This document shows positions 1 to 64,000 of a stretch of DNA of 64,000 nucleotides, piece by piece (positions within the stretch are counted from its first letter, which is position 1; each line of letters starts with the position of its first letter). The stretch is from Sinosporangium album (GTDB lineage: Bacteria; Actinomycetota; Actinomycetes; Streptosporangiales; Streptosporangiaceae). The notes beneath the pieces are model-generated. The model made no database searches and was not told where the DNA came from. It saw only the letters and a program-made list of their open reading frames with translations. The stretch is taken from positions 248,001 to 312,000 of the forward strand of contig NZ_FNCN01000001.1 of NCBI RefSeq assembly GCF_900100605.1, written 5' to 3'. A program made the position numbers and the translations under genes.

Positions 1-1144
1 GGCCGCCGGTCACCGCGCTCGCGTGGGCCCAGATGGCGTAGGTGCCCTCGGCTCCGCCGCCCGCCGACTTGTCCTTGCCGGCGTGGACGAGCACGAGGTG
101 GTCGATGACCCCGTCGGGCTCGGCGCGGTTGCCGTCGCCGTCGGCATCGGAGATGTCCTCGATGTCGTAGTCGCGCCATGGGAAGTCCGGCCGCTGGGCT
201 GCCAGCACGTTGACGGCGTCCACGGCGAGCTGGGCGGCGCCGCGCGGGTTGTCGGGGTGGCCGCTGGTGTCCTGCGGGATGTTGCCGCACACGCCGGCGC
301 CGTACCACGCCTCGGAGTGCGGGACCTTGAGCCAGCCGACGGCCTCGCCGCTCACGGAGTAGGCGCCCTTGGACATCTCCTCGTACATGCTCTTCAGGGT
401 GTAGCCGGAGATGTCGACGCCCGGCTTGCCGTCCGGGCCCTTGAGGTCCGTGCGCACCCGCCGGGTGATGCCCTTGTCGGTGTAGAGCATGTCGTTGAAG
501 TGCTTGGGGCCGAAGTCCGGCACCCACATGGAGTTGTTGTCCAGGCGGGGGGCCTTCGCCGGGTCGGGGATGCGGTTGTGCAGGGGGCCGTTCTTGAGGG
601 TGCCGGGCGGTTCGGTGACGCAGTCGGCGGGGTTGGCCGGGTCGCTGTCGAGGCTCTTCGGCCGCCGGAACCCGGAGAAGTCGTCGTTGGCCTTCTCGTC
701 GAACTCGACCAGCAGGGTCAGCAGTTTGGCCGTCTGCTTGCGGGGGTTGTTCTTGAAGACGAAGTCCGCCGGGTTGGCTCCGGTGCGCAGGGCCCGCTGC
801 TCGTTGGCCGCCAGCACCCGCGCCGCCGCCGGGTTGCCGCTCACGAACTTGCGGTCGGCCGCCTGGGCGTGCGACTCGGCGCGGGCCTTGGGCCTGATGC
901 CCGGGGCCGCGGGTTCCTCGGCCTCCTTGGCGACCTGCGGCGGAACGTAGTTGATGTAGTAGTCCGCCGCCGCCGGCCGGTAGTCGGCGCGCGACCCGTC
1001 GGCCGCCCACTCGGCGGCCCGTACGGCCGTGCGGTCGGCCGCGGCCTGCTGCGTTCCGGCCACCGCCAGCCCCGCGGTGGCCAGGCCGACGATCGGTACG
1101 ACGGCGAGGAGCCTCCGCCGTACGGCTCTTCCTCTGCTGGACAC
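1..1144 (-). CDS. Secreted immune inhibitor A-like M6 metallopeptidase (3' end outside window)
   Basis: The visible 381 codons begin with an arginine-rich signal peptide: several Arg, a hydrophobic core around residues 12-30 and an AxA-type end near QQAAAD. A propeptide-like region follows, then a segment typical of the immune inhibitor A family (peptidase family M6), with ISGYTLKSMYEEMSKG and later VLVHAGKDKSAGGG and YAIWAHA. The family is zinc-dependent and acts outside the cell. The HExxH zinc motif should lie just beyond the window edge, so catalysis cannot be confirmed here. The GTG start is chosen because GGGAGG lies about 7 nt upstream and the signal peptide starts there. It is divergent from the downstream FAD oxidase. 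Confidence 0.85.
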   Translation of the reverse strand, partial: MSSRGRAVRRRLLAVVPIVGLATAGLAVAGTQQAAADRTAVRAAEWAADGSRADYRPAAADYYINYVPPQVAKEAEEPAAPGIRPKARAESHAQAADRKFVSGNPAAARVLAANEQRALRTGANPADFVFKNNPRKQTAKLLTLLVEFDEKANDDFSGFRRPKSLDSDPANPADCVTEPPGTLKNGPLHNRIPDPAKAPRLDNNSMWVPDFGPKHFNDMLYTDKGITRRVRTDLKGPDGKPGVDISGYTLKSMYEEMSKGAYSVSGEAVGWLKVPHSEAWYGAGVCGNIPQDTSGHPDNPRGAAQLAVDAVNVLAAQRPDFPWRDYDIEDISDADGDGNRAEPDGVIDHLVLVHAGKDKSAGGGAEGTYAIWAHASAVTGG

Positions 1145-1390
1145 GAACTGCCTCCCTCACCCGGATCTGCGGGCGACGTCGTCGAGCGCCGCGAAGGGGG
1201 CGCTCGGACAGATGTGACGCGAGCGTCATGAGATACGAACCGGGACGTTAGAGCACAAAGTAACGGCACAGTAAAGTTGATCGCGGAAGTTGTAAAAACG
1301 TAACCTTTCTCGGTAAATCTCGCCTTGTCAGGACAAGTGGACATTCGACCTCGAACGAAGCACGGGCGGACAGGCCGTAAAGTCCGGAGG

Positions 1391-2767
1391 GTGACACCTG
1401 CGACATCCCTCGACAGCCTGCTGCGCGTCCTCCCCGAAGGCCGGGTCGTCACCGACCCGGATGTGACCGACTCCTACGCGCGCGACCGCACCTTCCTCAC
1501 TCCGGGCCGCGCCCTGGGCGTCGTGCTGGCCCGCACCCGAGACGACGTGGTGGCCACGATGCGGTGGGCGACCGAGCACCGCGTGCCGGTGGTGCCGAGG
1601 GGCGCCGGCACCGGCCTGGCGGGCGGCGCGACCGCGGTCGAGGGCGGCCTGCTGCTGTCCCTCGCGCGGATGACCGACATCCGCGAACTGTCCCCCGCCG
1701 ACGAGATCGCCGTGGTCGAACCCGGCGTGATCAACGCCGACCTCGACCGGGCCGCCAGAGCGCACGGGCTGATGTACGCGCCCGACCCGTCCTCCTACGA
1801 GATCTCCACCATCGGCGGCAACCTCGCCACCAACGCGGGCGGCCTGCGCTGTGTGAAATACGGCGTGACCCGCGACTCGACCCTCGGCCTTGAAGTCGTG
1901 CTCCCCGACGGCCGCGTGCTGAACACCGGCCGCAGGACCGTCAAGGGCGTCACCGGCTACGACCTGACCGGGCTGTTCGTGGGCTCCGAGGGCACCCTCG
2001 GGGTGATCACCGCGGCCACCGTACGGCTGCAGCGCGCCCCGGCGGCTCCCCCCGCGACGGTCGCCGCCGAGTTCCCCACGCTGCGGCAGGCCGCCGAGGC
2101 CGTGGCCGCGGTGATCGCCGCCGGGTGCCGGCCGTCGCTGCTCGAACTGCTGGACCGCGCGACGCTCAAGGCCATCGACGACTGGCGCAACATCGGCCTC
2201 GACCCCGACACCGCGGCGATGCTCATCGCCCAGTCCGACACGCCCGACGGGCAGGCGGTGGCCGAGCGCATGGCCGCGCTGTTCGACGAGTGCGGGGCGT
2301 CGTTCGTCGCCGCCTCCTCCACGCCGCAGGAGGCCGACGAGCTGATCGGCGTACGGCGGATGGCCTACGAGGCCAAGGAGCGCCTCGGCGCCTGCCTGGT
2401 CGAGGACGTCTGCGTGCCCCGGTCCAGGCTGCCGGAGATGATCTCCGCGATCGAGGCGGCGGCCGTACGCCACGATGTGCTCATCTGCACGGTCGCCCAC
2501 GCGGGCGACGGGAACCTGCACCCGGTCTTCGTGTTCGACCACGGGCTGCCCGAGCCTCCGCCGCAGGTGTGGGCGGCGGCCGACGAGGTGTTCCGGGCCG
2601 CGCTCGACCTCGGCGGCACGCTGACCGGGGAGCACGGGGTGGGCCTGCTCAAGCGCCGGTGGCTCGACCTGGAGACGGGCCCCGTGGGGCGCGAGGTACA
2701 GCTCGGGATCAAACAGGTTTTCGATCCGCTGGGCATCATGAACCCGGGGAAAGCCATCCAGAACTAG
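1391..2767 (+). CDS. GlcD-like FAD-binding oxidase (2-hydroxyacid oxidase/dehydrogenase subunit)
   Basis: The 458-residue protein has the vanillyl-alcohol-oxidase layout: an FAD-binding PCMH domain in the first half (PRGAGTGLAGG at about 69-79, IGGNLATNAGG at 141-151, GSEGTLG near 200) and a C-terminal FAD-oxidase domain with HAGDGNLHP near 370 and TGEHGVG near 411. Relatives oxidise glycolate or D-lactate to the 2-oxoacid. No glcE or glcF partner is nearby, so the substrate is unknown. The start is uncertain. The GTG at 1391 gives the usual N-terminus for the family, but its GGAGG directly abuts the codon. An in-frame GTG at 1337 and a TTG at 1325 are alternatives. Confidence 0.88.
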   Translation: MTPATSLDSLLRVLPEGRVVTDPDVTDSYARDRTFLTPGRALGVVLARTRDDVVATMRWATEHRVPVVPRGAGTGLAGGATAVEGGLLLSLARMTDIRELSPADEIAVVEPGVINADLDRAARAHGLMYAPDPSSYEISTIGGNLATNAGGLRCVKYGVTRDSTLGLEVVLPDGRVLNTGRRTVKGVTGYDLTGLFVGSEGTLGVITAATVRLQRAPAAPPATVAAEFPTLRQAAEAVAAVIAAGCRPSLLELLDRATLKAIDDWRNIGLDPDTAAMLIAQSDTPDGQAVAERMAALFDECGASFVAASSTPQEADELIGVRRMAYEAKERLGACLVEDVCVPRSRLPEMISAIEAAAVRHDVLICTVAHAGDGNLHPVFVFDHGLPEPPPQVWAAADEVFRAALDLGGTLTGEHGVGLLKRRWLDLETGPVGREVQLGIKQVFDPLGIMNPGKAIQN

Positions 2768-2824
2768 AACCGCTGGTAGCGTTCTGCCCCACATGAACCA
2801 GATTGGGTCCGCACGGGGGGCACC

Positions 2825-4618
2825 GTGACAGAGGTTCAAGCGCTCACGAAGGACGACCCGGCCCGGCTCGGTTCCTACGAGCTGACCGGGCGTCTCGGCG
2901 CGGGCGGACAGGGCGTCGTCTACCTGGGGCGGGGACCCGACGGCGAGTCGGTCGCCGTCAAACTGCTGCACGCCGGCCTGGCGACCGACGAGGAGGCGCG
3001 GGGGCGCTTCCTGCGGGAGGTCGCCGTCGCCCAGCGCGTCGCACGGTTCTGCACCGCGCCCGTGCTGCACGCCGACCTCGCGGGCGACCAGCCGTACATC
3101 GTCAGCGAATACGTGCCGGGGCCGTCGCTGCGGCAACTCGTCGACCGCGAGGGGCCGCGCCGGGGGGCCGCCCTCGAACGCCTGGCGATCAGTACGGCGA
3201 CCGCCCTCGCGGCCATCCACCGCGCCGGAATCCTGCACCGCGACTTCAAACCGGCCAACGTGCTGATGGGCCCCGAAGGGCCCGTCGTCATCGACTTCGG
3301 CATCGCCAGAGCGCTCGACGCGCCCAACGTCACCGCGACGGGCATGGCCATGGGCACCCCGTCGTACCTCGCCCCGGAACAACTCGCCGGAGCCGCGGTC
3401 ACGCCCGCCGCCGACGTGTTCGCGTGGGGCGTCACCATGGTGTTCGCCGCCACCGGGACACCGGCCTTCGGCCAGGACTCGATCCCGGTCGTGATGAACC
3501 GCATCCTGCACCAGCCGCCCGAACTCGGCTCCCTGGACGGGCCGCTGCGCGAACTGGTGGCCGCCTGCCTGGCCAAAGACCCGGCCGCGCGGCCCACCGC
3601 CGACGACCTCGTGTCCCACCTCACCGGGCAGCCCACCGCGCCCGTGCGACGCCCCGGCGCACCCGTGGGCGCACCCGTGGGCGCACCCGTGGGCGCACCG
3701 GCGAGCGGGCCGACCAGCGTGCCGCGTACGGCGGGCGCCGCCGTCGGCCCGCACCCGCCGAGGCCCGCAGGCCCGCGCGGGCGCACGCCGGGAGGCAAGC
3801 GGGCGGTCGGCCTGACGACCGCCGCCGTCGCCACCGGGGCGCTCCTCGGGGCCGGGATCTTCTACACGACCGGCATGGAGTTCTCCGCCGTGTCGATCGC
3901 TCTGACACAACCCTCCCCCACCGACGCCCCGGCCACGCTCCCACAGGCGCGGCCCGCCCCGGCCTCGGCCCCCTCGCCATCGGCCGACCCGGCCGGCCCG
4001 GCGCTGTCGTCCACCGAGCCCACCCGCGTGCCCGCGAGGACCATCCCGACCCCCGCCGACGCCACGCACACCCCGCCGGTCGACCCCGCGCCCGGCAGGC
4101 CCAGGCAGACGCCGACCGCCGACCGGCCCACCGGCGGCGGCTCCACCCCCGAACGCTCCGAACTCAAACCCGAATACCCCGTCCCCCTCCCCACCGCCAC
4201 CGGCAAGCCGACCGCCACCCCCAAACCCCCGCCCCCCACACCCACCAAGCCGGCGGCGACCCCCAAGACCAGCCCCAACCCCCACACACCCGTCGCGGCC
4301 TGCGCGTCCAAGGGCGGCACCGGCTACAAAGTCATCGACAAACGCGGCCTGGCCGGCGGCAAGGCCACGGTCTACCTCCTCTACAACGCCGGCACCAAGA
4401 AGAACTGCGTCATCACCATGGCCACCAGCGTGAACGGCTCGCTCAAACCCAAGATGTCGGCCACCCTCCAGATCAAGGCCGGCGCATCCGGCCAGGACAC
4501 CGGCAACTACGCCTACTACGCGGGACCGGTCATCCTCTCGGCCCCCAAGGCCTGCATGATGTGGGGCGGCACCTACCTGAGCAGCACTTGGCGCAGCCCC
4601 TGGAGCCACTGCGGCTGA
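2825..4618 (+). CDS. Membrane-anchored Ser/Thr protein kinase with extracellular Cys-containing domain
   Basis: This 597-residue Hanks-type kinase has the glycine loop GRLGAGGQGVVYLG at about 22-35, Lys46, catalytic HRD at 138-140, DFG at 157-159 and an activation segment GTPSYLAPEQ. After about residue 270 a Pro/Ala-rich linker begins, including three exact 12-nt repeats that encode GAPV units (3659-3694). A single membrane span lies near 327-349. A Pro/Thr-rich stalk leads to an extracellular domain from about 493 containing several Cys, probably sensory. No PASTA repeats are present, so it is not PknB. GTG at 2825 follows a GGGGGG ribosome site. The 57-nt gap to the oxidase is probably not an operon link. 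Confidence 0.9.
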   Translation: MTEVQALTKDDPARLGSYELTGRLGAGGQGVVYLGRGPDGESVAVKLLHAGLATDEEARGRFLREVAVAQRVARFCTAPVLHADLAGDQPYIVSEYVPGPSLRQLVDREGPRRGAALERLAISTATALAAIHRAGILHRDFKPANVLMGPEGPVVIDFGIARALDAPNVTATGMAMGTPSYLAPEQLAGAAVTPAADVFAWGVTMVFAATGTPAFGQDSIPVVMNRILHQPPELGSLDGPLRELVAACLAKDPAARPTADDLVSHLTGQPTAPVRRPGAPVGAPVGAPVGAPASGPTSVPRTAGAAVGPHPPRPAGPRGRTPGGKRAVGLTTAAVATGALLGAGIFYTTGMEFSAVSIALTQPSPTDAPATLPQARPAPASAPSPSADPAGPALSSTEPTRVPARTIPTPADATHTPPVDPAPGRPRQTPTADRPTGGGSTPERSELKPEYPVPLPTATGKPTATPKPPPPTPTKPAATPKTSPNPHTPVAACASKGGTGYKVIDKRGLAGGKATVYLLYNAGTKKNCVITMATSVNGSLKPKMSATLQIKAGASGQDTGNYAYYAGPVILSAPKACMMWGGTYLSSTWRSPWSHCG

Positions 4619-4889
4619 CCGCCTCGCGGCGAGTGGACTCGTGTCCCGGCCCCAGCCGTCATAGGGAGCCGACAAGGAGAATCCTTCGTTCCGTGTGGCC
4701 ATGCCAGATGAAACGGGCAGGAAGAGCGGCCGGTCCTCTTTCTGCCGGATACCTCCCCCCACGCGCAACCGCCCCAGACGGGCCATCACCCCCTCGCCTA
4801 CCCCCCCTTGGTCGGCTCGGCCGAGGGCCTGGAGGCCGTCTGGGAGCACCTGCACAAGCATCCGCCCGCCTGACTTCGTGCCTGCCGGG
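4619..4889. other. Intergenic region with a possible 3' gene remnant
   Basis: No complete gene is visible here. On the plus strand, the frame ending in TGA at 4871-4873 reads like the tail of a protein (LVGSAEGLEAVWEHLHKH before the stop) for roughly 30 codons, without a start codon or ribosome site. It may be the C-terminal scrap of a lost gene. The evidence is only that the composition looks protein-like. Confidence 0.2.
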
Positions 4890-5324
4890 TCAGTCGGCGA
4901 CGAACGTCCCTTTCCTCGGCAGCGTGTGGACAAGTCGACTGTCCCGGAGGAGGTTGATGGCCGCCCGGACCGTGTCGCGGGCCACGCCGTACCGGGCGGC
5001 GAGCACGACCTCGTTGGGGAGGCGCTCGCCCGCCCGGAGCCGGCCGTCGCGGATCCGCTCGCGCAGGTCGCCCGCGACCTCCTCGCACTTGAGGGGCGGG
5101 CGGCGCCTGGGGGCGCTCCGCGGGCCGACATACGAGCCTTCGGCCCGCACGGTATAGACCGCGCCCTCCTCGCGCAGCAGCGCCACCGCGCACCGCGCCG
5201 TGTGCCGGCACACGCCGTACCGCTCGACGAGTTGGAACTCCGAGGGGAGGAGCTGGCCCGGTAGGAGTGTTCCGTCGTGGATGTCGGCCCTGAGCCGGGC
5301 CGCGATCTGCTGGGGTAGGCGCAT
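4890..5324 (-). CDS. Small regulator made of two tandem GntR-type winged-helix domains
   Basis: The 144-residue protein consists of two similar GntR wHTH units and no effector domain. The first is about residues 3-65 (IAARLRADIHDGTLLPGQLL, then LVERYGV) and the second about 78-142 (VAGDLRERIRDGRLRAGERL, then VLAARYGVARDTVRAAI). Ordinary GntR regulators have one wHTH plus a ligand domain, so this is a DNA-binding-only form that could contact two half-sites as a monomer. The ATG at 5324 follows a GGGAAGCGAGG stretch. It lies 35 nt after the upstream ATPase-like gene on the same strand and is probably the last gene of that operon. Confidence 0.8.
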   Translation of the reverse strand: MRLPQQIAARLRADIHDGTLLPGQLLPSEFQLVERYGVCRHTARCAVALLREEGAVYTVRAEGSYVGPRSAPRRRPPLKCEEVAGDLRERIRDGRLRAGERLPNEVVLAARYGVARDTVRAAINLLRDSRLVHTLPRKGTFVAD

Positions 5325-5359
5325 GGCCTCGCTTCCCTCGTTCGTCGCTGCGGGTGGGC

Positions 5360-5929
5360 TCACGCAGGGGCCGTGAACTCCGCGCTCATCGGATAGGTCG
5401 GCACGCCGGGAGGGGCGTCCCAGTACCCGACCGCGTCGGCCAGGCCGTGGACGACCAGCAGGCAGCGCTCGTCGGCCGTCCCCGCGATCGGCCGGCGGGA
5501 GATCGAGCTGTGCCGCTGCCGGTAGGTGGGGATGCCCGTGGGCCCGCAGTGGTAGACCGTGACGCGCAGCGTCTCGCCCGCCGTGCCGAACCGCTGGACC
5601 TCGGCGATGAACGACGAGAAGAACGGCCTGCCCGCCGCGTGCGCGATCGCCACGTTCACCAGCTCCGACATCACCGCCTCCGCGTCCTCGGCGCGGTCGT
5701 GCCCGCGCAGCATGCAGCGCACCAGCTCCCGCGCCTGCCGCGCCTGGTCCGCCCGACTGGGGAACAGCCGCCGCCACACCATCCCGTCAGGCATGAGACG
5801 GTAGGCGGCGAGAAGTAGCCGGGGATCGCCCATGCCGGTCGGAGGGATGAACGTTCTTCCCCGGCTGTCCTTGAACACCGGGGCCGCCCCGGCGTCCGCG
5901 GTGAGCGTGCCTCCTTCACCCGCGCTCAT
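5360..5929 (-). CDS. Degenerate RsbW/HATPase-like protein
   Basis: The 189-residue product has a stretch resembling the N-box region of anti-sigma-factor-type ATPases: AEDAEAVMSELVNVAIAHA at about 98-116, followed by a strand reading LRVTVYHCGP. The glycine-rich ATP-lid motifs of true HATPase_c proteins are not evident, so it may bind nucleotide poorly or not at all. Its ATG overlaps the stop of the upstream gene as ATGA (5926-5929), which implies translational coupling. Neighbours are an unknown protein and a tandem GntR protein, so a regulatory role is inferred. Confidence 0.55.
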   Translation of the reverse strand: MSAGEGGTLTADAGAAPVFKDSRGRTFIPPTGMGDPRLLLAAYRLMPDGMVWRRLFPSRADQARQARELVRCMLRGHDRAEDAEAVMSELVNVAIAHAAGRPFFSSFIAEVQRFGTAGETLRVTVYHCGPTGIPTYRQRHSSISRRPIAGTADERCLLVVHGLADAVGYWDAPPGVPTYPMSAEFTAPA

Positions 5930-6357
5930 CGCCCACCGCCGTCTATTGCCCGCGCGGGGCAGGTAGATGCGTATACAGCACCGCATACCCAGCCTTCGCG
6001 AGCTCGGCTGCAAAGTGGCCACGGCGCGGGCACCTCCCGGTTGTAAGGGAGGACGCCCGGCAAGGTCATCGGAGCGTACGTCGTGATCTCGCGGAACTTA
6101 GCGACCGAGATGACACGGTGGGCGCGATCACTGTCAGCGGGGGTATAGCGGTACACCAAACCTTCCCGAGCATGGTCCACTGTTACGACAGCCTCCAGCG
6201 AGCCTGAGAGGAACGAGTAGACGCATAGCCGGTCAGAAGTCAGACGGGCACGAACCCCCCATTCGCGCAACACCACGGCATAGTTCTCCAGGAAGGCCGT
6301 ATCCGTCTTATGCGGTTGCTGTTCATCGGCCATGAGTAGCGCCGTCAGCTGGAACAT
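5926..6357 (-). CDS. Hypothetical protein, first gene of a coupled three-gene operon
   Basis: I do not recognise this 143-residue family. It has no signal peptide or membrane span. The N-terminal half (FLENYAVVLREWGVRARLTS, then CVYSFLSGSLEAVVTVDH) looks like a small folded alpha/beta domain. The C-terminus is Cys- and Gly-rich. The ATG at 6357 has GGAGG 8 nt upstream. Codon use is visibly less GC-rich than in the flanking metabolic genes, as in the divergent XRE gene, which suggests the block was acquired. The stop overlaps the next start (ATGA). Confidence 0.6.
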   Translation of the reverse strand: MFQLTALLMADEQQPHKTDTAFLENYAVVLREWGVRARLTSDRLCVYSFLSGSLEAVVTVDHAREGLVYRYTPADSDRAHRVISVAKFREITTYAPMTLPGVLPYNREVPAPWPLCSRAREGWVCGAVYASTCPARAIDGGGR

Positions 6358-6568
6358 GGATCACACCTCCGATGCGGTCCAGTGCCCGCCCGTTCTGTAG
6401 CTATAGCGCAACGGGCTAATTGCTTGTCGGGATGCAATGGTCGCTCAACGCACTTGGCCGGGGGGAGAGCCACACGGGCAGCCAGCGCGGAGCCTAGGGG
6501 GTAGCCAAAGGGGGAGCCGCAATTGGCTCCCGACCGTAACACGCAGGGCTTTTGAACAGCCCGCACCC

Positions 6569-6574
6569 CATAAT
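6569..6574 (+). promoter_or_regulatory. Probable -10 element for a leaderless transcript
   Basis: CATAAT ends 6 nt before the A of the ATG at 6581, the spacing expected if transcription begins at the start codon. No strong ribosome site precedes that ATG. I saw no clear -35 at the right distance. The 223-nt intergenic region also holds the promoter of the divergent operon at 6357. Confidence 0.4.
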
Positions 6575-6580
6575 TGAGGC

Positions 6581-7729
6581 ATGCCGAATGCGAAAGCTCT
6601 TCGCCCCGACACCGCAGCTCAGGGGCGGGTGATTGCGGAACTTCGGGTGGCGCACGGCTGGTCTCAAAGCCAGTTGGCCAGCAAGCTTTGCGATGCTGCC
6701 GGGCATGCGACGGTGACACGGGAGCTGGTGTCACGCTGGGAACGCGGAAAGCGGACCCCTGGGCCTTTTTGGGCGAAGCACCTAGCTACAGTGCTGGAAG
6801 CACCCATTTCAGCACCGTTGGAGTCTGAAGTGAAACGCCGGACATTTCTGACAGACGTTGCCGCGCTATCCATCGCCCCCGTAGCCGCATCCGACCTGCT
6901 TGACCAAGGGTTCACAGCCGCGCTCGGTAGGAGCGGCCCGACCTTGGACGACTGGCATGCCAAGATCGATGCCTACGGCAGCGATTACATGTCCCTGGGT
7001 AGCGCCGAGATCCAGCGTCGCCTTGCAGGCGACCTGATTGTGTTGCAGCAGCAGCTCGACACCCCCGGGCGGTGGGATGTCGCAGCCAAGCTCATGACCT
7101 TGTATGGCAAAACGTTTCCCGGCGTTGACGGCTCCAAGGCCGTCAACTGGTACTTGTTGGCCGCGCAAGCGGCCGACAGGTCGGGAGATGACAGTACTCG
7201 CGTGTGGGTTCGCGGCAGGGCCGCTATCGCTCTTGGCTATGAGGGTGCCTCGCTGTCAGTGGCCGAGTCGTTCGCCAACCAGGCCTTGGCCATTTCCGAT
7301 AGGCCGTCGCTGGGCAGACTGAACGCGCTTGCCGGCCAGGCTCACGTGGCGGCGATCCGCGGCGACCAATATGCCGCTCGAACTCTCATCGAAGAGGTCC
7401 GTAGGGTGTTCGACGTCGCAGGCAGCGAAGAACAAGAGTCGGACTACGCAGTGCCGTTCTGGAGGGTGAACGTGTTCGTGAGCCTGCTAGCCGCCCGACT
7501 CGGGGATGAGCGGACGGCGCTGATCGCACAGGAGGAGGCCGCGAAGCACCTCCCTGCGCATCTCCCGCGCTTTGCAACCCACCTGGAGATGCATAAGGGG
7601 TTGATGCTGGTTCGCGCCGGGGACCGACGTAGCGGCGTGAGTCTCGCGAGGGAAGCCCTCGCGAAGCTGCCGACGGAGAAGCACAGTTTGACTCTCCGTA
7701 TGCTGTTGGCGGAGATCGAACAACGCTGA
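6581..7729 (+). CDS. XRE-family regulator with C-terminal TPR-like repeats
   Basis: The 382-residue protein begins with a helix-turn-helix of the XRE type (about 15-75; ELRVAHGWSQSQLASKL, VSRWERGKRTPG). The remainder is helical with TPR-like repeats, for example WYLLAAQAADRSGDDSTRVW and ANQALAISDRPSLGRLNALA. Such proteins are actinomycete-specific regulators that often sit beside accessory genes. It is divergent from the operon at 4890-6357 and probably regulates it, which is inference. Base composition is lower in GC than the window average. Confidence 0.82.
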   Translation: MPNAKALRPDTAAQGRVIAELRVAHGWSQSQLASKLCDAAGHATVTRELVSRWERGKRTPGPFWAKHLATVLEAPISAPLESEVKRRTFLTDVAALSIAPVAASDLLDQGFTAALGRSGPTLDDWHAKIDAYGSDYMSLGSAEIQRRLAGDLIVLQQQLDTPGRWDVAAKLMTLYGKTFPGVDGSKAVNWYLLAAQAADRSGDDSTRVWVRGRAAIALGYEGASLSVAESFANQALAISDRPSLGRLNALAGQAHVAAIRGDQYAARTLIEEVRRVFDVAGSEEQESDYAVPFWRVNVFVSLLAARLGDERTALIAQEEAAKHLPAHLPRFATHLEMHKGLMLVRAGDRRSGVSLAREALAKLPTEKHSLTLRMLLAEIEQR

Positions 7730-7733
7730 CCAT

Positions 7734-7862
7734 GTGTTCGTCGCATCCCGTCGCCTCGACAAGCGAGTGCGTGAAATCGTCGCCGCCGTCGAGGACCGTC
7801 AACACGGCTCAGACCTCAAGGCCGCCGTGAAACACCTAGGCCTCATGGCAGGCAAACAGTAG
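7734..7862 (+). CDS. Small hypothetical ORF, 42 residues
   Basis: A GTG-initiated frame starts 4 nt after the XRE/TPR stop. It encodes a basic helical peptide (LDKRVREIVAAVEDRQHG, then DLKAAVKHLGLM) that reads like real protein. It has no obvious ribosome site of its own and could be translated by reinitiation, or it could be the tail of a lost gene. The family is not recognised. Confidence 0.3.
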   Translation: MFVASRRLDKRVREIVAAVEDRQHGSDLKAAVKHLGLMAGKQ

Positions 7863-8314
7863 GTGGGGCTGGGGGCGACCGTGGTGGCGCGGCGCCAGCC
7901 GGGCGCGGTGTGGGTGTGGGGCTCCGCCGTGCTGGTCGTGATCGGCCTGGTGATGCTGACCCCATGGCTGGTGCGTTTTACGGGGCGGGCGGCCAAGGGG
8001 CTGCGGCTTCCGCTGCGGGTGTCGGCATGCACCGGCCGTCGGCCGCCTCCACGTTGGAGCGCGATCTCGCCACGGTGACGCCCCGGGTCACGGTCGCCTC
8101 CGAGGAGGGCTTTCGCAATGTGCCCGCCCCCGGCTTGTGGGGCTGGCTTGCGGGCGCTCTTGTTCTCGTCGTCGGTGGCACGCTGGCCGCCACTGATCAC
8201 CCGGACCAGACCGCCCCTCGCCCCCCCGGCTCCCGTGACACCGATCCTGGACTCGCCGTCCGTGGTGGGACGGGCCCGAGTTCGGGGCTGAAGCCGTACC
8301 CCTGGGTGATCTAG
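7863..8314 (+). pseudogene. Frameshifted fragment of an FtsX-like ABC transporter permease
   Basis: The first frame (7863 to about 8025) encodes a membrane segment, VWGSAVLVVIGLVMLTPWLV, then LRLPLRVSA, the pattern that precedes the coupling region in FtsX/MacB-type permeases. The similarity then continues in another frame (from about 8030 to 8314) with VTVASEEGF and a second membrane segment, WLAGALVLVVGGTLAAT. The reading-frame change and missing flanking domains show a decayed gene. No partner ATPase is nearby. The permease assignment rests on pattern recognition of these segments. Confidence 0.5.
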
Positions 8315-8384
8315 TGGGGTGGGGGCGGTACGGTCCTGGCTGTCGGGGCCGATCGGGCCCGTGAGGATGTGAGGGGAAGCCGAA

Positions 8385-9170
8385 GTGACGCGCCTGGTTC
8401 ATCTTGAGGTTGAGGGTGGGGTCGCCACGATCACTCTTGATTCACCGCACAACCGGAATGCGCTGTCGGTGCGGTTGTTGGGCGATCTTGAGGAGAGGTT
8501 GAATGCCGCGCTTGGGGACGCGGGTGTGCGGGTCATTGTGCTGACGGGGGCCGGGCCGGTGTTCTGTTCGGGGGCGGACCTGAAGGAGCAGCGGGTGGCG
8601 CGGCGGCAGGGGGAGGCGGAGGCGCCGGTGACGGCGTCGTTCCCGGAGATCTTGAGTTTGATCTGGGAGAGTCCGAAGCCGGTGGTGTGCCGCTTGAACG
8701 GTACGGCGCGGGCGGGTGGGCTCGGGTTGGTGGCGGCGTGTGATTTCGCGGTGGCGCCGGAGGAGGCGTCGTTCGCGTTCAGTGAGGTGCGGTTGGGGGT
8801 GGTGCCGGCGATGATCGCGGTGCCGGTGCTGCGCCGGGTGAGTGCGCGTGCGGCGGGGGAGTTTTTTCTTACGGGCGAGGTCTTCGACGCCGCACGGGCG
8901 GTGGAGATCGGGCTGTTGACGCGGGCGGTGCCGGCTTCCGCTCTGGATGAGACGGTGGCGCACTACACGGGCATGCTGTTGCGGGGCGGTCCGGAGGCTC
9001 TGGCGATCACGAAGCGGCTGGTGCGGGAGCTTCCGGCGCTGTCGTTCGACGACGGGTTGCAGGAGATGGCGCGGTTGTCGGCGGAGCGGTTCACGTCGGA
9101 GGAGGGACAGGAGGGCATCCGCGCGTTCATGGAGAAGCGCCCGGCTTCGTGGATCCCGCCGATGGCCTGA
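8385..9170 (+). CDS. Enoyl-CoA hydratase/isomerase family protein
   Basis: This 261-residue crotonase-fold protein has the oxyanion-hole segments GAGPVFCSGADLKE at about 55-68 and RAGGLGLVAACDFAV near 108-122. It is followed by the catalytic-loop region FAFSEVRLGVVPAMI, with a Glu at the usual position. It probably hydrates or isomerises an enoyl-CoA. Several crotonases in leucine catabolism (methylglutaconyl-CoA hydratase) look like this. The leucine-type operon at 29.3 kb lacks such an enzyme, so a functional link is possible but unproven. GTG at 8385 follows AGGGGAAG. Confidence 0.9.
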   Translation: MTRLVHLEVEGGVATITLDSPHNRNALSVRLLGDLEERLNAALGDAGVRVIVLTGAGPVFCSGADLKEQRVARRQGEAEAPVTASFPEILSLIWESPKPVVCRLNGTARAGGLGLVAACDFAVAPEEASFAFSEVRLGVVPAMIAVPVLRRVSARAAGEFFLTGEVFDAARAVEIGLLTRAVPASALDETVAHYTGMLLRGGPEALAITKRLVRELPALSFDDGLQEMARLSAERFTSEEGQEGIRAFMEKRPASWIPPMA

Positions 9171-9241
9171 GCGGGCCCGCATCTCCTGTCCTGGTGCGTC
9201 CAAGGCGCTGACCATCCCGCAGGGCGCTGCGCCGCGCGGCC

Positions 9242-9286
9242 GATCGGCGCGGCCCTCGTGATTCCGCCATCATCGAGGCGCTGCTC
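9242..9286. repeat. Imperfect direct repeat, copy 1 (recombinase-like relic)
   Basis: About 45 nt match the segment at 11029-11072 with a few substitutions and small indels; both share the core CGTGATTCCGCCA. The plus-strand frame here reads RDSAIIEALLGTRARL, which recalls the start of the core domain of tyrosine recombinases, but there is no intact gene. The two copies bracket the NmrA/TetR gene pair. Confidence 0.45.
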
Positions 9287-9383
9287 GGCACCCGCGCCCG
9301 CCTCCGCACGCTGCTGAACCTCACGGTGGCCCAGACACTCCCGTACGAGTACGCGGGCTCTTCCGCGACCAGATGATGGCCGG

Positions 9384-10283
9384 TTAGAGGTACTTCTCGG
9401 TCCATTCCTCGAAGGTCGTCAACGGGATGCCGAGTGCCCGCGCGAACTCCGGGCGCGCGGGCTGACCGAAGGTGCCGGTGTGTTCGTGCGATACGCCCGC
9501 CCACACCGGCATCCCCTTGGCCAGCGCCTCCTCCTCGGTCAGGTCGGGCGCGGTCAGGTCGGCCTTCAGGGCCTTCGCGAGATTCGCGGCGATCTCACGC
9601 ATTGACCGGTAGTCGCTGGCAAGCTCCAGTTCGACGGTGTGGAACCGCTCGGGTTCGATGATGGCCGCGGCAGCGGCGCGGCCGATATCGTCGACGGCGA
9701 CCAGGGACAGCATAGTGTCCGGCTTCAGCACAGTGACCAGGCCGCCCTCGACGCCGCGGGGGAACAGGTACGCCGCCGAGGGCCGGAAGTTCTCCATGAA
9801 CCAACCTGGCTTGATCAGCGTCCAGTGAGTGAACCCGGCCTCGCGGACCTTGTCCTGGATGCCGGCCTTGGTGACGTAGTAGGGCTTCAGCGAGGCCCAG
9901 CGCTCGCCGTCGACAAAGTGATCGGCGCCGGAGACGGACGTGTGGACGAACTGCGGCACTCCGGCGGCCTGAGCGGCGCCGATCAGGTTGACGGCCTGGG
10001 CCATCTCACCGTCGAAGTCGAAGGAGGCGCCCTGCTGGCCGCCCGCCATGGGGGGCATCTGCACCGAGAAGACGGCGCGGGCGCCCTGTGCGGCCGCGAC
10101 CAGGGAGTCGCGGTCGGTGAGGTCGCCGGTCACCAGTTCGGCGCCGAGCCGCTCGATGGCCTTGGCCTTCGCCGTCGAAGGGTCGCGGACCAGGGCCCGG
10201 ACGGGCACCCCCGCCGCGATGAGGGCACGGGCGGTCGCGCCGCCCTGCTGCCCGGTGGCACCGGTGACCAGAACGTGGGACAT
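9384..10283 (-). CDS. NmrA-like NAD(P)-binding oxidoreductase (atypical SDR)
   Basis: The 299-residue protein opens with a Rossmann dinucleotide motif VTGATGQQGG at about 5-14, followed by the NmrA/HSCARG pattern VRALVRDPSTAKAKAIERLG and a later segment VPQFVHTSVSGADHF. The YxxxK of classical SDRs is not clearly present (YYVTKAGIQDK is nearest). Relatives act as redox sensors or quinone/isoflavone-type reductases; the substrate is unknown. ATG at 10283 follows GAGGAG. It is divergent from a TetR regulator that probably controls it through the shared 97-nt intergenic region. Confidence 0.85.
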   Translation of the reverse strand: MSHVLVTGATGQQGGATARALIAAGVPVRALVRDPSTAKAKAIERLGAELVTGDLTDRDSLVAAAQGARAVFSVQMPPMAGGQQGASFDFDGEMAQAVNLIGAAQAAGVPQFVHTSVSGADHFVDGERWASLKPYYVTKAGIQDKVREAGFTHWTLIKPGWFMENFRPSAAYLFPRGVEGGLVTVLKPDTMLSLVAVDDIGRAAAAAIIEPERFHTVELELASDYRSMREIAANLAKALKADLTAPDLTEEEALAKGMPVWAGVSHEHTGTFGQPARPEFARALGIPLTTFEEWTEKYL

Positions 10284-10302
10284 GGGACTCCTCTGCGAAA
10301 AT

Positions 10303-10359
10303 TAAACGGCGTGGCCCGCCGCTTCTGTTCCGGTAGGATACGGAGACCCCCGCCGTTTA
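10303..10359. promoter_or_regulatory. Inverted repeat in the divergent nmrA-like/tetR promoter region
   Basis: TAAACGGCG at 10303-10311 and its exact complement CGCCGTTTA at 10351-10359 flank the centre of the intergenic region. Between them lies TAGGAT (10335-10340), a plausible -10 for the TetR gene, with TATCCT on the other strand. The arms are likely half-sites or paired operators for the adjacent TetR protein, giving autoregulation and control of the oxidoreductase. Confidence 0.5.
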
Positions 10360-10380
10360 GCAATTCCTGAGGTGAAGCCC

Positions 10381-10932
10381 ATGCGCGCCGACGCCCAGCG
10401 CAACTACGCGCGCCTCCTGGCCGTGGCCGAAGCGGAGATTGCGGTGAACGGCGCCGACGCGTCGCTGGAACAGATCGCCCGCATCGCGGGCGTCGGATCG
10501 GGCACGGTACGCCGCCACTTCCCCACCCGGCACGCCCTGCTGGCAGCCGTCTTCCGCGACCGCGTCGAGACCCTCTGCGCGCACGCCCGCGACCGGCTCG
10601 GCCGCCCCGACACCCGGGGGGCGCTGCTGGAGTGGCTGGGCGCGGTGACCACATCGGCCGCGACGATCCGCGGGCTGGCCATGGCCCTCAACCGCGACCG
10701 GACGGCCGACGCCGAACACGAACACTGCGCCACCACGCAGCTCACCGAGGCGGGCGAGCCGCTGGTCCGTCAGGCCGCGGACGACCTGGCCCCCGGCGTC
10801 ACCGTCACCGACCTGCTCGCCCTGATCACCGGCATCGCCCTGGCCACCGAGACCCATCCCGACCCCGCCGCCGAGGCCAATCGCCTCCTCGACCTGGCGA
10901 TCACGGGACTCAGCCCGATCAGGCGGCTGTGA
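10381..10932 (+). CDS. TetR-family transcriptional regulator
   Basis: The 183-residue protein has an N-terminal TetR helix-turn-helix (about 8-55; NYARLLAVAEAEI, ASLEQIARIAGVGSGTVRRH, FPTRHALLAAVF) and an all-helical ligand/dimer domain. ATG 10381 is preferred over the in-frame GTG at 10372 because GAGG lies 8 nt before it and MRADAQRN is a common start in the family. It is divergent from the NmrA-like oxidoreductase and is the likely repressor of both genes. Confidence 0.88.
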   Translation: MRADAQRNYARLLAVAEAEIAVNGADASLEQIARIAGVGSGTVRRHFPTRHALLAAVFRDRVETLCAHARDRLGRPDTRGALLEWLGAVTTSAATIRGLAMALNRDRTADAEHEHCATTQLTEAGEPLVRQAADDLAPGVTVTDLLALITGIALATETHPDPAAEANRLLDLAITGLSPIRRL

Positions 10933-11028
10933 TCCGCGCGGAGAAGGCCTTGAGGACGGCCGGCAGCCGGTCGACGTGTTCGTCGGCGCTGCTGACCCGA
11001 TCGAGGGCGTGCACCGCGCCGCGTCATC

Positions 11029-11072
11029 GACCGGCGCGGCACCGTGATTCCGCCACCATGGCTGTCCTGCTC
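11029..11072. repeat. Imperfect direct repeat, copy 2
   Basis: This segment matches 9242-9286, with the same core CGTGATTCCGCCA and the same RDSA-type reading (RHRDSATMAVLL) before a stop. It lies downstream of the TetR gene, so the two copies bracket that gene and the NmrA-like gene. It could be recombinase debris, an old target duplication or a segmental duplication. Confidence 0.45.
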
Positions 11073-11126
11073 TGAACCGGTACGGCAGAGCCGTGTCTGA
11101 ATTGCCCGCAACGCTCACGCAACCCT

Positions 11127-11153
11127 CAATTGCGTAGGTTTGCGCGCAATTGC
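11127..11153. promoter_or_regulatory. CAATTGCG/GCAATTGC operator-like sites upstream of the small partner gene
   Basis: CAATTGCG occurs at 11127-11134 and the 8-bp palindrome GCAATTGC at 11146-11153, 33 nt before the ATG at 11186. The same palindrome occurs at 12504-12511 before the other small gene flanking the XRE regulator. That arrangement suggests a binding site for the regulator. Confidence 0.4.
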
Positions 11154-11185
11154 ACGATGGTTACGGACACGGGGAAGGAACCACC

Positions 11186-11392
11186 ATGCGCTTGCGCTTT
11201 CTCGCCTCCACCTCCGAGGCGGGCGCGTGCCCCTCGCTCTACGAGACCGACCGGGGCACCATCGTCGTCCAAGGGCTGCACGTCACCGACCCGAAGGCCC
11301 TGGCCGACCTCCGCGACGTCCTCGACGGCGAGGCCGCCGTCGAGGTGCCGCGCGAACTGCTGGTCGACATCGCCAGACGGGTGCTCAACTGA
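11186..11392 (+). CDS. Small XRE-associated hypothetical protein, 68 residues
   Basis: The protein (LYETDRGTIVVQGLHVTD near the middle, VEVPRELLVDI near the end) resembles a small family found beside DUF5753-type XRE regulators in actinomycetes. The function of the family is not established. There is no signal peptide or membrane span. ATG 11186 is chosen for AAGGAA 7 nt upstream. It precedes the XRE gene at 11631 in the same direction, with a 238-nt gap in which I see no further gene. Confidence 0.7.
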   Translation: MRLRFLASTSEAGACPSLYETDRGTIVVQGLHVTDPKALADLRDVLDGEAAVEVPRELLVDIARRVLN

Positions 11393-11630
11393 CCTCTGAC
11401 ACGCCCGGGTGCCGGCCGAAGGCCGCAGTTTCGGCCGGCACCCTGAGGGTAGGCTCCGAGGTTGATCACGATTGCGGGCCCTGCATGGCCCTCGACCGGG
11501 CAGGCGACTAGCCTCGTCGAGGCCATGCTCCTCGGGACCCGGTGCCGCGGCGCCGGGCGCCGGGCGCGCGAGCGGGCACGGCACCACATTCCGGCACCCG
11601 GACACGCGGTCGCGCGACGCGGAGGAAGTC

Positions 11631-12476
11631 GTGAGCAGCTTTCAGCAGGCCAGGCTCGACCTCGCTACGCGGCTGCGGCGCCTGCGTGAACACGCCCGCC
11701 TCACCGGCAAGGAGCTCGCCGAGCGCATGGCGTGGCAGCCCTCCAAGGTGTCCCGCATCGAGAACGCCCGCCAGAACGCGACCGAGGCGGATGTGGCCGC
11801 GTGGGCTCACGCCGTACAGGCCGACGAGGCCGTGGCGGGCGAGCTGATCGCGTTGGCCGCGGGGCTGCACGAGCAGTCGGACTCGTGGCGGCACCGGCAG
11901 CGGGCGGGACTGGCCGTGCTCCAGGAGAACATCCGCGACGTGGAGGGACGCACCCGGCTGTTCCGGGTGTTCGAGCCCGGCCTGGTCATCGGGCTCCTTC
12001 AGACGGCGGAATACGCCCGGCACATCTTCTCCAAGGTCAAACGGGTGAGAAGCGAGCCCGATGAGGTCGACGCGGCGATCCGGGTGCGCATGCAGCGGCA
12101 GGAGATCCTGTACGACCGTTCGCGCACGTTCCGTTTTCTCATGCCGGAGGCGGTGCTTTACTACCGGCTCGCCCCTACCGATGTGATGTTGGGGCAGCTC
12201 GACCGGTTGCTCGCGGTCGGCACGCTGGCCAATGTGGAGTTCGGGATCATCCCCTTCCAGACGGAGCTGCCCGCCGCCCCGGTCGACGGCTTCTGGATCT
12301 ACGATGACGATCTCGTGAGCGTGCCGACGCGCACCAAGGATCTGATGCTGCGCGACGCGGAGGATGTGGGCTTCTATTCGCAGGCGTTCGAGGAGCTGAG
12401 AAGGGCCGCGGTGTTCGGGGAGGACGCCCGCGCGATCGTGGTCCGCGTGCTCGCCTGCCTTACCGAGCAGGGATAG
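11631..12476 (+). CDS. XRE-family regulator with DUF5753 domain
   Basis: This 281-residue protein has an N-terminal HTH (about 7-65; RLRRLREHARLTGKELAERM, WQPSKVSRIENARQN) and a DUF5753 domain in which the characteristic FEPGLVIGLLQTAEYAR (near 115-131), VRMQRQEIL and FLMPEAVLYYR segments are visible. DUF5753 proteins partner with small downstream genes and regulate development or antibiotic functions in Streptomyces. GTG 11631 has GGAGG 5 nt upstream. Two small genes flank it in the same direction, and each is preceded by a GCAATTGC palindrome, a candidate operator. Confidence 0.9.
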   Translation: MSSFQQARLDLATRLRRLREHARLTGKELAERMAWQPSKVSRIENARQNATEADVAAWAHAVQADEAVAGELIALAAGLHEQSDSWRHRQRAGLAVLQENIRDVEGRTRLFRVFEPGLVIGLLQTAEYARHIFSKVKRVRSEPDEVDAAIRVRMQRQEILYDRSRTFRFLMPEAVLYYRLAPTDVMLGQLDRLLAVGTLANVEFGIIPFQTELPAAPVDGFWIYDDDLVSVPTRTKDLMLRDAEDVGFYSQAFEELRRAAVFGEDARAIVVRVLACLTEQG

Positions 12477-12503
12477 GTGCGGGCAATCGGCGGCCCAACT
12501 CCC

Positions 12504-12511
12504 GCAATTGC
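12504..12511. promoter_or_regulatory. GCAATTGC palindrome upstream of the second small partner gene
   Basis: This 8-bp palindrome is identical to the one at 11146-11153 and lies 61 nt before the ATG at 12573. It is a likely binding site of the intervening XRE regulator. Confidence 0.4.
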
Positions 12512-12572
12512 TTGCCTGCCACGTCAAGATCGTGCAATCCTGTCGCGAGTCCTGACGCGGAGGTGACGCACG

Positions 12573-12836
12573 ATGCCGGACACCGGGTCCTTTCTCTCGC
12601 TGTTCGCCGCCGCCGCGCGGCAGCACGCCGACCTGTCGGTCGACGCCGTCGCCCTCAGCAGCGAACCGGCATACGTGAGCGTGAGCAACCGGTTCAGCAA
12701 CACGCTGAGCGAGACGGTGACCTGCTGCCCGGAGGGCAATTTCCTCACCTCGTGGGGTTACCGGCTGGGCGACGTCGCCAACATCGACGACGCCGCCTCC
12801 CGCTTGGCCTACCTGCTGGCCGCTCTGCCGCACTGA
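12573..12836 (+). CDS. Small XRE-associated hypothetical protein, 87 residues
   Basis: The 87-residue protein (LSLFAAAARQHADLSVDAV, then AYVSVSNRFSNTLSETVT, FLTSWGYRLGDV) looks like one of the small partners that accompany DUF5753 regulators. I do not know a biochemical role. It is probably cytoplasmic. GGAGG lies about 10 nt before the ATG. It starts 97 nt after the XRE stop and has its own GCAATTGC site. Confidence 0.68.
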   Translation: MPDTGSFLSLFAAAARQHADLSVDAVALSSEPAYVSVSNRFSNTLSETVTCCPEGNFLTSWGYRLGDVANIDDAASRLAYLLAALPH

Positions 12837-12879
12837 GGCACCGCGCCGCACTGCGGCCCAGGCGATCCTGAGATCGCGC

Positions 12880-13515
12880 TCAAGCGGGGAACGCGCCCGG
12901 GTCGATGCCGGCCTCGCGGGCGGCGGCTATGCGGGCGTGCTCAAGCAGGCGGGCCCGCGACAGAGCCGACGGGTGCAGCGTGTAACGCACGATGAGGCCG
13001 TCGAGCATCGCGTCGAGGCGTTCGGCCGCCCCCGCCGGGTCGTCGCACGTGAAGTCTCCCGACGCCGCACCGTGCCGCAGCACCCGCTCGACCGCGGCCG
13101 ACCACGCGGCCTCCAGTTCGAGCACGATCTCGCGGATGGCGGGCTCGCGCACCGCGGAGGTCCACGCGTCGATCCACAGGATCCAGCTCTGGTCGGACCG
13201 CGACTCGGGGATGTAGAACCTGAGCAGCCGGTCGAGGCGCTCCACCGGGCCGCCCGGCCCCTCGGTGAGCTCGGCCAGCCGGGCGCTCTCCTGGTCGAGG
13301 GTGGCCCGGAGCATGGCCGTGATCAGCTCGTCCTTGGTGGCGAAGTGGTAGTGGATCAGACCGCCGCTGACGCCGGTGGCCTTGGCGATGTCGGCCACCC
13401 TGGTGCCGGCCAGCCCCTTGTCGAGCACGACTCTGCGGGCCGCGTCGAGCAGCTCGGCCCTGCGCTGATCGGCCTGGTCGGCCCGGCTGCTCCGGGACCT
13501 CTCCGCACTCCGCAC
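12880..13515 (-). CDS. TetR-family regulator, BetI/AcrR-like
   Basis: The 211-residue protein has a TetR HTH at about 16-65 (RRAELLDAARRVVLDKGLAG, IAKATGVSGGLIHYH, FATKDELITAML) and a C-terminal domain with the BetI-like pattern WILWIDAWTSAVREP. GTG at 13515 is the start used; ribosome-site evidence is weak. It lies directly downstream, on the same strand, of the remnant oxidoreductase C-terminus (13578-13661), so it was probably once co-transcribed with that gene. Confidence 0.87.
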   Translation of the reverse strand: MRSAERSRSSRADQADQRRAELLDAARRVVLDKGLAGTRVADIAKATGVSGGLIHYHFATKDELITAMLRATLDQESARLAELTEGPGGPVERLDRLLRFYIPESRSDQSWILWIDAWTSAVREPAIREIVLELEAAWSAAVERVLRHGAASGDFTCDDPAGAAERLDAMLDGLIVRYTLHPSALSRARLLEHARIAAAREAGIDPGAFPA

Positions 13516-13539
13516 TCACCGAGGATACAGAGCGGCGCG

Positions 13540-13557
13540 GACACTGTAGACACTGTG
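13540..13557. promoter_or_regulatory. Tandem 9-nt repeat upstream of the TetR gene
   Basis: GACACTGTA (13540-13548) and GACACTGTG (13549-13557) lie 25 nt upstream of the TetR start. The direct repeat could be an operator for the adjacent regulator. No other support is visible. Confidence 0.3.
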
Positions 13558-13577
13558 GACGCTGACGACCGCAGTTG

Positions 13578-13661
13578 TCAGGCGCGCCGGAGTACGGCCA
13601 TCGCCGCGTTGTGGCCCGGTATCCCGCTGGCCCCGCCGCCGCGTTCGTGGAGGGGGGAACA
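13578..13661 (-). pseudogene. C-terminal remnant of a phytoene-desaturase-like FAD oxidoreductase
   Basis: The minus-strand frame ending at 13578 reads ERGGGASGIPGHNAAMAVL followed by four residues and a stop. This GGGxSGIPGHNAAMAVL signature is the usual last segment of phytoene-desaturase-family oxidoreductases, where it contacts FAD. No catalytic body precedes it. The matching N-terminus of such an enzyme, also on the minus strand, occurs at 21240-21377, on the far side of the lanthipeptide cluster. The two pieces are probably the ends of one broken gene. Confidence 0.55.
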
Positions 13662-13747
13662 AGACCGTTTCCCTACGGGCGGCGGTGGCTGGCGTTGGTA
13701 TGTCCCGACCGCACATAACGAACAGGTGTGTCCGGGGCATGGCTCGC

Positions 13748-14075
13748 TCTTGACATCCTCCCCTCCCTGAAGGGAGGGGATTCCCACGGTCGCCCGTGAG
13801 GGTTCCTGCTTCACCGCCAGCCGCCCGCCAGGAGGGATCCCCCTTGAGGTCTTACACCGGCTCCACAGGCGTTTCACCTCTCCGCCAGCCCGGCGGCGAG
13901 GATGTTCTTCGCTGCGTTGAGACTCCCCGCATCATATCGCACGATCGGTCAAGACTCGTGCGTGTGTTCGTACGGCGTTCCGCCTGGCGGCGGAACGCCT
14001 GCCCCTGCCCTGCTCCCGCAGGGGGTCCGATTCCTCCCCCGCCTGAAGGCGGGGGTTTCCTCGAAGGTTCCTGAT
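13748..14075. mobile_element. Relic of an IS200/IS605-family element (internal deletion derivative)
   Basis: On the minus strand, 13924-13874 encodes SLNAAKNILAAGLAER and a stop, the typical last residues of TnpB. The rest of the transposase is missing. The sequence downstream of that stop ends in a hairpin with a 9-bp stem and GA loop (arms 13760-13768 and 13771-13779). A second hairpin of the same design, a 9-bp stem around CCTGAAGG, lies at 14036-14055. An 11-bp hairpin occupies 13974-13999. Subterminal hairpins are what TnpA of this family recognises. The region looks like both element ends plus the TnpB tail. It overlaps the 3' end of the lanthipeptide gene at 13949. Confidence 0.65.
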
Positions 14076-14875
14076 GAGAGATTCTGGCTCCCAGACGTTG
14101 CCGTTGGTTGCTCGCAGGGGCCCTTGTCGTCGGAGAGGGTTCCGAGAGTGGCTTGGGCGGCGGCGCGGGCGAGGGTGGCTTGGGTTGTGACGGCGAGGCC
14201 CATGCGGTTCCAGTGGAAGATGACGTGTAGGGCGATTACCGCGCGGATGCCTCGGGTGAGGCGGCCGTTCTCGCGTAGTTCTCGGAGTGTGGTGCCGGTG
14301 TCCTCGAAGGAGGTGAGCCAGTCATTGCCGATGAGGTCGGCGCGGGCGCGGCCGAGGAGGAGCAGGCGGACGTCGCAGGTGTAGGACGCCCATTCCTGAG
14401 GGGTCGGTGGTTCGGCTGCCAGGGGGGCGCGTTGTTCGGCGATTCTGGCCCAGACGTCGCCTTGTTCGTTGAAGTCGAGTCCTGCCGCGCGCATGAGGGC
14501 CGCGCTGAGGAGAAGTGATCGTTCTTGCCGGTCGTCGGGGTTGTCGGCTAGGTAGGCGAGTAGGTGGCGGCTGTCGTGGTGGAAGAGGGTATGCGCCGCG
14601 TCCATGCTGTGGGTGCCGCCGAAGGCGTGGACCTCGGGTTCGTAGATGTCGGTGGTCCAGGCGTGCTTGTCGGTGAAGATGTTCTGTGTGGGGTGGGGTG
14701 GGCCGAGATAGCGGATGCGCCAGCGGCCTTTCCGGATGAACCACCAAGAGGTGATACCGGTGGTCTCGGCTTCGGGTAGCACGTTGGACAGGTGCTGGAC
14801 GGCAGCGCGTTCGCGTTCGCGTGCGGTGTTGCCGGGATAGGTGATGTTCACCTGCTTCCAGAGTGTCTCGTCCAC
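13949..14875 (-). CDS. Thiopeptide-type bacteriocin biosynthesis protein (stand-alone LanB C-domain-like)
   Basis: The 308-residue protein resembles the elimination domain of split lantibiotic dehydratases: SWWFIRKGRWRIRYL near 35-50, a middle region with FFHHDSRH-like HDSRHLLAYLAD, and HVIFHWNRMGLAVTTQATLA near 225-245. In this family it removes glutamate from Glu-activated Ser/Thr to give dehydro-residues. Here the LanB already has its own such domain, so its role may be accessory. GTG 14875 lies 14 nt after the lanC stop and has GAAGGA 7 nt upstream. About the last 40 residues (Arg/Pro/Gly-rich) are encoded inside the IS relic and are unlikely to be native. Confidence 0.8.
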   Translation of the reverse strand: MDETLWKQVNITYPGNTARERERAAVQHLSNVLPEAETTGITSWWFIRKGRWRIRYLGPPHPTQNIFTDKHAWTTDIYEPEVHAFGGTHSMDAAHTLFHHDSRHLLAYLADNPDDRQERSLLLSAALMRAAGLDFNEQGDVWARIAEQRAPLAAEPPTPQEWASYTCDVRLLLLGRARADLIGNDWLTSFEDTGTTLRELRENGRLTRGIRAVIALHVIFHWNRMGLAVTTQATLARAAAQATLGTLSDDKGPCEQPTATSGSQNLSSGTFEETPAFRRGRNRTPCGSRAGAGVPPPGGTPYEHTHES

Positions 14876-14889
14876 GCTCGTTCCTTCAG

Positions 14890-15966
14890 TCAGCAAAGCA
14901 GGAGGCAGGCGTCCCATGCGGTCGTCGTCTCGGTCGTCGCCAGGGCAGCGCCCGCCCTGCCTTCGAGCAGCCCGGCGGGTTCGTCTGGCGGGGAGATGAT
15001 CGAGCGGTGCAGGCAGGCGAGGCGCTCTAGCGGAATTGGGTGGATGGCGTCGGAGGCGATCCGTCGGGCCGTCGTGAGGAGTCCGGCGGTGCCATGGCAC
15101 AGGCTGCGGTCGGTGAGGCGGCTTATCTGGGCAGGGTCGTTCACGCAGGTCGTGAACGCGGTTTCGGCGGCGCGCCGGCGGTCGGGGTCGGCGAGGGCGC
15201 GGGCGGCGAGTTGCTGGGCTCGGGCGATGCCGGGTGTTCCGTAGCACCAGGAGGGGCGGAGTGGGCCGGCCTGGGTGGGGCGGGCGGTTTCGAGGTCGGT
15301 GCGGGTGACGGTTTGGGGCCACCATGCCGCTCCCTCGGCGGTGTGCTGCCGCCAGGCGTCCAGCCAGGTGAGGATGCGCCGGATAGCGTCGGCGTGGCCG
15401 TCGACCTGGGTGCCGTCGAGGTGGGTGAGAGCCAGGAGAGCGAGCGGCCCGGTGATGCCATGGGCGAGCCCGTGGTTGCCGTGGCCGCCTACGGGCGTGG
15501 GCTGGTCCCGGCGGGGGCCGTTGCGGCACCACCAGCCGGGGAGGGCTCCGATGGGTTCGGTGAGGCGTACGAGGTAGATGAGAACGTCGCGGAGCAGGTC
15601 GGTCCGCCCAACCCGGCGCAGGGCGACGCCAAGGCCGGTCAGTCCTCGGATTACGTCGTATTCGGCGTAGTCGGGGCGCTGGTGTTGGTCGATGCGTCGG
15701 TGCGCGGTTTCCAGGCGTCGTCGGGTCACGTCTGCGGTTCCGTTGATAGCGGTGGCCTTGGCGCGGGCGAGGCCGGGGTGGTCGCTGGCGGAAAGGACGA
15801 ACGCGAGGGCGGGGGCACCGTAGTACAGGCTCGCGCCCTCGGCGACGCTCACGCCTTCGGCGACGGCTAGTTCGAGTGCCGCGAACGCGCCCTGGTGATC
15901 GCCGATCGCCAGATGGAGGAGGGCTACTCCGGCTGCTCCGTCGGCGAGAAACTGTTCCGCCGTCAT
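14890..15966 (-). CDS. Lanthipeptide cyclase LanC
   Basis: This 358-residue LanC-type protein has the conserved NHGLAHGITG at about 164-173, WCYGTPG with Cys241, and LCHGTAG with Cys290-His291. These three residues are the zinc ligands known in NisC. The enzyme adds Cys thiols to dehydrated Ser/Thr to form (methyl)lanthionine rings. The start overlaps the lanB stop as ATGA (15963-15966), so the two are translationally coupled. The N-terminus is short compared with NisC (about 415 residues), but the zinc site is complete. Confidence 0.92.
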   Translation of the reverse strand: MTAEQFLADGAAGVALLHLAIGDHQGAFAALELAVAEGVSVAEGASLYYGAPALAFVLSASDHPGLARAKATAINGTADVTRRRLETAHRRIDQHQRPDYAEYDVIRGLTGLGVALRRVGRTDLLRDVLIYLVRLTEPIGALPGWWCRNGPRRDQPTPVGGHGNHGLAHGITGPLALLALTHLDGTQVDGHADAIRRILTWLDAWRQHTAEGAAWWPQTVTRTDLETARPTQAGPLRPSWCYGTPGIARAQQLAARALADPDRRRAAETAFTTCVNDPAQISRLTDRSLCHGTAGLLTTARRIASDAIHPIPLERLACLHRSIISPPDEPAGLLEGRAGAALATTETTTAWDACLLLC

Positions 15967-18680
15967 GACGCTGTCCGAGCGAGGTGGGTAAGGGCGACGG
16001 CACGGGCCAGACGCAAGCAGTGCCGTTCGGAGGCGACGTCCACTCCGATCATGCGGGCGTGGTGCAGGTGCAGCAGATCAGACAGAACCTGGTCGACGTC
16101 CAGGCCGTCAGCCTCGACGAGGGTCCGGTAGGCACCCAGCGCGGTGGAGAGGTCGGCGTCGCCGAACGGGCGACGGGAACGGGTGAGCTGGGCTGGATCG
16201 AGACGTGGCCCGCTGAGGCGGGGTGCGTGCCCGACGAGCCATTCGGGACCGTCGCCGGTGAAGCCGTGGGCGATGGCGAGCATCCCGGCGGCGGTGGCGG
16301 CTTGCCGGTCTCCCGACAGGTGCCGCAGGGCGTTGCGGGAGTCGGCGGCGAAGACCGTCTCGGCCGCGGCAAGGGTCGGGCCGGTTCCGTGGCGGGCCTC
16401 GGGCCGGTAGGTGGTCAGCAGGTAGTCGGTCAAGAGACCCTCGTCATGCAGGCGCTCGGTCCAGGTGGCGAGGTCGTAGGCAGCGTCGGCGAACGAGACG
16501 GTGTGCAGCGGGATGCGGAGCCGCAGGTGGGGTTCGGGGTCGGGGTAACGTAGGAACCACCAGCCGGGAGGGAGACGGGGATGGCTGGTGAGGTGGGTGA
16601 GGATGTCATCGGACCTGCCGAACAAGCGGGCGTCCAGCCACGGGGACCGGCCGGGCCGGTGCTGCAGGACGCTGGCGGGACGACACGGCCGCGCGCGGGA
16701 AACGGTAGGGGGTCGTGTGCGGGCTAGCGTAAGAAGGATCTCGGCAGGTCGTCCATCGGACCACCCCGACGCCCCGGGGGTTTCGGTGAGAACAGCGTTC
16801 GGGTACCGGTCGAGGTGGCTGCGCAGCAGCGCGAGGTGAGCATTCTCATCCAGATCGAGGCGTACCCGTTCGTCATCCTCGCCGAGGAAAACCTCGCGCG
16901 GCAGCCGGTACCGCTCGCGGTATCGGTCCCAACCGGTCTTCCACTCCCGCCACGTCGCTCTCCGGCCAGGGAACGCGGTCGCGGGGACTAGCCAGCGAGC
17001 CGGGTGCAGGATCGACCGTCCGCGCCGCACGCGCGGGAGGAACGGCAGGCGAATGGCGTGGCCCCAGTCGAACCTGGCGCAAGGCGCGAGAAACGCCGTC
17101 CAGATCTCGACGAGGAATCGGACCAGGGGGTGCTGCCCGGTGGGTAGCAGCACGCTGTTGAACAGCAAGGGCTCGACGGGCCGCCCTGTGGTACGCGAGA
17201 CGAGCCACAGCCGGAGGCCGTCTCCGGCAACGGCCAGGTCATCGACCTGCACGGCCGGATCGGGATGAAACTCGCTGACGGGCAGGACGGGAAGCAGCTC
17301 CGGGGCACAGGCGAGAGCAGCGATCCGAAGATTCAGCGGAGGCGCGGCCACCTGGACGGCGTATGCTCCAGGCGACGCGGTCAGCAGCTGTTCATAAACG
17401 CGCCGGAATCGGTCGAGGTCCGCGGGGTCGAGCAGGTGCAGAAACCGAGCGGCGGAAACACCGGCGTGCCGAGCCGCGCTCACAACCGTCAACGTGAACT
17501 TACCGCGATCAAGGTCTTGAACGGTGTCTGCGGCGAGGGTGAACCGGAGTTCGGTGTGCGGGATCGGCACCCGGTCGTCCTCGCCGCGCAGCGCGGCGAT
17601 CGTCTCGTCATCGAGCAGCACCTCGGCCCCGTCGTCCAGCGCGGCTTCCTGCGCGAGGACGAACAGGACGGAGTCTCGCCTCGTATGCGGTACCTGGGAC
17701 CTGCGCCGGGTTGAGGTCCGGTATCCGGCCGGGTAGCCGAGAACCCGGAGGACTTCGCGGGCGGGCACGGCCGCGCCGGGGCCCCATCGTTCGATGAAGG
17801 ACCGGTGGTAATCGGCTGCCCAGGCGAAGCGCGGGGCAACAGCGACAAGCGCGGAAGCCGCGTCCTGCACCTCGCCGACCACGGACGGAGGAAGCGTCAC
17901 CGAACAGTCCAGGCGGAGATCAACAGGTGTCCCGGCGAAATCCTCGGAACGGGCACGGGCCTTGTCGGCATCCGTGGTGATCATTCTCCGTCGGGTGTCC
18001 GTGAGGAGTATCCCTGCGTTCACTAGGCCGGCCAGCAGTACCTCGGCCGCCGCGAGGTCGCCGTCAGGCTCTTTGGCGACGAGTTCGGCCAAGTCGACAA
18101 ATGGGATAGGCGACCGGGCGGCCTCGACTGCGATCGCTGCCGGGCCGGTCAAGTCGACCTCCGCGTCCCAGAGCCGGCCGCCCTCGACGCGAACGCAGGG
18201 TGTCACCCAGGCCCCGCCCCGTACGTACCCGAGTGAACTGGTCACGACCGAAGCGGTGCGCAGGGCAGGGAAGCCATCGGCGGTCCCATGGTGCTCGCGT
18301 GGGTGGGGAACCGCGTGATGTTTCTCATCCCAACAGAACGCGGCGTGCGTGCCAAGGCGGCCTGATGCCACTCCGGCGAAGCGTCCGAACGGGGTCGCCC
18401 GTGTCCTCCACCGCAGTACGTATCGAACCGTCGCCTCGGTCAGACGTCGCAGCCTGCGTGCGTCGACCGTATCGCCGTCCAGTACGCGTGTGATCTGGGC
18501 GCTGAGATCCGGGGAGGCGAGCCCGACGGCTTCCGCGAATTCGGGAAGCGCCCACACGTTCCGCAACCACTCCACCCAGGAGGACGGTCGGTAGCTGGTG
18601 AGGTCAGGCCACGCGGGGAAGGTGAGCCCTTGGGGGTAGGCGGCGGCCCTGATCAACGTTGCGTCGACCGCTTGGAACAT
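15963..18680 (-). CDS. Full-length lantibiotic dehydratase LanB
   Basis: The 905-residue protein carries the tRNA-dependent glutamylation domain (about 1-640; TPFGRFAGVASGRLG near 97-111, FLHLLDPADLDRFRRVYEQL further on, FNSVLLPTGQHPLVRFLVEI). It also has a C-terminal glutamate-elimination domain (about 670-905; PGWWFLRYPDPEPHLRLRIP). In NisB-type enzymes glutamyl-tRNA activates precursor Ser/Thr, which are then dehydrated. ATG 18680 has GGAG 7 nt upstream. The gene lies 81 nt after the precursor, separated by a strong hairpin. Stop overlaps the lanC start (ATGA). Confidence 0.93.
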   Translation of the reverse strand: MFQAVDATLIRAAAYPQGLTFPAWPDLTSYRPSSWVEWLRNVWALPEFAEAVGLASPDLSAQITRVLDGDTVDARRLRRLTEATVRYVLRWRTRATPFGRFAGVASGRLGTHAAFCWDEKHHAVPHPREHHGTADGFPALRTASVVTSSLGYVRGGAWVTPCVRVEGGRLWDAEVDLTGPAAIAVEAARSPIPFVDLAELVAKEPDGDLAAAEVLLAGLVNAGILLTDTRRRMITTDADKARARSEDFAGTPVDLRLDCSVTLPPSVVGEVQDAASALVAVAPRFAWAADYHRSFIERWGPGAAVPAREVLRVLGYPAGYRTSTRRRSQVPHTRRDSVLFVLAQEAALDDGAEVLLDDETIAALRGEDDRVPIPHTELRFTLAADTVQDLDRGKFTLTVVSAARHAGVSAARFLHLLDPADLDRFRRVYEQLLTASPGAYAVQVAAPPLNLRIAALACAPELLPVLPVSEFHPDPAVQVDDLAVAGDGLRLWLVSRTTGRPVEPLLFNSVLLPTGQHPLVRFLVEIWTAFLAPCARFDWGHAIRLPFLPRVRRGRSILHPARWLVPATAFPGRRATWREWKTGWDRYRERYRLPREVFLGEDDERVRLDLDENAHLALLRSHLDRYPNAVLTETPGASGWSDGRPAEILLTLARTRPPTVSRARPCRPASVLQHRPGRSPWLDARLFGRSDDILTHLTSHPRLPPGWWFLRYPDPEPHLRLRIPLHTVSFADAAYDLATWTERLHDEGLLTDYLLTTYRPEARHGTGPTLAAAETVFAADSRNALRHLSGDRQAATAAGMLAIAHGFTGDGPEWLVGHAPRLSGPRLDPAQLTRSRRPFGDADLSTALGAYRTLVEADGLDVDQVLSDLLHLHHARMIGVDVASERHCLRLARAVALTHLARTAS

Positions 18681-18714
18681 GTCTCGCTCCGCGTTCGAAA
18701 GGATGGCGGATGAA

Positions 18715-18743
18715 GGGTCCGGTCGCTGGTGTGGACCGGACCC
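18715..18743 (-). terminator. Hairpin between precursor gene and lanB (partial terminator/processing site)
   Basis: Perfect 10-bp inverted repeat: GGGTCCGGTC at 18715-18724 and GACCGGACCC at 18734-18743, with a 9-nt loop. No T tract follows. In RiPP clusters such hairpins after the precursor gene stabilise the upstream transcript or terminate most polymerases, which gives precursor in excess over enzymes. That role is inferred from position. Confidence 0.6.
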
Positions 18744-18761
18744 TCTCGGACGGTGCGGTGC

Positions 18762-18887
18762 TCAGCCCGAACAGGCGTCGGAGCCGGTGTTGCCGCTGCC
18801 GCAGTTGTCGTCGGTGCTGGTGGCGTAGGCGTTGGCGGCGGGTCCTGCGTCGACCAGGCGCAGGTTCAGCTCGTTCTCGGGGTTCAT
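18762..18887 (-). CDS. FxLD-type lanthipeptide precursor peptide, 41 residues
   Basis: The peptide begins MNPENELNLRLVDAG and ends STDDNCGSGNTGSDACSG. The leader segment LNLRLVDAGP occupies the place of the FxLD motif of this family, but Phe and Asp of the name motif are replaced by Leu and Arg. The core has Cys29 and Cys39, Thr/Ser at 23, 24, 25, 31, 34, 36 and 40, and Asp26-Asp27, so at most two thioether rings can form. The ATG overlaps the stop of the methyltransferase gene (ATGA, 18884-18887). Next comes a hairpin and then lanB. Assignment rests on position and the DDxCGS pattern seen in the family. No transporter or protease gene is in the cluster. Confidence 0.85.
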   Translation of the reverse strand: MNPENELNLRLVDAGPAANAYATSTDDNCGSGNTGSDACSG

Positions 18888-20128
18888 TCGGCATTTCCCT
18901 TCTCATCGGGGGTGAAGGTCAGGACGAGGCGGCTGTGCCGCTTGTCCAGGACCGTTCCGTCCGGCAGGTCGCCGTCCGGTGTGTGCGCGGGAAGGACGTT
19001 CAGGACCGGTGCCGGGCTGCCTGCCTTCAGCCAGGCGCGCACGTGCTCGACCATCCGTCCAGCAGCCGCCTCGGCCTGCGGGCCGTGAGCGTAGGAACCG
19101 AGGTCGAAGAGCTTGCCGGTCCAGGCGAGCGCGGACCGGTAGGCGAACGTGCCGTCCCGAAGGGTGGCGGGGGCGCCGTACTGCCAGGACGGCGCTACGG
19201 TCCCGGCCTCGATGGCTTCACTCTGCGCTGACAGCACCACGAACTCCTCCCGCAGCCGGGCCGCCAGCCAAAGGTCAAGGTCGGACAGCATCGTGCGGGG
19301 CGGCAAGGCCACCCCAGCCCACGCCTCCGCGCGGGGCAGCGCGAGAAGACCTTCGGTGGCGGCGGGGTCGATCCACTGACCCTCGTCCAGCCGCAGGTGA
19401 ACGCCGTCGGCGATGTCGACGTACCGGACCTCGGAGGCCCCGTCACCCTGCATGGACACGAACCCGCACTGGCGGTGGCTGTGGCTCACCATGCGGTTGC
19501 CGTCCCGGCGCAGCGTCCATGAACGGGTCATCCCGAACGTCCGCAACGGCACGATGAGCACGCCGCTATCGGTGAGCTGGTCCCGCCAAGCGGGCGGCAC
19601 GTCCCACGCCCCCACCGTGACGATGATCAAGTCGTAACCGCGGCCCGGCACGACCGGATGCTCGGCGTCCGCGCAGATGACGGTGACATCGTGGTAACCC
19701 GCCGCCGCCAGGCACTTGGAAGCCCGGTCGGTGACGTCCGAGTCGATATCGACGGTCGTGACGGACCCCGCAGGACCGACCAGCTCCCGCAGAAGAGAGG
19801 CGTTGTATCCGCCAGAGCCGATCTCCAGCACCGAACGTCCGGCCAGGCCACCGAGCGCGTCGGCGGCCTGGCCGAGCATCTCGGCGACGAGGAACGGTGC
19901 CGACACCGAGCTGAGGCTCTCCCCGCTGGGCAGCCGTTTGGTGATGACGGCTGTGTTCGCGTACGCCTCCTCCAGCGGAAGACCCGGGGTGAACAGCTCG
20001 CGCGGGACGGTCCGCATGGCCGCCTCCACTTCCGGCCGCAACACCAGGTTCTTCGCCTGATGGTCGGCCGCGAGCCGATCCACCATCGCGTTCCGCAGAT
20101 CCCCACCGCTCATGGTGTCGACACTCAC
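18884..20128 (-). CDS. FxLD-system methyltransferase (protein-L-isoaspartate methyltransferase homologue)
   Basis: The 414-residue protein has a PCMT-like first half: VPRELFTPGL near 41-50, SSVSAPFLVAEML near 73-85 and the SAM motif VLEIGSGGYNASLL at about 100-113. A C-terminal extension of about 200 residues follows, typical of the methyltransferases that accompany FxLD lanthipeptides. Relatives methylate an Asp of the cyclised peptide, which collapses to succinimide and then isoaspartate; Asp26, Asp27 or Asp37 of the precursor are candidates here. GTG 20128 has AGGGGG 8 nt upstream. It is the first gene of the lanthipeptide operon and overlaps the precursor start. Confidence 0.87.
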   Translation of the reverse strand: MSVDTMSGGDLRNAMVDRLAADHQAKNLVLRPEVEAAMRTVPRELFTPGLPLEEAYANTAVITKRLPSGESLSSVSAPFLVAEMLGQAADALGGLAGRSVLEIGSGGYNASLLRELVGPAGSVTTVDIDSDVTDRASKCLAAAGYHDVTVICADAEHPVVPGRGYDLIIVTVGAWDVPPAWRDQLTDSGVLIVPLRTFGMTRSWTLRRDGNRMVSHSHRQCGFVSMQGDGASEVRYVDIADGVHLRLDEGQWIDPAATEGLLALPRAEAWAGVALPPRTMLSDLDLWLAARLREEFVVLSAQSEAIEAGTVAPSWQYGAPATLRDGTFAYRSALAWTGKLFDLGSYAHGPQAEAAAGRMVEHVRAWLKAGSPAPVLNVLPAHTPDGDLPDGTVLDKRHSRLVLTFTPDEKGNAE

Positions 20129-20222
20129 TGGCGTTCCCCCTTTGAAGTCCTCTCCGCCACCGCGATCACCGCCTCGCGCGTGCTCCACCACCCTGCCGCT
20201 ACCCCGCCTCGTGGGCCAGGAA

Positions 20223-20316
20223 TTTAGCTACCTTTAGCAGTGACAGAGCGATGCTCACTTCCCGCCTGGTCAGACAGGAAACCGGATATATAGGACGGTT
20301 GCTAATCACCGCTAAA
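20223..20316. promoter_or_regulatory. Paired TTTAGC operator-like repeats between methyltransferase and XRE genes
   Basis: TTTAGC occurs at 20223-20228 and 20233-20238. In the opposite orientation GCTAAT (20301-20306) and GCTAAA (20311-20316) occur with the same 10-bp period. Each pair puts two half-sites one helical turn apart, and the pairs face each other across the 217-nt divergent promoter region. TATATA-like sequence near 20287 may be a -10. The adjacent DUF5753 XRE protein is the obvious candidate to bind here. Confidence 0.55.
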
Positions 20317-20345
20317 CCAGAGGGCGCGAGCCCGGGGCGGTCGGC

Positions 20346-21398
20346 ATGATGCACGTGATGGCTACCTCGTCCTCCTCCTCCGCCCAGGCCGCCCGCGAGC
20401 GCCTGGGAACACGGCTGCGCGACCTCCGGACCGGTGCGGGGCTGTCCGGTGTGGAGTTCGCGCGACGGGCCGGCTGGTCGGCCTCGGCCGTCGTATCGCA
20501 GGTCGAGAAGGGCCGCCGCACCATCACCGCCGATCACGTGCGGCTGTGGTGCTCGCTGACCAGCGCGTCCCCCGAGCTGACAGCCGAGCTGCTCGCCGAG
20601 CAGGCGAACATGGCGGGCATCTGGCTCTCGCTCCGCGAACAAGCCGGCGGCCTAGGCCTGAACGCCCGCCAGAAGCTCACCATCGGCGACGCGATGTCCC
20701 GCGTGACACTCGTTCGCACCTACCAGACCAAGGTCATCCCGGGGTTGCTGCAGACGCCTGGCTATATGGAGCAGGTTCTGCGTGGTGTCCGCAGCGATCG
20801 CCGTGTAGAACCCGACGACGTCGCCGAAGCTCTCGCTGAACGGCTCGGACGGCAGCGAAATCTGCGTCGCCACGGGGCCCAGTTCATATTCCTCCTGGAA
20901 GAGACCGTTCTGCGGTTCCGCCAGTTCGGTCCGGACGTCCACCGTGAACAGCTCCTCCACCTTCTGGAGGCCATACGGCTGCCAACGGTGTTCTTGGCGG
21001 TCATCCCGATGGACGCCGACCGGCGGGGCGTAAGGCCACGCGAGTCCTTTGACATCTCGACCTTCCCCGACCGCGAACACGTCCAGGTGGAGCTGCTGTC
21101 CGGGCTACTCACCCTCACCCATCCCGACGAACTCGCCATGTACCGGCAGGCATGGGACGCCCTCATGTCCCGCGCCGTTTATGGCGACGGCGTCCGCGGC
21201 CTGATCGGACGGGCCTTGGAGGCTCTTGAGGGGAGGAGATTCGGCGGCGGAGACGGCGAGGCCCCCCACGTGGCCGTGGCGTTCGAGGACCAGCACGCGC
21301 CGGCCCGCCATCGCGAGGTAGGCGGCCGCGACCAGCCCGTTGTGCCCGGCTCCGACGACGACCACGTCATAGCGCACGGTGGGGTCCTCTCTCGTTGA
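20346..21398 (+). CDS. XRE-family regulator with DUF5753 domain, lanthipeptide cluster regulator
   Basis: The HTH lies at about 18-75 ([37 protein letters not shown]), followed by a DUF5753 domain with [19 protein letters not shown] near 125-143 and [14 protein letters not shown]. Such regulators are standard in FxLD loci. The family normally ends near [10 protein letters not shown] (about residue 295). Here the frame continues another 55 residues that are antisense to the oxidoreductase remnant at 21240-21377, so the tail is a junction artefact. Start codon uncertain: ATG at 20346, 20349 or 20358, none with a clear ribosome site. Confidence 0.85.
21240..21377 (-). pseudogene. N-terminal remnant of a phytoene-desaturase-like FAD oxidoreductase
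   Basis: A GTG start at 21377 with GAGAGGA upstream opens a frame reading [20 protein letters not shown] and then [20 protein letters not shown], the ADP-binding beta-alpha-beta unit and following strand of phytoene-desaturase-family enzymes. Similarity ends abruptly near 21240, where the 3' end of the lanthipeptide XRE gene begins. The C-terminal signature of the same family lies at 13578-13661 on the same strand. The gene therefore appears split, with its centre lost. Confidence 0.7.
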
Positions 21399-21751
21399 CC
21401 TTGCCGGCACCTTATAACGAACCAGACAAACGTTACGAGCGATGACGAGCTTCAACGAGATACCCAGAATCCCCCGCGAGGAGTAACCTCCTCAACGAGG
21501 AGCGAACACTTTTCCACTCCGCCCCAGGCGCTCGGCCGTCCGATCCGGGCAGCCGGTCGGGAGACCGCCCTCGCGTCACCCCGCAACCGTGGAACAAAAG
21601 ACGATCTTGCAACGTTCCAACTTGGTGACGTTCCAGGCGACCCATGAGCGTCGCGCGTGGACGTCGAACATGAGCACCGAACATGAGCAGGGAACCAGCA
21701 GGGGCACGGGCAAGGAACAGCAAGGCACGAGTCAGGGAGACGAACCCCCGT
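21399..21751. other. Intergenic region without a recognisable gene
   Basis: This stretch holds the promoter of the broken oxidoreductase on the minus strand and of psuG on the plus strand. Short repeats of the type ACGTTCCA occur near 21610 and 21640. I see no convincing coding frame. Confidence 0.4.
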
Positions 21752-22687
21752 ATGAGCACGACCGGCAGAGCTTCGACCGTGATCCGCCTGTCCGAGGAGG
21801 TGGCGGACGCCCTGGCGCGGGGGCTGCCGGTCGTGGCGCTGGAGTCCACGATCATCTCGCACGGGCTGCCGCAGCCCCGCAATCTGGAGGTGGCGGCCGA
21901 GCTTGAGGAGATCGTACGGCGGGGCGGTGCCGTACCCGCGACGATCGCCGTGCTCGACGGGGTCGCGCGGATCGGGCTCGACCAGGCGGGGCTTGAGCGG
22001 ATCGCGACCCAGCCGGGGCTGCGCAAACTCGGGCAGCGCGACCTGCCGGTGGCGGCGGCGCTGTCGGCCTGCGGCGCGACGACGGTGTCGGCGACCGCGT
22101 TCCTGGCGGCCCGCGCGGGCATCCGGGTGTTCGCGACCGGCGGCCTCGGCGGCGTGCACCGGGGCTTCACCGTGGATCAGGACGAGTCCGCCGATCTCGA
22201 CACGCTGAGCCGCACCCGGATCACGATCGTGTGCGCCGGGGTCAAGTCGATCCTCGACGTGCCCGCCACGCTCCAGCGGCTGGAGACCCGGGGTGTGTCG
22301 GTCGTGGGCTACCGTACCGGCGAGTTCCCCGGGTTCTATGTGCACACGTCGGGGATCCCGATCGACTGGCGCGTCGACTCCCCCGCCGAGGCAGCCGCGA
22401 TCATGAAGGCGCAGGACGCCCTGGGCGGGGCGGAGAGCGCGCTCGTCGTCGCCAATCCGGTGCCGCCGGCCGACCAGCTCGACCCCGAGCTGCACGACCG
22501 GGTGCTCGCCGAGGCGCTGGCCGAGGCGGATCGGCGGCGGATCACCGGCCAGGCGATCACGCCGTTCCTGCTCGACTTCCTGGTGAAGGGCACCGGCGGG
22601 GCCTCCCTGGAGGCCAATCTCACTGCAGTACGCGGAAACGCTGCCATTGCCGCTCAAATCGCTTCATACTGGTCCAAGGAGAACTGA
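21752..22687 (+). CDS. psuG: Pseudouridine-5'-phosphate glycosidase
   Basis: The 311-residue protein shows PsuG (IndA-type) hallmarks: VVALESTIISHGLPQPRNLE near 26-45, VRRGGAVPATIAVLDG near 54-69, GIRVFATGGLGGVHRG near 128-143 and FLLDFLVKGTGGASLEANL near the C-terminus. The enzyme splits pseudouridine 5'-phosphate into uracil and ribose 5-phosphate. A PfkB kinase gene starts 6 nt downstream, which fits the psuK-psuG pathway. ATG 21752 is the first Met before the conserved part. Its ribosome site is weak, and GTG 21779 is an alternative. Confidence 0.93.
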   Translation: MSTTGRASTVIRLSEEVADALARGLPVVALESTIISHGLPQPRNLEVAAELEEIVRRGGAVPATIAVLDGVARIGLDQAGLERIATQPGLRKLGQRDLPVAAALSACGATTVSATAFLAARAGIRVFATGGLGGVHRGFTVDQDESADLDTLSRTRITIVCAGVKSILDVPATLQRLETRGVSVVGYRTGEFPGFYVHTSGIPIDWRVDSPAEAAAIMKAQDALGGAESALVVANPVPPADQLDPELHDRVLAEALAEADRRRITGQAITPFLLDFLVKGTGGASLEANLTAVRGNAAIAAQIASYWSKEN

Positions 22688-22693
22688 GAAGGC

Positions 22694-23635
22694 GTGGCCG
22701 GTATGGGTCTGCTCGTCATCGGCGACGTTGTCACCGACGTCGTCGCGCTTCACGAGGCACCGGTCGCGACCGGCACCGACACCGCAGCCGACATCGTGCT
22801 GCGCCCCGGCGGGTCAGGCGCGAACACCGCGTCGTGGGCCGCCCACCTCGGCGCGGACGCCCGCCTCCTCACGCGCGTCGGCTTCGACACCGGCGAGTGG
22901 CACCAGACCGAACTGCTGCGCGACGGGGTCCGCCCGCACATGCGGATGGATCCGGACCACCCCACCGCCGTCGTCATCGCGATGGTCGACTCCGCTGGAG
23001 AGCGCTCCATGCTCACCAACCGGGGCGCCGGCGGGCTCATCGGCCTCGACGACTGGGCCGACGACCTGCTCGACGACGTGGCCCATCTGCATCTTTCCGG
23101 CTACACGCTGTTCGCCGAACCCGGGCTGCGACTCGCCCGGACGGCGATGGCGGAGGCCGCCGGACGGGGGGTGACGATCAGTGTGGACCCCTCGTCGGTA
23201 GGCTTTCTGCATGAGTTCGGACCCGGGCGATTCCTGCACGAGACCGCCTCAGCCAAACTGATCATCCCGAACCTGGACGAGGCACTGCTGCTCACCGGCG
23301 AGATCACCGCCGAGCGGGCCGCGGTGGCCCTCAGCGAGACGTACGGCACGGCCGCAGTGAAACGCGGCCCGGACGGAGCCCTGCTCGCCAGGGACGGCCG
23401 GGTGACGGCGACCGCGCCCGGCGTCGCCGCCGAGGTCGTGGACTCGACCGGGGCCGGTGACGCCTTCGCCGCGGGGTTCCTGACCGCGCTGCTCGGCGGG
23501 GCCGGGGACGAGGAGGCCCTGGCCTCCGGATGCCGTGCGGGAGCCGATGCGGTGAGCCTCGTAGGAGGCCGTCCGCGCATACGTCGGAGCCCAAGTTTGG
23601 GCTCCAACCAGCTTTACCCACTTGACACTGATTGA
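22694..23635 (+). CDS. psuK: PfkB-family sugar kinase, probable pseudouridine kinase
   Basis: This 313-residue ribokinase-fold protein has the N-terminal signature RPGGSGANTASWAAHLG near 36-52, the anion-hole/catalytic motif DSTGAGDAFAAGFL near 253-266 and KRGPDGALL. In the psuG context it would phosphorylate pseudouridine at O5'. The GTG at 22694 follows GAGAAGG, 6 nt after psuG. The last 15 residues contain a nucleotide hairpin (GGAGCCCAA and TTGGGCTCC, 23586-23605), so the natural end may be shorter in relatives. Substrate is inferred from the neighbour. Confidence 0.82.
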   Translation: MAGMGLLVIGDVVTDVVALHEAPVATGTDTAADIVLRPGGSGANTASWAAHLGADARLLTRVGFDTGEWHQTELLRDGVRPHMRMDPDHPTAVVIAMVDSAGERSMLTNRGAGGLIGLDDWADDLLDDVAHLHLSGYTLFAEPGLRLARTAMAEAAGRGVTISVDPSSVGFLHEFGPGRFLHETASAKLIIPNLDEALLLTGEITAERAAVALSETYGTAAVKRGPDGALLARDGRVTATAPGVAAEVVDSTGAGDAFAAGFLTALLGGAGDEEALASGCRAGADAVSLVGGRPRIRRSPSLGSNQLYPLDTD

Positions 23636-23699
23636 TAACTTGCCGCGTAGGCTGCACCATTAGCCACATGCGTCACTCTGGGGAGGTTGCGGTCCACCG

Positions 23700-25430
23700 A
23701 TGGACGCCGAGTCATCGATCTGCTTGAGCGACCTGGTTCCTGCCTTGCGCTGGAGCCGGCCCCAGCAGGTCGCCGAAGTGCTGGCCGACCCGCGCCTGCC
23801 CGCCGGATGGTGGGCATCCGTGGGGATCTCGCGCGCCCTCGGCGCCGCCGGGATCGACTGGATCTCCGAGCGGCTGGCTCGATTGTGCGTCTCGCGCTGG
23901 GAGCACCTCCCGCTGAGCGATCTGCTCCCCGCGCTGCAAGTGCACACGGTCGACCCCGCCCTGCCCGCCTGGCCCGAGCCCGCCCGGACCATCGTGACCG
24001 GGCTCGGCGGCTGGAGCCGTCTGCGCAGGCTCACGCCCGGCGACCTGTCCTCGGGTGAGCCCGAGGCCGTCGTCGCCGCCGTGTTCCACGAGGTGCTGAG
24101 CCAGATCCCGGCGCAACAGCCCGCACCGGGCGAAGGCGAACAGGCCGGCTCCGCGGAGCAGGCGCAGACCGGGAAGGGGGCGGAGGCCGCCGAGGCCGCG
24201 TCGCCCCCGGCCGAGAAGGCCTCCCCGGTTCTGCCGCTGCCGCGCCGCGAGACGGCCAGGCCCACCCACGAGGTCGAGGTCGTGCACCCCTCGGCGCAGG
24301 CGGGACCCCCCGCCGCGCCGACCGCCCCAGCCCCTGCGCCCGTGCCGCAGCAGACCGTGCCGGCCGCGGAATACCCGCTGGTCGGCCTGGTGGACGGGCT
24401 GTTCCGGTCCTTCCAGGCCCTGGAGCAGGCCGTCGCGATCGAACGGCTCTTCGCCGCCGACCCCGTCAGTCTGCGGGCGCTCGCCCACCGGCTCGGGGTC
24501 GAGCGCGAGCTGCTCTCGATCGCCCAGCGCACCGCCGAGGAGCGGGTGCTCCAGTGGCTGCGCTCCTCCGAGTCGGCCCCCGTCACCGGCCACCTGTTCG
24601 CCCTGAACGAGTGGCTCGGGTCGGCCGCGACGGAGGAACAGCTCATCGCGGCCGACCCCGCGCACCCGATCGAGGTGCCCGTCCTGCGCACGCCGCTGTG
24701 GCGGGTGCTCGTGGCGCTGATGCACGACCGGCGCTTCCAGGACGGCTGGCTCGTCGTGGGCGACCTCGGCAGTCTCCGGGAGCGCACCCGCGCGCTGATC
24801 GCGAACGGCCCGGCCTCCCGCGACGACCTGGCGGAGCTGCTCGGGCGGGAGCTCGGCATCCGGGCGCACTCGGCGGGCGCGTGGCTCGACTCGCAGCCCG
24901 CCGAACAGGGCCCGGCGGGCCCCGGCTCCGCGCCGGGGCAACCGCCCCAGCCGCTGCCCCGCCGTACTCCCGGTGCGAACGGCCACCACCGCAGCGGTCC
25001 GTCCGTGCCGACCCCGGCGGGCATCGACCCCACGGCGGCCCTGGCGACGCTGTCGGCCCTGTCGGGGGCGAACGGCCGCTCGCACATGATGCGCGGCCAG
25101 CGGCCGGGCGCGCCGTCGGTGCCTCCGCCGCTGACCTCCAGCCCTGCGTCCGACCCTCGGCGGTGGCAGCGCATCGAGGTCACCAGCGAGCACCTGCGGG
25201 GCGAGCCGGTGGCCGTGCCCGAGAACTACGCCGCCCAGCTCGGCATGCGGCCCGGCACGCTGCTGTCGGTCACCGGCCCCGGCGACAACGCCGTCGTCCT
25301 GGTCTGGCGCGACCGCCAGCCGGTGTTCGACTCGCTGCAGCCGGTGCTGATGCGTTTGAACGCCCGCCCCGGCGACCAGGTCTACGTGACCGTGGACGGC
25401 TACCGCCTGGACGCGCAGCTCACAAGCTGA
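23700..25430 (+). CDS. Large protein with a sigma-region-4-like helical segment
   Basis: I do not recognise this 576-residue protein as a named family. Residues 1-150 form a helical domain (SDLVPALRWSRPQQVAEVLA). A Pro/Ala/Glu-rich linker follows to about 220. Residues 222-285 look like sigma-70 region 4 (GLVDGLFRSFQALEQAV, then AHRLGVERELLSIAQRTAEE). Another helical part runs to about 400, then a Gly/Pro-rich linker, and the last 90 residues look like a small beta domain (AAQLGMRPGTLLSVTGPGD). There is no membrane span. Some actinomycetes encode similar hypothetical proteins. A DNA- or polymerase-binding role is inference. Confidence 0.7.
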   Translation: MDAESSICLSDLVPALRWSRPQQVAEVLADPRLPAGWWASVGISRALGAAGIDWISERLARLCVSRWEHLPLSDLLPALQVHTVDPALPAWPEPARTIVTGLGGWSRLRRLTPGDLSSGEPEAVVAAVFHEVLSQIPAQQPAPGEGEQAGSAEQAQTGKGAEAAEAASPPAEKASPVLPLPRRETARPTHEVEVVHPSAQAGPPAAPTAPAPAPVPQQTVPAAEYPLVGLVDGLFRSFQALEQAVAIERLFAADPVSLRALAHRLGVERELLSIAQRTAEERVLQWLRSSESAPVTGHLFALNEWLGSAATEEQLIAADPAHPIEVPVLRTPLWRVLVALMHDRRFQDGWLVVGDLGSLRERTRALIANGPASRDDLAELLGRELGIRAHSAGAWLDSQPAEQGPAGPGSAPGQPPQPLPRRTPGANGHHRSGPSVPTPAGIDPTAALATLSALSGANGRSHMMRGQRPGAPSVPPPLTSSPASDPRRWQRIEVTSEHLRGEPVAVPENYAAQLGMRPGTLLSVTGPGDNAVVLVWRDRQPVFDSLQPVLMRLNARPGDQVYVTVDGYRLDAQLTS

Positions 25431-25465
25431 CGCCCGCGCGCGTGACGCGCTGCGGAACGCCGCAA

Positions 25466-25516
25466 GCAACAGCGAAGGCGGCCCCGGTGATCCACTGGGG
25501 CCGCCTTCGCTGTTGC
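25466..25516. terminator. Strong bidirectional terminator hairpin
   Basis: The arms 25466-25485 and 25497-25516 form a perfect 20-bp stem with an 11-nt loop between two convergent genes. Its position suggests it ends transcripts from both sides. Confidence 0.85.
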
Positions 25517-25551
25517 GTTCTTGCGGTGTTCCGAGGCCGCGTGCGGCACGC

Positions 25552-26007
25552 TCAGCGGTGCGCGGGGCGCAGAACCTTCCGGTAGTACCTCGCGGACTCC
25601 TCGTATCCCAGGGCCTTGTAGAAGCCCGGCGCACGGCGTGTGGCGAGCGCGACGTAGCCCGCCCCTCTGGATCTGGCCCAGCTCTCGAATTCCTCCAGCA
25701 GCGCCCGGCCGAACCCCTGGCGGCGGTACTCGCTCTGGATCATGGCCTCCTCCACCCACGCCACGCACCCGTTGGCGAACAGCGTGAGATGGACGTAGCC
25801 CATCAGGTAGCCGCGGACCCTGCCGTCCACGGTCGCCGCGATCACCAACGCGTCCTCGTCGGCGAGGATCCTGGGCAGGGCCGTGTCGAACGCCGCCCGC
25901 TCGGGCCGGAAGGTCAGCCCGAAGTCTCTCGCCAGACCGAAGATCTCGTCGGCGTCGGTCTCCTCCGCCTTGCGTATCTCGAAGCTCTCGAAGCTCTCAG
26001 ACATCAT
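25552..26007 (-). CDS. GNAT-family N-acetyltransferase
   Basis: The 151-residue protein has a complete GNAT fold. EIRKAEETDADEIFGLAR opens it. Strand 4 reads CVAWVEEAMIQSEYR and is followed by the acetyl-CoA binding motif RRQGFGRALLEEFESWA near 95-111. The C-terminal motif is GFYKALGYEESARYYRK. It transfers an acetyl group to an unknown amine. The first or second ATG (26007 or 26004) may be used. Upstream ribosome-site evidence is weak. Confidence 0.9.
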   Translation of the reverse strand: MMSESFESFEIRKAEETDADEIFGLARDFGLTFRPERAAFDTALPRILADEDALVIAATVDGRVRGYLMGYVHLTLFANGCVAWVEEAMIQSEYRRQGFGRALLEEFESWARSRGAGYVALATRRAPGFYKALGYEESARYYRKVLRPAHR

Positions 26008-26248
26008 GTGTCGGGGCCTTGCTCGTGCAAGGTCATATGGCCTCCGGTGATCGACACGGGTTTGGCTGAGTATTGCGCGCCGACTCCCGCGAACGCCAGA
26101 GCGGCCCCTGCCAAACCAGGTGTCACAGGCGGTCGCGCCCAGGGCCCGGCCGCCTCTGCCGGCAGGCCGTACGCGGGGCCCTTGTCACCGCTGTCACCGC
26201 GCGCGGTCCGCCGGGTGCCGACGACACCCGATCCGGCACCGGCTACCT

Positions 26249-26437
26249 CTAGCGCACCCGTCCCGCCAGCAGCGCCGTCCAGACCGCCCTGGCCCTGCTG
26301 GTCTGCCACCGGTCGGTCTCGGTGACGGCGGTGTGCTCGCCCCGGCGCTTGGTCCGGCGGAGAAAGCCGACTCCCCCGCTGAAGCAGAGCTCGTAAACAA
26401 TGGACTTGCACTCGCACGTCCATTCGCGGACGCGCAC
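26249..26437 (-). CDS. Small Cys-containing protein beside an RsbW-like ATPase, 62 residues
   Basis: A GTG at 26437 preceded by GGGGGAAAGG opens a 62-codon frame: VRVREWTCECKSIVYELCF, then GGVGFLRRTKR, ending with AVWTALLAGRVR. Three Cys in a C-E-C plus C pattern could bind metal. Small proteins of this kind follow ATP-binding proteins in several actinomycetes. It lies 95 nt after the RsbW-like gene on the same strand and is probably co-transcribed. Function unknown. Confidence 0.6.
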   Translation of the reverse strand: MRVREWTCECKSIVYELCFSGGVGFLRRTKRRGEHTAVTETDRWQTSRARAVWTALLAGRVR

Positions 26438-26532
26438 CCTTTCCCCCGCACGAGTTGGAACGCGCCAACTTAATTCCTCGCACTGGGGGGAAGGTCGGGA
26501 AACGTGGAGGTTTCCACGATGAAGACCCCTCA

Positions 26533-27102
26533 TCACGGTTCACCTTCCGCAATCTCAAACCACACCACGCGCCCGTGCCCGCATGGGTGCGTTCCCCACC
26601 GGTCCGCTATCCGGTCGACGAGGAGCATGCCGCGTCCGTTGTCGCTGTCGGCGCCGACCTCCCCCACGCGCGGCTCCCGCGCGTCCGTCCCGTCGTCGGT
26701 GACGTTGACGTGGATCACGCCGTGGCGGTGGACCACGACAAGCGTGATGGTGCCGTACGGCATGAGCCCGGAGTCGCTGTGGAGCACCGCGTTGGTGAGC
26801 ACCTCGCTGACCAGGAGCAGCGTGTCCTCCCAGACGCGGCGGTGCACGCGGGGGGCCAGGAAGGTGCCGACGCGGCGGCGGGCGAGGGGGACGGAGGCGA
26901 CCTCTCCGGCGAGATCCATCCGCAAGAGCGCGCGCGGGGTGCGCCGCGGCGCGGTTCCGGGGTGAGGCCCCCGGTCGCATGCCCTGGTGAGCTGCGGAGC
27001 GCCCGGCGAGTCCGCCGTAAGCAGGCTCGATGCGCGGTCGCGGGTCGTCGGACCAGCCATGTCAAGCACCGTTGACGACATGTTCGGTATCTTTGCGGTC
27101 AT
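26533..27102 (-). CDS. RsbW/HATPase_c_2-like ATP-binding regulatory protein
   Basis: The 189-residue protein carries the anti-sigma-type GHKL ATPase motifs: N box LLLVSEVLTNAVLHSDS near 94-110, G1-type VTDDGTD near 135-141, and the G2-like segment DNGRGMLLVDRIADRWG near 154-170. Such proteins bind sigma factors or act on other regulators through ATP. An N-terminal extension of about 70 residues is Arg/Pro-rich. ATG 27102 has GGGAGCGG upstream. It is divergent from an XRE/DUF5753 gene, a common actinomycete module together with DUF397. Confidence 0.85.
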   Translation of the reverse strand: MTAKIPNMSSTVLDMAGPTTRDRASSLLTADSPGAPQLTRACDRGPHPGTAPRRTPRALLRMDLAGEVASVPLARRRVGTFLAPRVHRRVWEDTLLLVSEVLTNAVLHSDSGLMPYGTITLVVVHRHGVIHVNVTDDGTDAREPRVGEVGADSDNGRGMLLVDRIADRWGTHPCGHGRVVWFEIAEGEP

Positions 27103-27176
27103 CCGCTCCCCACCCCAGAGTAACGAACCGTACACTGAGAGCATGCATTGAGCTCATTCGCGACGCAAGGGGATCA

Positions 27177-27197
27177 GCAAATTGCGCGGAGATTTGC
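27177..27197. promoter_or_regulatory. Inverted repeat in the ATPase/XRE divergent promoter region
   Basis: GCAAAT at 27177-27182 and ATTTGC at 27192-27197 form a perfect 6-bp inverted repeat with a 9-nt spacer, about 100 nt before the XRE start. Possible operator. Confidence 0.3.
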
Positions 27198-27297
27198 TTC
27201 CCACTACTCCGGGCCCCGGATTGCCTAGGGTGAGGAAACCGCTACTCTGGGCGCGAACCGATTGCGAGAGCGATTCACAGTCCACAGGAGGCGATGG

Positions 27298-28146
27298 GTG
27301 GCCCGAGCGGGAAGTCCTACGGTGCGAAGGCGGCGGCTCGCCTCAGAGCTGCGGCGGCTGCGCGATCGGGCTCAGCTCACCATCGAGCAGGTGGCCGAGC
27401 GGCTCGGCTGGTCCGCGACGAAGGTGTCGCGCATCGAGACCTCGCGCGTCGGCGTCGTCCCCAAAGACGTGGGGTTGATGCTCGACCTCTACGCCGTCGG
27501 GGAGACCAAGCGCGAGGAGCTGCTCGATCTCGCGCGCGACGCCCAGAAAAAGGGCTGGTGGCATGCCTTCGGTGACATTCCCACGGAATACGCCGCCTAC
27601 ATCGGGCTGGAGGCGGAGGCGGCCTCCATGCGCAGTTTCGCGCCCCAGGTCGTGCCCGGCCTGCTCCAGACCGAGCACTACGCCAGGGCCATCATCCGGT
27701 CCGGGCTGGTGATCTCTCCGCAGGGCGAGGTGGAGCGGCGCGTCGAGGTGCGCATGGCCCGGCAGGCCCTGCTCTCCCAGGACGACCCCCTGCGCCTGTG
27801 GGCGATTCTGGACGAGGCGGCCATCCGCCGCGAGATCGGCGGGTGCGAGGTCATGAAGCCGCAACTCGATCATCTTCTGGAAATGGCGGACCGGCCGAAC
27901 GTCACCGTTCAGGTGCTCCCTTTCTCTGCCGGAGCCCATCCGGCGACAAATGGAGCGTTTGAAATTCTTGAATTTCCCGAGCCCGCTGACCCGGACGTTG
28001 TGTTCGTGGAAAACTTGACCGGCAGCCTCTATATAGAGCGCGAGACGGACATATATCAATATTCGATGATATTTGACCATCTCCGGGCAAAGGCGATGGA
28101 CCCGGATGAGTCTCGCCGCCTGATCGCACTGACCAAGGCTCAATAA
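27298..28146 (+). CDS. XRE-family regulator with DUF5753 domain
   Basis: The HTH is at about 12-65 (ELRRLRDRAQLTIEQVAERL, WSATKVSRIETSRVG). The DUF5753 domain follows, with SFAPQVVPGLLQTEHYARAI near 115-134, VRMARQALL and LWAILDEAAIRREIGG. The GTG at 27298 has AGGAGG 6 nt upstream. A DUF397 gene lies 28 nt downstream in the same direction. The pair is a well-known actinomycete combination in which the XRE protein regulates or is modulated by DUF397 partners. Base composition becomes more AT-rich near the 3' end (after about 27950). Confidence 0.92.
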   Translation: MARAGSPTVRRRRLASELRRLRDRAQLTIEQVAERLGWSATKVSRIETSRVGVVPKDVGLMLDLYAVGETKREELLDLARDAQKKGWWHAFGDIPTEYAAYIGLEAEAASMRSFAPQVVPGLLQTEHYARAIIRSGLVISPQGEVERRVEVRMARQALLSQDDPLRLWAILDEAAIRREIGGCEVMKPQLDHLLEMADRPNVTVQVLPFSAGAHPATNGAFEILEFPEPADPDVVFVENLTGSLYIERETDIYQYSMIFDHLRAKAMDPDESRRLIALTKAQ

Positions 28147-28174
28147 GATCGACCACCAGGAAAGGGGGCGTGGG

Positions 28175-28411
28175 ATGTCCGCGCTTGAAGTCTCCCGCGT
28201 CACGTGGCGAAAGAGCACACGAAGCGCCAACGGTCAAAACTGCGTGGAAGTAGCCGTCGTGAAGGGCGGCACCGGCCCCAAGGCCGGCGATGTGGTCTTC
28301 ATGGTCCGCGACTCCAAGGACCCGGACGGCCCGCAACTCCAGTTCACCCCCGCCGAATGGGAGGCGTTCCTGGGCGGGGTCAAGGACGGGGAGTTCGACA
28401 TCCCGGCCTGA
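28175..28411 (+). CDS. DUF397 domain protein
   Basis: This 78-residue protein has the DUF397 pattern: VTWRKSTRSANGQNCVEVA near 9-27, VFMVRDSKDPDGPQLQFTP and WEAFLGGVKDGEF. Members are encoded next to XRE/DUF5753 regulators and are related to WhiJ-associated proteins of Streptomyces. Biochemistry is unknown. GAAAGGGGG lies 6 nt before the ATG. It is the end gene of the module and is followed by a terminator. Confidence 0.93.
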   Translation: MSALEVSRVTWRKSTRSANGQNCVEVAVVKGGTGPKAGDVVFMVRDSKDPDGPQLQFTPAEWEAFLGGVKDGEFDIPA

Positions 28412-28417
28412 GGCCCC

Positions 28418-28457
28418 GTCCGCCGAGCGGCCGGGGCTCCCCGGCCGCTCGGCGGAC
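28418..28457 (+). terminator. Terminator hairpin after the DUF397 gene
   Basis: 17-bp perfect stem: arms 28418-28434 and 28441-28457 with a 6-nt loop, followed by a short T-containing tract. It lies between convergent genes and may serve both. Confidence 0.85.
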
Positions 28458-28468
28458 GTTAGCGTTTA

Positions 28469-29125
28469 TTAACGCCCCCGCTCGCCGACGCCCCGCTCGG
28501 TGTCGCCACGCTCACCGACGCCGCGCTCCCCGACGATGGCGGACAGCGCCGCCCGGGCCATGCGGTGGAGCAGCGGGGCCATCGTCTCCCTGGGCAGGTC
28601 CCCCGCGCTGTGCGGGGTCGAGTTGAGCAGCCCGAAGACCGCGTGAGCGGCAGCCCGCAGGTCCGCGGCCGGGCAGCGGGGATAGAGCTCGGCGAGCACC
28701 GTGACCCACTCCTCGGCGTAGAGCCTCTGAAGCCGGCGGATGGCCCGGCGCTCGGGCTCGGGCACGTTGCCGAGCTCCCGGTCGTGCACGGTGATCAGCG
28801 CCGGCTCCGACAGCGCGAAGGCGATCTGCCCCGCGATCAGCGTGTCCAGCATCTGCTCCGCCGAGCCCGCCCCCGTCACCACCTCGGCCGCCGAGGCGCG
28901 CAGGCGCTGGCTGACGTTGAGCAGCATCTCCGCCAGCAGCGCGTCCTTGCCGCTGAAGTGGCGATACAGCGCCGGCCCCGAAACGCCCACGGCGCCGCCG
29001 ATGTCTTCGATCGACACGCCGTGGAAGCCGCGCGCGGCGAACAGGGTGGCCGCCGCGTCGAGGATCTCCGCGCGCCGCGACCCGCGATTACGGGTAGGGG
29101 TCCGGGAAGAGGTCACGTCACGCAT
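28469..29125 (-). CDS. TetR-family regulator of the downstream acyl-CoA operon
   Basis: The 218-residue protein has a TetR HTH at about 17-64 (RRAEILDAAATLFAARGFHG, IEDIGGAVGVSGPALYRH, FSGKDALLAEML). The ligand domain includes TVHDRELGNVPEPERRAIRR, a pattern seen in TetR proteins controlling acyl-CoA degradation. The C-terminus carries a degenerate GERGVGERGDTERG repeat. ATG 29125. It is divergent from the leucine-type operon at 29319, and two operator-like sites lie between, so repression of the operon and of itself is likely. Confidence 0.9.
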   Translation of the reverse strand: MRDVTSSRTPTRNRGSRRAEILDAAATLFAARGFHGVSIEDIGGAVGVSGPALYRHFSGKDALLAEMLLNVSQRLRASAAEVVTGAGSAEQMLDTLIAGQIAFALSEPALITVHDRELGNVPEPERRAIRRLQRLYAEEWVTVLAELYPRCPAADLRAAAHAVFGLLNSTPHSAGDLPRETMAPLLHRMARAALSAIVGERGVGERGDTERGVGERGR

Positions 29126-29138
29126 AGTAGACGAATCA

Positions 29139-29182
29139 GTTAATGATGACTAACATCACGAGCATAGTTAGCCATCATTAAC
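29139..29182. promoter_or_regulatory. Two inverted copies of a TetR operator between regulator and liu-type operon
   Basis: GTTAATGATGACTAAC (29139-29154) and GTTAGCCATCATTAAC (29167-29182) each have the GTTA-N8-TAAC form. The second is the reverse complement of the first with one mismatch. The sites lie 14 and 42 nt upstream of the TetR start. This is what a TetR autorepressor acting on both divergent units would use. Confidence 0.75.
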
Positions 29183-29318
29183 CTGATCGGCCGGCGCGGC
29201 GCTCCCCCCAAGCAGGCGCCGCCGTACGAACGGACGAGGGAGCCCACAACATGGTCGGGTGGCCAGATCCCTGGCGGGTGCCCACACGCCCCGGTGAGCG
29301 CGGCGGGCGGGTGACGCC

Positions 29319-30908
29319 GTGAGTGCGGTTCCCGTGCTCAAGACCTCCGTCGACCCCGGCGGCGAAGGCTTCAAGCACAACGCCGAGACCAACGAGAGGC
29401 TGGCGGCCGAGCTGCGCGAGCGGCTCGCGGCGGCGGCCCTCGGCGGGCCCGAGCGGGCCCGGACGCGCCACGTGGCACGCGGCAAACTGCTGCCGCGCGA
29501 CCGGGTGAACGCGCTGCTCGACCCCGGATCCAGGTTCCTGGAGCTGTCGCCCCTCGCCGCCACCGGGATGTACGGCGACGACGCCCCGGCGGCCGGGATC
29601 ATCACCGGCGTGGGCCGGGTCAGCGGCCGGGAGTGCGTCGTCGTCGCCAATGACGCGACGGTCAAGGGCGGCACCTACTACCCGATGACCGTGAAGAAGC
29701 ATCTCCGCGCGCAGGAGGTGGCCCTCCACAACAACCTGCCCTGCGTCTATTTGGTGGACTCCGGCGGCGCGTTCCTGCCGCGCCAGGACGAGGTGTTCCC
29801 CGACCGGGAGCACTTCGGGCGCATCTTCTACAACCAGGCCACCATGTCGGCCCGGGGCATCGCCCAGATCGCCGCGGTGCTCGGGTCCTGTACGGCGGGC
29901 GGCGCCTACGTCCCGGCGATGAGCGACGAGGCGGTGATCGTGCGCAACCAGGGCACGATCTTCCTCGGCGGCCCGCCGCTGGTGAAGGCGGCGACCGGTG
30001 AGACCGTCACGGCCGAGGAGCTCGGCGGAGGCGACCTGCACGCCCGCGTCAGCGGGGTGACCGACCACCTGGCCGACGACGACGCGCACGCGCTGTCGAT
30101 CGTCAGGAACATCGTGGCGACCCTCGCGCCGCGCCCGCCGCGCCCCTGGGAGACGGCCGAGCCGGCCGAGCCGCTGTACGATCCGCGCGACCTCTACGGC
30201 ATCGTCCCGGCCGACACGCGCACGCCGTACGACGTGCACGAGGTGATCTCCCGGATCGTGGACGGCAGCAGGTTCCTGCCGTTCAAGGCGGAATACGGCC
30301 ACACGCTGGTCACCGGGTTCGCCCACATCCACGGGCACCCGGTGGGCATCGTGGCCAACAACGGCATCCTGTTCGCGGAATCGGCACTGAAGGGCGCGCA
30401 CTTCATCGAGCTGTGCGACCGCAGGAGCATCCCGCTGGTGTTCCTGCAGAACATCAGCGGCTTCATGGTCGGCAAGGCATACGAGGCGGGCGGCATCGCC
30501 AAGCACGGCGCCAAGATGGTGACCGCGGTGTCGTGCGCGCGGGTGCCGAAGTTCACCGTCGTCATCGGCGGCTCGTTCGGCGCGGGCAACTACGCGATGG
30601 CGGGGCGGGCCTACTCGCCGCGCATGCTGTGGATGTGGCCGAACGCCCGCATCTCGGTCATGGGCGGCGAGCAGGCGGCCAACGTGCTGGCCACCGTACG
30701 GCCCGCCGGCGCGGGCGACGAGGACGAGTTCAAGGCCGCGATCCGCGCGCAGTACGAGACGCAGGGCAATCCCTACTATTCGACGGCCAGGCTGTGGGAC
30801 GACGGGGTCATCGACCCCCTCGACACGCGGACGGTGCTGGGCCTCGCCCTGTCGGCGGCGGCCAACGCGCCACTCGACCCCATCGGCTACGGCGTCTTCC
30901 GGATGTGA
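29319..30908 (+). CDS. Acyl-CoA carboxylase carboxyltransferase subunit, methylcrotonyl-CoA type
   Basis: The 529-residue protein has the carboxyltransferase layout, with two crotonase-like halves: [20 protein letters not shown] near 54-73, [20 protein letters not shown], an acyl-CoA site [14 protein letters not shown] and, in the second half, [19 protein letters not shown] and [15 protein letters not shown]. The composition is closer to methylcrotonyl- or geranyl-CoA carboxylase beta than to propionyl-CoA carboxylase. It transfers carboxyl from biotin to the acyl-CoA. GTG 29319; the biotin subunit starts 2 nt downstream. It would act in leucine breakdown. Confidence 0.92.
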
Positions 30909-30910
30909 CG

Positions 30911-32956
30911 ATGTTCGACACCGTTCTGATCGCCAACCGCGGCGAGATCGCCGTGAGGATCATCCGTACGCTGCGCAAGCTCGGCGTCCGCTCCGTGGCC
31001 GTGCACAGTCCGGCCGACGCGGACGCACGGCACGTGCGCGAGGCCGACGCGGCGGTGCTGCTCGACGGGCCGCTGGGATACCTCGACGCCGAGCGCATCC
31101 TGCGGGCCGCCAAGGACACCGGGGCCGGTGCCGTACACCCGGGATACGGCTTCCTGGCGGAGAACGCGGCCTTCGCCCGGCGCTGCGCGGAAGAGGGCGT
31201 GGTCTTCATCGGCCCGCCGGCGGGCGCCATCGAGGCGATGGGCGACAAGATCCGCGGCAAGGAGACCGTCGCGGCGGCCGGGGTGCCGGTCGTGCCGGGC
31301 GGCGCCGAACCCGGCGACGACCTGATCGAGGCCGCCGCCCGCGTCGGTTTCCCCGCCCTCGTCAAGCCGTCGGCCGGCGGCGGCGGCAAGGGCATGGTGC
31401 TGGTGCGCTCGGCGGAGGAGCTGCCGGCCGCGCTGGAGTCGGCCCGGCGTACGGCGACCGCCGCGTTCGGCGACGACACGCTGCTGATCGAGCGCTTCGT
31501 CGAGAACCCCCGGCACATCGAGATCCAGGTCCTGGCCGACGCGCACGGCACCGTCGTGCACCTCGGCGAGCGTGAATGCAGTCTGCAGCGGCGCCATCAG
31601 AAGATCGTCGAGGAGGCGCCCTCGCCGCTGCTCGACGAGGCGACCCGGACCGCCATGGGCGCCGCCGCCGTGGAGGCGGCCCGGGCGGTGGGGTATGTCG
31701 GGGCGGGCACCGTGGAGTTCATCGTGCAGGGCTCGACCTCCGACTACTACTTCATGGAGATGAACACCCGGCTCCAGGTGGAGCACCCCGTCACCGAGCT
31801 GGTCACCGGACTCGACCTGGTGGAGCTCCAGCTGCGGGTGGCCGCGGGCGAGCCGCTGCCGTTCGGCCAGGCCGAGGTGCGCCTGACCGGCCACGCGGTC
31901 GAGGCCCGCGTCTACGCCGAGGACCCGGCGCGCGGGTTCCTGCCGACCGGGGGGCGGGTGCTGGCCCTGCGCGACCCCGCAGGGGCGAGGGTCGACTCGG
32001 GCCTCACCGAAGGCGGCGTGGTCGGCAGCGACTACGACCCGATGCTGTCCAAGGTGATCGTCTGGGGACCGGACCGGGCGAGCGCGCTGCGCCGCCTGTC
32101 CGCCGCGCTGGCCGGCACGTCGATCCTCGGCGTCACCACCAACATCGCGTTCCTGCGCCGCCTGCTGGCACACCCCGCGGTGGTCGGCGGCGACCTCGAC
32201 ACCGGGCTCGTCGAACGGGTGTCGCCCGAGATCGTCCCGGAGGCGGCCGTGCCCGGCGAGGCCGTACTCGCCGCGGCGCTCGCATTCCACCAGGACCTCG
32301 TGCCCGAGCGCCCGCGCGACCCGTGGGAGGTGCCCGACGGGTGGCGCGTCGGCGAGGCCGCCTTCTCGACCTGGCGGGTCGAGACCTCGGGCGGCGTCAC
32401 CGACGTCGAGGTGAGCGGCCTGCCCGCCTCAGGCGCCCGGGTCCGGCTCGCGGGCGGGCCGATCCGCCACGGCCGCGTACGCGCCGACGGCGGCGACCTG
32501 GTGGTGACCCTCGACGGGGCCACCCGGCGCTACACCCGCGCCCGCGACGGAGAGACACTGTGGCTGGGGAGTGAGGGCGCCGCCTGGGCGTTCACCCCCC
32601 ACCGGCCCGGCGACCCGGAGGACCTCTCCTCGGGGGCGGGCGCCGGCGGCGGCGTGGTCCGCAGCCCGATGCCGGGCACCGTGCTCGTGGTCAAGGCCGC
32701 AGTGGGCGAACAGGTCGCCGAGGGGCAGCCGCTGATGATCGTCGAGGCCATGAAGATGGAGCACACGGTGGCCGCGCCCGTCGCGGGCACCGTGGCCGAA
32801 CTCGCCGTCAGAGCGGGGCAGGCCGTCGAGATGGACGCCGTCCTCGCGGTCGTGGAACCGCAGGAGGCGCCCCAGGGACAGGCCCCGGGCGAGGAGGACG
32901 CCGTGCGTGCCGCGGACGCGGGACCGGCGGCGGGGCTGGCGGGGGCCGCGTCATGA
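30911..32956 (+). CDS. Biotin carboxylase/biotin carrier subunit of acyl-CoA carboxylase
   Basis: The 681-residue protein begins [20 protein letters not shown] and has the biotin carboxylase ATP-grasp ([14 protein letters not shown] near 154-167; [28 protein letters not shown]). The C-terminal biotin carrier domain has EAMKME with Lys615 as the biotinylation site. It carboxylates biotin with ATP and bicarbonate for the carboxyltransferase upstream. ATG 30911 lies 2 nt after the previous stop. The C-terminal 30 residues are an acidic/Gln/Gly-rich tail. Confidence 0.94.
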
Positions 32957-32999
32957 GGGCGGCGCCGTACACCGCGGCGTGCGGGAGAAGGGAAGAGTG

Positions 33000-33941
33000 A
33001 TGCGCGAGCCGTACAGGGTGAAGTCGGAGGAGCTGCCCGAGCGGGTCACGATCTACGAGGTCGGGCCGCGCGACGGGCTGCAGAACGAATCCACGGTGGT
33101 GCCGGTCGAGGTGAAGGCGGAGTTCATCACCCGTCTGGCCCGCGCTGGACTGAACGTGATCGAGGCGACCAGTTTCGTCCACCCCCGGTGGGTGCCGCAG
33201 CTCGCCGACGCCGGTGAACTGCTGACGTCCCTCGAACGCGCGCCCGGCGTGCGCTACCCCGTGCTGGTGCCGAACGAGCGCGGCCTCGACCGGGCCCTCG
33301 AACACGGGGTCGACGAGATCGCGATCTTCGGTAGTGCGACGGAGACCTTCGCGCGGCGCAACCTCAACCGCAGCGTGGAGGAGTCGATCGAGATGTTCAC
33401 GCCCGTGGTGACGCGGGCACGGGCCGAAGGGCTGCGGGTACGGGCCTACCTGTCGATGTGCTTCGGAGACCCGTGGGAGGGGCCGGTCCCGATCGAGCGG
33501 GTCGTCGAGGTGGGATCGCGCCTGCTCGACCTCGGCTGCTACGAGCTGTCGCTCGGCGACACCATCGGCGTCGCCACCCCGGGCCACGTCACCGCGCTCC
33601 TGCGCGCCTTCGGCGGCGGCTGCATCGGCACCGACCAGCTCGCCGTCCACTTCCACGACACCTACGGGCAGGCACTCGCCAACACCCTGGCCGCGCTGCG
33701 CGAGGGCGTCACCACCGTGGACAGCTCCGCGGGCGGCATCGGCGGCTGCCCCTACGCCAAGTCGGCGACCGGCAACCTCGCCACCGAGGACCTCGTCTGG
33801 ATGCTGCACGGCCTCGGCGTGCACACCGGGGTGTCCCTCGAAACGCTGGTCGAGACCAGCGTCTGGCTGGCCGAGAAGCTCGGCCGCCCCTCAACATCAC
33901 GGGTCGTGCAGGCCCTCGCCAAGGAGAAGCAGGATGCATAG
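33000..33941 (+). CDS. Hydroxymethylglutaryl-CoA lyase
   Basis: The 313-residue protein has the HMGL signature set: EVGPRDGLQNESTVV near 19-33, IEATSFVHPRWVPQLAD, YLSMCFGDPWEG, HFHDTYGQALANT (metal-binding His residues) and the Cys loop GGCPYAKSATGNLATEDL. The enzyme cleaves HMG-CoA into acetyl-CoA and acetoacetate, the last step of leucine breakdown. ATG 33000 follows GGGAAGAG. Its last codons overlap the acyl-CoA dehydrogenase start by 8 nt, which implies coupling. A methylglutaconyl-CoA hydratase is not in this operon. Confidence 0.93.
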   Translation: MREPYRVKSEELPERVTIYEVGPRDGLQNESTVVPVEVKAEFITRLARAGLNVIEATSFVHPRWVPQLADAGELLTSLERAPGVRYPVLVPNERGLDRALEHGVDEIAIFGSATETFARRNLNRSVEESIEMFTPVVTRARAEGLRVRAYLSMCFGDPWEGPVPIERVVEVGSRLLDLGCYELSLGDTIGVATPGHVTALLRAFGGGCIGTDQLAVHFHDTYGQALANTLAALREGVTTVDSSAGGIGGCPYAKSATGNLATEDLVWMLHGLGVHTGVSLETLVETSVWLAEKLGRPSTSRVVQALAKEKQDA

Positions 33942-35091
33942 GCTCAACGACGACTACGAGGCGCTGCGCAAAACGGTCGAGGAGTTCGCCCGCGACGTCG
34001 TGGCGCCCGTCATCGGCGACTACTACGAGCGGTGCGAGTTCCCGTACGGCATCGTCCGCCGGATGGGGGCGATGGGTCTGTTCGGCCTGCCGATCCCCGA
34101 GGAGCAGGGCGGCATGGGCGGCGACTACTTCGCGCTCTGCCTGGTCCTGGAGGAGCTGGCCCGGGTGGACTCCTCGGTGGCCATCACCGTCGAGGCCGCC
34201 GTCTCCCTCGGCGCGATGCCGCTCTTCCGCTTCGGTACGGCGGAGCAGCGCGAACGCTGGCTTCCGAAGCTGGCCGCAGGCGAGCTGCTCGGCGCGTTCG
34301 GCCTCACCGAGCCCGGCGGCGGCTCGGACGCGGCCGGCGGCATGCGGACCACCGCCCGGCTGGAGGACGGCCAGTGGGTGATCAATGGCACCAAGGCGTT
34401 CATCACCAACGCCGGCACCGACATCACGGGTTTCGTCGGCGTGGCCGCCATCACCGGCACCCGCGAAGACGGCAAACCGGAGATCTCCACCATTCTGGTG
34501 CCGGCGGGCACGCCCGGCTTCACCGTCTCCAAGAAGTATTCCAAGGTCGGCTGGTCCGCCTCCGACACCCGCGAGCTGTCCTTCGACGACTGCCGCGTGC
34601 CCGAGGAGAACCTGCTCGGCACCCGAGGGCGGGGATACGCGCAGTTCCTCCAGACCCTCGACGAGGGCCGGGTCGCCATCGCCGCCCTGTCCGTCGGCCT
34701 CGCCCAGGGCTGCGTCGACGAGTCCCTGCGCTATGTGCGCGAACGCGAGGCGTTCGGCCACCCCATCGGCCACTACCAGGCCATCCAGTTCAAGATCGCC
34801 GACATGGAGATCCGCACCCACACCGCCCGCCTGGCCTACTACCACGCCGCCGAGAAGATGCTCGCCGGCGAGCCCTTCAAGCGCGAGGCGGCCATCGCCA
34901 AACTGGTCGCCTCCAACGCCGCCATGGACAACGCCCGCGAGGCCACCCAGATCTTCGGCGGCTACGGCTTCATGAACGAATACCCCGTCGGACGGTTCTA
35001 CCGCGACGCCAAGATCCTGGAGATCGGCGAGGGCACCAGCGAGGTCCAGCGCATGCTCATCGCCCGCGAACTCGGCCTGAGCTCGCTCTGA
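33934..35091 (+). CDS. Acyl-CoA dehydrogenase of the leucine-type operon
   Basis: The 385-residue protein is a full ACAD: GLTEPGGGSDAAG near 130-142, FITNAGTDITGFVGVAA, and an ATQIFGGYGFMNEYPVGRFY segment. The catalytic base appears to be Glu366 in IGEGTSEVQ, the MCAD/SCAD position. The isovaleryl-CoA dehydrogenases I know have a non-Glu residue here and use a Glu in the LDLER helix, while this protein reads LDEGR. Position suggests oxidation of isovaleryl-CoA, but the residues fit a broader short or branched-chain specificity. ATG overlaps the lyase gene by 8 nt. Confidence 0.9.
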   Translation: MHRLNDDYEALRKTVEEFARDVVAPVIGDYYERCEFPYGIVRRMGAMGLFGLPIPEEQGGMGGDYFALCLVLEELARVDSSVAITVEAAVSLGAMPLFRFGTAEQRERWLPKLAAGELLGAFGLTEPGGGSDAAGGMRTTARLEDGQWVINGTKAFITNAGTDITGFVGVAAITGTREDGKPEISTILVPAGTPGFTVSKKYSKVGWSASDTRELSFDDCRVPEENLLGTRGRGYAQFLQTLDEGRVAIAALSVGLAQGCVDESLRYVREREAFGHPIGHYQAIQFKIADMEIRTHTARLAYYHAAEKMLAGEPFKREAAIAKLVASNAAMDNAREATQIFGGYGFMNEYPVGRFYRDAKILEIGEGTSEVQRMLIARELGLSSL

Positions 35092-35114
35092 CCCCTCCCC
35101 TCCCGGCCGGCGCA

Positions 35115-35157
35115 AAGGGGGCGAGCCCAGCGAGCCCACCCCCGGGCCCGCCCCCTT
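35115..35157 (+). terminator. Terminator-like hairpin after the acyl-CoA operon
   Basis: AAGGGGGCG (35115-35123) pairs with CGCCCCCTT (35149-35157), with further GC pairing inside. It separates this operon from the convergent Uma2 gene. No long T tract. Confidence 0.5.
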
Positions 35158-35170
35158 GGCACGCCGCCGG

Positions 35171-35818
35171 TCAGCCCCGGCCCCTCCGCCTGGGCCCCGC
35201 CAGGTCCGCCGGATCGAATGAGACCTCGTAGGGTTCGATCAAGGACAGGGTCTCCCCCGCCCGCGCCGCCGCCACCGGAACCGGCTCCCCGTCCTTGGCC
35301 GCGAACACCTCCACCAGCGGCCCGCCCGGCACCTCAAGCTCAACCCGCATGAAGAAGGGGACCCCCGCAGCCGCGTACGATGCGGGTTTGAGCACGTAGT
35401 CACGTTTGCGATTGCCGGGGCTGACGATCTCCACGACCATCAGCACATCCGACGCGTCCAGGGCCAGGACACCCGCGATGATCGGCTCGGCCCACCCGAC
35501 GACGATGTCGGGGATGAACCCTTCATCCCTCACCCGAAGGTTCGCGGCCTCGATCACCTCGACATCGTCCGGCGCCGCCGCGAGGAGGATGTGGGAAAGC
35601 CTCTGAGCGCACAACGCAGGGCCCGCGGCCGGCGCCGGGCTCACCACGTAGCTCCCATCGATGAGTTCGACCCGCCGTCCTATATCCGGGAGTGCCAACC
35701 AGTCGTCGACGGTGCACGGACGCGAGACATCGCGCAGGATCCTTCGCCGGATCTCTTGCTCGGTCTCCTCCTCCGCACCGGACCGCTCCGGCCAGGACTC
35801 CGCGGGAAGCGCACTCAT
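35171..35818 (-). CDS. Uma2-family (DUF820) putative endonuclease-like protein
   Basis: The 215-residue protein shows Uma2 features of the PD-(D/E)XK fold: TVDDWLALPDIGRRVELIDG near 36-55, GFIPDIVVGWAEP with the acidic Asp, and VLMVVEIVSPGNRKRDYVLK, which supplies the ExK-like pair. Members are common in cyanobacteria and actinomycetes, and their natural substrate is not known. ATG 35818 has GGAGGG about 10 nt upstream. No defence genes surround it. Confidence 0.85.
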   Translation of the reverse strand: MSALPAESWPERSGAEEETEQEIRRRILRDVSRPCTVDDWLALPDIGRRVELIDGSYVVSPAPAAGPALCAQRLSHILLAAAPDDVEVIEAANLRVRDEGFIPDIVVGWAEPIIAGVLALDASDVLMVVEIVSPGNRKRDYVLKPASYAAAGVPFFMRVELEVPGGPLVEVFAAKDGEPVPVAAARAGETLSLIEPYEVSFDPADLAGPRRRGRG

Positions 35819-35916
35819 CTTCTCGTCTCCCTCCACATCGCCCAGTCTGTCACCCGTGCCGGATCACGGCCAGGCGCGACATTAACAGCGGCCACCGACA
35901 GTCGTCAGGTGAACAC

Positions 35917-36693
35917 TCAAAGCGAAGTGTCCAGCCAGATGTAGGCGGCGAAGCGGCCTGTGGTGCGGTCGCGGCGGTAGGAGTAGAGCTCGGGGGATTC
36001 CATGGTGCAGCGGGCGTCGTGGCGGATGTCGGTGAGGCCGGCGCGGCGGAGTTGGGCGGCGACGCCGGCGCGGACGTCGAGGGCGGGGGTCCCGTGGCGG
36101 GTCCGGGAGTGGGTTTCGGGTACGGCTGCCGCCACCTCGTCGCGCATCCCGGCGGGCACCTCGTAGCAGGCGCCGCAGGCGGAGGGCCCGATGAGGGCGG
36201 CCATGCGGGACGGCTCGGCGCCGCGGGCGGCCATGGCGGCGACGAGGGCGGGCACGACGCCGAGGAGCGTGCCGGGGCGGCCGGAGTGGGCGGCGCCGAC
36301 GAGGCCCGCGCCGGGGTCGGCGAGCAGGACCGGCACGCAGTCGGCCACGAGGGCGGCGAGGGCGAGGCCGGGCCGGTCGGTGAAGACGGCGTCGAGGGCG
36401 GGCGTGTCGCCGTCGGGGAAGGGCTCGGTGACGTAACGCACGTCCTTGCCGTGGACCTGCCGCATGAAGACGACGCGGTCGGGCGACAGCCCGAGCTCGC
36501 GGGCGGTGGCCTCGCGGTTGGCGCGGACGGCCGCGGGGTCGTCTCCGACGGCGCCGCCGAGATTGCGCGTGCCGTACGGCGGGGCGCTGACGCCGCCGGA
36601 GCGCACGGTGACGGCGGCCCGCACGCGGCCTCCGAGCGTCACCGCGCGCATGGGGGCCGCGGGAACCGTGGGGACCGTGGGGACGCTGTCCAC
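35917..36693 (-). CDS. pgeF: Laccase-domain protein (PgeF/YfiH family)
   Basis: The 258-residue protein has the DUF152 signature: RVVFMRQVHGKDVRYVTE near 73-90 with the first His, ALVADCVPVLLADPGAGL with the Cys, AAHSGRPGTLLGVVPA with the second His, and IGPSACGACYEV. These residues bind zinc. E. coli PgeF hydrolyses peptidoglycan with a wrong Ser, and mammalian FAMIN acts on purine nucleosides. The usual AHAGRRG reads AHSGRPG here. GTG 36693 has GGAGG 5-6 nt upstream. It has no ftsZ/sepF neighbours, unlike its usual setting. Confidence 0.9.
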   Translation of the reverse strand: MDSVPTVPTVPAAPMRAVTLGGRVRAAVTVRSGGVSAPPYGTRNLGGAVGDDPAAVRANREATARELGLSPDRVVFMRQVHGKDVRYVTEPFPDGDTPALDAVFTDRPGLALAALVADCVPVLLADPGAGLVGAAHSGRPGTLLGVVPALVAAMAARGAEPSRMAALIGPSACGACYEVPAGMRDEVAAAVPETHSRTRHGTPALDVRAGVAAQLRRAGLTDIRHDARCTMESPELYSYRRDRTTGRFAAYIWLDTSL

Positions 36694-36797
36694 GAGGGCC
36701 TCCTTCCGTCCGGCCGGGCGCTTGGGACCGGTCCGGTGTCGTGTGTGCCCTCAGGTATACCGCGACGCCTGCCCGGCAGGGCATTGCCACGCCGAAC

Positions 36798-36826
36798 ATC
36801 TAGATATATCGTCAAAATATCTAGAT
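36798..36826. promoter_or_regulatory. PadR operator-like inverted repeat
   Basis: ATCTAGATAT (36798-36807) and ATATCTAGAT (36817-36826) form a perfect 10-bp inverted repeat with a 9-nt spacer, 19 nt before the PadR start. AT-rich sequence is exceptional here, and this is the obvious autoregulatory PadR site. Confidence 0.75.
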
Positions 36827-36844
36827 AGTTGGGAAGGTGAGGAC

Positions 36845-37471
36845 ATGATGGACATCTCAGGTCACCACCCACCGTGGATGGGCAGAGGGCCGTTCCCCGG
36901 TCCCCACGGCACGCCCGGCCCGCCGGGCTTGCCCGGCCCACCGGGCGTGCCGGTCGTACCGGGCATGCCGGGTATGCCGGGCCATCCGCCGGGGCGGGGG
37001 TTCTCTCCGCGTGTGCGCAGAGGCGATGTTCGGGCGGCGCTGCTGCTGCTCCTGTCTCCGGAGAAGGGCGACGCGCGCAGCGGATACCAGCTCATCCAGG
37101 AGATCGAGGAGCGCAGTCACGGCGTGTGGCGGCCCAGCCCCGGTTCGGTGTACCCCGCGCTGCAACAACTGGAGGACGAAGGGCTGGTCACCAGCACGGA
37201 GCAGGGCGGACGCAAGAGCTATCTGCTCAGCGAGGAGGGCTTGCACTATGTGAGCGAGCGGGCGCAGGAGCTCGGCGCTCCGTGGGCCGACGTGGTGCGG
37301 TCGCTGCCCGACGACATGCAGGAGCTGCGCCTGCTCTGGGCGCAGGTCGGCGAGGCGTTCCTCCACCTGACCCGGGTCGCCGACACGTCGCAGGTGGAGG
37401 CGGCCAAGAAGCTGCTGATCTCCACACGCAGGTCCATTTTCACTATCCTCGCGGAGGGCGACGATGAGTGA
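36845..37471 (+). CDS. PadR-family regulator with collagen-like N-terminus
   Basis: The 208-residue protein has a 60-residue N-terminal region rich in Gly-X-Y units (GPHGTPGPPGLPGPPGVP, then GMPGMPGHPPG). A PadR winged helix follows (about 62-135; AALLLLLSPEKGDARSGYQL, GSVYPALQQLEDEGLVTS), then a helical C-terminal domain. The tract has no role known to me. Two adjacent ATG codons (36845, 36848) with GGAAGG upstream are possible starts. The stop overlaps the next gene by 8 nt. It probably represses the ABC exporter operon via the palindrome upstream. Confidence 0.88.
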   Translation: MMDISGHHPPWMGRGPFPGPHGTPGPPGLPGPPGVPVVPGMPGMPGHPPGRGFSPRVRRGDVRAALLLLLSPEKGDARSGYQLIQEIEERSHGVWRPSPGSVYPALQQLEDEGLVTSTEQGGRKSYLLSEEGLHYVSERAQELGAPWADVVRSLPDDMQELRLLWAQVGEAFLHLTRVADTSQVEAAKKLLISTRRSIFTILAEGDDE

Positions 37472-38447
37472 ACCGGCCCCCGCGATCTCCGTGACGGGCT
37501 TGAAGAAGACATACGGCCAGGTCGAGGCGGTCAAAGACGTCAACTTCACCGTGGCCCCCGGCGAGGTGTTCGGTTTCCTCGGCCCCAACGGGGCGGGCAA
37601 GACCACCACGATCGGCATGCTGTGCACCCTGGTCGCGCCGACCGGCGGCACCGCGCTGGTGGCGGGCCGCGACGTGGTGCGTGAGCGCGACGAGGTCAGG
37701 CGCAACATCGGGCTGGTGTTCCAGGACTCGACCCTGGACCTCTACCTCTCGGCGGAGCAGAACCTGAGGTTCCACGCCGAGCTGTACGGCGTGCCCAGAC
37801 CCCAGGTCGGCCCCCGCATCCAGCAGGTCATGGAGATGGTGGCCCTCTGGGACCGCAAGGACAGCAAGGTGCTCACCTTCTCCGGCGGCATGAAGCGCAG
37901 GCTGGAGATCGCACGCGGCCTGCTGCACTCGCCGAGGGTGCTGTTCCTCGACGAGCCCACCGTCGGTCTCGACCCGCAGACGCGCGCCGCGATCTGGGGC
38001 TACATCCACAAGCTCCGCCGGGCCGAGGACATCACCATCTTCATGACGACGCACTACATGGACGAGGCCGAGTACTGCGACCGCATCGCGATCATCGACC
38101 ATGGCGAGATCGTCGTCGTGGACTCCCCCGAGGCGCTCAAGGCCAGTGTGGGCAAGGACAGGGTGAGGATCTCGACGGAGGACTCCGAGGCGGCGATCGA
38201 CGCCTTGGAGAAGCGCTTCGGCCTCACGGCGGCGGTCCACGAGGGCGAGGTGATGTTCTCCGTGCCGGCGGGCGAGGAGTTCGTCCCCCGCCTGTTCGCC
38301 GAGCTGGGGCTCCCGATCAGGTCGGTGAGCGTGTCGCGGCCCTCGCTGGACGACGTCTTCATGTCGTACACAGGCGTCACGATCCGCGATGCCGAGTTCG
38401 AGAAGTCCGCCACGAAGACGTGGGCCCGCACCACGGGAAGGAGATGA
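37464..38447 (+). CDS. ABC transporter ATP-binding protein, DrrA-like
   Basis: The 327-residue ATPase has Walker A GPNGAGKTT near 42-50, a Q loop (VFQDSTLDL), signature TFSGGMKRRLEIARGLL, Walker B VLFLDEPTVGLDP and the switch His in MTTHYMDEAEYC. A C-terminal extension of about 90 residues matches daunorubicin-resistance DrrA-like proteins. It energises export with the permease downstream. ATG overlaps the padR stop by 8 nt, so the PadR and exporter genes form one coupled unit. Confidence 0.93.
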   Translation: MSEPAPAISVTGLKKTYGQVEAVKDVNFTVAPGEVFGFLGPNGAGKTTTIGMLCTLVAPTGGTALVAGRDVVRERDEVRRNIGLVFQDSTLDLYLSAEQNLRFHAELYGVPRPQVGPRIQQVMEMVALWDRKDSKVLTFSGGMKRRLEIARGLLHSPRVLFLDEPTVGLDPQTRAAIWGYIHKLRRAEDITIFMTTHYMDEAEYCDRIAIIDHGEIVVVDSPEALKASVGKDRVRISTEDSEAAIDALEKRFGLTAAVHEGEVMFSVPAGEEFVPRLFAELGLPIRSVSVSRPSLDDVFMSYTGVTIRDAEFEKSATKTWARTTGRR

Positions 38448-38450
38448 GCG

Positions 38451-39314
38451 ATGCTGACGGACATCGCGGAGCCCGTCGCGGTGCGGACCCCGGGAATCGG
38501 CGTGAGGCACAACGCGCGTGCCGTACGCGTCGTCCTGCACCGCGAGATCCTGCGTTTCCTTGACGACCGCCCCCGCATGATCTCCATGCTGGTCCAGCCC
38601 GTGCTCTGGCTGTTCGTCATCGGCACGGGCATCGGCAGCCTGGTGGAGACCGCGGTCCCCGGCATCGACTACCGCACCTTCATCTATCCCGGCATGATCT
38701 CCATGACGATCATCATGACGGCGATGTTCTCCGCCGGATCGATCGTCTGGGACCGGGAGTTCGGGTTCCTGCGCGAGATGCTCGTCGCGCCGATCAGCAG
38801 GACCGCCATCGTCACCGGCAAGTGCCTGGGCGGAGCGGTGGTGGCTACCGCTCAGGGCCTGATCATCTTGGCTCTCGCGGGGTTGGTGGGCGTGCCGTAC
38901 GACCCGGTGCTCATCCTCACGATGGTGGTCGAGATGTTCCTCGCGGCCTTCACGGTCACCGCGTTCGGGGTGCTGATCGCCGCCGGATTGAAGAACATCC
39001 AGTCGTTCTTCGGCGTGGTCCAGATGGCCGTGATGCCCATGCTGTTCCTGTCGGGAGCCATGTTCCCCCTGGCCAACCTGCCCGGCTGGCTGCAGGTGCT
39101 GACCACGGTGAACCCGCTGACCTACGCCGTCGACCCGATGCGGCAGGCCGTCTTCTCCCACCTCGACCTGTCGCCGACCGCCTCGGCACTTTTGAACCCC
39201 GGTGTGAGCTGGGGGGACTGGAAGGTGCCCGTCCCGCTGGAGATCGGGCTGGTGACGGCCGCCGGCCTCGTCCTGCTCGCCATGGCCGTGGCGCGCTTCC
39301 GCAGGGCCCGCTGA
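38451..39314 (+). CDS. ABC-2 type permease, DrrB-like
   Basis: The 287-residue protein has about six membrane segments and the DrrB pattern: VLWLFVIGTGIGSLVETAVPG near the first span, TFIYPGMISMTIIMTAMFS, GFLREMLVAPISRTAIVTGK and MLFLSGAMFPLANLPGWL. It forms the pore with the upstream ATPase. The drug or lipid exported is unknown. It starts 3 nt after the ATPase stop. Confidence 0.92.
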   Translation: MLTDIAEPVAVRTPGIGVRHNARAVRVVLHREILRFLDDRPRMISMLVQPVLWLFVIGTGIGSLVETAVPGIDYRTFIYPGMISMTIIMTAMFSAGSIVWDREFGFLREMLVAPISRTAIVTGKCLGGAVVATAQGLIILALAGLVGVPYDPVLILTMVVEMFLAAFTVTAFGVLIAAGLKNIQSFFGVVQMAVMPMLFLSGAMFPLANLPGWLQVLTTVNPLTYAVDPMRQAVFSHLDLSPTASALLNPGVSWGDWKVPVPLEIGLVTAAGLVLLAMAVARFRRAR

Positions 39315-39333
39315 CCGTACGGCGGACGCCGAA

Positions 39334-39363
39334 GCGGCCCGGACGCCTGAGCATCCGGGCCGC
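39334..39363 (+). terminator. Terminator hairpin between permease and convergent secreted-protein gene
   Basis: GCGGCCCGGA (39334-39343) and TCCGGGCCGC (39354-39363) form a 10-bp stem with a 10-nt loop, followed by C- and T-containing sequence. It serves the exporter operon and perhaps the convergent gene. Confidence 0.75.
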
Positions 39364-39412
39364 CCCCCTGTCCGTCACGCTCCACTCGGTCGGAGCGCGT
39401 CAGTCGGACACC

Positions 39413-40471
39413 TCAGCGCTTGACGCGCACGTAGTCGCTCTTGCTGGTCGAGCCGTAGGCGTCGGAGTCGCCGGCGAAACGCACCCTCCAGCGGCCGGAC
39501 GTGTAGGCGCGGACGTAGGTGCGGACGTCGCCGTCGCCGTTCGACAGGTTGGTGGTCTTCACGTAGCGGTACCTGGAGCTGCCGGCGGGCTTGAACTCGA
39601 CCTTGACCCGGGCGCGGTAGCCGTCCCAGCCCCAGTCGTCGTCGATCTGGAGCTTGGCGGTCAGCTTGATGTTGCGGCCCTTGCGCACGGGCTCGGGCGA
39701 CGCGTTGAACCTGATCAGGCGGCTGTCGACCCGCTCCTCCGGCTCGGGCTCCGGCTCGGGAGCGCGGGAGACGTCGATGCGGTCGGTGTCGCTGACGGCC
39801 TTGTGGGCCTCGCTGTTGCCGTCGAACTCGGCGCGCCACCAGCCCGTGGACCAGGTCCTGGCCCGGGCCTTGAACCAGCCGTCGGTGCCGGTCACCGTCG
39901 AGGTGACGTACCTGTAGGCGTCGGTCCCCTTCTCACGGAAGGTGAGGTTGACCTTCTGGCCTCGGCCGTAGCCCTTCCAGCCGCTGCCCCAGTCGATCTG
40001 CAGCCTGCCGGTCAGGGTCAGCGTGTCGCCCTGCGAGACGTCCTCGGGAGAGGCGTTGAAGTCGACGGCCCGCGTGTCGTAGACGTTGCGCACGTTGAAC
40101 GGCACCGAGTCGGAGACCTTGGTGCCCACCACACTGGTGGCGTGGACGCGGAAGTTCCACTCACCGGGCTTGTGGGCCCGGGTGAACTTGTACTGCGCCT
40201 TCCACTTGGTGCCGTCGTTGGTGGCCACCACGTCGGTGCCGTCCTTGGCACCGGGCGCGGTGAGCACGACCTTGGCGTTGGTCGCTCCGGCCTCGAAGCT
40301 GAAGGTCGCCGTGGTGCCGTTGGAGCTGTCCACGACGACGGGGTTGGGGGATACTCCGATCTTTGAGATGTCGGGACCTGAAGAGGTGCCCGCCGACGCC
40401 GCCGGCGTCACGGCGAGCGCGCCCGCGCCCATCGCCGTGACCACGACGACGGCTCGGAAGCGTTGCAACAT
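39413..40471 (-). CDS. Secreted protein with two tandem beta-sandwich-like repeats
   Basis: The 352-residue protein starts with a signal peptide (about 1-29; VVVVTAMGAGALAVTP, AxA end ASA). An Ig-like region follows (ISKIGVSPNPVVVDSSNGTT), then two similar units of about 100 residues. One begins RAVDFNASPEDVSQGDTLTL and the other RLIRFNASPEPVRKGRNIKL; both contain WGSGWKGYG- or WGWDGYRA-like stretches. The units are joined by a Glu-Pro tract (EPEPEPEE). It is probably extracellular with a structural or binding role. ATG 40471 is preferred over ATG 40480 because GGGGAAGG lies 10 nt before it. Confidence 0.8.
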   Translation of the reverse strand: MLQRFRAVVVVTAMGAGALAVTPAASAGTSSGPDISKIGVSPNPVVVDSSNGTTATFSFEAGATNAKVVLTAPGAKDGTDVVATNDGTKWKAQYKFTRAHKPGEWNFRVHATSVVGTKVSDSVPFNVRNVYDTRAVDFNASPEDVSQGDTLTLTGRLQIDWGSGWKGYGRGQKVNLTFREKGTDAYRYVTSTVTGTDGWFKARARTWSTGWWRAEFDGNSEAHKAVSDTDRIDVSRAPEPEPEPEERVDSRLIRFNASPEPVRKGRNIKLTAKLQIDDDWGWDGYRARVKVEFKPAGSSRYRYVKTTNLSNGDGDVRTYVRAYTSGRWRVRFAGDSDAYGSTSKSDYVRVKR

Positions 40472-40708
40472 GGGGTTCATCCTTCCCCTGAGGTTCCAAC
40501 GCGGCATGAGGGTGCCACGTCCTTCCTTCAAGTAGACGGAAAATAGGGGCAAACCGTTTGGAGATCTGACAAACAGTAAACAAATCCTGTCGATCTACCT
40601 GTCTGTCGAGCAACACGGGCATCACCGCCGCGGGGACGCGTGGGAACGCTCCCAGGCGATTACTCACAAGGTTGGGCCCTGATGGGGACGCAGGACACCT
40701 CACAGCGA

Positions 40709-40714
40709 CATAAT
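40709..40714 (+). promoter_or_regulatory. Probable -10 element for a leaderless E1 transcript
   Basis: CATAAT ends 7 nt before the GTG at 40722, which fits transcription starting at or next to the start codon. No ribosome site precedes that GTG. Confidence 0.4.
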
Positions 40715-40721
40715 CGGGCAT

Positions 40722-42935
40722 GTGGCGCGTGACAGTGTTGAGACGCATTTCATCGAGGCGATCGGGGCACTGACCCCGGGCATCCGACGCGAACCAGAAC
40801 TTCCCATCCGCGACGGGACGGGACTGACGGGAGCGCGGTGCCGCGAACTGTTCGACTACCAGCTCGGCAGCCGCCTCTTGGACATCGCGGCCCGATGGCT
40901 GCGCGAAAGGGGCGAGAGCTACTACACGATCGGCTCCTCGGGCCACGAGGGCAACGCGGCGGTCGCCGCCGCCCTACGCACAGGCGACCCGGCGCTGCTG
41001 CACTACCGCTCCGGCGCGTTCTACCTGACGCGGTCGACGATGGCGGGCCGCCTCCCCGAGGAGGGCCTGCGCGACGTGCTTCTCGGCCTGTCGGCCGCTG
41101 CGGAGGAGCCGATCGCCGGAGGCCGGCACAAGGTGTTCGGACACCCCGACCTGGCGGTGATCCCCCAGACCTCCACCATCGCCAGCCACCTGCCCCGCGC
41201 GGTCGGCGTCGGTTTCGCCATCGAGCGGGCCGCCAAGCTCGGCGTGCCGGGCCGCTGGCCGTCCGACGCGATCGCGGTGACGAGCTTCGGAGACGCCTCT
41301 GTCAACCACGCGACGGCGCTCACCGGACTCAACACCGCGGCGTACGGCGCCTACCAGGGCATGCGGCTGCCGGTGCTGTTCGTGTGCGAGGACAACGGCA
41401 TCGGCATCAGCGTGCGTACGGCCAAAGGCTGGGTCGAGGCGTCCCGCCACTCGGCCATGCCGTACTTCGCGGCCGACGGCTGCGACCTCGCCGACAGCTA
41501 CGACGTGGCGCGGCGCGCGGTCGAGCACGTGCGCACCACGAGGAGCCCCGCCTTCCTGCACCTGCGTACGGTGCGCCTCGGAGGCCACGCCGGCTCCGAC
41601 GTCGAGCTGAGCTACCGGACCCGGCGCGAGATCGCCGCCGACCTCGAACACGACCCGCTGGTGCACACGGCGCGGTTGCTCGTCGAGGCGGGCCTGGCGA
41701 CGCCCGAGGAGCTGGTCCAGCGTTACGAGACCACGCGGGAGCACATCCTGAAGATGGCCTCCGAGAGCTCTCGCCGGCCCAAGCTCACCACGTCCGAAAC
41801 CGTCATGGAGCCGCTGTCGCCCCGGCACCCCGACAAGGTCGCGGTCGCCGCCTGCGAGGCCGCCGCCCCCGAGGCGCGGCGCAAGCTCTTCGGCGAACTG
41901 CCGGAGAACGAAGGCCCGATGACGCTGTCGCAGGCGATCAACCGCACCCTGGCCGACGCCATGCTGGCCGACCCCGGCGTAATGGCGTTCGGCGAGGACG
42001 TCGGGCGCAAAGGCGGGGTCTACGGCGTGACCCGGCGCCTGCAGAAGCGCTTCGGCGGGGAGCGGGTCTTCGACACCCACCTCGACGAGCAGGCGATCCT
42101 CGGCCTCGCCCTCGGCGCCGGGGTGTCGGGCATGCTGCCGGTGCCGGAGATCCAGTACCTCGCGTACCTCCACAACGCGCTCGACCAGATCCGGGGAGAG
42201 GCGTCGAGCCTGTCGTTCTTCTCCCAGGGCTCCTACCTCAACCCGATGGTGGTCCGTATCGCCGGCCTCGCCTACCAGAAGGGGTTCGGCGGGCACTTCC
42301 ACAACGACAACTCCGTCACCGCGCTGCGCGACATCCCCGGTCTCGTCGTCGCCGCGCCCGCCAGGCCCGACGACGCCGCCGCCATGCTGCGCACCTGCCT
42401 GGCCGCGGCGCGGGTGGACGGCACGGTCAGCGTCTTCCTGGAGCCGATCGCGCTGTACAACACGCGCGACCTGTTCGACGAAGGCGACAACGGGTGGCTC
42501 GCGCCGTACGTGCCGCCGAGCAGATGGGCCGAGACGCATGTGCCGTTCGGGCGGGCGAGAAGCTACGGCGACGGCCGCGACCTCACCATCATCACGTTCG
42601 GCAACGGCCTGCACATGAGTCTGCGCGCCGCCGTACGGCTCACCGCCGAGGGGTTCGGGTGCCGCGTGCTCGACCTGCGGTGGCTGCGTCCGCTGCCGAT
42701 CGAGGACATGCTGCGCGCGGCCGAGCTGACGGGCAAGGTGCTGATCGCCGACGAGACGCGCCGGACGGGCGGGGTGTCGGAGGGCATCGTGACCGAGCTG
42801 CTGGACGCCGGGTTCGGCGGGCAGATCTCGCGGGTCACCTCCCACGACAGCTTCGTGCCGCTCGGCCCGGCGGCCGGGCACGTGCTGCTGTCGGAGGCCG
42901 ACATCGAGGAGGCGGCGCGCAAAATGCTCGGCTGA
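40722..42935 (+). CDS. Fused alpha/beta 2-oxoacid dehydrogenase E1
   Basis: The 737-residue protein joins an E1-alpha domain (about 30-330; SSGHEGNAAVAAAL, GFAIERAAKLG, TPP region TSFGDASVNHATALTGLN) with an E1-beta domain (about 400-737; AFGEDVGRKGGVYGVTRRL, DEQAILGLALGAGVSG, EASSLSFFSQG, VLDLRWLRPLPIEDML). It should decarboxylate a branched-chain or similar 2-oxoacid with TPP. The TPP GDG motif reads GDA. No E2 or E3 genes are adjacent, so partners are encoded elsewhere. GTG 40722 is consistent with a leaderless start. Confidence 0.9.
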   Translation: MARDSVETHFIEAIGALTPGIRREPELPIRDGTGLTGARCRELFDYQLGSRLLDIAARWLRERGESYYTIGSSGHEGNAAVAAALRTGDPALLHYRSGAFYLTRSTMAGRLPEEGLRDVLLGLSAAAEEPIAGGRHKVFGHPDLAVIPQTSTIASHLPRAVGVGFAIERAAKLGVPGRWPSDAIAVTSFGDASVNHATALTGLNTAAYGAYQGMRLPVLFVCEDNGIGISVRTAKGWVEASRHSAMPYFAADGCDLADSYDVARRAVEHVRTTRSPAFLHLRTVRLGGHAGSDVELSYRTRREIAADLEHDPLVHTARLLVEAGLATPEELVQRYETTREHILKMASESSRRPKLTTSETVMEPLSPRHPDKVAVAACEAAAPEARRKLFGELPENEGPMTLSQAINRTLADAMLADPGVMAFGEDVGRKGGVYGVTRRLQKRFGGERVFDTHLDEQAILGLALGAGVSGMLPVPEIQYLAYLHNALDQIRGEASSLSFFSQGSYLNPMVVRIAGLAYQKGFGGHFHNDNSVTALRDIPGLVVAAPARPDDAAAMLRTCLAAARVDGTVSVFLEPIALYNTRDLFDEGDNGWLAPYVPPSRWAETHVPFGRARSYGDGRDLTIITFGNGLHMSLRAAVRLTAEGFGCRVLDLRWLRPLPIEDMLRAAELTGKVLIADETRRTGGVSEGIVTELLDAGFGGQISRVTSHDSFVPLGPAAGHVLLSEADIEEAARKMLG

Positions 42936-43162
42936 GCGAGGTCTTGATCTGGGGGACCGGTCGGACGAGGGAGCGCGCTGACGCGTCGGGAGCGGAACCC
43001 GAAGCTGATCGCGGCGAGCTGCAGGTGCGCTCCCCTCGGCCGTTCCTCCGTGCACATCGATGAGACGTGCCCCCACACCCTGGTGGATGCTGCGTCCGAC
43101 TGCGGCGCTCGCAGCCACAGGACCCCACCTGACTGTTCTCAGGGCGCCGGCTACCGATCACC

Positions 43163-44050
43163 TCACCGAGGGTTGAGGATCTCGGTGATCTGGAAGAAGC
43201 CGTCGGTGCCGTGGCCCCGGCCGATGGCGCGGCGCGCCAGGCCTTCGGCCGCACGCATCACGCCCGCGTCGATGCCATGGGCCTCGGAGGTGTGGACGAT
43301 ATGGGCCATGGACGACACCGCCGAGGTGATCGGGTTGCCTTCGCCGGAGAACCTGCCGCTGTCCACGTCCGCCGCAGCCCGCTCGAAGATCGGGGGAAGG
43401 ATCGTGCCGATCCCCTTGGCGAACGGCACCAGTTCCCGCGCGGTGACCCCCTCGGCCCTGGCCACCGCCAGCGCGTGTGCGTAGCCCGCCATCGCGGTCC
43501 AGAAGATGTCGAGCAAGGCGATGTCGTATGCAGCGGCCCTGCCGATGTCCTCGCCGAGGTGGGTGTGTGTGCCTCCCAGGGCGTCCAGCGTCGGTCGGTG
43601 CTCGCGGTAAAGCTCCTCAGGACCGCTGTGCAGGAATACCCCGGCCGGTGTTCCGATGGTCGTGATCGGTGTCATGATCGCACCATCCAGGTACCCGAAG
43701 CCGTGCTCGGCCGCCCAGGTCGCGTTGTCCCGGGCCCGATCGGGGGTGTCGGCGGTCAGGTTCACGACAGTGCGCCCCTTGAGCGCGTCGGTGACCGCGC
43801 CACGCCGCACAATGGCGTCCACCGCGTCGTAGTTCACCACGCAGATCACGGTCAAACCGCTCGCGCCGACCGCCTCTTCGGGCGACCGAGCACTGACCGC
43901 GCCCCGCTCGACCAACTCCCCGTCCTTGCCCGGCGTCCGGTTCCAGACCGTGGTCCGCAGACCGGCGTCCAGGAAGGCGCCGGCCAGGGCCCGCCCCATC
44001 GGACCCAGGCCGAGCACGGTGACGGCAGACTGTTCAGCGTGTGAGGTCAT
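43163..44050 (-). CDS. Imine-reductase-like NAD(P)-dependent oxidoreductase
   Basis: The 295-residue protein has an N-terminal Rossmann fold (TVLGLGPMGRALAGAFLDAG near 11-30, RTTVWNRTPGK) and a helical dimer domain. Features seen in imine reductases are NLTADTPDRAR near 98-108, DGAIMTPITTIGTPAGVFL, and an Asp in AAAYDIALLDIFWTAM where that family has a catalytic Asp. It may reduce a cyclic imine or a beta-hydroxyacid. It is divergent from an HxlR regulator by 17 nt. ATG 44050 is followed by a normal start, with no strong ribosome site. Confidence 0.85.
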   Translation of the reverse strand: MTSHAEQSAVTVLGLGPMGRALAGAFLDAGLRTTVWNRTPGKDGELVERGAVSARSPEEAVGASGLTVICVVNYDAVDAIVRRGAVTDALKGRTVVNLTADTPDRARDNATWAAEHGFGYLDGAIMTPITTIGTPAGVFLHSGPEELYREHRPTLDALGGTHTHLGEDIGRAAAYDIALLDIFWTAMAGYAHALAVARAEGVTARELVPFAKGIGTILPPIFERAAADVDSGRFSGEGNPITSAVSSMAHIVHTSEAHGIDAGVMRAAEGLARRAIGRGHGTDGFFQITEILNPR

Positions 44051-44067
44051 GCCTCTACTCCTCGATA

Positions 44068-44448
44068 ATGAGCAAAACGGTGATGAATGGGATGACGATG
44101 ACGCGCAGCCGTGCCCAGGACCCGAATGTCTGCGGAGTGACCGCCGCGATTGCCGTGATCGACGGCAAGTGGAAGACGATATTGCTCTGGCTCCTGGAAT
44201 CCGGTCCGCGCCGCCCCGGCGAGCTACGCCGGCGGCTGCCGGGCCTCACCGAGAAGGTGCTGACTCAGACGCTGCGGGAGATGGAGGCCGACGGACTGGT
44301 CCACCGGGAGGTGCACGATGTACGGCCGTTGAAGACCGTGTACTCCCTGACCTCGTTCGGCCATGAGCTCTCCGAAGCGCTGGCACCGCTTTCCGACTGG
44401 GGCCATCGCCGCCTGGAGAAGCTGGCCGCATCCCAACCAGTCTCGTGA
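44068..44448 (+). CDS. HxlR-family winged-helix regulator
   Basis: The 126-residue protein has the HxlR pattern: AAIAVIDGKWKTILLWLLES near 24-43, RRPGELRRRLPGLTEKVLTQ, LREMEADGLVHREVHDV and VYSLTSFGHEL. HxlR proteins often sense reactive electrophiles or quinones. The divergent oxidoreductase is probably its target. ATG 44068 overlaps a GATAAT sequence, so ATG 44095 or GTG 44080 downstream is possible. The conserved part begins after CGVTAAIAV. Confidence 0.88.
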   Translation: MSKTVMNGMTMTRSRAQDPNVCGVTAAIAVIDGKWKTILLWLLESGPRRPGELRRRLPGLTEKVLTQTLREMEADGLVHREVHDVRPLKTVYSLTSFGHELSEALAPLSDWGHRRLEKLAASQPVS

Positions 44449-44737
44449 AACACCGCCAACCTCCCCATCTCATCTGGCTGTAAGGGCGCTTCGGCCCGCA
44501 CGACCAAGCTTCAAGCCGCCACGGGCCGGCCGACAAGTACCCACAAAAAGGTGGCTACCGCAGGTAGCGCGGAGTACTGGCGCGGCTCGGCCGACTACCG
44601 GTCTTCTCCTGAACGGGATGCTGCGCGGTAACAGCGGCCGTGCGGGTCTCGTCGGCGGTTTTCTTACGGTGTCAGGAGTCGGCGAGGAGTCGGGTGTTTC
44701 CTACGACAGGCCGCCATCGGGCAGACTTGACCTCGAC

Positions 44738-45472
44738 ATGAACGACGCTTCGCTCCTGGCCGACCTGTGGGTCCACCTGACCACGCCTCAGCCGACTCCA
44801 TCGGTGTGGATCGTGGTGTTGTCCGCCCTCGGTGCCCTGGCAGTGGTCTGGCACTCGACCTCGTGGCAGCTTTCGCGGGGCCTGATCACCATCGCGCACG
44901 AGGGCGGCCACGCACTGGCCGCCCTGTTGACGCGGCGCAAACTCCAGGGCATCCGCCTGCATTCGGACACCTCCGGGGTCACGCTCACCCGGGGGCGCCC
45001 GACCGGGCCCGGCATGATTCTGACGGCGCTGGCGGGATACGTCGCCCCGTCGCTGCTGGGGCTCGCGGGGGCGTGGCTGACCGGCGCGGGCTACGTGACG
45101 ATCCTGATCTGGAGCATGCTGGCGCTTCTGGCCTGCATGCTCCTGATGATCCGCAACCTGTTCGGCGTGGCGATCCTCGTCGCCGTCGGCGGCGGGCTGC
45201 TCGTGCTGTCGATCTACGCGCCGCCGGCCGTACAGGCGGTCGCCGCCCACGCCGCCGTCTGGTTCCTGCTGCTCGGCGGGTTCCGCCCCATCGTCGAACT
45301 GCGGCGCAAGCGGCGGCGCACCCGCACGCCCGACTCCGACGCCGACCAGCTCGCCCGGCTCACCATCCTGCCCGCCGGGTTCTACATCGGGTTCTTCCTG
45401 CTGGTGGCGGCGGTGTCCCTGGTCGGCGGGGCCTACCTGCTGGCCCCGCTGGAGGCGCTGGGCCTGCGCTGA
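44738..45472 (+). CDS. M50-family membrane metallopeptidase-like protein
   Basis: The 244-residue protein has about five membrane segments and the zinc motif HEGGH (near residues 54-58) in IAHEGGHALAALLTRRKLQG, as in M50B peptidases. A second motif region appears as GYVAPSLLGLAGAWL. Site-2 proteases cleave membrane-bound regulators, but the target here is unknown. The N-terminal region is short. ATG 44738 lacks a clear ribosome site. The 289-nt gap before it holds a short hairpin near 44550 and no gene I can support. Confidence 0.78.
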   Translation: MNDASLLADLWVHLTTPQPTPSVWIVVLSALGALAVVWHSTSWQLSRGLITIAHEGGHALAALLTRRKLQGIRLHSDTSGVTLTRGRPTGPGMILTALAGYVAPSLLGLAGAWLTGAGYVTILIWSMLALLACMLLMIRNLFGVAILVAVGGGLLVLSIYAPPAVQAVAAHAAVWFLLLGGFRPIVELRRKRRRTRTPDSDADQLARLTILPAGFYIGFFLLVAAVSLVGGAYLLAPLEALGLR

Positions 45473-45523
45473 CCTGACGCGAGCCGCCCCGAAGTGTCAG
45501 TGCCAGGCCCTACCGTAGAGCGC

Positions 45524-46744
45524 GTGCCCGAGACCGACCACGAGATCACGCTCGACTCCGTGCTGACCGATGAGGCCGTGCTGGCGACCTACCGGCGCAT
45601 GTTCGCCGCGCTCGCCAGGGACAGCGGGGCGGTCGTCGACGACCCGACGCTCGTCGACATCGCCGAGACGCTGTTCGCGGCGTTCGCCGAGGCCGGCGAG
45701 GAGTGGCTGACCCATGAGCAGATGCGCCACGCCTGCCGGGCCTTCCCCGGCGACCGGTTCGACAACCGGCTGCGGGTGCTGAAAGGTCTCGGCGCGATCC
45801 GCGAGGTGTTCCCCAAGCCCAACCAGCTCCGCTACCGGGCGTCCTTCACGAGCGTGGTCGGGCTGATGTTCATCCGGCGCATGATGGACGACGGCGGGCA
45901 GTCCGAGATGCACCGCCTGCTCGCCCTCGAAGACCTCAACGTCGCCGATCCGCGCACCACGATGGAGGAGGCCGGGCAGAGCGCGCGCAACCTGTCGCGC
46001 GCGTTCCGGCTGTGGGCGCTGGAGCTGGTCACCCTCACCACGGGCACGATCGAGGAGCTGCGGGAGCAGGCCCCCAAGCTGTGGGGCACCGAGGAGATCG
46101 CGCGGCGGGCGCAGAGCCTGCACGCCACGATCCTCACCCGCTGGCCCGAGCTCGACCGGGTGTGCACCGAGCTGCGCGCCTCGATCTACGCCTACAGCGA
46201 CGCCTCGCGCCGCGCCGCCGGGCGGCTCGCCGACTCGGCGGGCACCACGCGCAACCTCATGCTGCTCCCCGCCGAGACCTGGCGCACGTTCTCCCAGACG
46301 GCGAGCCGCGAAAGGCTCGCCTCGGTGCTCGACGGGTTCGTCTTCGACGCCCCGGCCTCCTGGCACGACCCGGCGGCGATCATCCGCGCCGTCGACGAGA
46401 GCCCCCGTCCCGCGCCCGCCGCCCCCGCTCCCCCGCGCTCGTCGCTGCCGGACGGCGGGCCCGCCGACTCCCTCGACCGGGCCGGCGCCGACGGGCTCGC
46501 CCGCCTCACCGAGGTCGCCGAGGCGGCGCTCGGCGGCGGTGGCGCCGCGCCGGTCGACCGGCTTCTGGCCGAGGCGGGCGACTGGGTGTCGGCCCGGCGG
46601 CTGCTCGCCGACCTGACGTCCGCCGATCTCCGCCCCGAGGTGCCCTTCCGGCTGCGGTGGTCCGACGAGCTGACCGCCGATCCCGACGGCGAGCCGGTGT
46701 GGCTGTCCCACGGCGCCCTCACGAGGTCGGGCCATGACCGCTGA
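45524..46744 (+). CDS. Kleisin-like subunit of an SMC complex (MksF/JetA-type)
   Basis: The 406-residue protein begins an operon whose third gene is an SMC ATPase. It is largely helical (VLATYRRMFAALARDSGAVV, RVLKGLGAIREVFPKPNQLR, ARNLSRAFRLWALELVTLTT) and has a winged-helix-like N-terminal region, the layout of MukF/MksF kleisins. It should bridge the SMC heads. GTG 45524 is preceded at 7 nt by TACCGT, a leaderless-type -10; GTG 45494 is an alternative. The stop overlaps the next ATG by 11 nt. The kleisin assignment is inferred from operon structure. Confidence 0.6.
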   Translation: MPETDHEITLDSVLTDEAVLATYRRMFAALARDSGAVVDDPTLVDIAETLFAAFAEAGEEWLTHEQMRHACRAFPGDRFDNRLRVLKGLGAIREVFPKPNQLRYRASFTSVVGLMFIRRMMDDGGQSEMHRLLALEDLNVADPRTTMEEAGQSARNLSRAFRLWALELVTLTTGTIEELREQAPKLWGTEEIARRAQSLHATILTRWPELDRVCTELRASIYAYSDASRRAAGRLADSAGTTRNLMLLPAETWRTFSQTASRERLASVLDGFVFDAPASWHDPAAIIRAVDESPRPAPAAPAPPRSSLPDGGPADSLDRAGADGLARLTEVAEAALGGGGAAPVDRLLAEAGDWVSARRLLADLTSADLRPEVPFRLRWSDELTADPDGEPVWLSHGALTRSGHDR

Positions 46745-48206
46745 GCACGAACCCGAACACGAGCCCGGCGGGGCTCGCCCCGGCAGGGCACACCCCGGCA
46801 GGGCATACCCCGGCACGGCCGACTCCGACAGGGCCGACTCCGACAGGGCCGACTCCGACAGGGCCGACTCCGGCGTGCCGGGTTTCCGGGGCGGCTCGGG
46901 CGCGGCGGCGGAGGCGCATGCGCGGGTGCGGGCCTCGGGGCCCCTTCCGCTGGGGGCGGGTGAGGCGGCTCCCGAGGGCATGACGCGCCTGGCCCACGAC
47001 GACACGTCGGGGATCGCGCTGCCGGTGTGGCCGGATGGGGCGACGCCGAGTCTGCTGCTGGAATACCAGGTCAACCCGGTCGCCGTGGAGCGCGCCGGGG
47101 AGACCAGGCGGGTGCTGGCCGCGTGCCTGAAGTGCTGCTGGACCGATGGGGGCACCGACCCGTGGCCCGGTGAGCCCGCGCCGGTGGGGCTGGTGCTCGA
47201 CACCTATCGGGCGCTGATCGGGCGCACCGACGACCTGATGCGCAACTGGGCCGTCGGCGCACTGCGGAGGTTGCACGACTCGGCGTGGATCGTGCTGTCC
47301 GACGGGTTCGTCAGGCTCGGCCCGCGCTGCGCGACCTGGCCTCCCGAGACCCACACCCAGCTCGCCGAGCTGGTGCGCCGTCTTCCCGAGCCGGGCGAGC
47401 CGGGCGCCCCGGCCGGCGGCGAGACACCGCTGATCGCCGACGAGCACCTCGTCGAGGCGGTGCTCGTCGAGGCCGTCCCGGGTGGGGGTTCGGTCGCGGA
47501 GGCGTCCGCGGCGACCGATCTGGACGAGGCGCTGGAGGCGTTCGACGAGAGGCGGCGGGCGGAGCTCGTGGCGGCGTTCATGGCGGTGGAGCACGCCGCC
47601 GAACCGGTCCACGAGGCCCGGTTCGCCGCGTTGCGCGACCCCGCTCCGCGCCGCGCCCTCGCCGACCTGCTGGCGCGGCGGGGCCGGGTGCTGGTGCAGC
47701 GGCGCGAGCACTGGACGTCGGGCTTCGACGACCGGGTGGCGGCGCGCGTCGGCGCATCGCTCGGCGAGGCCGAGCGGGCGGTGCTCGTGCTGGTGCTCAT
47801 CCACTCGGTCGCGATCCCGAGGGCCGAGGGGGTGCTGGCCGAGGACACATGGCTGTCGCCGCACCCGACGTCCGTCGACGAGCTGCGGCGGCACACGCAG
47901 GTGCCGGTCGGCGAGCTTTCGGCGGCGCTGCGGGCGCTGCGCCACGCGGGGCTGGTCGCGCAGGTGAAGGCGGGTGAGGAGGGGGGCGGCTACGTGCCGG
48001 GGCCGCAGTTCCACCGGCTGACCCCCGCGGCGCGGCGGCGGCTGCAAGAAGAGCTCATCCTGGCCGCCGGCCCCCACACGCCTCTGGGCGCGGCCGTACG
48101 GGCCAGGCGCGGCGACCGCGGCACGCGAGCGCGTGGCGCCGGCACACATGAGGTCGGCACACGTGACGCACGCCCGCACGACGCACGAGTAGGGGACAAC
48201 CCGTGA
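46734..48206 (+). CDS. Winged-helix-like (KITE-type) subunit of an SMC complex
   Basis: The 490-residue protein has a low-complexity N-terminal tail with three 15-nt repeats (46821-46865) giving DSDRA units. A globular region follows (LKCCWTDGGTDPWPGEP, GALRRLHDSAWIVLSDGFVR) and a C-terminal winged-helix-like part (VDELRRHTQVPVGELSAALR, LVAQVKAGEEGGGYVPGP). Between the kleisin and the SMC genes, a MukE/MksE/JetB role is expected, although the protein is larger than usual. The start overlaps the kleisin stop by 11 nt. The stop overlaps the next GTG as GTGA. Confidence 0.55.
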   Translation: MTAEHEPEHEPGGARPGRAHPGRAYPGTADSDRADSDRADSDRADSGVPGFRGGSGAAAEAHARVRASGPLPLGAGEAAPEGMTRLAHDDTSGIALPVWPDGATPSLLLEYQVNPVAVERAGETRRVLAACLKCCWTDGGTDPWPGEPAPVGLVLDTYRALIGRTDDLMRNWAVGALRRLHDSAWIVLSDGFVRLGPRCATWPPETHTQLAELVRRLPEPGEPGAPAGGETPLIADEHLVEAVLVEAVPGGGSVAEASAATDLDEALEAFDERRRAELVAAFMAVEHAAEPVHEARFAALRDPAPRRALADLLARRGRVLVQRREHWTSGFDDRVAARVGASLGEAERAVLVLVLIHSVAIPRAEGVLAEDTWLSPHPTSVDELRRHTQVPVGELSAALRALRHAGLVAQVKAGEEGGGYVPGPQFHRLTPAARRRLQEELILAAGPHTPLGAAVRARRGDRGTRARGAGTHEVGTRDARPHDARVGDNP

Positions 48207-48337
48207 CCACGGCGGACCAGACCGACAACGTCGTCGGAGCCACGGACCTGGTCACCCGACAGGCCGTCACAGGCCCGGTGCCAGTGGTCCCGCATGACGC
48301 GACAACGCACGACGCAAGACTGGGGGGCAACCCGTGA
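48203..48337 (+). pseudogene. Chimeric 44-codon mini-ORF from a tandem duplication
   Basis: The frame begins VTTADQTDNVVG, nearly the N-terminus of the SMC protein (VTVADQTDNVVG). It ends HDARLGGNP, nearly the C-terminus of the winged-helix protein (HDARVGDNP). Both junctions are GTGA overlaps (48203-48206 and 48334-48337), 131 nt apart. A tandem duplication of the gene boundary explains this: it created a mini-ORF that keeps translational coupling. The unit has since diverged. The peptide may have no function beyond passing ribosomes to the SMC start. Confidence 0.7.
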
Positions 48338-51312
48338 CCGTGGCAGACCAGACCGACAACGTCGTCGGAGACAGAGTGCTGGTCGCCGTGCAGGCGGTCA
48401 ACATCTCCCGGCTGTCCACCCATGTGGTGCCGGTGGTTCCGGGCACGCTGGTCGTCGTGGCCGGGGCGGGCCCCAAAGACTCCAACGGCGCCGGCAAGTC
48501 CTCGTTCATCGCCTCGATCACGGCGCTGCTCGGCGACGAGCAGTGGCGTTTCGCCTCCGGGGCCAAGGCGGTGTCAGAGCTGCTGTTCAACGCCGAGCTG
48601 GCCGCGGGCGCGGGCGGGCGGCAGTGGGCCAGCGCCTCCCACGGCTACATCGTGGGGGTGTTCGGGGCCACCGGCCGGCTCGACCCGATGACGGTGTGGC
48701 TGCGGGTCAACCAGGAGGCCCCGCACCTGGAGGTCAGGTGGACCTCGGGGGTGCATGTCGCGACGGGCGACTCCGAGGCCGAGCGGGTGGCGAAGGCCGA
48801 CGAGCGGTGGGCCGCGCTGCCCCGCTCGGCGGGGCGCCGCGACGTCGTGGCCCGCGACCTGACCCGGGTGCTCTACGGCGGGCGCGTGCGGTGCGTCTCC
48901 TTCCTGTCCACCTCGGTGCGCACCAAGGTGGCGACGAACCTGCTGTCGCAGCCGCTCAACGAGATCAGCCCCGAGCGTGTCTTCGAGGCCATCGCCGCGC
49001 TCACCGGCCTCGACGCCGAGCTCGACCAGGAGCGTGAGGCCCGCCGCGACGAATACGCCAAGCGGGTGGGCGCGGCGCGGGCGGCCGAGCACCTGAGCGA
49101 GTTCGAGGCCGAGTCGCGGGCGCTGCTCGACACCTTCGACAGGCGCGACCGGGCGCGGGTGCGGCTCGCCGACGCGCTGCGCTGCTGGCGCGGGCGGCTG
49201 GCCCGCCGCCTCAAAGACGCGGCGGATCGGGACGGGAGGCTGGCCGAGGAGTCCGAGCGTTTCGAGGCGGCGGCGCAGACCGCCGCCGAGGCCGTCGCCG
49301 CGGTCAAGACCGAGCTCGCCCAGTTGAAGGACGACACGCTCGACCGCGCGCTGGCGCAGGCCCGCGCCGAGTTCACCACCGCGCAGGCGCAGGCGGCCCG
49401 GCTGGAGGCCGACCGGGCCGTGGCGGAGAACTCCGCCGACGAGCTGCGCGCGGCCGTACCCGCGTTGGAGGAGGTCCGGCGGTTCGCCGACGGGCGCGAC
49501 GTCCCCGCGGCGGAGCGCGAGGTCGCGGCGACCCGCTCCCGGCTCAACCTGGCTCTCAAGGCGCTCGGCGTGGCCGACCGCGAGGTCGAGGAGGCCGCGG
49601 CGGCGCTCGGCGACGCCGAGGGCGGACCCGCCGCGGCGCAGCTCAAGGCGCTCTCCGCGGCGGGGGTCGCGGCCTGCGGCCTGCTCGACGCCCTCGATGT
49701 GGCCGAGCAGGCCCGCGGGGTGGTCGACGTGCGGGGCCGGCTGCAGGAGCACGCGGTCGTCGTCGACGCCGCCGACCTGGCCGCCGCGTCGGCCGCGCTC
49801 GGCGGCCTGCCCGGCTCGGTGATCGTCACCTCGGCCGGGGTCAGCGTCACCGGCGCGTTCGACAGGGTGCCGACGGGGCGCGAGGCCCGCGTCAAAGCCG
49901 CCGAGCAGCGGCTGCACCGCGCCCGCGACGCGCAGGAGGAGGCCGCGGCGGCCGTGCGTACCGCCGAGGACCACCTCGCGGAGGCCGGGCGCCGCCTTGA
50001 GGGCGCGCGGGCCGCCGTCCGGCTCGGCGAGCTGGAGGCCAGGCTGGCCGAGCGGCGGCAGCGCCTCACCGAGCTGACGCAGGCGCTGACGGAGCTCACG
50101 CCCAAGGTCGCCGAGGCCGAGCGGCGGGTGAGCGGCCTCGACTTCCGCGCCCGCACCCGCGACCTGTCCATCGAGCGACTGGAGGGGCGCCGCGCCCGCT
50201 GCGAGTCCGAGCGCGCCCAGGCCGCGGCGGGCGCGGCCCGCATCGCCGCCGAGCGGGAGGCGCTGGGCCTGCCGGCCCTGGTCTCCGAGTGGGGCGGCAG
50301 CGCGGACGCCGCCAAGGCGTGGCTCGACGGCCTCGGCGAGGAGGCGGCTCTGACCGCCGAGGAGTGGTGGCGGGCCGCCGAGCGCCACGTCGAGCACGCG
50401 CTGCGCGACACCTTCCCCGGGGAGGACGACGAGCTGCCCGAGGAGCTCGCCTTCCTCGTGGCCGAGCGCACCGGCCGCACCTCGCGCGAGCAGGCCACCT
50501 TCCCGGCGCTCTGCGCGGCGCTCGCCTCCTACCTGCGCGGCCAGGAGGACTACGAGCGGCACCAGCGGCGGCAGATCGAGGCCCAGCTCGCCTCGCGCCG
50601 CCGCGACCTCGCGGTCGCGGAGACCGGGGCCGAGGACGCCGCCCAGTCGACGGCGGTGCACCGGGCCGCGCTCACCGCGGCCGTCAAGGCCCGGCTCGCC
50701 CGCGTCGCCGAGGAGTTCGACCGGCTCGACCTCGCCTACGGCGGCTACGGCGCCACGTTGGACTTCCCCGTCCCGCCGGCGCCGGCCGACCCCGAGCAGC
50801 GCTGGTCGTGGAAGGTCGTGCCGAAGTGGCGGCGGGGCGAGGGGCAGGGGCATGTGCCGTACAACCGGAGGGCCAACACCGCGCTCATGGACGAGAAGGC
50901 GGTGAAGCTGGTGTGCGCCGCGGCCATCGCGTCGTCGGGCGGGGGGCATCTGTGCCTGGTCCTCGACGAGCTGGGCCGCAACCTGGGCAAGGAGCACCGG
51001 CGTGAGGCGGTGGCGCTGTTCCGGCGCATCGGCGAGACCTACGGGATCACCGTCATCGGGGCGCTGCAGGACGACATGGAGCCTTACGCGATCGACGCCT
51101 GCGGGCAGTACGTCAAGCTTCGCCGCTCGTCGGACGCCATGCCGTACAACGAGCCGCCGGTCGTCATCGGCCACGACGCGCACGCCGAGCGCGTGCGGGC
51201 CCTGGCCGCGTTCGTCGGCCGAGGGCCGGCAGCACCCCACACGCCGCCGGAGCCGCCCGAGCCGCATGAGGCGGCCGGTTCGGCCGAGTCGGCAGGGGGT
51301 GCGGTGGGCTAA
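48334..51312 (+). CDS. SMC-like ATPase (MksB/JetC-type)
   Basis: The 992-residue protein has Walker A SNGAGKSS (50-57), two long coiled-coil arms (about 240-440 and 500-650, rich in Ala/Glu/Arg heptads) and a small globular hinge-like part (about 455-520; VVVDAADLAAASAALGG). The C-terminal head has IASSGGGHLCLVLDELG with Asp878-Glu879 and the D-loop region, plus VIGALQDD. It is shorter than MukB but fits the JetC/MksB class. The complex should bind and compact or extrude DNA. No JetD/MksG nuclease gene follows. GTG 48334 overlaps the mini-ORF stop. Confidence 0.85.
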   Translation: MTVADQTDNVVGDRVLVAVQAVNISRLSTHVVPVVPGTLVVVAGAGPKDSNGAGKSSFIASITALLGDEQWRFASGAKAVSELLFNAELAAGAGGRQWASASHGYIVGVFGATGRLDPMTVWLRVNQEAPHLEVRWTSGVHVATGDSEAERVAKADERWAALPRSAGRRDVVARDLTRVLYGGRVRCVSFLSTSVRTKVATNLLSQPLNEISPERVFEAIAALTGLDAELDQEREARRDEYAKRVGAARAAEHLSEFEAESRALLDTFDRRDRARVRLADALRCWRGRLARRLKDAADRDGRLAEESERFEAAAQTAAEAVAAVKTELAQLKDDTLDRALAQARAEFTTAQAQAARLEADRAVAENSADELRAAVPALEEVRRFADGRDVPAAEREVAATRSRLNLALKALGVADREVEEAAAALGDAEGGPAAAQLKALSAAGVAACGLLDALDVAEQARGVVDVRGRLQEHAVVVDAADLAAASAALGGLPGSVIVTSAGVSVTGAFDRVPTGREARVKAAEQRLHRARDAQEEAAAAVRTAEDHLAEAGRRLEGARAAVRLGELEARLAERRQRLTELTQALTELTPKVAEAERRVSGLDFRARTRDLSIERLEGRRARCESERAQAAAGAARIAAEREALGLPALVSEWGGSADAAKAWLDGLGEEAALTAEEWWRAAERHVEHALRDTFPGEDDELPEELAFLVAERTGRTSREQATFPALCAALASYLRGQEDYERHQRRQIEAQLASRRRDLAVAETGAEDAAQSTAVHRAALTAAVKARLARVAEEFDRLDLAYGGYGATLDFPVPPAPADPEQRWSWKVVPKWRRGEGQGHVPYNRRANTALMDEKAVKLVCAAAIASSGGGHLCLVLDELGRNLGKEHRREAVALFRRIGETYGITVIGALQDDMEPYAIDACGQYVKLRRSSDAMPYNEPPVVIGHDAHAERVRALAAFVGRGPAAPHTPPEPPEPHEAAGSAESAGGAVG

Positions 51313-51394
51313 GGGGTCGCCCGGGTGCCGGGGCTGTGCCGTACCGGCCACGGGGGGCGATTTAGGGGGAATAAGCGGATAGCATCGCACCTCG

Positions 51395-52720
51395 ATGACC
51401 GGAGAAATCTCAACCGAGCCGGATGAGCAAGACCAGCGGGACGAGCGGGACGCTTATCGCGCGATGGGGCTGGCGCTGCGCGTGGGCGAACTGCTGCTGG
51501 GCAGCGGCGAAGCCACCGAAACCGTGTCCGAGACGATGCGCCGCATCGCCGCGACCTACGGCGTGCGCAAGTGCGAGGCGGACGTCAATCTCTCCTCCCT
51601 CAGCATTTCCCACGTCCCCGGCGGCGACCGCGCGCCCGTCACGGCCGAGCGGCGCGTACGGCGCCGCCAGCCCGACTATGACCGCCTGATCGCCGTCAGC
51701 TCCCTCGTGCGGCGGATCAACGCCGGGGAGCTTCCGCTCCCCGAGGCCGAGACCCGGCTGCGCGACATCACCCGGAGGGTGGGGGTCTATCCGAACTGGT
51801 TGATCGTCACGAGCCTCGCCCTCATCGCGGCGTCGGCCAGCATCCTTGTGGGCGGCGGCTGGGTCGTCGCGGTGGCCGCATTCGCCGCCACCGTGCTGGG
51901 CGACCGCGTGGGAGCGTGGCTGGCGCGCCGGGGAGTCGCCGAGTTCTTCCAGCTCCTGGTGGCGTCGCTGCTCGGCACGCTCGTCGCCGTGGGCCTGATC
52001 TGGCAGAAGGTGCCGGTCCAGGCGTCGGCGGTGGTCGTCGGCGCGGTCGTCGCCCTGCTGCCGGGCCGCGCGCTCGTGGCCTGCGTGCAGGACGGCATCG
52101 CCGGTGAATACGTCACGGCCGCGGGACGCCTCACCGAGGTCCTCTTCATCGTCGCCGGCGTGGTGTCCGGCATCGGCACCGCGATCGCCGTCGGGCTGCG
52201 GCTCGGCGTCCCCGTCACGGTGGACGATGTGCCGGTGGCCCCGCTGTCGCTGGAAGCCCCGCAGCTCCTCGGCGCGGCCGCGGTGAGTCTCACCTTCGCC
52301 GTGGCGCTGCTGGTCCCGCCGCGCCACGTCCTGCCCGGCGCGCTCGGCGGCGGGCTCATCTGGACCGCTTACGTGCTGCTCAGCGAGGCGGATTTCCCCC
52401 CGCTCATCGCCACCGCCGTCGCCTGCGCCGCCATCGGCCTGCTGGGTACGGCTTACGCCAAGCTCGTCAAGGTCCCCGCGATGGTCTTCATCGTTCCCGC
52501 CGTCGGCCCGCTGCTCCCTGGAACGCTCCTCTACCGCGGCATGCTCGATGTGAGCCTCGGCCACCTCGCTGGCGGCACCGTCAACCTCGTCCAGGCGATC
52601 TCCACCGCCCTGGCCATCGGCGCCGGCGTGATCCTCGGCGCGGAGATCATCCGTGCTTTCAGCAGCCGCCGACTCGCCCGCCGTTTCCGCCCCGCCGCCC
52701 GGCGCACCCGCGGCTTCTAG
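51395..52720 (+). CDS. thrE: Threonine/serine exporter ThrE-like
   Basis: The 441-residue protein has the ThrE layout: a soluble N-terminal domain with LLGSGEATETVSETMRRIAA (near 34-53) and ADVNLSSLSISHV, then about ten membrane segments. These include VGVYPNWLIVTSLALIAAS, VLGDRVGAWLARRGVAEFF, and a C-terminal half with FPPLIATAVACAAIGLLG and AVGPLLPGTLLYRGML. C. glutamicum ThrE exports threonine and serine. The ATG at 51395 may be leaderless, with a TAGCAT-type -10 upstream. It is 83 nt after the SMC operon and has no visible functional link with it. Confidence 0.92.
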   Translation: MTGEISTEPDEQDQRDERDAYRAMGLALRVGELLLGSGEATETVSETMRRIAATYGVRKCEADVNLSSLSISHVPGGDRAPVTAERRVRRRQPDYDRLIAVSSLVRRINAGELPLPEAETRLRDITRRVGVYPNWLIVTSLALIAASASILVGGGWVVAVAAFAATVLGDRVGAWLARRGVAEFFQLLVASLLGTLVAVGLIWQKVPVQASAVVVGAVVALLPGRALVACVQDGIAGEYVTAAGRLTEVLFIVAGVVSGIGTAIAVGLRLGVPVTVDDVPVAPLSLEAPQLLGAAAVSLTFAVALLVPPRHVLPGALGGGLIWTAYVLLSEADFPPLIATAVACAAIGLLGTAYAKLVKVPAMVFIVPAVGPLLPGTLLYRGMLDVSLGHLAGGTVNLVQAISTALAIGAGVILGAEIIRAFSSRRLARRFRPAARRTRGF

Positions 52721-52968
52721 CCCGGACCGCCCTCGGCCCGCCGGTCGCGCTCGCCTCCGGCGGCGTTCCGCCGTACCCGGCCCTGGGTAGGGACAGTGCT
52801 GGACCGACCTCGGCGAGCGCGCGTGCGCCGGGCGGTTCACGACGAGCATCGACGCCCGGCACGACGGCTCCGGGCGTCGTCGGCCGTCCTTCTCTCCCCG
52901 ACCGGACGGATCCGGTGGAGGCCGATCGGAGCATCCGCCGCCGAGAGAGAGACGGAGAAGGCGATCTC

Positions 52969-53628
52969 ATGACCAGTCTGCCCAAGCGCGACCCCGCAGC
53001 CGATCACCTGCTGGCGCCCGAGAACTCGGCGTTGATCCTGATCGATTACCAGCCGCCGCAGGTGTATACGTCCGCCTCGATCGAGCGCGGAGCCCTGGTG
53101 AGGAACGTGGTCGCGCTCGCCAAAACCGCGAAGCTCTACAAGCTGCCCATCGTCCTGTCCACGGTGAACGTCCGCACCGGCATCAACCAGCCGACGATTC
53201 CCCAGCTTCGCGAGGTCATCCCGGACGTCCCGGAGATCGACCGGACGTCGATCAACTCCTGGGAGGACGCCGATTTCCTCGACGCCGTGAAGGCCACCGG
53301 GCGGCGCAAGCTGATCATCGGCGCGCTGTGGACCGAGGCGTGCCTGCTCTTCCCGACGCTCGACGCGCTGAAGGAGGGCTTCGAGGTCTTCCCCGTGGCC
53401 GACGCCGTCGGCGGGACCTCGCGGGAGGCGCACCATGCCGCCCTCAGCCGCATGGTCCATGCGGGAGCGCAGCCGACGAGCTGCGCATCCCTCGCCTGCG
53501 AACTCCAACGCGACTGGAACCGTCACGAGACGGCCCCGGGCTTTGTGGAGAACTTCATCGACCACGGTCTGACCCCGGGCTGGTATTTCGCGCTCGAAGC
53601 CGGCCAGAAGCGCGCCGCCGGGCGGTAG
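52969..53628 (+). CDS. Isochorismatase-family cysteine hydrolase
   Basis: The 219-residue protein has the hydrolase triad of this family: Asp in SALILIDYQPPQVY near 28-31, Lys in RRKLIIGALWTEAC, and the nucleophilic Cys in TEACLLFPTLDALKE. A YcaC-like substrate (for example an amide) is likely. ATG 52969 follows GGAGAAGG, so the earlier in-frame codon at 52915 is rejected. The 248 nt before it hold no gene I can support. Confidence 0.9.
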   Translation: MTSLPKRDPAADHLLAPENSALILIDYQPPQVYTSASIERGALVRNVVALAKTAKLYKLPIVLSTVNVRTGINQPTIPQLREVIPDVPEIDRTSINSWEDADFLDAVKATGRRKLIIGALWTEACLLFPTLDALKEGFEVFPVADAVGGTSREAHHAALSRMVHAGAQPTSCASLACELQRDWNRHETAPGFVENFIDHGLTPGWYFALEAGQKRAAGR

Positions 53629-53641
53629 CGCCCGGGCGGGG

Positions 53642-53947
53642 TCAGTTCAGATAGCCGCCGCGCAGCGTGCTGGCGTGCACCTCGCGGTCGGTCGCCTTCA
53701 GCTCCGCCTCCACCTGGGTGATCGTCTCGTCAACGGTGGTGCGGAGCCGCTTGCGGTGATGGGTCAGCGCCTGGCCGAACCGATTCGCCGACGGCCCCAC
53801 CCACACCGAGCCGCCAGCGAACTGCTTGACGGCCTGGTCCAGAGCCCGCTCCAGGGTACGGCCACGGGCCTGGATCTTCTGGAGCACTTCCTGAAGCTCC
53901 CGATGCCGCGGATTGGGAACGAGCTTGTCCAACGCAAATCCCGTCAT
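53642..53947 (-). CDS. WXG100-like small helical protein, 101 residues
   Basis: The protein is helical (ELQEVLQKIQARGRTLERAL) and has the turn VWVGPSANRFGQALTHHR, like the WxGxxAxxF loop of WXG100/ESX-type helical hairpin proteins. Those are secreted by type VII systems. No such system is in the window. The ATG at 53947 lies at the edge of a low-GC stretch. The convergent isochorismatase ends 14 nt away. The assignment is tentative. Confidence 0.55.
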   Translation of the reverse strand: MTGFALDKLVPNPRHRELQEVLQKIQARGRTLERALDQAVKQFAGGSVWVGPSANRFGQALTHHRKRLRTTVDETITQVEAELKATDREVHASTLRGGYLN

Positions 53948-54025
53948 TTCATATGTGTTTCCCCGTGGACGCCCACGGTGGCATGATCGGCTAGGCGTTC
54001 GATTGTCACCCGATTGACGGGGTCA

Positions 54026-54049
54026 GCGGGCTCGAATCCCGCCTTCCGG
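54026..54049 (+). other. tRNA 3'-end-like fragment (T arm plus part of acceptor strand)
   Basis: GCGGG (54026-54030), a 7-nt loop CTCGAAT (54031-54037) and CCCGC (54038-54042) form a good T arm, followed by CTTCCGG as a possible 3' acceptor strand. The complementary 5' acceptor strand and D and anticodon arms are not visible upstream, so it is not an intact tRNA. Such 3' ends remain as attachment-site scars after integration events. Confidence 0.35.
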
Positions 54050-54067
54050 GTCGTGTCCGCCGGGACA

Positions 54068-54754
54068 CTAGATCACGGTGCTCCAGTATGACCAGAACCG
54101 GATGCCGATCAGCGTCAGGACGCCCAGGAACCAGACGGTGAGCGCGACCGAGTGGTAGGCGACGGCGGTCTCCACAAGGCGTCGGGCCGGGCGGGAGAGC
54201 CGCGACCGGGACAGGTTGCGCAGGGTGACGTACCAGAAGATCGGCATGGTCACCGCCCACACCACCATGCAGTACGGGCACAGGGCGCCGATGGTGTAGA
54301 GGCTGTGGTAGATCAACCAGTGGACGAACACCGCCCCGGCGGTGGCACCGGCCTGCAGTCCGGCCCAGAACCAGGGGCGGAACCGGGCACCGGCGAGCTG
54401 GGCCGCGCCGACGGCGACGACGATCGCGAACCCGGCGATCCCGAGGAGCGGATTGGGAAATCCGAACAGTTCCGCCTGCGGAGTGGTCATGACCGAACCG
54501 CAGGACAGAACAGGGTTGATGCTGCAACTCGGCACATAGGCCGGGTCCTTCAGCAGCGCGATCCGCTCCACGGTGAGCGCGAACGCCGCGATCAGGCCGA
54601 TCGCCCCGCCCACCAGCAGCAGGTACGGCAGAAGCCGGGGATAGGGCCCGCCCTCCGCATCGCCTGCCCCGGTGTCCGGCCCAGCATGCGACGCGCCGTC
54701 CGGCTCGGGGCCCTCCGCAGGGCCCTCCGCGGCGTCAGCCGGCGAGCGCCGCAT
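54068..54754 (-). CDS. Vitamin K epoxide reductase-family (VKOR) membrane protein
   Basis: The 228-residue protein has four or five membrane segments. Its redox motifs are VPSCSINPVLSCGSVM (the outer loop Cys pair) and ALCPYCMVVWAV (the active-site CxxC near 160-163). Actinobacterial VKOR reoxidises DsbA-type proteins using menaquinone. It overlaps the 3' end of the adjacent DsbA-like gene by 20 nt, which supports a redox pair. An acidic Ala/Gly/Pro-rich N-terminus of about 40 residues precedes the first span. Confidence 0.93.
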   Translation of the reverse strand: MRRSPADAAEGPAEGPEPDGASHAGPDTGAGDAEGGPYPRLLPYLLLVGGAIGLIAAFALTVERIALLKDPAYVPSCSINPVLSCGSVMTTPQAELFGFPNPLLGIAGFAIVVAVGAAQLAGARFRPWFWAGLQAGATAGAVFVHWLIYHSLYTIGALCPYCMVVWAVTMPIFWYVTLRNLSRSRLSRPARRLVETAVAYHSVALTVWFLGVLTLIGIRFWSYWSTVI

Positions 54755-55469
54755 CGACCGCCGCCTTGAGATCGTCGGACGTGCGGAGCTCGACCTTCTC
54801 GCCGTTCACGAAGAACGTCGGCGTGCCCTGCACCCCCAGAGCCTGCCCGTCGGCCACGTCCTTCTTGATCCGCTCCAGCGTCGCGGGGTCGTTGTACGCC
54901 GTGTCCCAGGCGGCCATGTCAAGGCCGAGATCCTTGGCGAACCCGCGGAAGGTGTCGTCGGCGGGGACCCGCTTCTCCCCCCACTGGGCCTGGGTCTCGT
55001 ACATGCGCTGGTACATCTGCTCGAACTTGCCCTGCTGCGCGGCGGCCTCGACCGCGCGGGCGGACCGCTCGGCGTTGAAGTGGCCCGGGATCGGGAAGTA
55101 CCGGATGACGAACGTGACCTTGCCCGCGTATTCCTTGCGCAGCTCCTCGACGATGGGATAGGCCGCCCGGCACGCCTCGCACTCGAAGTCGAGGAACTCG
55201 ACCAGCGTCACCTTGCCGTCGGGCGCCGTCTGCACGCGGTGGCTGTCGGCCCGCACAACCCTGGACTCCCCGTCAGCGACGGTCGCGGAACCCGCGCCCG
55301 AGCCGGACGCGTTGATCGCCAGGGTGGCCGCCGCCACCACCGCGAACATCAGGACCACCACCAGCGTGGCCACGAGGTTGCGGCTGCGCGCCGCCTTGCG
55401 CCTGTCCTCGGCGCGCATGGCGTCGACCTTGGCGCGGAGAGCTCTGGACTTGTCCTTCCCCTGCGACAC
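54735..55469 (-). CDS. DsbA-like thioredoxin-fold disulfide oxidoreductase
   Basis: The 244-residue protein has a basic cytoplasmic stretch and one N-terminal membrane anchor (about 30-52; LVATLVVVLMFAVVAAATLA). An exported DsbA domain follows, with active site CEAC in EFLDFECEACRAAYP near 93-107 and the cis-Pro segment GTPTFFVNGEKV near the end. It introduces disulfides into exported proteins and is reoxidised by the overlapping VKOR. GTG 55469 has GGGGG upstream. Operon order is dsbA-like then VKOR. Confidence 0.93.
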   Translation of the reverse strand: MSQGKDKSRALRAKVDAMRAEDRRKAARSRNLVATLVVVLMFAVVAAATLAINASGSGAGSATVADGESRVVRADSHRVQTAPDGKVTLVEFLDFECEACRAAYPIVEELRKEYAGKVTFVIRYFPIPGHFNAERSARAVEAAAQQGKFEQMYQRMYETQAQWGEKRVPADDTFRGFAKDLGLDMAAWDTAYNDPATLERIKKDVADGQALGVQGTPTFFVNGEKVELRTSDDLKAAVDAALAG

Positions 55470-55534
55470 TTGACCCCCTTCCGCTGGAGACCACTCGTAT
55501 GCCTGGCCCCAACCGGTATCGCAACTTCTCCGTC

Positions 55535-55588
55535 ACGTAGAAGACGTAGAAGACGTAGAAGACATAGAAGACATCGTGTAGAAGATAG
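55535..55588. repeat. Short minisatellite of GACGTAGAA units
   Basis: About four or five copies of a 9-nt unit (GACGTAGAA with single changes such as GACATAGAA) lie in the 258-nt gap between the DsbA-like gene and SbcC. No gene overlaps it on either strand that I would support. Confidence 0.75.
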
Positions 55589-55727
55589 GGATGTCTTCGC
55601 AGTGCTAGCAACACGATCGACCAGAGGCCGCTGGTCGGTCGAGCCTCATCAAGCACATCGGCACCGGTGAGGCGCTTGCTCACCTTGGCCTGTCAGGGGG
55701 CGGTCGGGGTTCGGTCAGGGGGTTCGG

Positions 55728-58700
55728 TCAGGGGGTGTAGACGCGCGCGGTGGAGCCGGTGGCGGTCTTGTTGATCACGAGCCGGCTGGGGATGCGGGTG
55801 CGCAGTTCGGCGACATGGCTGACCACGCCGACGACCCGGCCGCGGACGCGGAGGGAGTCGAGGATGTCGAGAACCCTGTCGAGGGTGTCCTCGTCGAGGC
55901 TGCCGAAGCCCTCGTCGACGAACAGGGTGCCGATGTCCGCGCCGCCGGCCTCGTCGGTGACGACGTCGGCGAGACCGAGCGCCAACGCCAGGGAGGTCAT
56001 GAACGCCTCGCCTCCGGACAGGGTGGCGGGGTCGCGGTCGACACCCGTCCACGCGTCGACGACACGCAGGCCGAGGCCGCCACCGGAACGCGTGCCCGCG
56101 GTCCACGCCAGGTCGTGGCGGAGCAGATATCTGCCTTCGGACATCGGGTCGAGGCGTAGGTTGGCGGCGGCCACGACCTGGCTGAGCCGTTCGCCGAGGA
56201 CGTAGGACGACAGGCTCATCCGCCACCGGTTGTCGGCCGAGGTGCCGAGCGCCAGGGCGGCCATGCGTTCGGCGAGACGGTGATGGTCGTCCGCCGGGCG
56301 CCACAGATCGAGCGCCGCCTGAAGTTCGGCGTTGAGTGCGGCGAGGCGTTCCCGCCTGCGCACGGCCCGGTCGAGCGCCGTGGCGAGGCCGGTGGCGGCC
56401 CGGTCGGCCTCGTCGCGCCCGGCCGCCAGGGTCGGCAGGTCGGGCTCGGGGACGTCCGCCGCCGCCTGGAGCTCCGGATCGTCGAGGATGCGTGTCACCG
56501 CGGCGTGCTCGGCGTCGAAGGCCCGGAGCCGTTCGCTCATCTCACGTAGTTCGCCGGCCGTGCGGACGGACTCCGTGACGGCGAGCATGTCGGCGAAGCC
56601 GTGTTCCAGCGCGGCGAGCAGGGCGCGTTCCCTCGCCGCGTCACGCTCGGCCGCCGCCGTGCGGGCCGCGCCCAGCCGCTCGCCCGCCTCCTGCAGCAGA
56701 TCGGCCTCGACGGAAAGCCGCTCCACCCTGGCGTCCAGCGTCGCGTCGTCGCCCCGCGCCCCGTCGAGGGTCGCGGCCAGCCTCTCGCCGGCCGCCGCGA
56801 GCTCCGCTCGTCGGGTGCGGCACTGCGCCAGCTCGACCGCGATCTCCCCCGCCCGCCCATGCAGAGCCTCGGCCTCCCCGGCCAGGCTCTCCACCTCGGC
56901 CTGACCCTCGTCCTCCAGCGCGGCCCGATCCGCGATCACGCCGAGTGCCCACTCCACCATGCCGAGCGTCTCCCCCGTCACCTCCCCCGCGACGAACCCC
57001 CACCGCCCCGGAACATCAGCCGAACCGGTCCGCCCCGACCCACTCCGGTCATCGTTGCCGCCCGGCAGGGCGGTCTCGCCCACGGCCTCGTCGGACCGCG
57101 CCGCCGTGTCCACGCCACCCGTCAAGGCCGCCGTCACGGACGCGGGGACGCCCGCCGAGTCGGCCACCGCGTCCACACCCCACCCCACGGCCTCGGCGAC
57201 CACCGAGGCGGCGACGCGCCCGGCGGTGAGGGAGCCGACGGCCCCGCTGTGCCGTACGGAGAGCTCGGCGACGTCGAGCAGGGCGGATCGGGCGACGGCG
57301 AACAGATCGGCTTCGGCCGCCAGGCGGGCGCGGCGGGTGTCGAGGTCGGCGTCGTCGCCCCTGGCGGCGTCGAGCCTTGCCGTCAGCCGGGTCCGCTCGT
57401 CGAGGAGCTCGCCGTGCTGGGCGCGCTGCTCGGCCAGCGCCAGGTCGAGCTCGTGGGCCCTGTCGCGCAGGTCGTCGAGCTCGCGGTCGAGGCGGCGCGC
57501 CTCGGCCGCGAGGGTCTCCTCCCGGTCGGCGTCGGCCGTGAGGGCGGCGAGGCGGGCCTCGATCTCCCGGACCGCCTCCGCGGCCTCCTCCACCGACCGG
57601 TCTCCGGCCGCGGCGGTCTCCCGGTCGAGGTCGCCGCGGAGTACGGCATGGGCCCGCTCGGCCTCCCTCCGCTCCTCCACGGCGGTGTCGTAGAGCGCCT
57701 GCACCTGCGCCTCGTCTTCGGCGGAGGGGGCCCCGGCCTCGCCCGCCTGAGCGGGGGCCGGGTGTTCCGGCGAGCCGCACACCGCGCAGGGCTCCCCGGG
57801 GGCGAGCTCGCGCGCCAGCTCGGCCGCCATGCCGTCGATGCGGGCCTGCCGGACGTCGAGGAGGCGCTCACGCAGGCCCTGAGCCGCGTCGACCGCATCC
57901 CGCAGCGCCTCGGCGGCGGCCCCGACCTCGCCGCCGAGCCGGTCGCGGCTCCGCGCCGCCCGCAGCACCTCCGACGCCGCGTCCCTCTCCGACGCCGCCG
58001 CGGGCACCTGGGCGGCCCGCTCCCGGGCCCCGGCCAGCTCCGCCCGCGCGGCGTCGGCCAGCTCCGGCAGCTCGCCCCGGCGGGCGGCGAGCCCCGCCTC
58101 CCGCTCGCTCAGCCCCGCCAGTGCCTCCTCGGCGTCGGCCAGCCGCCCGGCGACCTCCCGCAGCCGCTCCTCGTCGGCTCGCAGGCCGTCGAGGACCGCA
58201 CCCTCCTCACGGCACGCCCGCTCCCACCCGGCCAGCCGATCGGCCGAGACCCCGGCGCGACCGGCCGCCCCGCCCGCCTCCGCCGGAACCGGTGACGCCC
58301 CCTCGTCAGGCTCCGGACCATCCACCGCGGGCGGGGGGCCGGCATGCGAAGACGTCCCCTCACCGGCTCCGGGGGGAAGCGGGAGGGCCTGCGCCTCCTC
58401 CTCGAACACCCTGGCCGGGAGGGCGGTCACGCACTCCTCGGCCCGGCCGGAGGCGGCGGCGAGATCGGCGGCGAGACGGTCGCGGTGGGCGAGGGCATCG
58501 AGACGGGCGACGACGTCGGCACGTATCGAGCGGGCCGTCGGGAGGCGTACGGCGGCGCGCCTGGCGGCCTCCAGGCGGGCCCGACCCGCCTCGACGCGGC
58601 CCGGGAGCAGCGCGGCCTCTGCGGCGGTCCGCCTGTCGGCGTCCTCCAGGTCCGCGATCCGCCGGTTCACATCGTCGAGGTCCGCCCGCACCTGGCCGAG

Positions 58701-60167
58701 CCGCTCCTGCTCGGCCCGCAGCGCTGCCAGCGTGGCGGTCTCGGCACGCCGTTCCCGCTCCATCGCCGTCAGCAGCTCGGCGTCCGGGCCGTCCGCGTCG
58801 CCGCCTTCGCGGCGCCCGCGGCCGGCCCCCGGCACGACGGGATCACCGGGATCGCCCTGGGAGGACATGGGGTCTCCCCGATGGCCGTCCGCCACCTTGA
58901 GACCGGCCCGGGGAGGGACGCGGTCGGCGCCTCCGTGGCCGGCACCCCCGTGGGGGAGGGTGCGCTCGGCTTCGGCGAGGAGCAGCGGCCGGGCGCGGGA
59001 GAGGGCGTCGGCGGCGAGGGCGTCGGCTTTCAGGGCGGCCTCGCCGCGCTGGCCGGCGGCTTCGATCAGCGGCGCGACGCGGTCGGCCCGGGCGGCCTCG
59101 TCGAGGGTCTCCACCAGGTCGGCGCGCTCCTCGCCGGCCTCGTCGAGCGCTCGCCGCCGGGCGAGGGCGTCGGCGTGCCGACGTCTCAGCTCGGCCGTCC
59201 GGACCGCCTGCTCCACCTCGCCGCGTACGGCGGAAGCCCGCGTGGCCGCCTCCGCATGGGCCGCCTCCGCCAGCTCCGCGGCCCGGGCCGCCGCGCCCAG
59301 CAGGCGGCCCGCCCACCCCTGCGGGTCGTCCCCGGCCGGCGCAGCCGTGTCCGACACAGTCGCGCCTGGAACGGCAGTGTCCGACCCAGCGGTGTCCGGA
59401 ACACCCGTGCCCGCAACAGCCGTGCCCGCAACACCCGCGCCCGGTGCGGCTTCCGCCGCCGCGCCCTCCGGCGCGGACGGCTCCTCACCCGAAACGAGGT
59501 CGCCCGCGGCCTCGGCGAGGCGTTCGAGGACGAGGTCGACCTCCCTGCGGAGGCGGGTGGCCTCGCGACCGGCCTCGGTGCGGCGCTCGGCCAGCCACTT
59601 CTCGGCGTGGGTATAGGCCTTGACCGAGAACAACCGCTCCAGCAGCGCCCGCCGGTCGCGGCCGGCGGCTCGCAGGAACCTGGAGAACTCGCCCTGCGGC
59701 AGCATGGCCACCTGCTGGAACTGGTCGGCGCTCATGCCGAGCAGGTCGCCGACGAGGTGGCCGGCCTCGTCGTGCCGCGTGGTGAGGCCGCGCCACTCGC
59801 CGTCCGCCAGCTCTTCGACGACGGTCTTGGCCTTCTCCTCCACGGTGCCGGTGCCGCGGAGCTTGGGGCGCTGCCAGGCCGGGGAGCGGGTGAGGCGCAG
59901 GCGGCGGCCTCGGATGGTGGCCTCAAGGCGCACAGCGGGGCCGCGGCCTTCGGGGGCGTGGTCGCAGCGGAGGCTGCGGGCGCTGTCGCGCTGGCCGGGC
60001 ACCGCGCCGTACAGGGCGAAGCAGACAGCGTCGAGGACGGTGGTCTTACCGGCCCCGGTGGGCCCGTGGACGAGGAAGAGGCCGTCGTCGCCCAGGGCGT
60101 CGAAGTCGATCTCCTCGGTGCCGGGGAAGGAGCCGAAGGCGGTGAGCCGGAGCCGGTGGACGCGCAT
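55728..60167 (-). CDS. sbcC: Exonuclease subunit SbcC (SMC-like ATPase)
   Basis: The 1479-residue protein is long for SbcC (about 1050 in E. coli). It has Walker A GPTGAGKT (35-42), Q loop MLPQGEFSRFLRA, two very long coiled-coil arms separated by the zinc hook CAVCGSPEH (Cys794 and Cys797), and a C-terminal head with TLSGGEAFMTSLALALG and Walker B FVDEGFGSLDEDTL. Low-complexity inserts (for example AGTGVPDTAGSDTAV) enlarge the arms. With SbcD it cleaves hairpins and DNA ends. The ATG overlaps the sbcD stop by one nucleotide. Confidence 0.95.
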   Translation of the reverse strand: MRVHRLRLTAFGSFPGTEEIDFDALGDDGLFLVHGPTGAGKTTVLDAVCFALYGAVPGQRDSARSLRCDHAPEGRGPAVRLEATIRGRRLRLTRSPAWQRPKLRGTGTVEEKAKTVVEELADGEWRGLTTRHDEAGHLVGDLLGMSADQFQQVAMLPQGEFSRFLRAAGRDRRALLERLFSVKAYTHAEKWLAERRTEAGREATRLRREVDLVLERLAEAAGDLVSGEEPSAPEGAAAEAAPGAGVAGTAVAGTGVPDTAGSDTAVPGATVSDTAAPAGDDPQGWAGRLLGAAARAAELAEAAHAEAATRASAVRGEVEQAVRTAELRRRHADALARRRALDEAGEERADLVETLDEAARADRVAPLIEAAGQRGEAALKADALAADALSRARPLLLAEAERTLPHGGAGHGGADRVPPRAGLKVADGHRGDPMSSQGDPGDPVVPGAGRGRREGGDADGPDAELLTAMERERRAETATLAALRAEQERLGQVRADLDDVNRRIADLEDADRRTAAEAALLPGRVEAGRARLEAARRAAVRLPTARSIRADVVARLDALAHRDRLAADLAAASGRAEECVTALPARVFEEEAQALPLPPGAGEGTSSHAGPPPAVDGPEPDEGASPVPAEAGGAAGRAGVSADRLAGWERACREEGAVLDGLRADEERLREVAGRLADAEEALAGLSEREAGLAARRGELPELADAARAELAGARERAAQVPAAASERDAASEVLRAARSRDRLGGEVGAAAEALRDAVDAAQGLRERLLDVRQARIDGMAAELARELAPGEPCAVCGSPEHPAPAQAGEAGAPSAEDEAQVQALYDTAVEERREAERAHAVLRGDLDRETAAAGDRSVEEAAEAVREIEARLAALTADADREETLAAEARRLDRELDDLRDRAHELDLALAEQRAQHGELLDERTRLTARLDAARGDDADLDTRRARLAAEADLFAVARSALLDVAELSVRHSGAVGSLTAGRVAASVVAEAVGWGVDAVADSAGVPASVTAALTGGVDTAARSDEAVGETALPGGNDDRSGSGRTGSADVPGRWGFVAGEVTGETLGMVEWALGVIADRAALEDEGQAEVESLAGEAEALHGRAGEIAVELAQCRTRRAELAAAGERLAATLDGARGDDATLDARVERLSVEADLLQEAGERLGAARTAAAERDAARERALLAALEHGFADMLAVTESVRTAGELREMSERLRAFDAEHAAVTRILDDPELQAAADVPEPDLPTLAAGRDEADRAATGLATALDRAVRRRERLAALNAELQAALDLWRPADDHHRLAERMAALALGTSADNRWRMSLSSYVLGERLSQVVAAANLRLDPMSEGRYLLRHDLAWTAGTRSGGGLGLRVVDAWTGVDRDPATLSGGEAFMTSLALALGLADVVTDEAGGADIGTLFVDEGFGSLDEDTLDRVLDILDSLRVRGRVVGVVSHVAELRTRIPSRLVINKTATGSTARVYTP

Positions 60168-61324
60168 CAGCCGGTGACCTCCTGGAGGCGGAACTGCCGG
60201 AGCGCCTCGTCCAGGAGCCGGGTCTCGGCGTCGTCGGCGGGTTCGCCGCGCACCTCGCGGACGAAGTCGCGGGCGATGTCGAGCTCGGCGCGCCCCGCGG
60301 TGCGGGGGGCGCGGGCGGGCGCCTGCCGCGCCCCGTCGGATTCGAACGCGAGGGACAGCGTGTGGGGGAAGCGCTGCCGCAGCCGCTCCATCGCGGCGCG
60401 CGGTCGGACCGGGTCGGTGATCACGACGTGGAGCCAGTGCTCCTCATAGGGGGTGTGCCGGGCGCCGGTGAGCAGTTCGTCGAGGGTGCCCTCGCGCACC
60501 GAGACGGGCCGCGGCACGGGCGCGGGCACGAACTCCGCGCGGACGGGGCCGGAGCCGGAAGCGGAGCCGGGACCGGAGCCGGGCTCGCCAAGGTCGATCA
60601 GCCACGTGCCCTTGACCTGACCCGCCTCGGAGAACGAGTAGGCCAGCGGGGAGCCGGAGTAGCGCACGGTCTCGCTGACGCACTGGCGGCCGTGCAGGTG
60701 GCCGAGCGCCACGTAGTCGGTTCCCGCGAACACCTCGGCGGGCACATGGGCGACTCCCCCGACGCTGATGTCGCGCTCGCTGTCGCTGGCGACCCCGCCG
60801 GTGACGAAGGCGTGGGCGAGGACCACGGAGGGGCCGGGCCGGGCGGCGAGGTCGGCGCGGACGAGCGACATGGCGTGGCCGAGGGCGGCGGCGTGGCTGC
60901 GCTCGGCGAGCCCGTAGGGCTCTTTCACGAGATCGGGCTCCAGGTAGGGGATGGCGTAGAAGGCGACCCCCTTCACCGTCACGGGCTCGCCGACTCTGGC
61001 CGGGTCGGTGCGCAGGTGGACGCCTGCCCGGTCGACGAGGCCCGCCAGGAACCCGAGCCTGAGCGCGGAGTCGTGGTTGCCGCTGATCACGACGGTGGCG
61101 ACGCCTTCGGCGGACAGGCGCTGCAGGGCCTCGTGGCAGAGCCGGACGGCGTCGACAGGGGGCAGGGCGCGGTCGTAGACGTCGCCGGAGACCACGACGG
61201 CGTCGACGCTCTGGCCGCGGACGGTGTCGATCAGGTGGTCGACGAACACCCCCTGCGCGGACAGCAGGCTCTCCTTGTGGAAGGACCGGCCGAGGTGCCA
61301 GTCGGACGTGTGCAGCACGCGCAT
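60167..61324 (-). CDS. sbcD: Exonuclease subunit SbcD (Mre11-like nuclease)
   Basis: The 385-residue metallophosphoesterase has MRVLHTSDWHLGRSFHKESL with Asp8 and His10, VVVSGDVYDRA, VVISGNHDSALRLGFL, VVLAHAFVTGG and YVALGHLHGRQC, all Mre11-type metal ligands. It works with SbcC as a dsDNA end nuclease in repair. ATG 61324. The stop shares one base with the sbcC start. A Pro/Gly/Ser-rich stretch of about 20 residues (GSGPGSASGSGPV) is an insertion near residue 250. Confidence 0.95.
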   Translation of the reverse strand: MRVLHTSDWHLGRSFHKESLLSAQGVFVDHLIDTVRGQSVDAVVVSGDVYDRALPPVDAVRLCHEALQRLSAEGVATVVISGNHDSALRLGFLAGLVDRAGVHLRTDPARVGEPVTVKGVAFYAIPYLEPDLVKEPYGLAERSHAAALGHAMSLVRADLAARPGPSVVLAHAFVTGGVASDSERDISVGGVAHVPAEVFAGTDYVALGHLHGRQCVSETVRYSGSPLAYSFSEAGQVKGTWLIDLGEPGSGPGSASGSGPVRAEFVPAPVPRPVSVREGTLDELLTGARHTPYEEHWLHVVITDPVRPRAAMERLRQRFPHTLSLAFESDGARQAPARAPRTAGRAELDIARDFVREVRGEPADDAETRLLDEALRQFRLQEVTG

Positions 61325-61402
61325 GTCGCATGAAGCTAACAGGTCTCACCGACAATCGCGGCCCCATCGGCCACAGGGGTATGCGGGCCCGCGGCGGGTA
61401 GT

Positions 61403-62992
61403 GTGGAAGATCGGGGGGCACACCCTCCGTACCGGGTCGGTGTGCGCCCTCTGTGCGGAGGTGGAAGGGCGACGTTCGGAGAGCGTTTCGGCCGGTGGAC
61501 GGGCCGAGGAAGACTGAGCGTGGCCGCCGGGATGGTGCTGGTGGCCCTTGCGACGGTGGGCTATGTGCTTCCGCCGAGATTCGATCCGCCTCCGTTGGCC
61601 GCGGGGCAGACCGTCGGGCCGATTCCCGCGCAGACGGCGGCGGAGCTGCGTCCGGTCTCCGCGACGGAGCCGATCTCCGTGCAACATCTCTCCGTCCCGC
61701 TGAAGGGCGGAGAGATCGTGGAGGCCACGATCCGGGCGCCGCTGGCGTCGGGGCGTCATCCGGCGCTGGTGTTCGTGCAGGGCTCGGGGACGGGCGCGCG
61801 ATCCGATTTCAACGAGCAGGCCGAGTGGCTCGCCCATGCGGGCGTCATCACCCTCGTCTACGACAAACGGACCGAAGGCTACAGCTTCCGCCACCGCGAC
61901 TTCGGGCTCCTCGCCGACGACGCGCTGCGCATGATCAGGACGCTGCGGCAGCGGGCCGACGTCGACCCGGCGCGGACGGGGCTGTGGGGCGTGAGCGAGG
62001 GCACCTGGGTGACCCCCCTCACGGCGGACGCGGGCCGCTCGGACGTGTCGTTCATGGTGATGGTGTCGGCGCCGAACGTGTCGCCGATGCGCCAGGTGGC
62101 GTGGGCGCTCAACGAGCAGCTCCAGCGTCTCTACGCGCCGATCGGGGTGCGTGACCTGCTCACCCGAGCGATGGGGGCGGTCGGTTTCGACTTCCTGCGC
62201 TACAACGCGGCGCCCGCCCTCACGCGGATCAAGCAGCCGGTCCTGGCCCTGTACGGCACCGCCGACCCCTCCATTCCCTTCGTCGAGAGCGCGCGCAACC
62301 TTGAGGCGGGGCTGAAGGAGGCGGGGAACGACCAGTACACGATCCGCTTCCTCGACAAGGCCGACCACGCGATGCGCATCCGCGGCGGCCCGTTCGCCTC
62401 GAACTACATGCCGACGCTGGTCAACTGGGTGAAGGGCCTGCCCGGTACGGCGAAGCCGTCCGAGCACATGGCCGGGACGCCGGCGGTGCAGCGGCTGGAG
62501 GCCTCCGACGTGCCCGCGGCGCCCTGGTATGCCCGCGGTGCCGTACTGAGCCTGACGCTGGGCCTGGCCGTCGTCGGCTATGTGGCGGCGCCCGTGGCCG
62601 AGATGCTGGTGCGGCTGCGGCGCGGCACGGACCGGGTGGCGACGGGCGCGGTGGTGTGGCCGCCCATACGCCGGCGGCTGCGCCGCATGGCGTGGACGGG
62701 TGCGGGGCTGCTGGCGTCGGTGATGGCGTTCATCACGCTGCTGGTGCTGTTCTCCGTCAACCAGGCGGGGGCGTGGCCGGCGGTCCTGTCGGGGTGGCTC
62801 GTCATCCGGGTGCTGGCGCTGCTGATGCTCGTGCAGGAGGTCACGGCGGTCTCGGCCGTCGTGACGGGGCTGCGCGAGGGGTGGCGGCCGACGCGCTGGC
62901 AGAAGATCGCCGTCTCCAGTGTCCTCGGCAGCACGGGGCTGCTGCTGGTGGCCGCCGGGTATTACGGGCTGTTCGCGTTCCCCTGGTGGTGA
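61403..62992 (+). CDS. Membrane alpha/beta hydrolase with C-terminal membrane segments
   Basis: The 529-residue protein starts with a membrane anchor (VAAGMVLVALATVGYVLPP near 40-58). The hydrolase domain follows, with nucleophile motif GVSEGTW (Ser near 197), Asp in YGTADPSIPF and His in DKADHAMRI. After about residue 380 come four membrane segments (LSLTLGLAVVGYVAAPVAEM, LLASVMAFITLLVLFSV). The substrate is unknown; it is probably exported to the membrane surface. The start is uncertain: GTG 61403 gives Arg residues before the anchor, while GTG 61520 has GAGGAAG upstream. Confidence 0.8.
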   Translation: MEDRGAHPPYRVGVRPLCGGGRATFGERFGRWTGRGRLSVAAGMVLVALATVGYVLPPRFDPPPLAAGQTVGPIPAQTAAELRPVSATEPISVQHLSVPLKGGEIVEATIRAPLASGRHPALVFVQGSGTGARSDFNEQAEWLAHAGVITLVYDKRTEGYSFRHRDFGLLADDALRMIRTLRQRADVDPARTGLWGVSEGTWVTPLTADAGRSDVSFMVMVSAPNVSPMRQVAWALNEQLQRLYAPIGVRDLLTRAMGAVGFDFLRYNAAPALTRIKQPVLALYGTADPSIPFVESARNLEAGLKEAGNDQYTIRFLDKADHAMRIRGGPFASNYMPTLVNWVKGLPGTAKPSEHMAGTPAVQRLEASDVPAAPWYARGAVLSLTLGLAVVGYVAAPVAEMLVRLRRGTDRVATGAVVWPPIRRRLRRMAWTGAGLLASVMAFITLLVLFSVNQAGAWPAVLSGWLVIRVLALLMLVQEVTAVSAVVTGLREGWRPTRWQKIAVSSVLGSTGLLLVAAGYYGLFAFPWW

Positions 62993-64000
62993 TCGGGCAT
63001 GGCCGACCACACGTCCTCGACGTGCTCGGTGCGCCGCTTCGCGCCGGGCACGCGGTGCCCCGGCGCGGCGAAAAGGGCCATCCACCGGCTCATCTCCGCG
63101 AAGACCCGCCCGCGCACCGGTTCGGGGGAGAGCACGAGGTCGTGCACTCCCCCGATCACACGTACGCAGGTGACGTGCGGCCCGATCCCGGTGGACCAGA
63201 GCGCGATGTGCTCGGGGTCGAGCACGAGGTCGGCCCCATGCGCCTGGGGTGTGAACACGGCGGTGCGCAGCCCCTTGGCCGCGCACATCACCAGCACCGG
63301 CACGTCCACCGCGAGGCCTGCGTGGAGCCGGCGCTGGGCACGGCGGATCGCGGCGAGCCACACCGCGTGCACGGGGAATCCGCGGAGCGGCTTCCAGGCG
63401 AGGTCGTAGTCCCATTCGCCGTGGTGGTCGCGGTGCAGGCTCACGCCGTACGCGCTGGGGAGCCCGATGGGGAGTACGGCGGAGGCCGGCGCGGCGGCGA
63501 GGGCCCCGGCGAGCACGTCGACGGCGGCACGGACCGGGAGGGGCACGTTGAGGTCGAGGAACGGGCTGTTGAGGATGAGCGCCTGGAGCAGCCCGCGACC
63601 GCGTACCCGGTCGGCCCACAGGGTGGTGACGAGGCCGCCGGTCGAGTGGCCGTTGACGATCAGGTGGTCGTTGCCGTCGGTCTCGCGGATGAGGCGCACG
63701 GCCGCGTCGATCTCGGGGAAGTAGTCGGTGACGCTGCGGATCAGGCCCCTGCTCTGGTGAGGTAGTAAAGATCGGCCATATTTCCGCAGGTCGAGTGCGT
63801 AGAAGTCGATACCCCGGGCGGTGTAGAAGTCGGCCAGGTGCCGCTGGAAGAAGTAGTCGCTGAAGCCGTGCACGTAGAGGACCGCGCGGCGGGACGCGTC
63901 GGCCGCGCGCCGCCGCACCAGCGTGGCCACGACCGGCCCCTCCTCGTCGTCGGGCATGGGCAGCGTGATCGCTTCATATCCGGGACCGAGTATGTCCTCT
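62962..64000 (-). CDS. Alpha/beta hydrolase, serine aminopeptidase/lysophospholipase-like (5' end outside window)
   Basis: The hydrolase fold shows VLYVHGFSDYFFQRHLADFY, FYALDLRKYGRSL, the nucleophile elbow NGHSTGG and His in GGVHDLVLS, the monoacylglycerol-lipase-like pattern. The frame stays open upstream of the ATG at 63957 through 64000 (ILGPGYEAITLP), with family-like sequence, so the true start lies beyond the window. The 3' end overlaps the convergent hydrolase gene by 31 nt. Its neighbour may have been acquired together with it, but that is only a guess. Confidence 0.85.
   Translation of the reverse strand, partial: EDILGPGYEAITLPMPDDEEGPVVATLVRRRAADASRRAVLYVHGFSDYFFQRHLADFYTARGIDFYALDLRKYGRSLLPHQSRGLIRSVTDYFPEIDAAVRLIRETDGNDHLIVNGHSTGGLVTTLWADRVRGRGLLQALILNSPFLDLNVPLPVRAAVDVLAGALAAAPASAVLPIGLPSAYGVSLHRDHHGEWDYDLAWKPLRGFPVHAVWLAAIRRAQRRLHAGLAVDVPVLVMCAAKGLRTAVFTPQAHGADLVLDPEHIALWSTGIGPHVTCVRVIGGVHDLVLSPEPVRGRVFAEMSRWMALFAAPGHRVPGAKRRTEHVEDVWSAMPDHHQGNANSP

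Follow-up and report, generated by a model that had tools for sequence, protein, structure and literature searches.

The locus described here raises the question of how a complete set of lanthipeptide genes came to lie between two short pieces of what looks like one oxidoreductase gene in Sinosporangium album. The window, which is the whole stretch of 64,000 nucleotides that was analysed, sits on contig C50 of an assembly of 7.06 Mb in 97 contigs (G000). The reading developed below, which we hold to be very probably correct, is that an acquired cassette integrated into a single-copy oxidoreductase gene, probably by end-joining, and that a small IS200/IS605-type element was inserted separately.

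Two ends of one oxidoreductase gene

The N-terminal remnant of an FAD-dependent oxidoreductase gene occupies 21246-21377 (minus strand, 44 codons; PF13450, 9.1e-12) and the C-terminal remnant 13578-13643 (minus strand, 21 codons plus the stop); they stand in order on the same strand, around a complete lanthipeptide cassette. Both match the DNA of G001, the one other representative of the genus in the set of genomes searched, at 83.4% over window positions 21246-21449 and at 83.6% over 13577-13643, and in G001 the two matching stretches lie in the same order on one strand with 1383 bp between them. At the protein level, 42 of 49 aligned residues of the N-terminal remnant and 23 of 33 of the C-terminal one are identical to the intact G001 product, and the local score of the C-terminal alignment (95) was reached by none of 2000 shuffles (maximum 47). 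In G001 the gene is one open frame of 526 codons, counted from the start equivalent to that of the window, from which 44 and 21 codons are kept here while the central 461, or 1383 bp, are absent and replaced by the 7602 bp of 13644-21245. When the intact protein was used as query against the window's own genome, only these two remnants matched and no second copy was found at E <= 0.001. These data confirm that the remnants are the ends of one FAD-dependent oxidoreductase gene, the only copy found, which has been destroyed.

A first-pass annotation of the window, made from its letters, had proposed such a split gene, with its central part missing, an insertion combined with a deletion and the host gene lost, all of which is borne out by these data. 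Its fragments of 46 and 28 codons are real and are shortened by DNA homology to 44 and to 21 plus the stop. The name it had given to the gene, a phytoene-desaturase-like gene, is not retained: the intact homologue belongs, by its N-terminal FAD/NAD(P)-binding fold, to the wide superfamily that also includes the phytoene desaturases (CrtI), but scores 35.2 bits against TIGR02734 (crtI_fam), far under the curated cut-off of 238.1, and Pfam places it with FAD-dependent, amine-oxidase-type enzymes.

The flanks of the insert were compared with 60 genomes, the window's own included, and the locus was fetched from ten relatives in which, among the matches listed, the start of the oxidoreductase gene falls within about 2.5 kb of a PsuG-like gene. 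The host neighbours in the window are a TetR-family regulator gene on one side (12880-13515, minus strand; PF00440 and PF13977; 86% nucleotide identity in G001) and, on the other, a PsuG-like gene of the Indigoidine_A family (21752-22687, plus strand; 84.9% to the G001 copy, which itself matches PF04227 at 385 bits). In G001 the intact oxidoreductase gene lies between these same neighbours. Its open reading frame spans at least residues 3-523 of the 526 of G001 in nine of the ten relatives fetched, with 69-77% identity to the G001 protein (G001 itself aside). In two of the ten relatives (G001 and G009) the TetR gene comes next, at about 0.3 kb or less; it lies several kb from the locus in five others (G028, G005, G033, G027 and G015), and none was found within the stretch fetched from G022, G004 and G031. 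An empty site, in which uninterrupted genes run directly from the oxidoreductase to the TetR regulator, as the first-pass annotation had suggested looking for, thus exists in G001 and G009, and the insert at this site is known from one genome. In Sphaerisporangium album the oxidoreductase gene adjoins the PsuG-like gene and has an open frame as far as the fetched stretch reaches, to residue 473; a related lanthipeptide cassette is found in that genome on a different contig. At four loci (L051, L053, L055 and L056) 5-6 kb separate the oxidoreductase and TetR genes, so that this region varies between genera.

G015, which belongs to another genus, bears on the order of events. Its oxidoreductase gene (L057, 8219-8463) retains only residues 2-27 and 372-427, fused to each other out of frame and without an insert, and has been destroyed independently by internal deletion, for which reason the site seems tolerant of disruption. 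Because the same gene was lost there by deletion with no insert, the deletion and the insertion in the window may also be separate events. The middle of the oxidoreductase gene could then have been deleted beforehand, with the cassette landing later in the remnant, and the G015 case, which shows that at least one other lineage can do without the gene, speaks for such a course. We regard it as possible yet doubtful, since no genome with a matching deletion and without the cassette occurs among the ten loci fetched and since one event accounts for both ends. A single event for the 1383-bp deletion and the insertion is the simpler reading, G015 showing that deletion alone occurs.

The lanthipeptide cassette and its relatives

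The insert carries six genes. The XRE/DUF5753 regulator gene (20346-21245, plus strand; PF19054 and PF13560) has lost its last codons and stop, and its frame continues to 21398, into the host remnant. On the minus strand follow an isoaspartyl-type O-methyltransferase of the FxLD system (18884-20191; TIGR04364, 434.1 bits for a cut-off of 320), a lanthipeptide precursor of 41 aa with the core TDDNCGSGNTGSDACSG (18765-18887; TIGR04363, 41.5 bits for a cut-off of 30), a LanB dehydratase of 905 aa with both dehydratase domains (15963-18680; PF04738 at 2e-138, and PF14028), a LanC cyclase of 358 aa (14890-15966; PF05147, 2.6e-33) and a stand-alone elimination-domain protein of thiopeptide type (14074-14875; TIGR03891, 170.1 bits for a cut-off of 48.45). 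The insert is therefore a class I lanthipeptide cassette of the FxLD or isoaspartyl-methyltransferase kind, an assignment based on a LanB with both domains together with LanC, the precursor and the methyltransferase. The literal letters FxLD are absent from the leader of the precursor, which reads ELNLRLVD, and eight of 18 aligned relatives also have LN instead of LD at that place. In the core motif TDDxC, x is N, G or D among 19 precursors (that of the window, which has N, and the 18 aligned relatives), and the remaining core, CGSGNTGS, is nearly invariant among them. The modified product is predicted to be a small peptide that carries thioether bridges, at most two of them given its two Cys, together with an aspartimide or isoaspartate.

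A LanB scan of the GTDB 220 genome collection yielded 21 further cassette loci, in 17 of which the methyltransferase, precursor, LanB, LanC and elimination protein occur in that order; two of the others are cut by a contig end (L083 and L089), one is without the middle part (L084) and one without a precursor match (L086). The nearest is the locus of Actinocorallia sp. API 0066 (L069), which is collinear with window positions 14125-21236 at 85.8% nucleotide identity over 7.1 kb (XRE 89.0%, methyltransferase 87.3%, LanB 85.0%, LanC 88.1% and elimination protein 84.1%). A LanB tree of the window and 17 of the 21 loci (all but L083, L084, L088 and L089) groups the window with API 0066 as a pair, with support of 100/100. 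API 0066 is also the only one of the 21 loci with a close relative of the XRE regulator (91.5% identical protein); a distant one (33.6%) is found at the same position in L079, and further distant relatives occur elsewhere at L069 and L078. Among 100 genomes, the window's own included, long DNA matches to the cassette were found in G007, in G060 and partly in G086.

Between the window and API 0066, dS is 0.27-0.38 and dN 0.04-0.15 for the cassette. For gyrB the two genomes have 78.8% nucleotide identity and a dS of 0.57, and for a second gyrB-family gene 75.9% and 0.58; best matches of 77% were found for window positions 30000-36000 and short matches only for 37000-47000. The cassette being closer than gyrB, vertical descent is hard to argue, and its horizontal acquisition from another actinobacterial lineage is supported by this comparison. 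With positions 20900-22700 as query, API 0066 matches only in the XRE gene (92%) and in three short stretches, and the PsuG/oxidoreductase locus was not seen there. Likewise, comparison of flanking ORFs of the window with those of the 21 loci (up to 6 kb per side, shorter at contig ends) gave a single match, of 36%. Base composition weakly supports a foreign origin, G+C being 68.7% for 14078-21245 versus 69.0% for 5000-13643 and 70.6% for 21246-30000, and GC3 being 79.1-84.6% in four cassette genes versus 85.1-93.4% in four neighbours. Finally, 65 plasmid records match LanB, all below 60% identity, and no record in the plasmid collection has the cassette at close identity.

In the comparison of G000 with G001, four core or flanking genes have a dS of 0.38-0.46; as the cassette's dS to API 0066 is similar to or below these values, the transfer may date from about the time when the two genomes split, or from later. 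Over the five cassette genes tested, dN/dS is about 0.11-0.53, highest for the elimination protein, so that purifying selection is indicated. The cassette is probably functional, because its genes stay open and diverge under such selection.

A comparison of rpoB was set aside, this gene being spread over several contigs in G000 and G001. Two distinct C-terminal parts of rpoB are found on separate contigs of G000 (among C26, C31 and C33), an indication that the genome has two copies of the gene, a situation also seen in Sphaerisporangium album. Elsewhere in the window, positions 43161-44580, which include a reductive-aminase-like gene (43163-44050; PF21761), have an identity of 90% to Sphaerisporangium album and of 83% to G001. 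In both relatives the contig matched is not the one that carries the neighbouring matches, and a mobile or transferred piece of its own is therefore suggested.

The IS200/IS605-type element and the junctions

Next to the last cassette gene lies an element of 324 bp (13750-14073, minus strand) that contains a tnpB tail and has end sequences shared with other copies; it is a non-autonomous element of the IS200/IS605 type. At least 14 other matches were found in the same genome among the best 40 of 193 candidates scored, and all matches of the element-region query there fall in the element or at most 8 bases from it. They include a 323-bp copy of the same structure on contig C28 (94% identical) and a longer copy on contig C40 that encodes a 411-aa TnpB and shares both ends with the window element. 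In all three copies the left end comes after TCAT, and the hairpin pattern of the element occurs five times in the genome and never with the reversed control. The element splits the stop codon of the elimination protein, whose frame now extends to 13949; across the empty site of the element, the restored protein has 267 aa, versus 261 in API 0066, and its closing QNLS-stop falls precisely where the element was inserted, the chance of an accidental stop at that point being roughly one in five. These features support, short of proof, a separate insertion of the element into the stop codon of the elimination-protein gene. The element was also considered as a border of the island and was rejected as such, as 106 bp of non-host DNA separate it from the C-terminal remnant and, once the element is taken out, the last gene of the cassette closes with a stop.

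Those 106 bp (13644-13749) form the part of the insert beyond the element; among 341 genomes of the family, the window's own genome alone matches along them, and a 25-bp match in G001 and a 37-bp match in G255 are taken as chance. At the other end, the match to API 0066 ends at 21236 at the latest and the host match begins at 21246, which leaves at 21230-21245 a junction of 9-16 bp that matches neither API 0066 nor G001, and the right breakpoint falls inside the last codons of the XRE gene.

The first-pass annotation had taken an IS200/IS605 relic beside the left remnant as consistent with transfer; the relic is real, but it lies inside the insert, apparently as a separate insertion, and its reading as a sign of how the cluster moved is not supported. 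That copies of such an element brought the cassette in, or that recombination between two copies did so, appears very improbable. An element of this family does occur near the left end and the filler at the right junction superficially resembles its hairpin arm, so that an IS200/IS605 end was considered there; however, 191 of 490 random segments match equally well, the element lies 106 bp inside the insert, where it breaks the stop codon of the last gene, and the 21 other cassette loci, several of them truncated at contig ends, gave no TnpB match. The repetition of the element in a 97-contig assembly could also raise the suspicion that unrelated contigs were joined through it. Such an artefact is extremely unlikely, as no repeat is seen at the right junction, no piece of the gene beyond the two remnants was found in the genome and the nearest full-length copy of the element is merely 94% identical.

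No direct repeat longer than 8 bp was found at the ends of the insert (13560-13760 compared with 21200-21420; longest shared word of 8 bp), and no integrase, relaxase, transposase or phage gene was found among the family matches of its annotated genes, the tnpB tail being the only trace. The proposal of a mobile biosynthetic island is supported as regards horizontal origin and finds no support as regards a self-moving element. An integrative element, either an ICE or a prophage, from which the integrase has been lost could also leave xenologous genes whose relatives, at least in some cases, lie in unrelated surroundings. This origin seems improbable given that nothing beyond the cassette and its regulator, the element and 106 bp was brought in, with no direct repeats at the ends and no integrase, relaxase or phage gene among the insert families.

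A 12-bp word is common to the end of the API 0066 XRE gene and to the host gene beside the junction, a length reached in two of 1000 random controls. A join of this kind, with its 9-16 bp of filler, is what end-joining with microhomology would produce; the point is tentative, because the donor is not API 0066. The route was most likely the repair of incoming DNA by end-joining or through microhomology, rather than a dedicated integrase. In the preferred reading, a class I lanthipeptide cassette the size of an operon, together with its own XRE regulator, was acquired from another actinobacterial lineage and joined by such repair into the single copy of the oxidoreductase gene. Integration, alone or with later erosion, would have cost the host gene 1383 bp and the XRE gene its last codons, and the non-autonomous element would separately have entered the stop codon of the last cassette gene. 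More speculatively, and on balance unlikely, the cassette may be a minimal transferable unit that spreads among actinobacteria with no integrase and is end-joined, as a fragment of operon size, into dispensable genes, with breakpoints inside its outermost genes or just beyond them.

Comparison with known systems

For class I families I 1-4, Walker et al. 2020 describe a PIMT-type methyltransferase and a conserved core Asp, and separate elimination-domain proteins in some of the clusters (PMC7268733). The window cassette has in common with these clusters (OlvA/OlvB/OlvC/OlvSA) LanB, LanC, the PIMT-type methyltransferase, the stand-alone elimination-domain protein and the conserved core Asp. OlvSA is described as working after OlvB and OlvC (PMC13001092). 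The motif TxDGC, given for most such precursors in PMC10787088, differs from the TDDNC of the window precursor, and the leader differs in having LNLRLVD and not the literal FxLD. The cassette further differs from these clusters by its location within a broken host gene. With the FxLD cassette of API 0066 it shares the same six genes in the same order, but that cassette lies at a different genomic site, in a genome in which the oxidoreductase locus was not found, and has no TnpB match at its locus. The 324-bp element of the window, compared with non-autonomous IS200/IS605 elements of TnpB type, has in common both end sequences, the insertion after TCAT, the right end GATGTCAA, the retained tnpB tail and the existence of other copies in the genome, and differs in having no transposase gene and a length of 324 bp only.

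Narrow literature searches found nothing on an IS200-associated biosynthetic cluster under the stem Streptosporangi- or on TnpB, MITE or IS605 in actinobacteria, and no paper that was on the subject by its title for lanthipeptide insertion at an empty site. The case is well resolved, with a right junction known to 9-16 bp, a same-genus relative in which the site is empty and the loss of the only host-gene copy found. The operon arrived together with its regulator and with hardly any other DNA, and this gives the outline of the unit in which a widespread type of lanthipeptide is transferable. Neither the type of peptide nor the process of horizontal acquisition is new, and the locus is best seen as a clear but unexceptional case in which a known type of cluster has been acquired.
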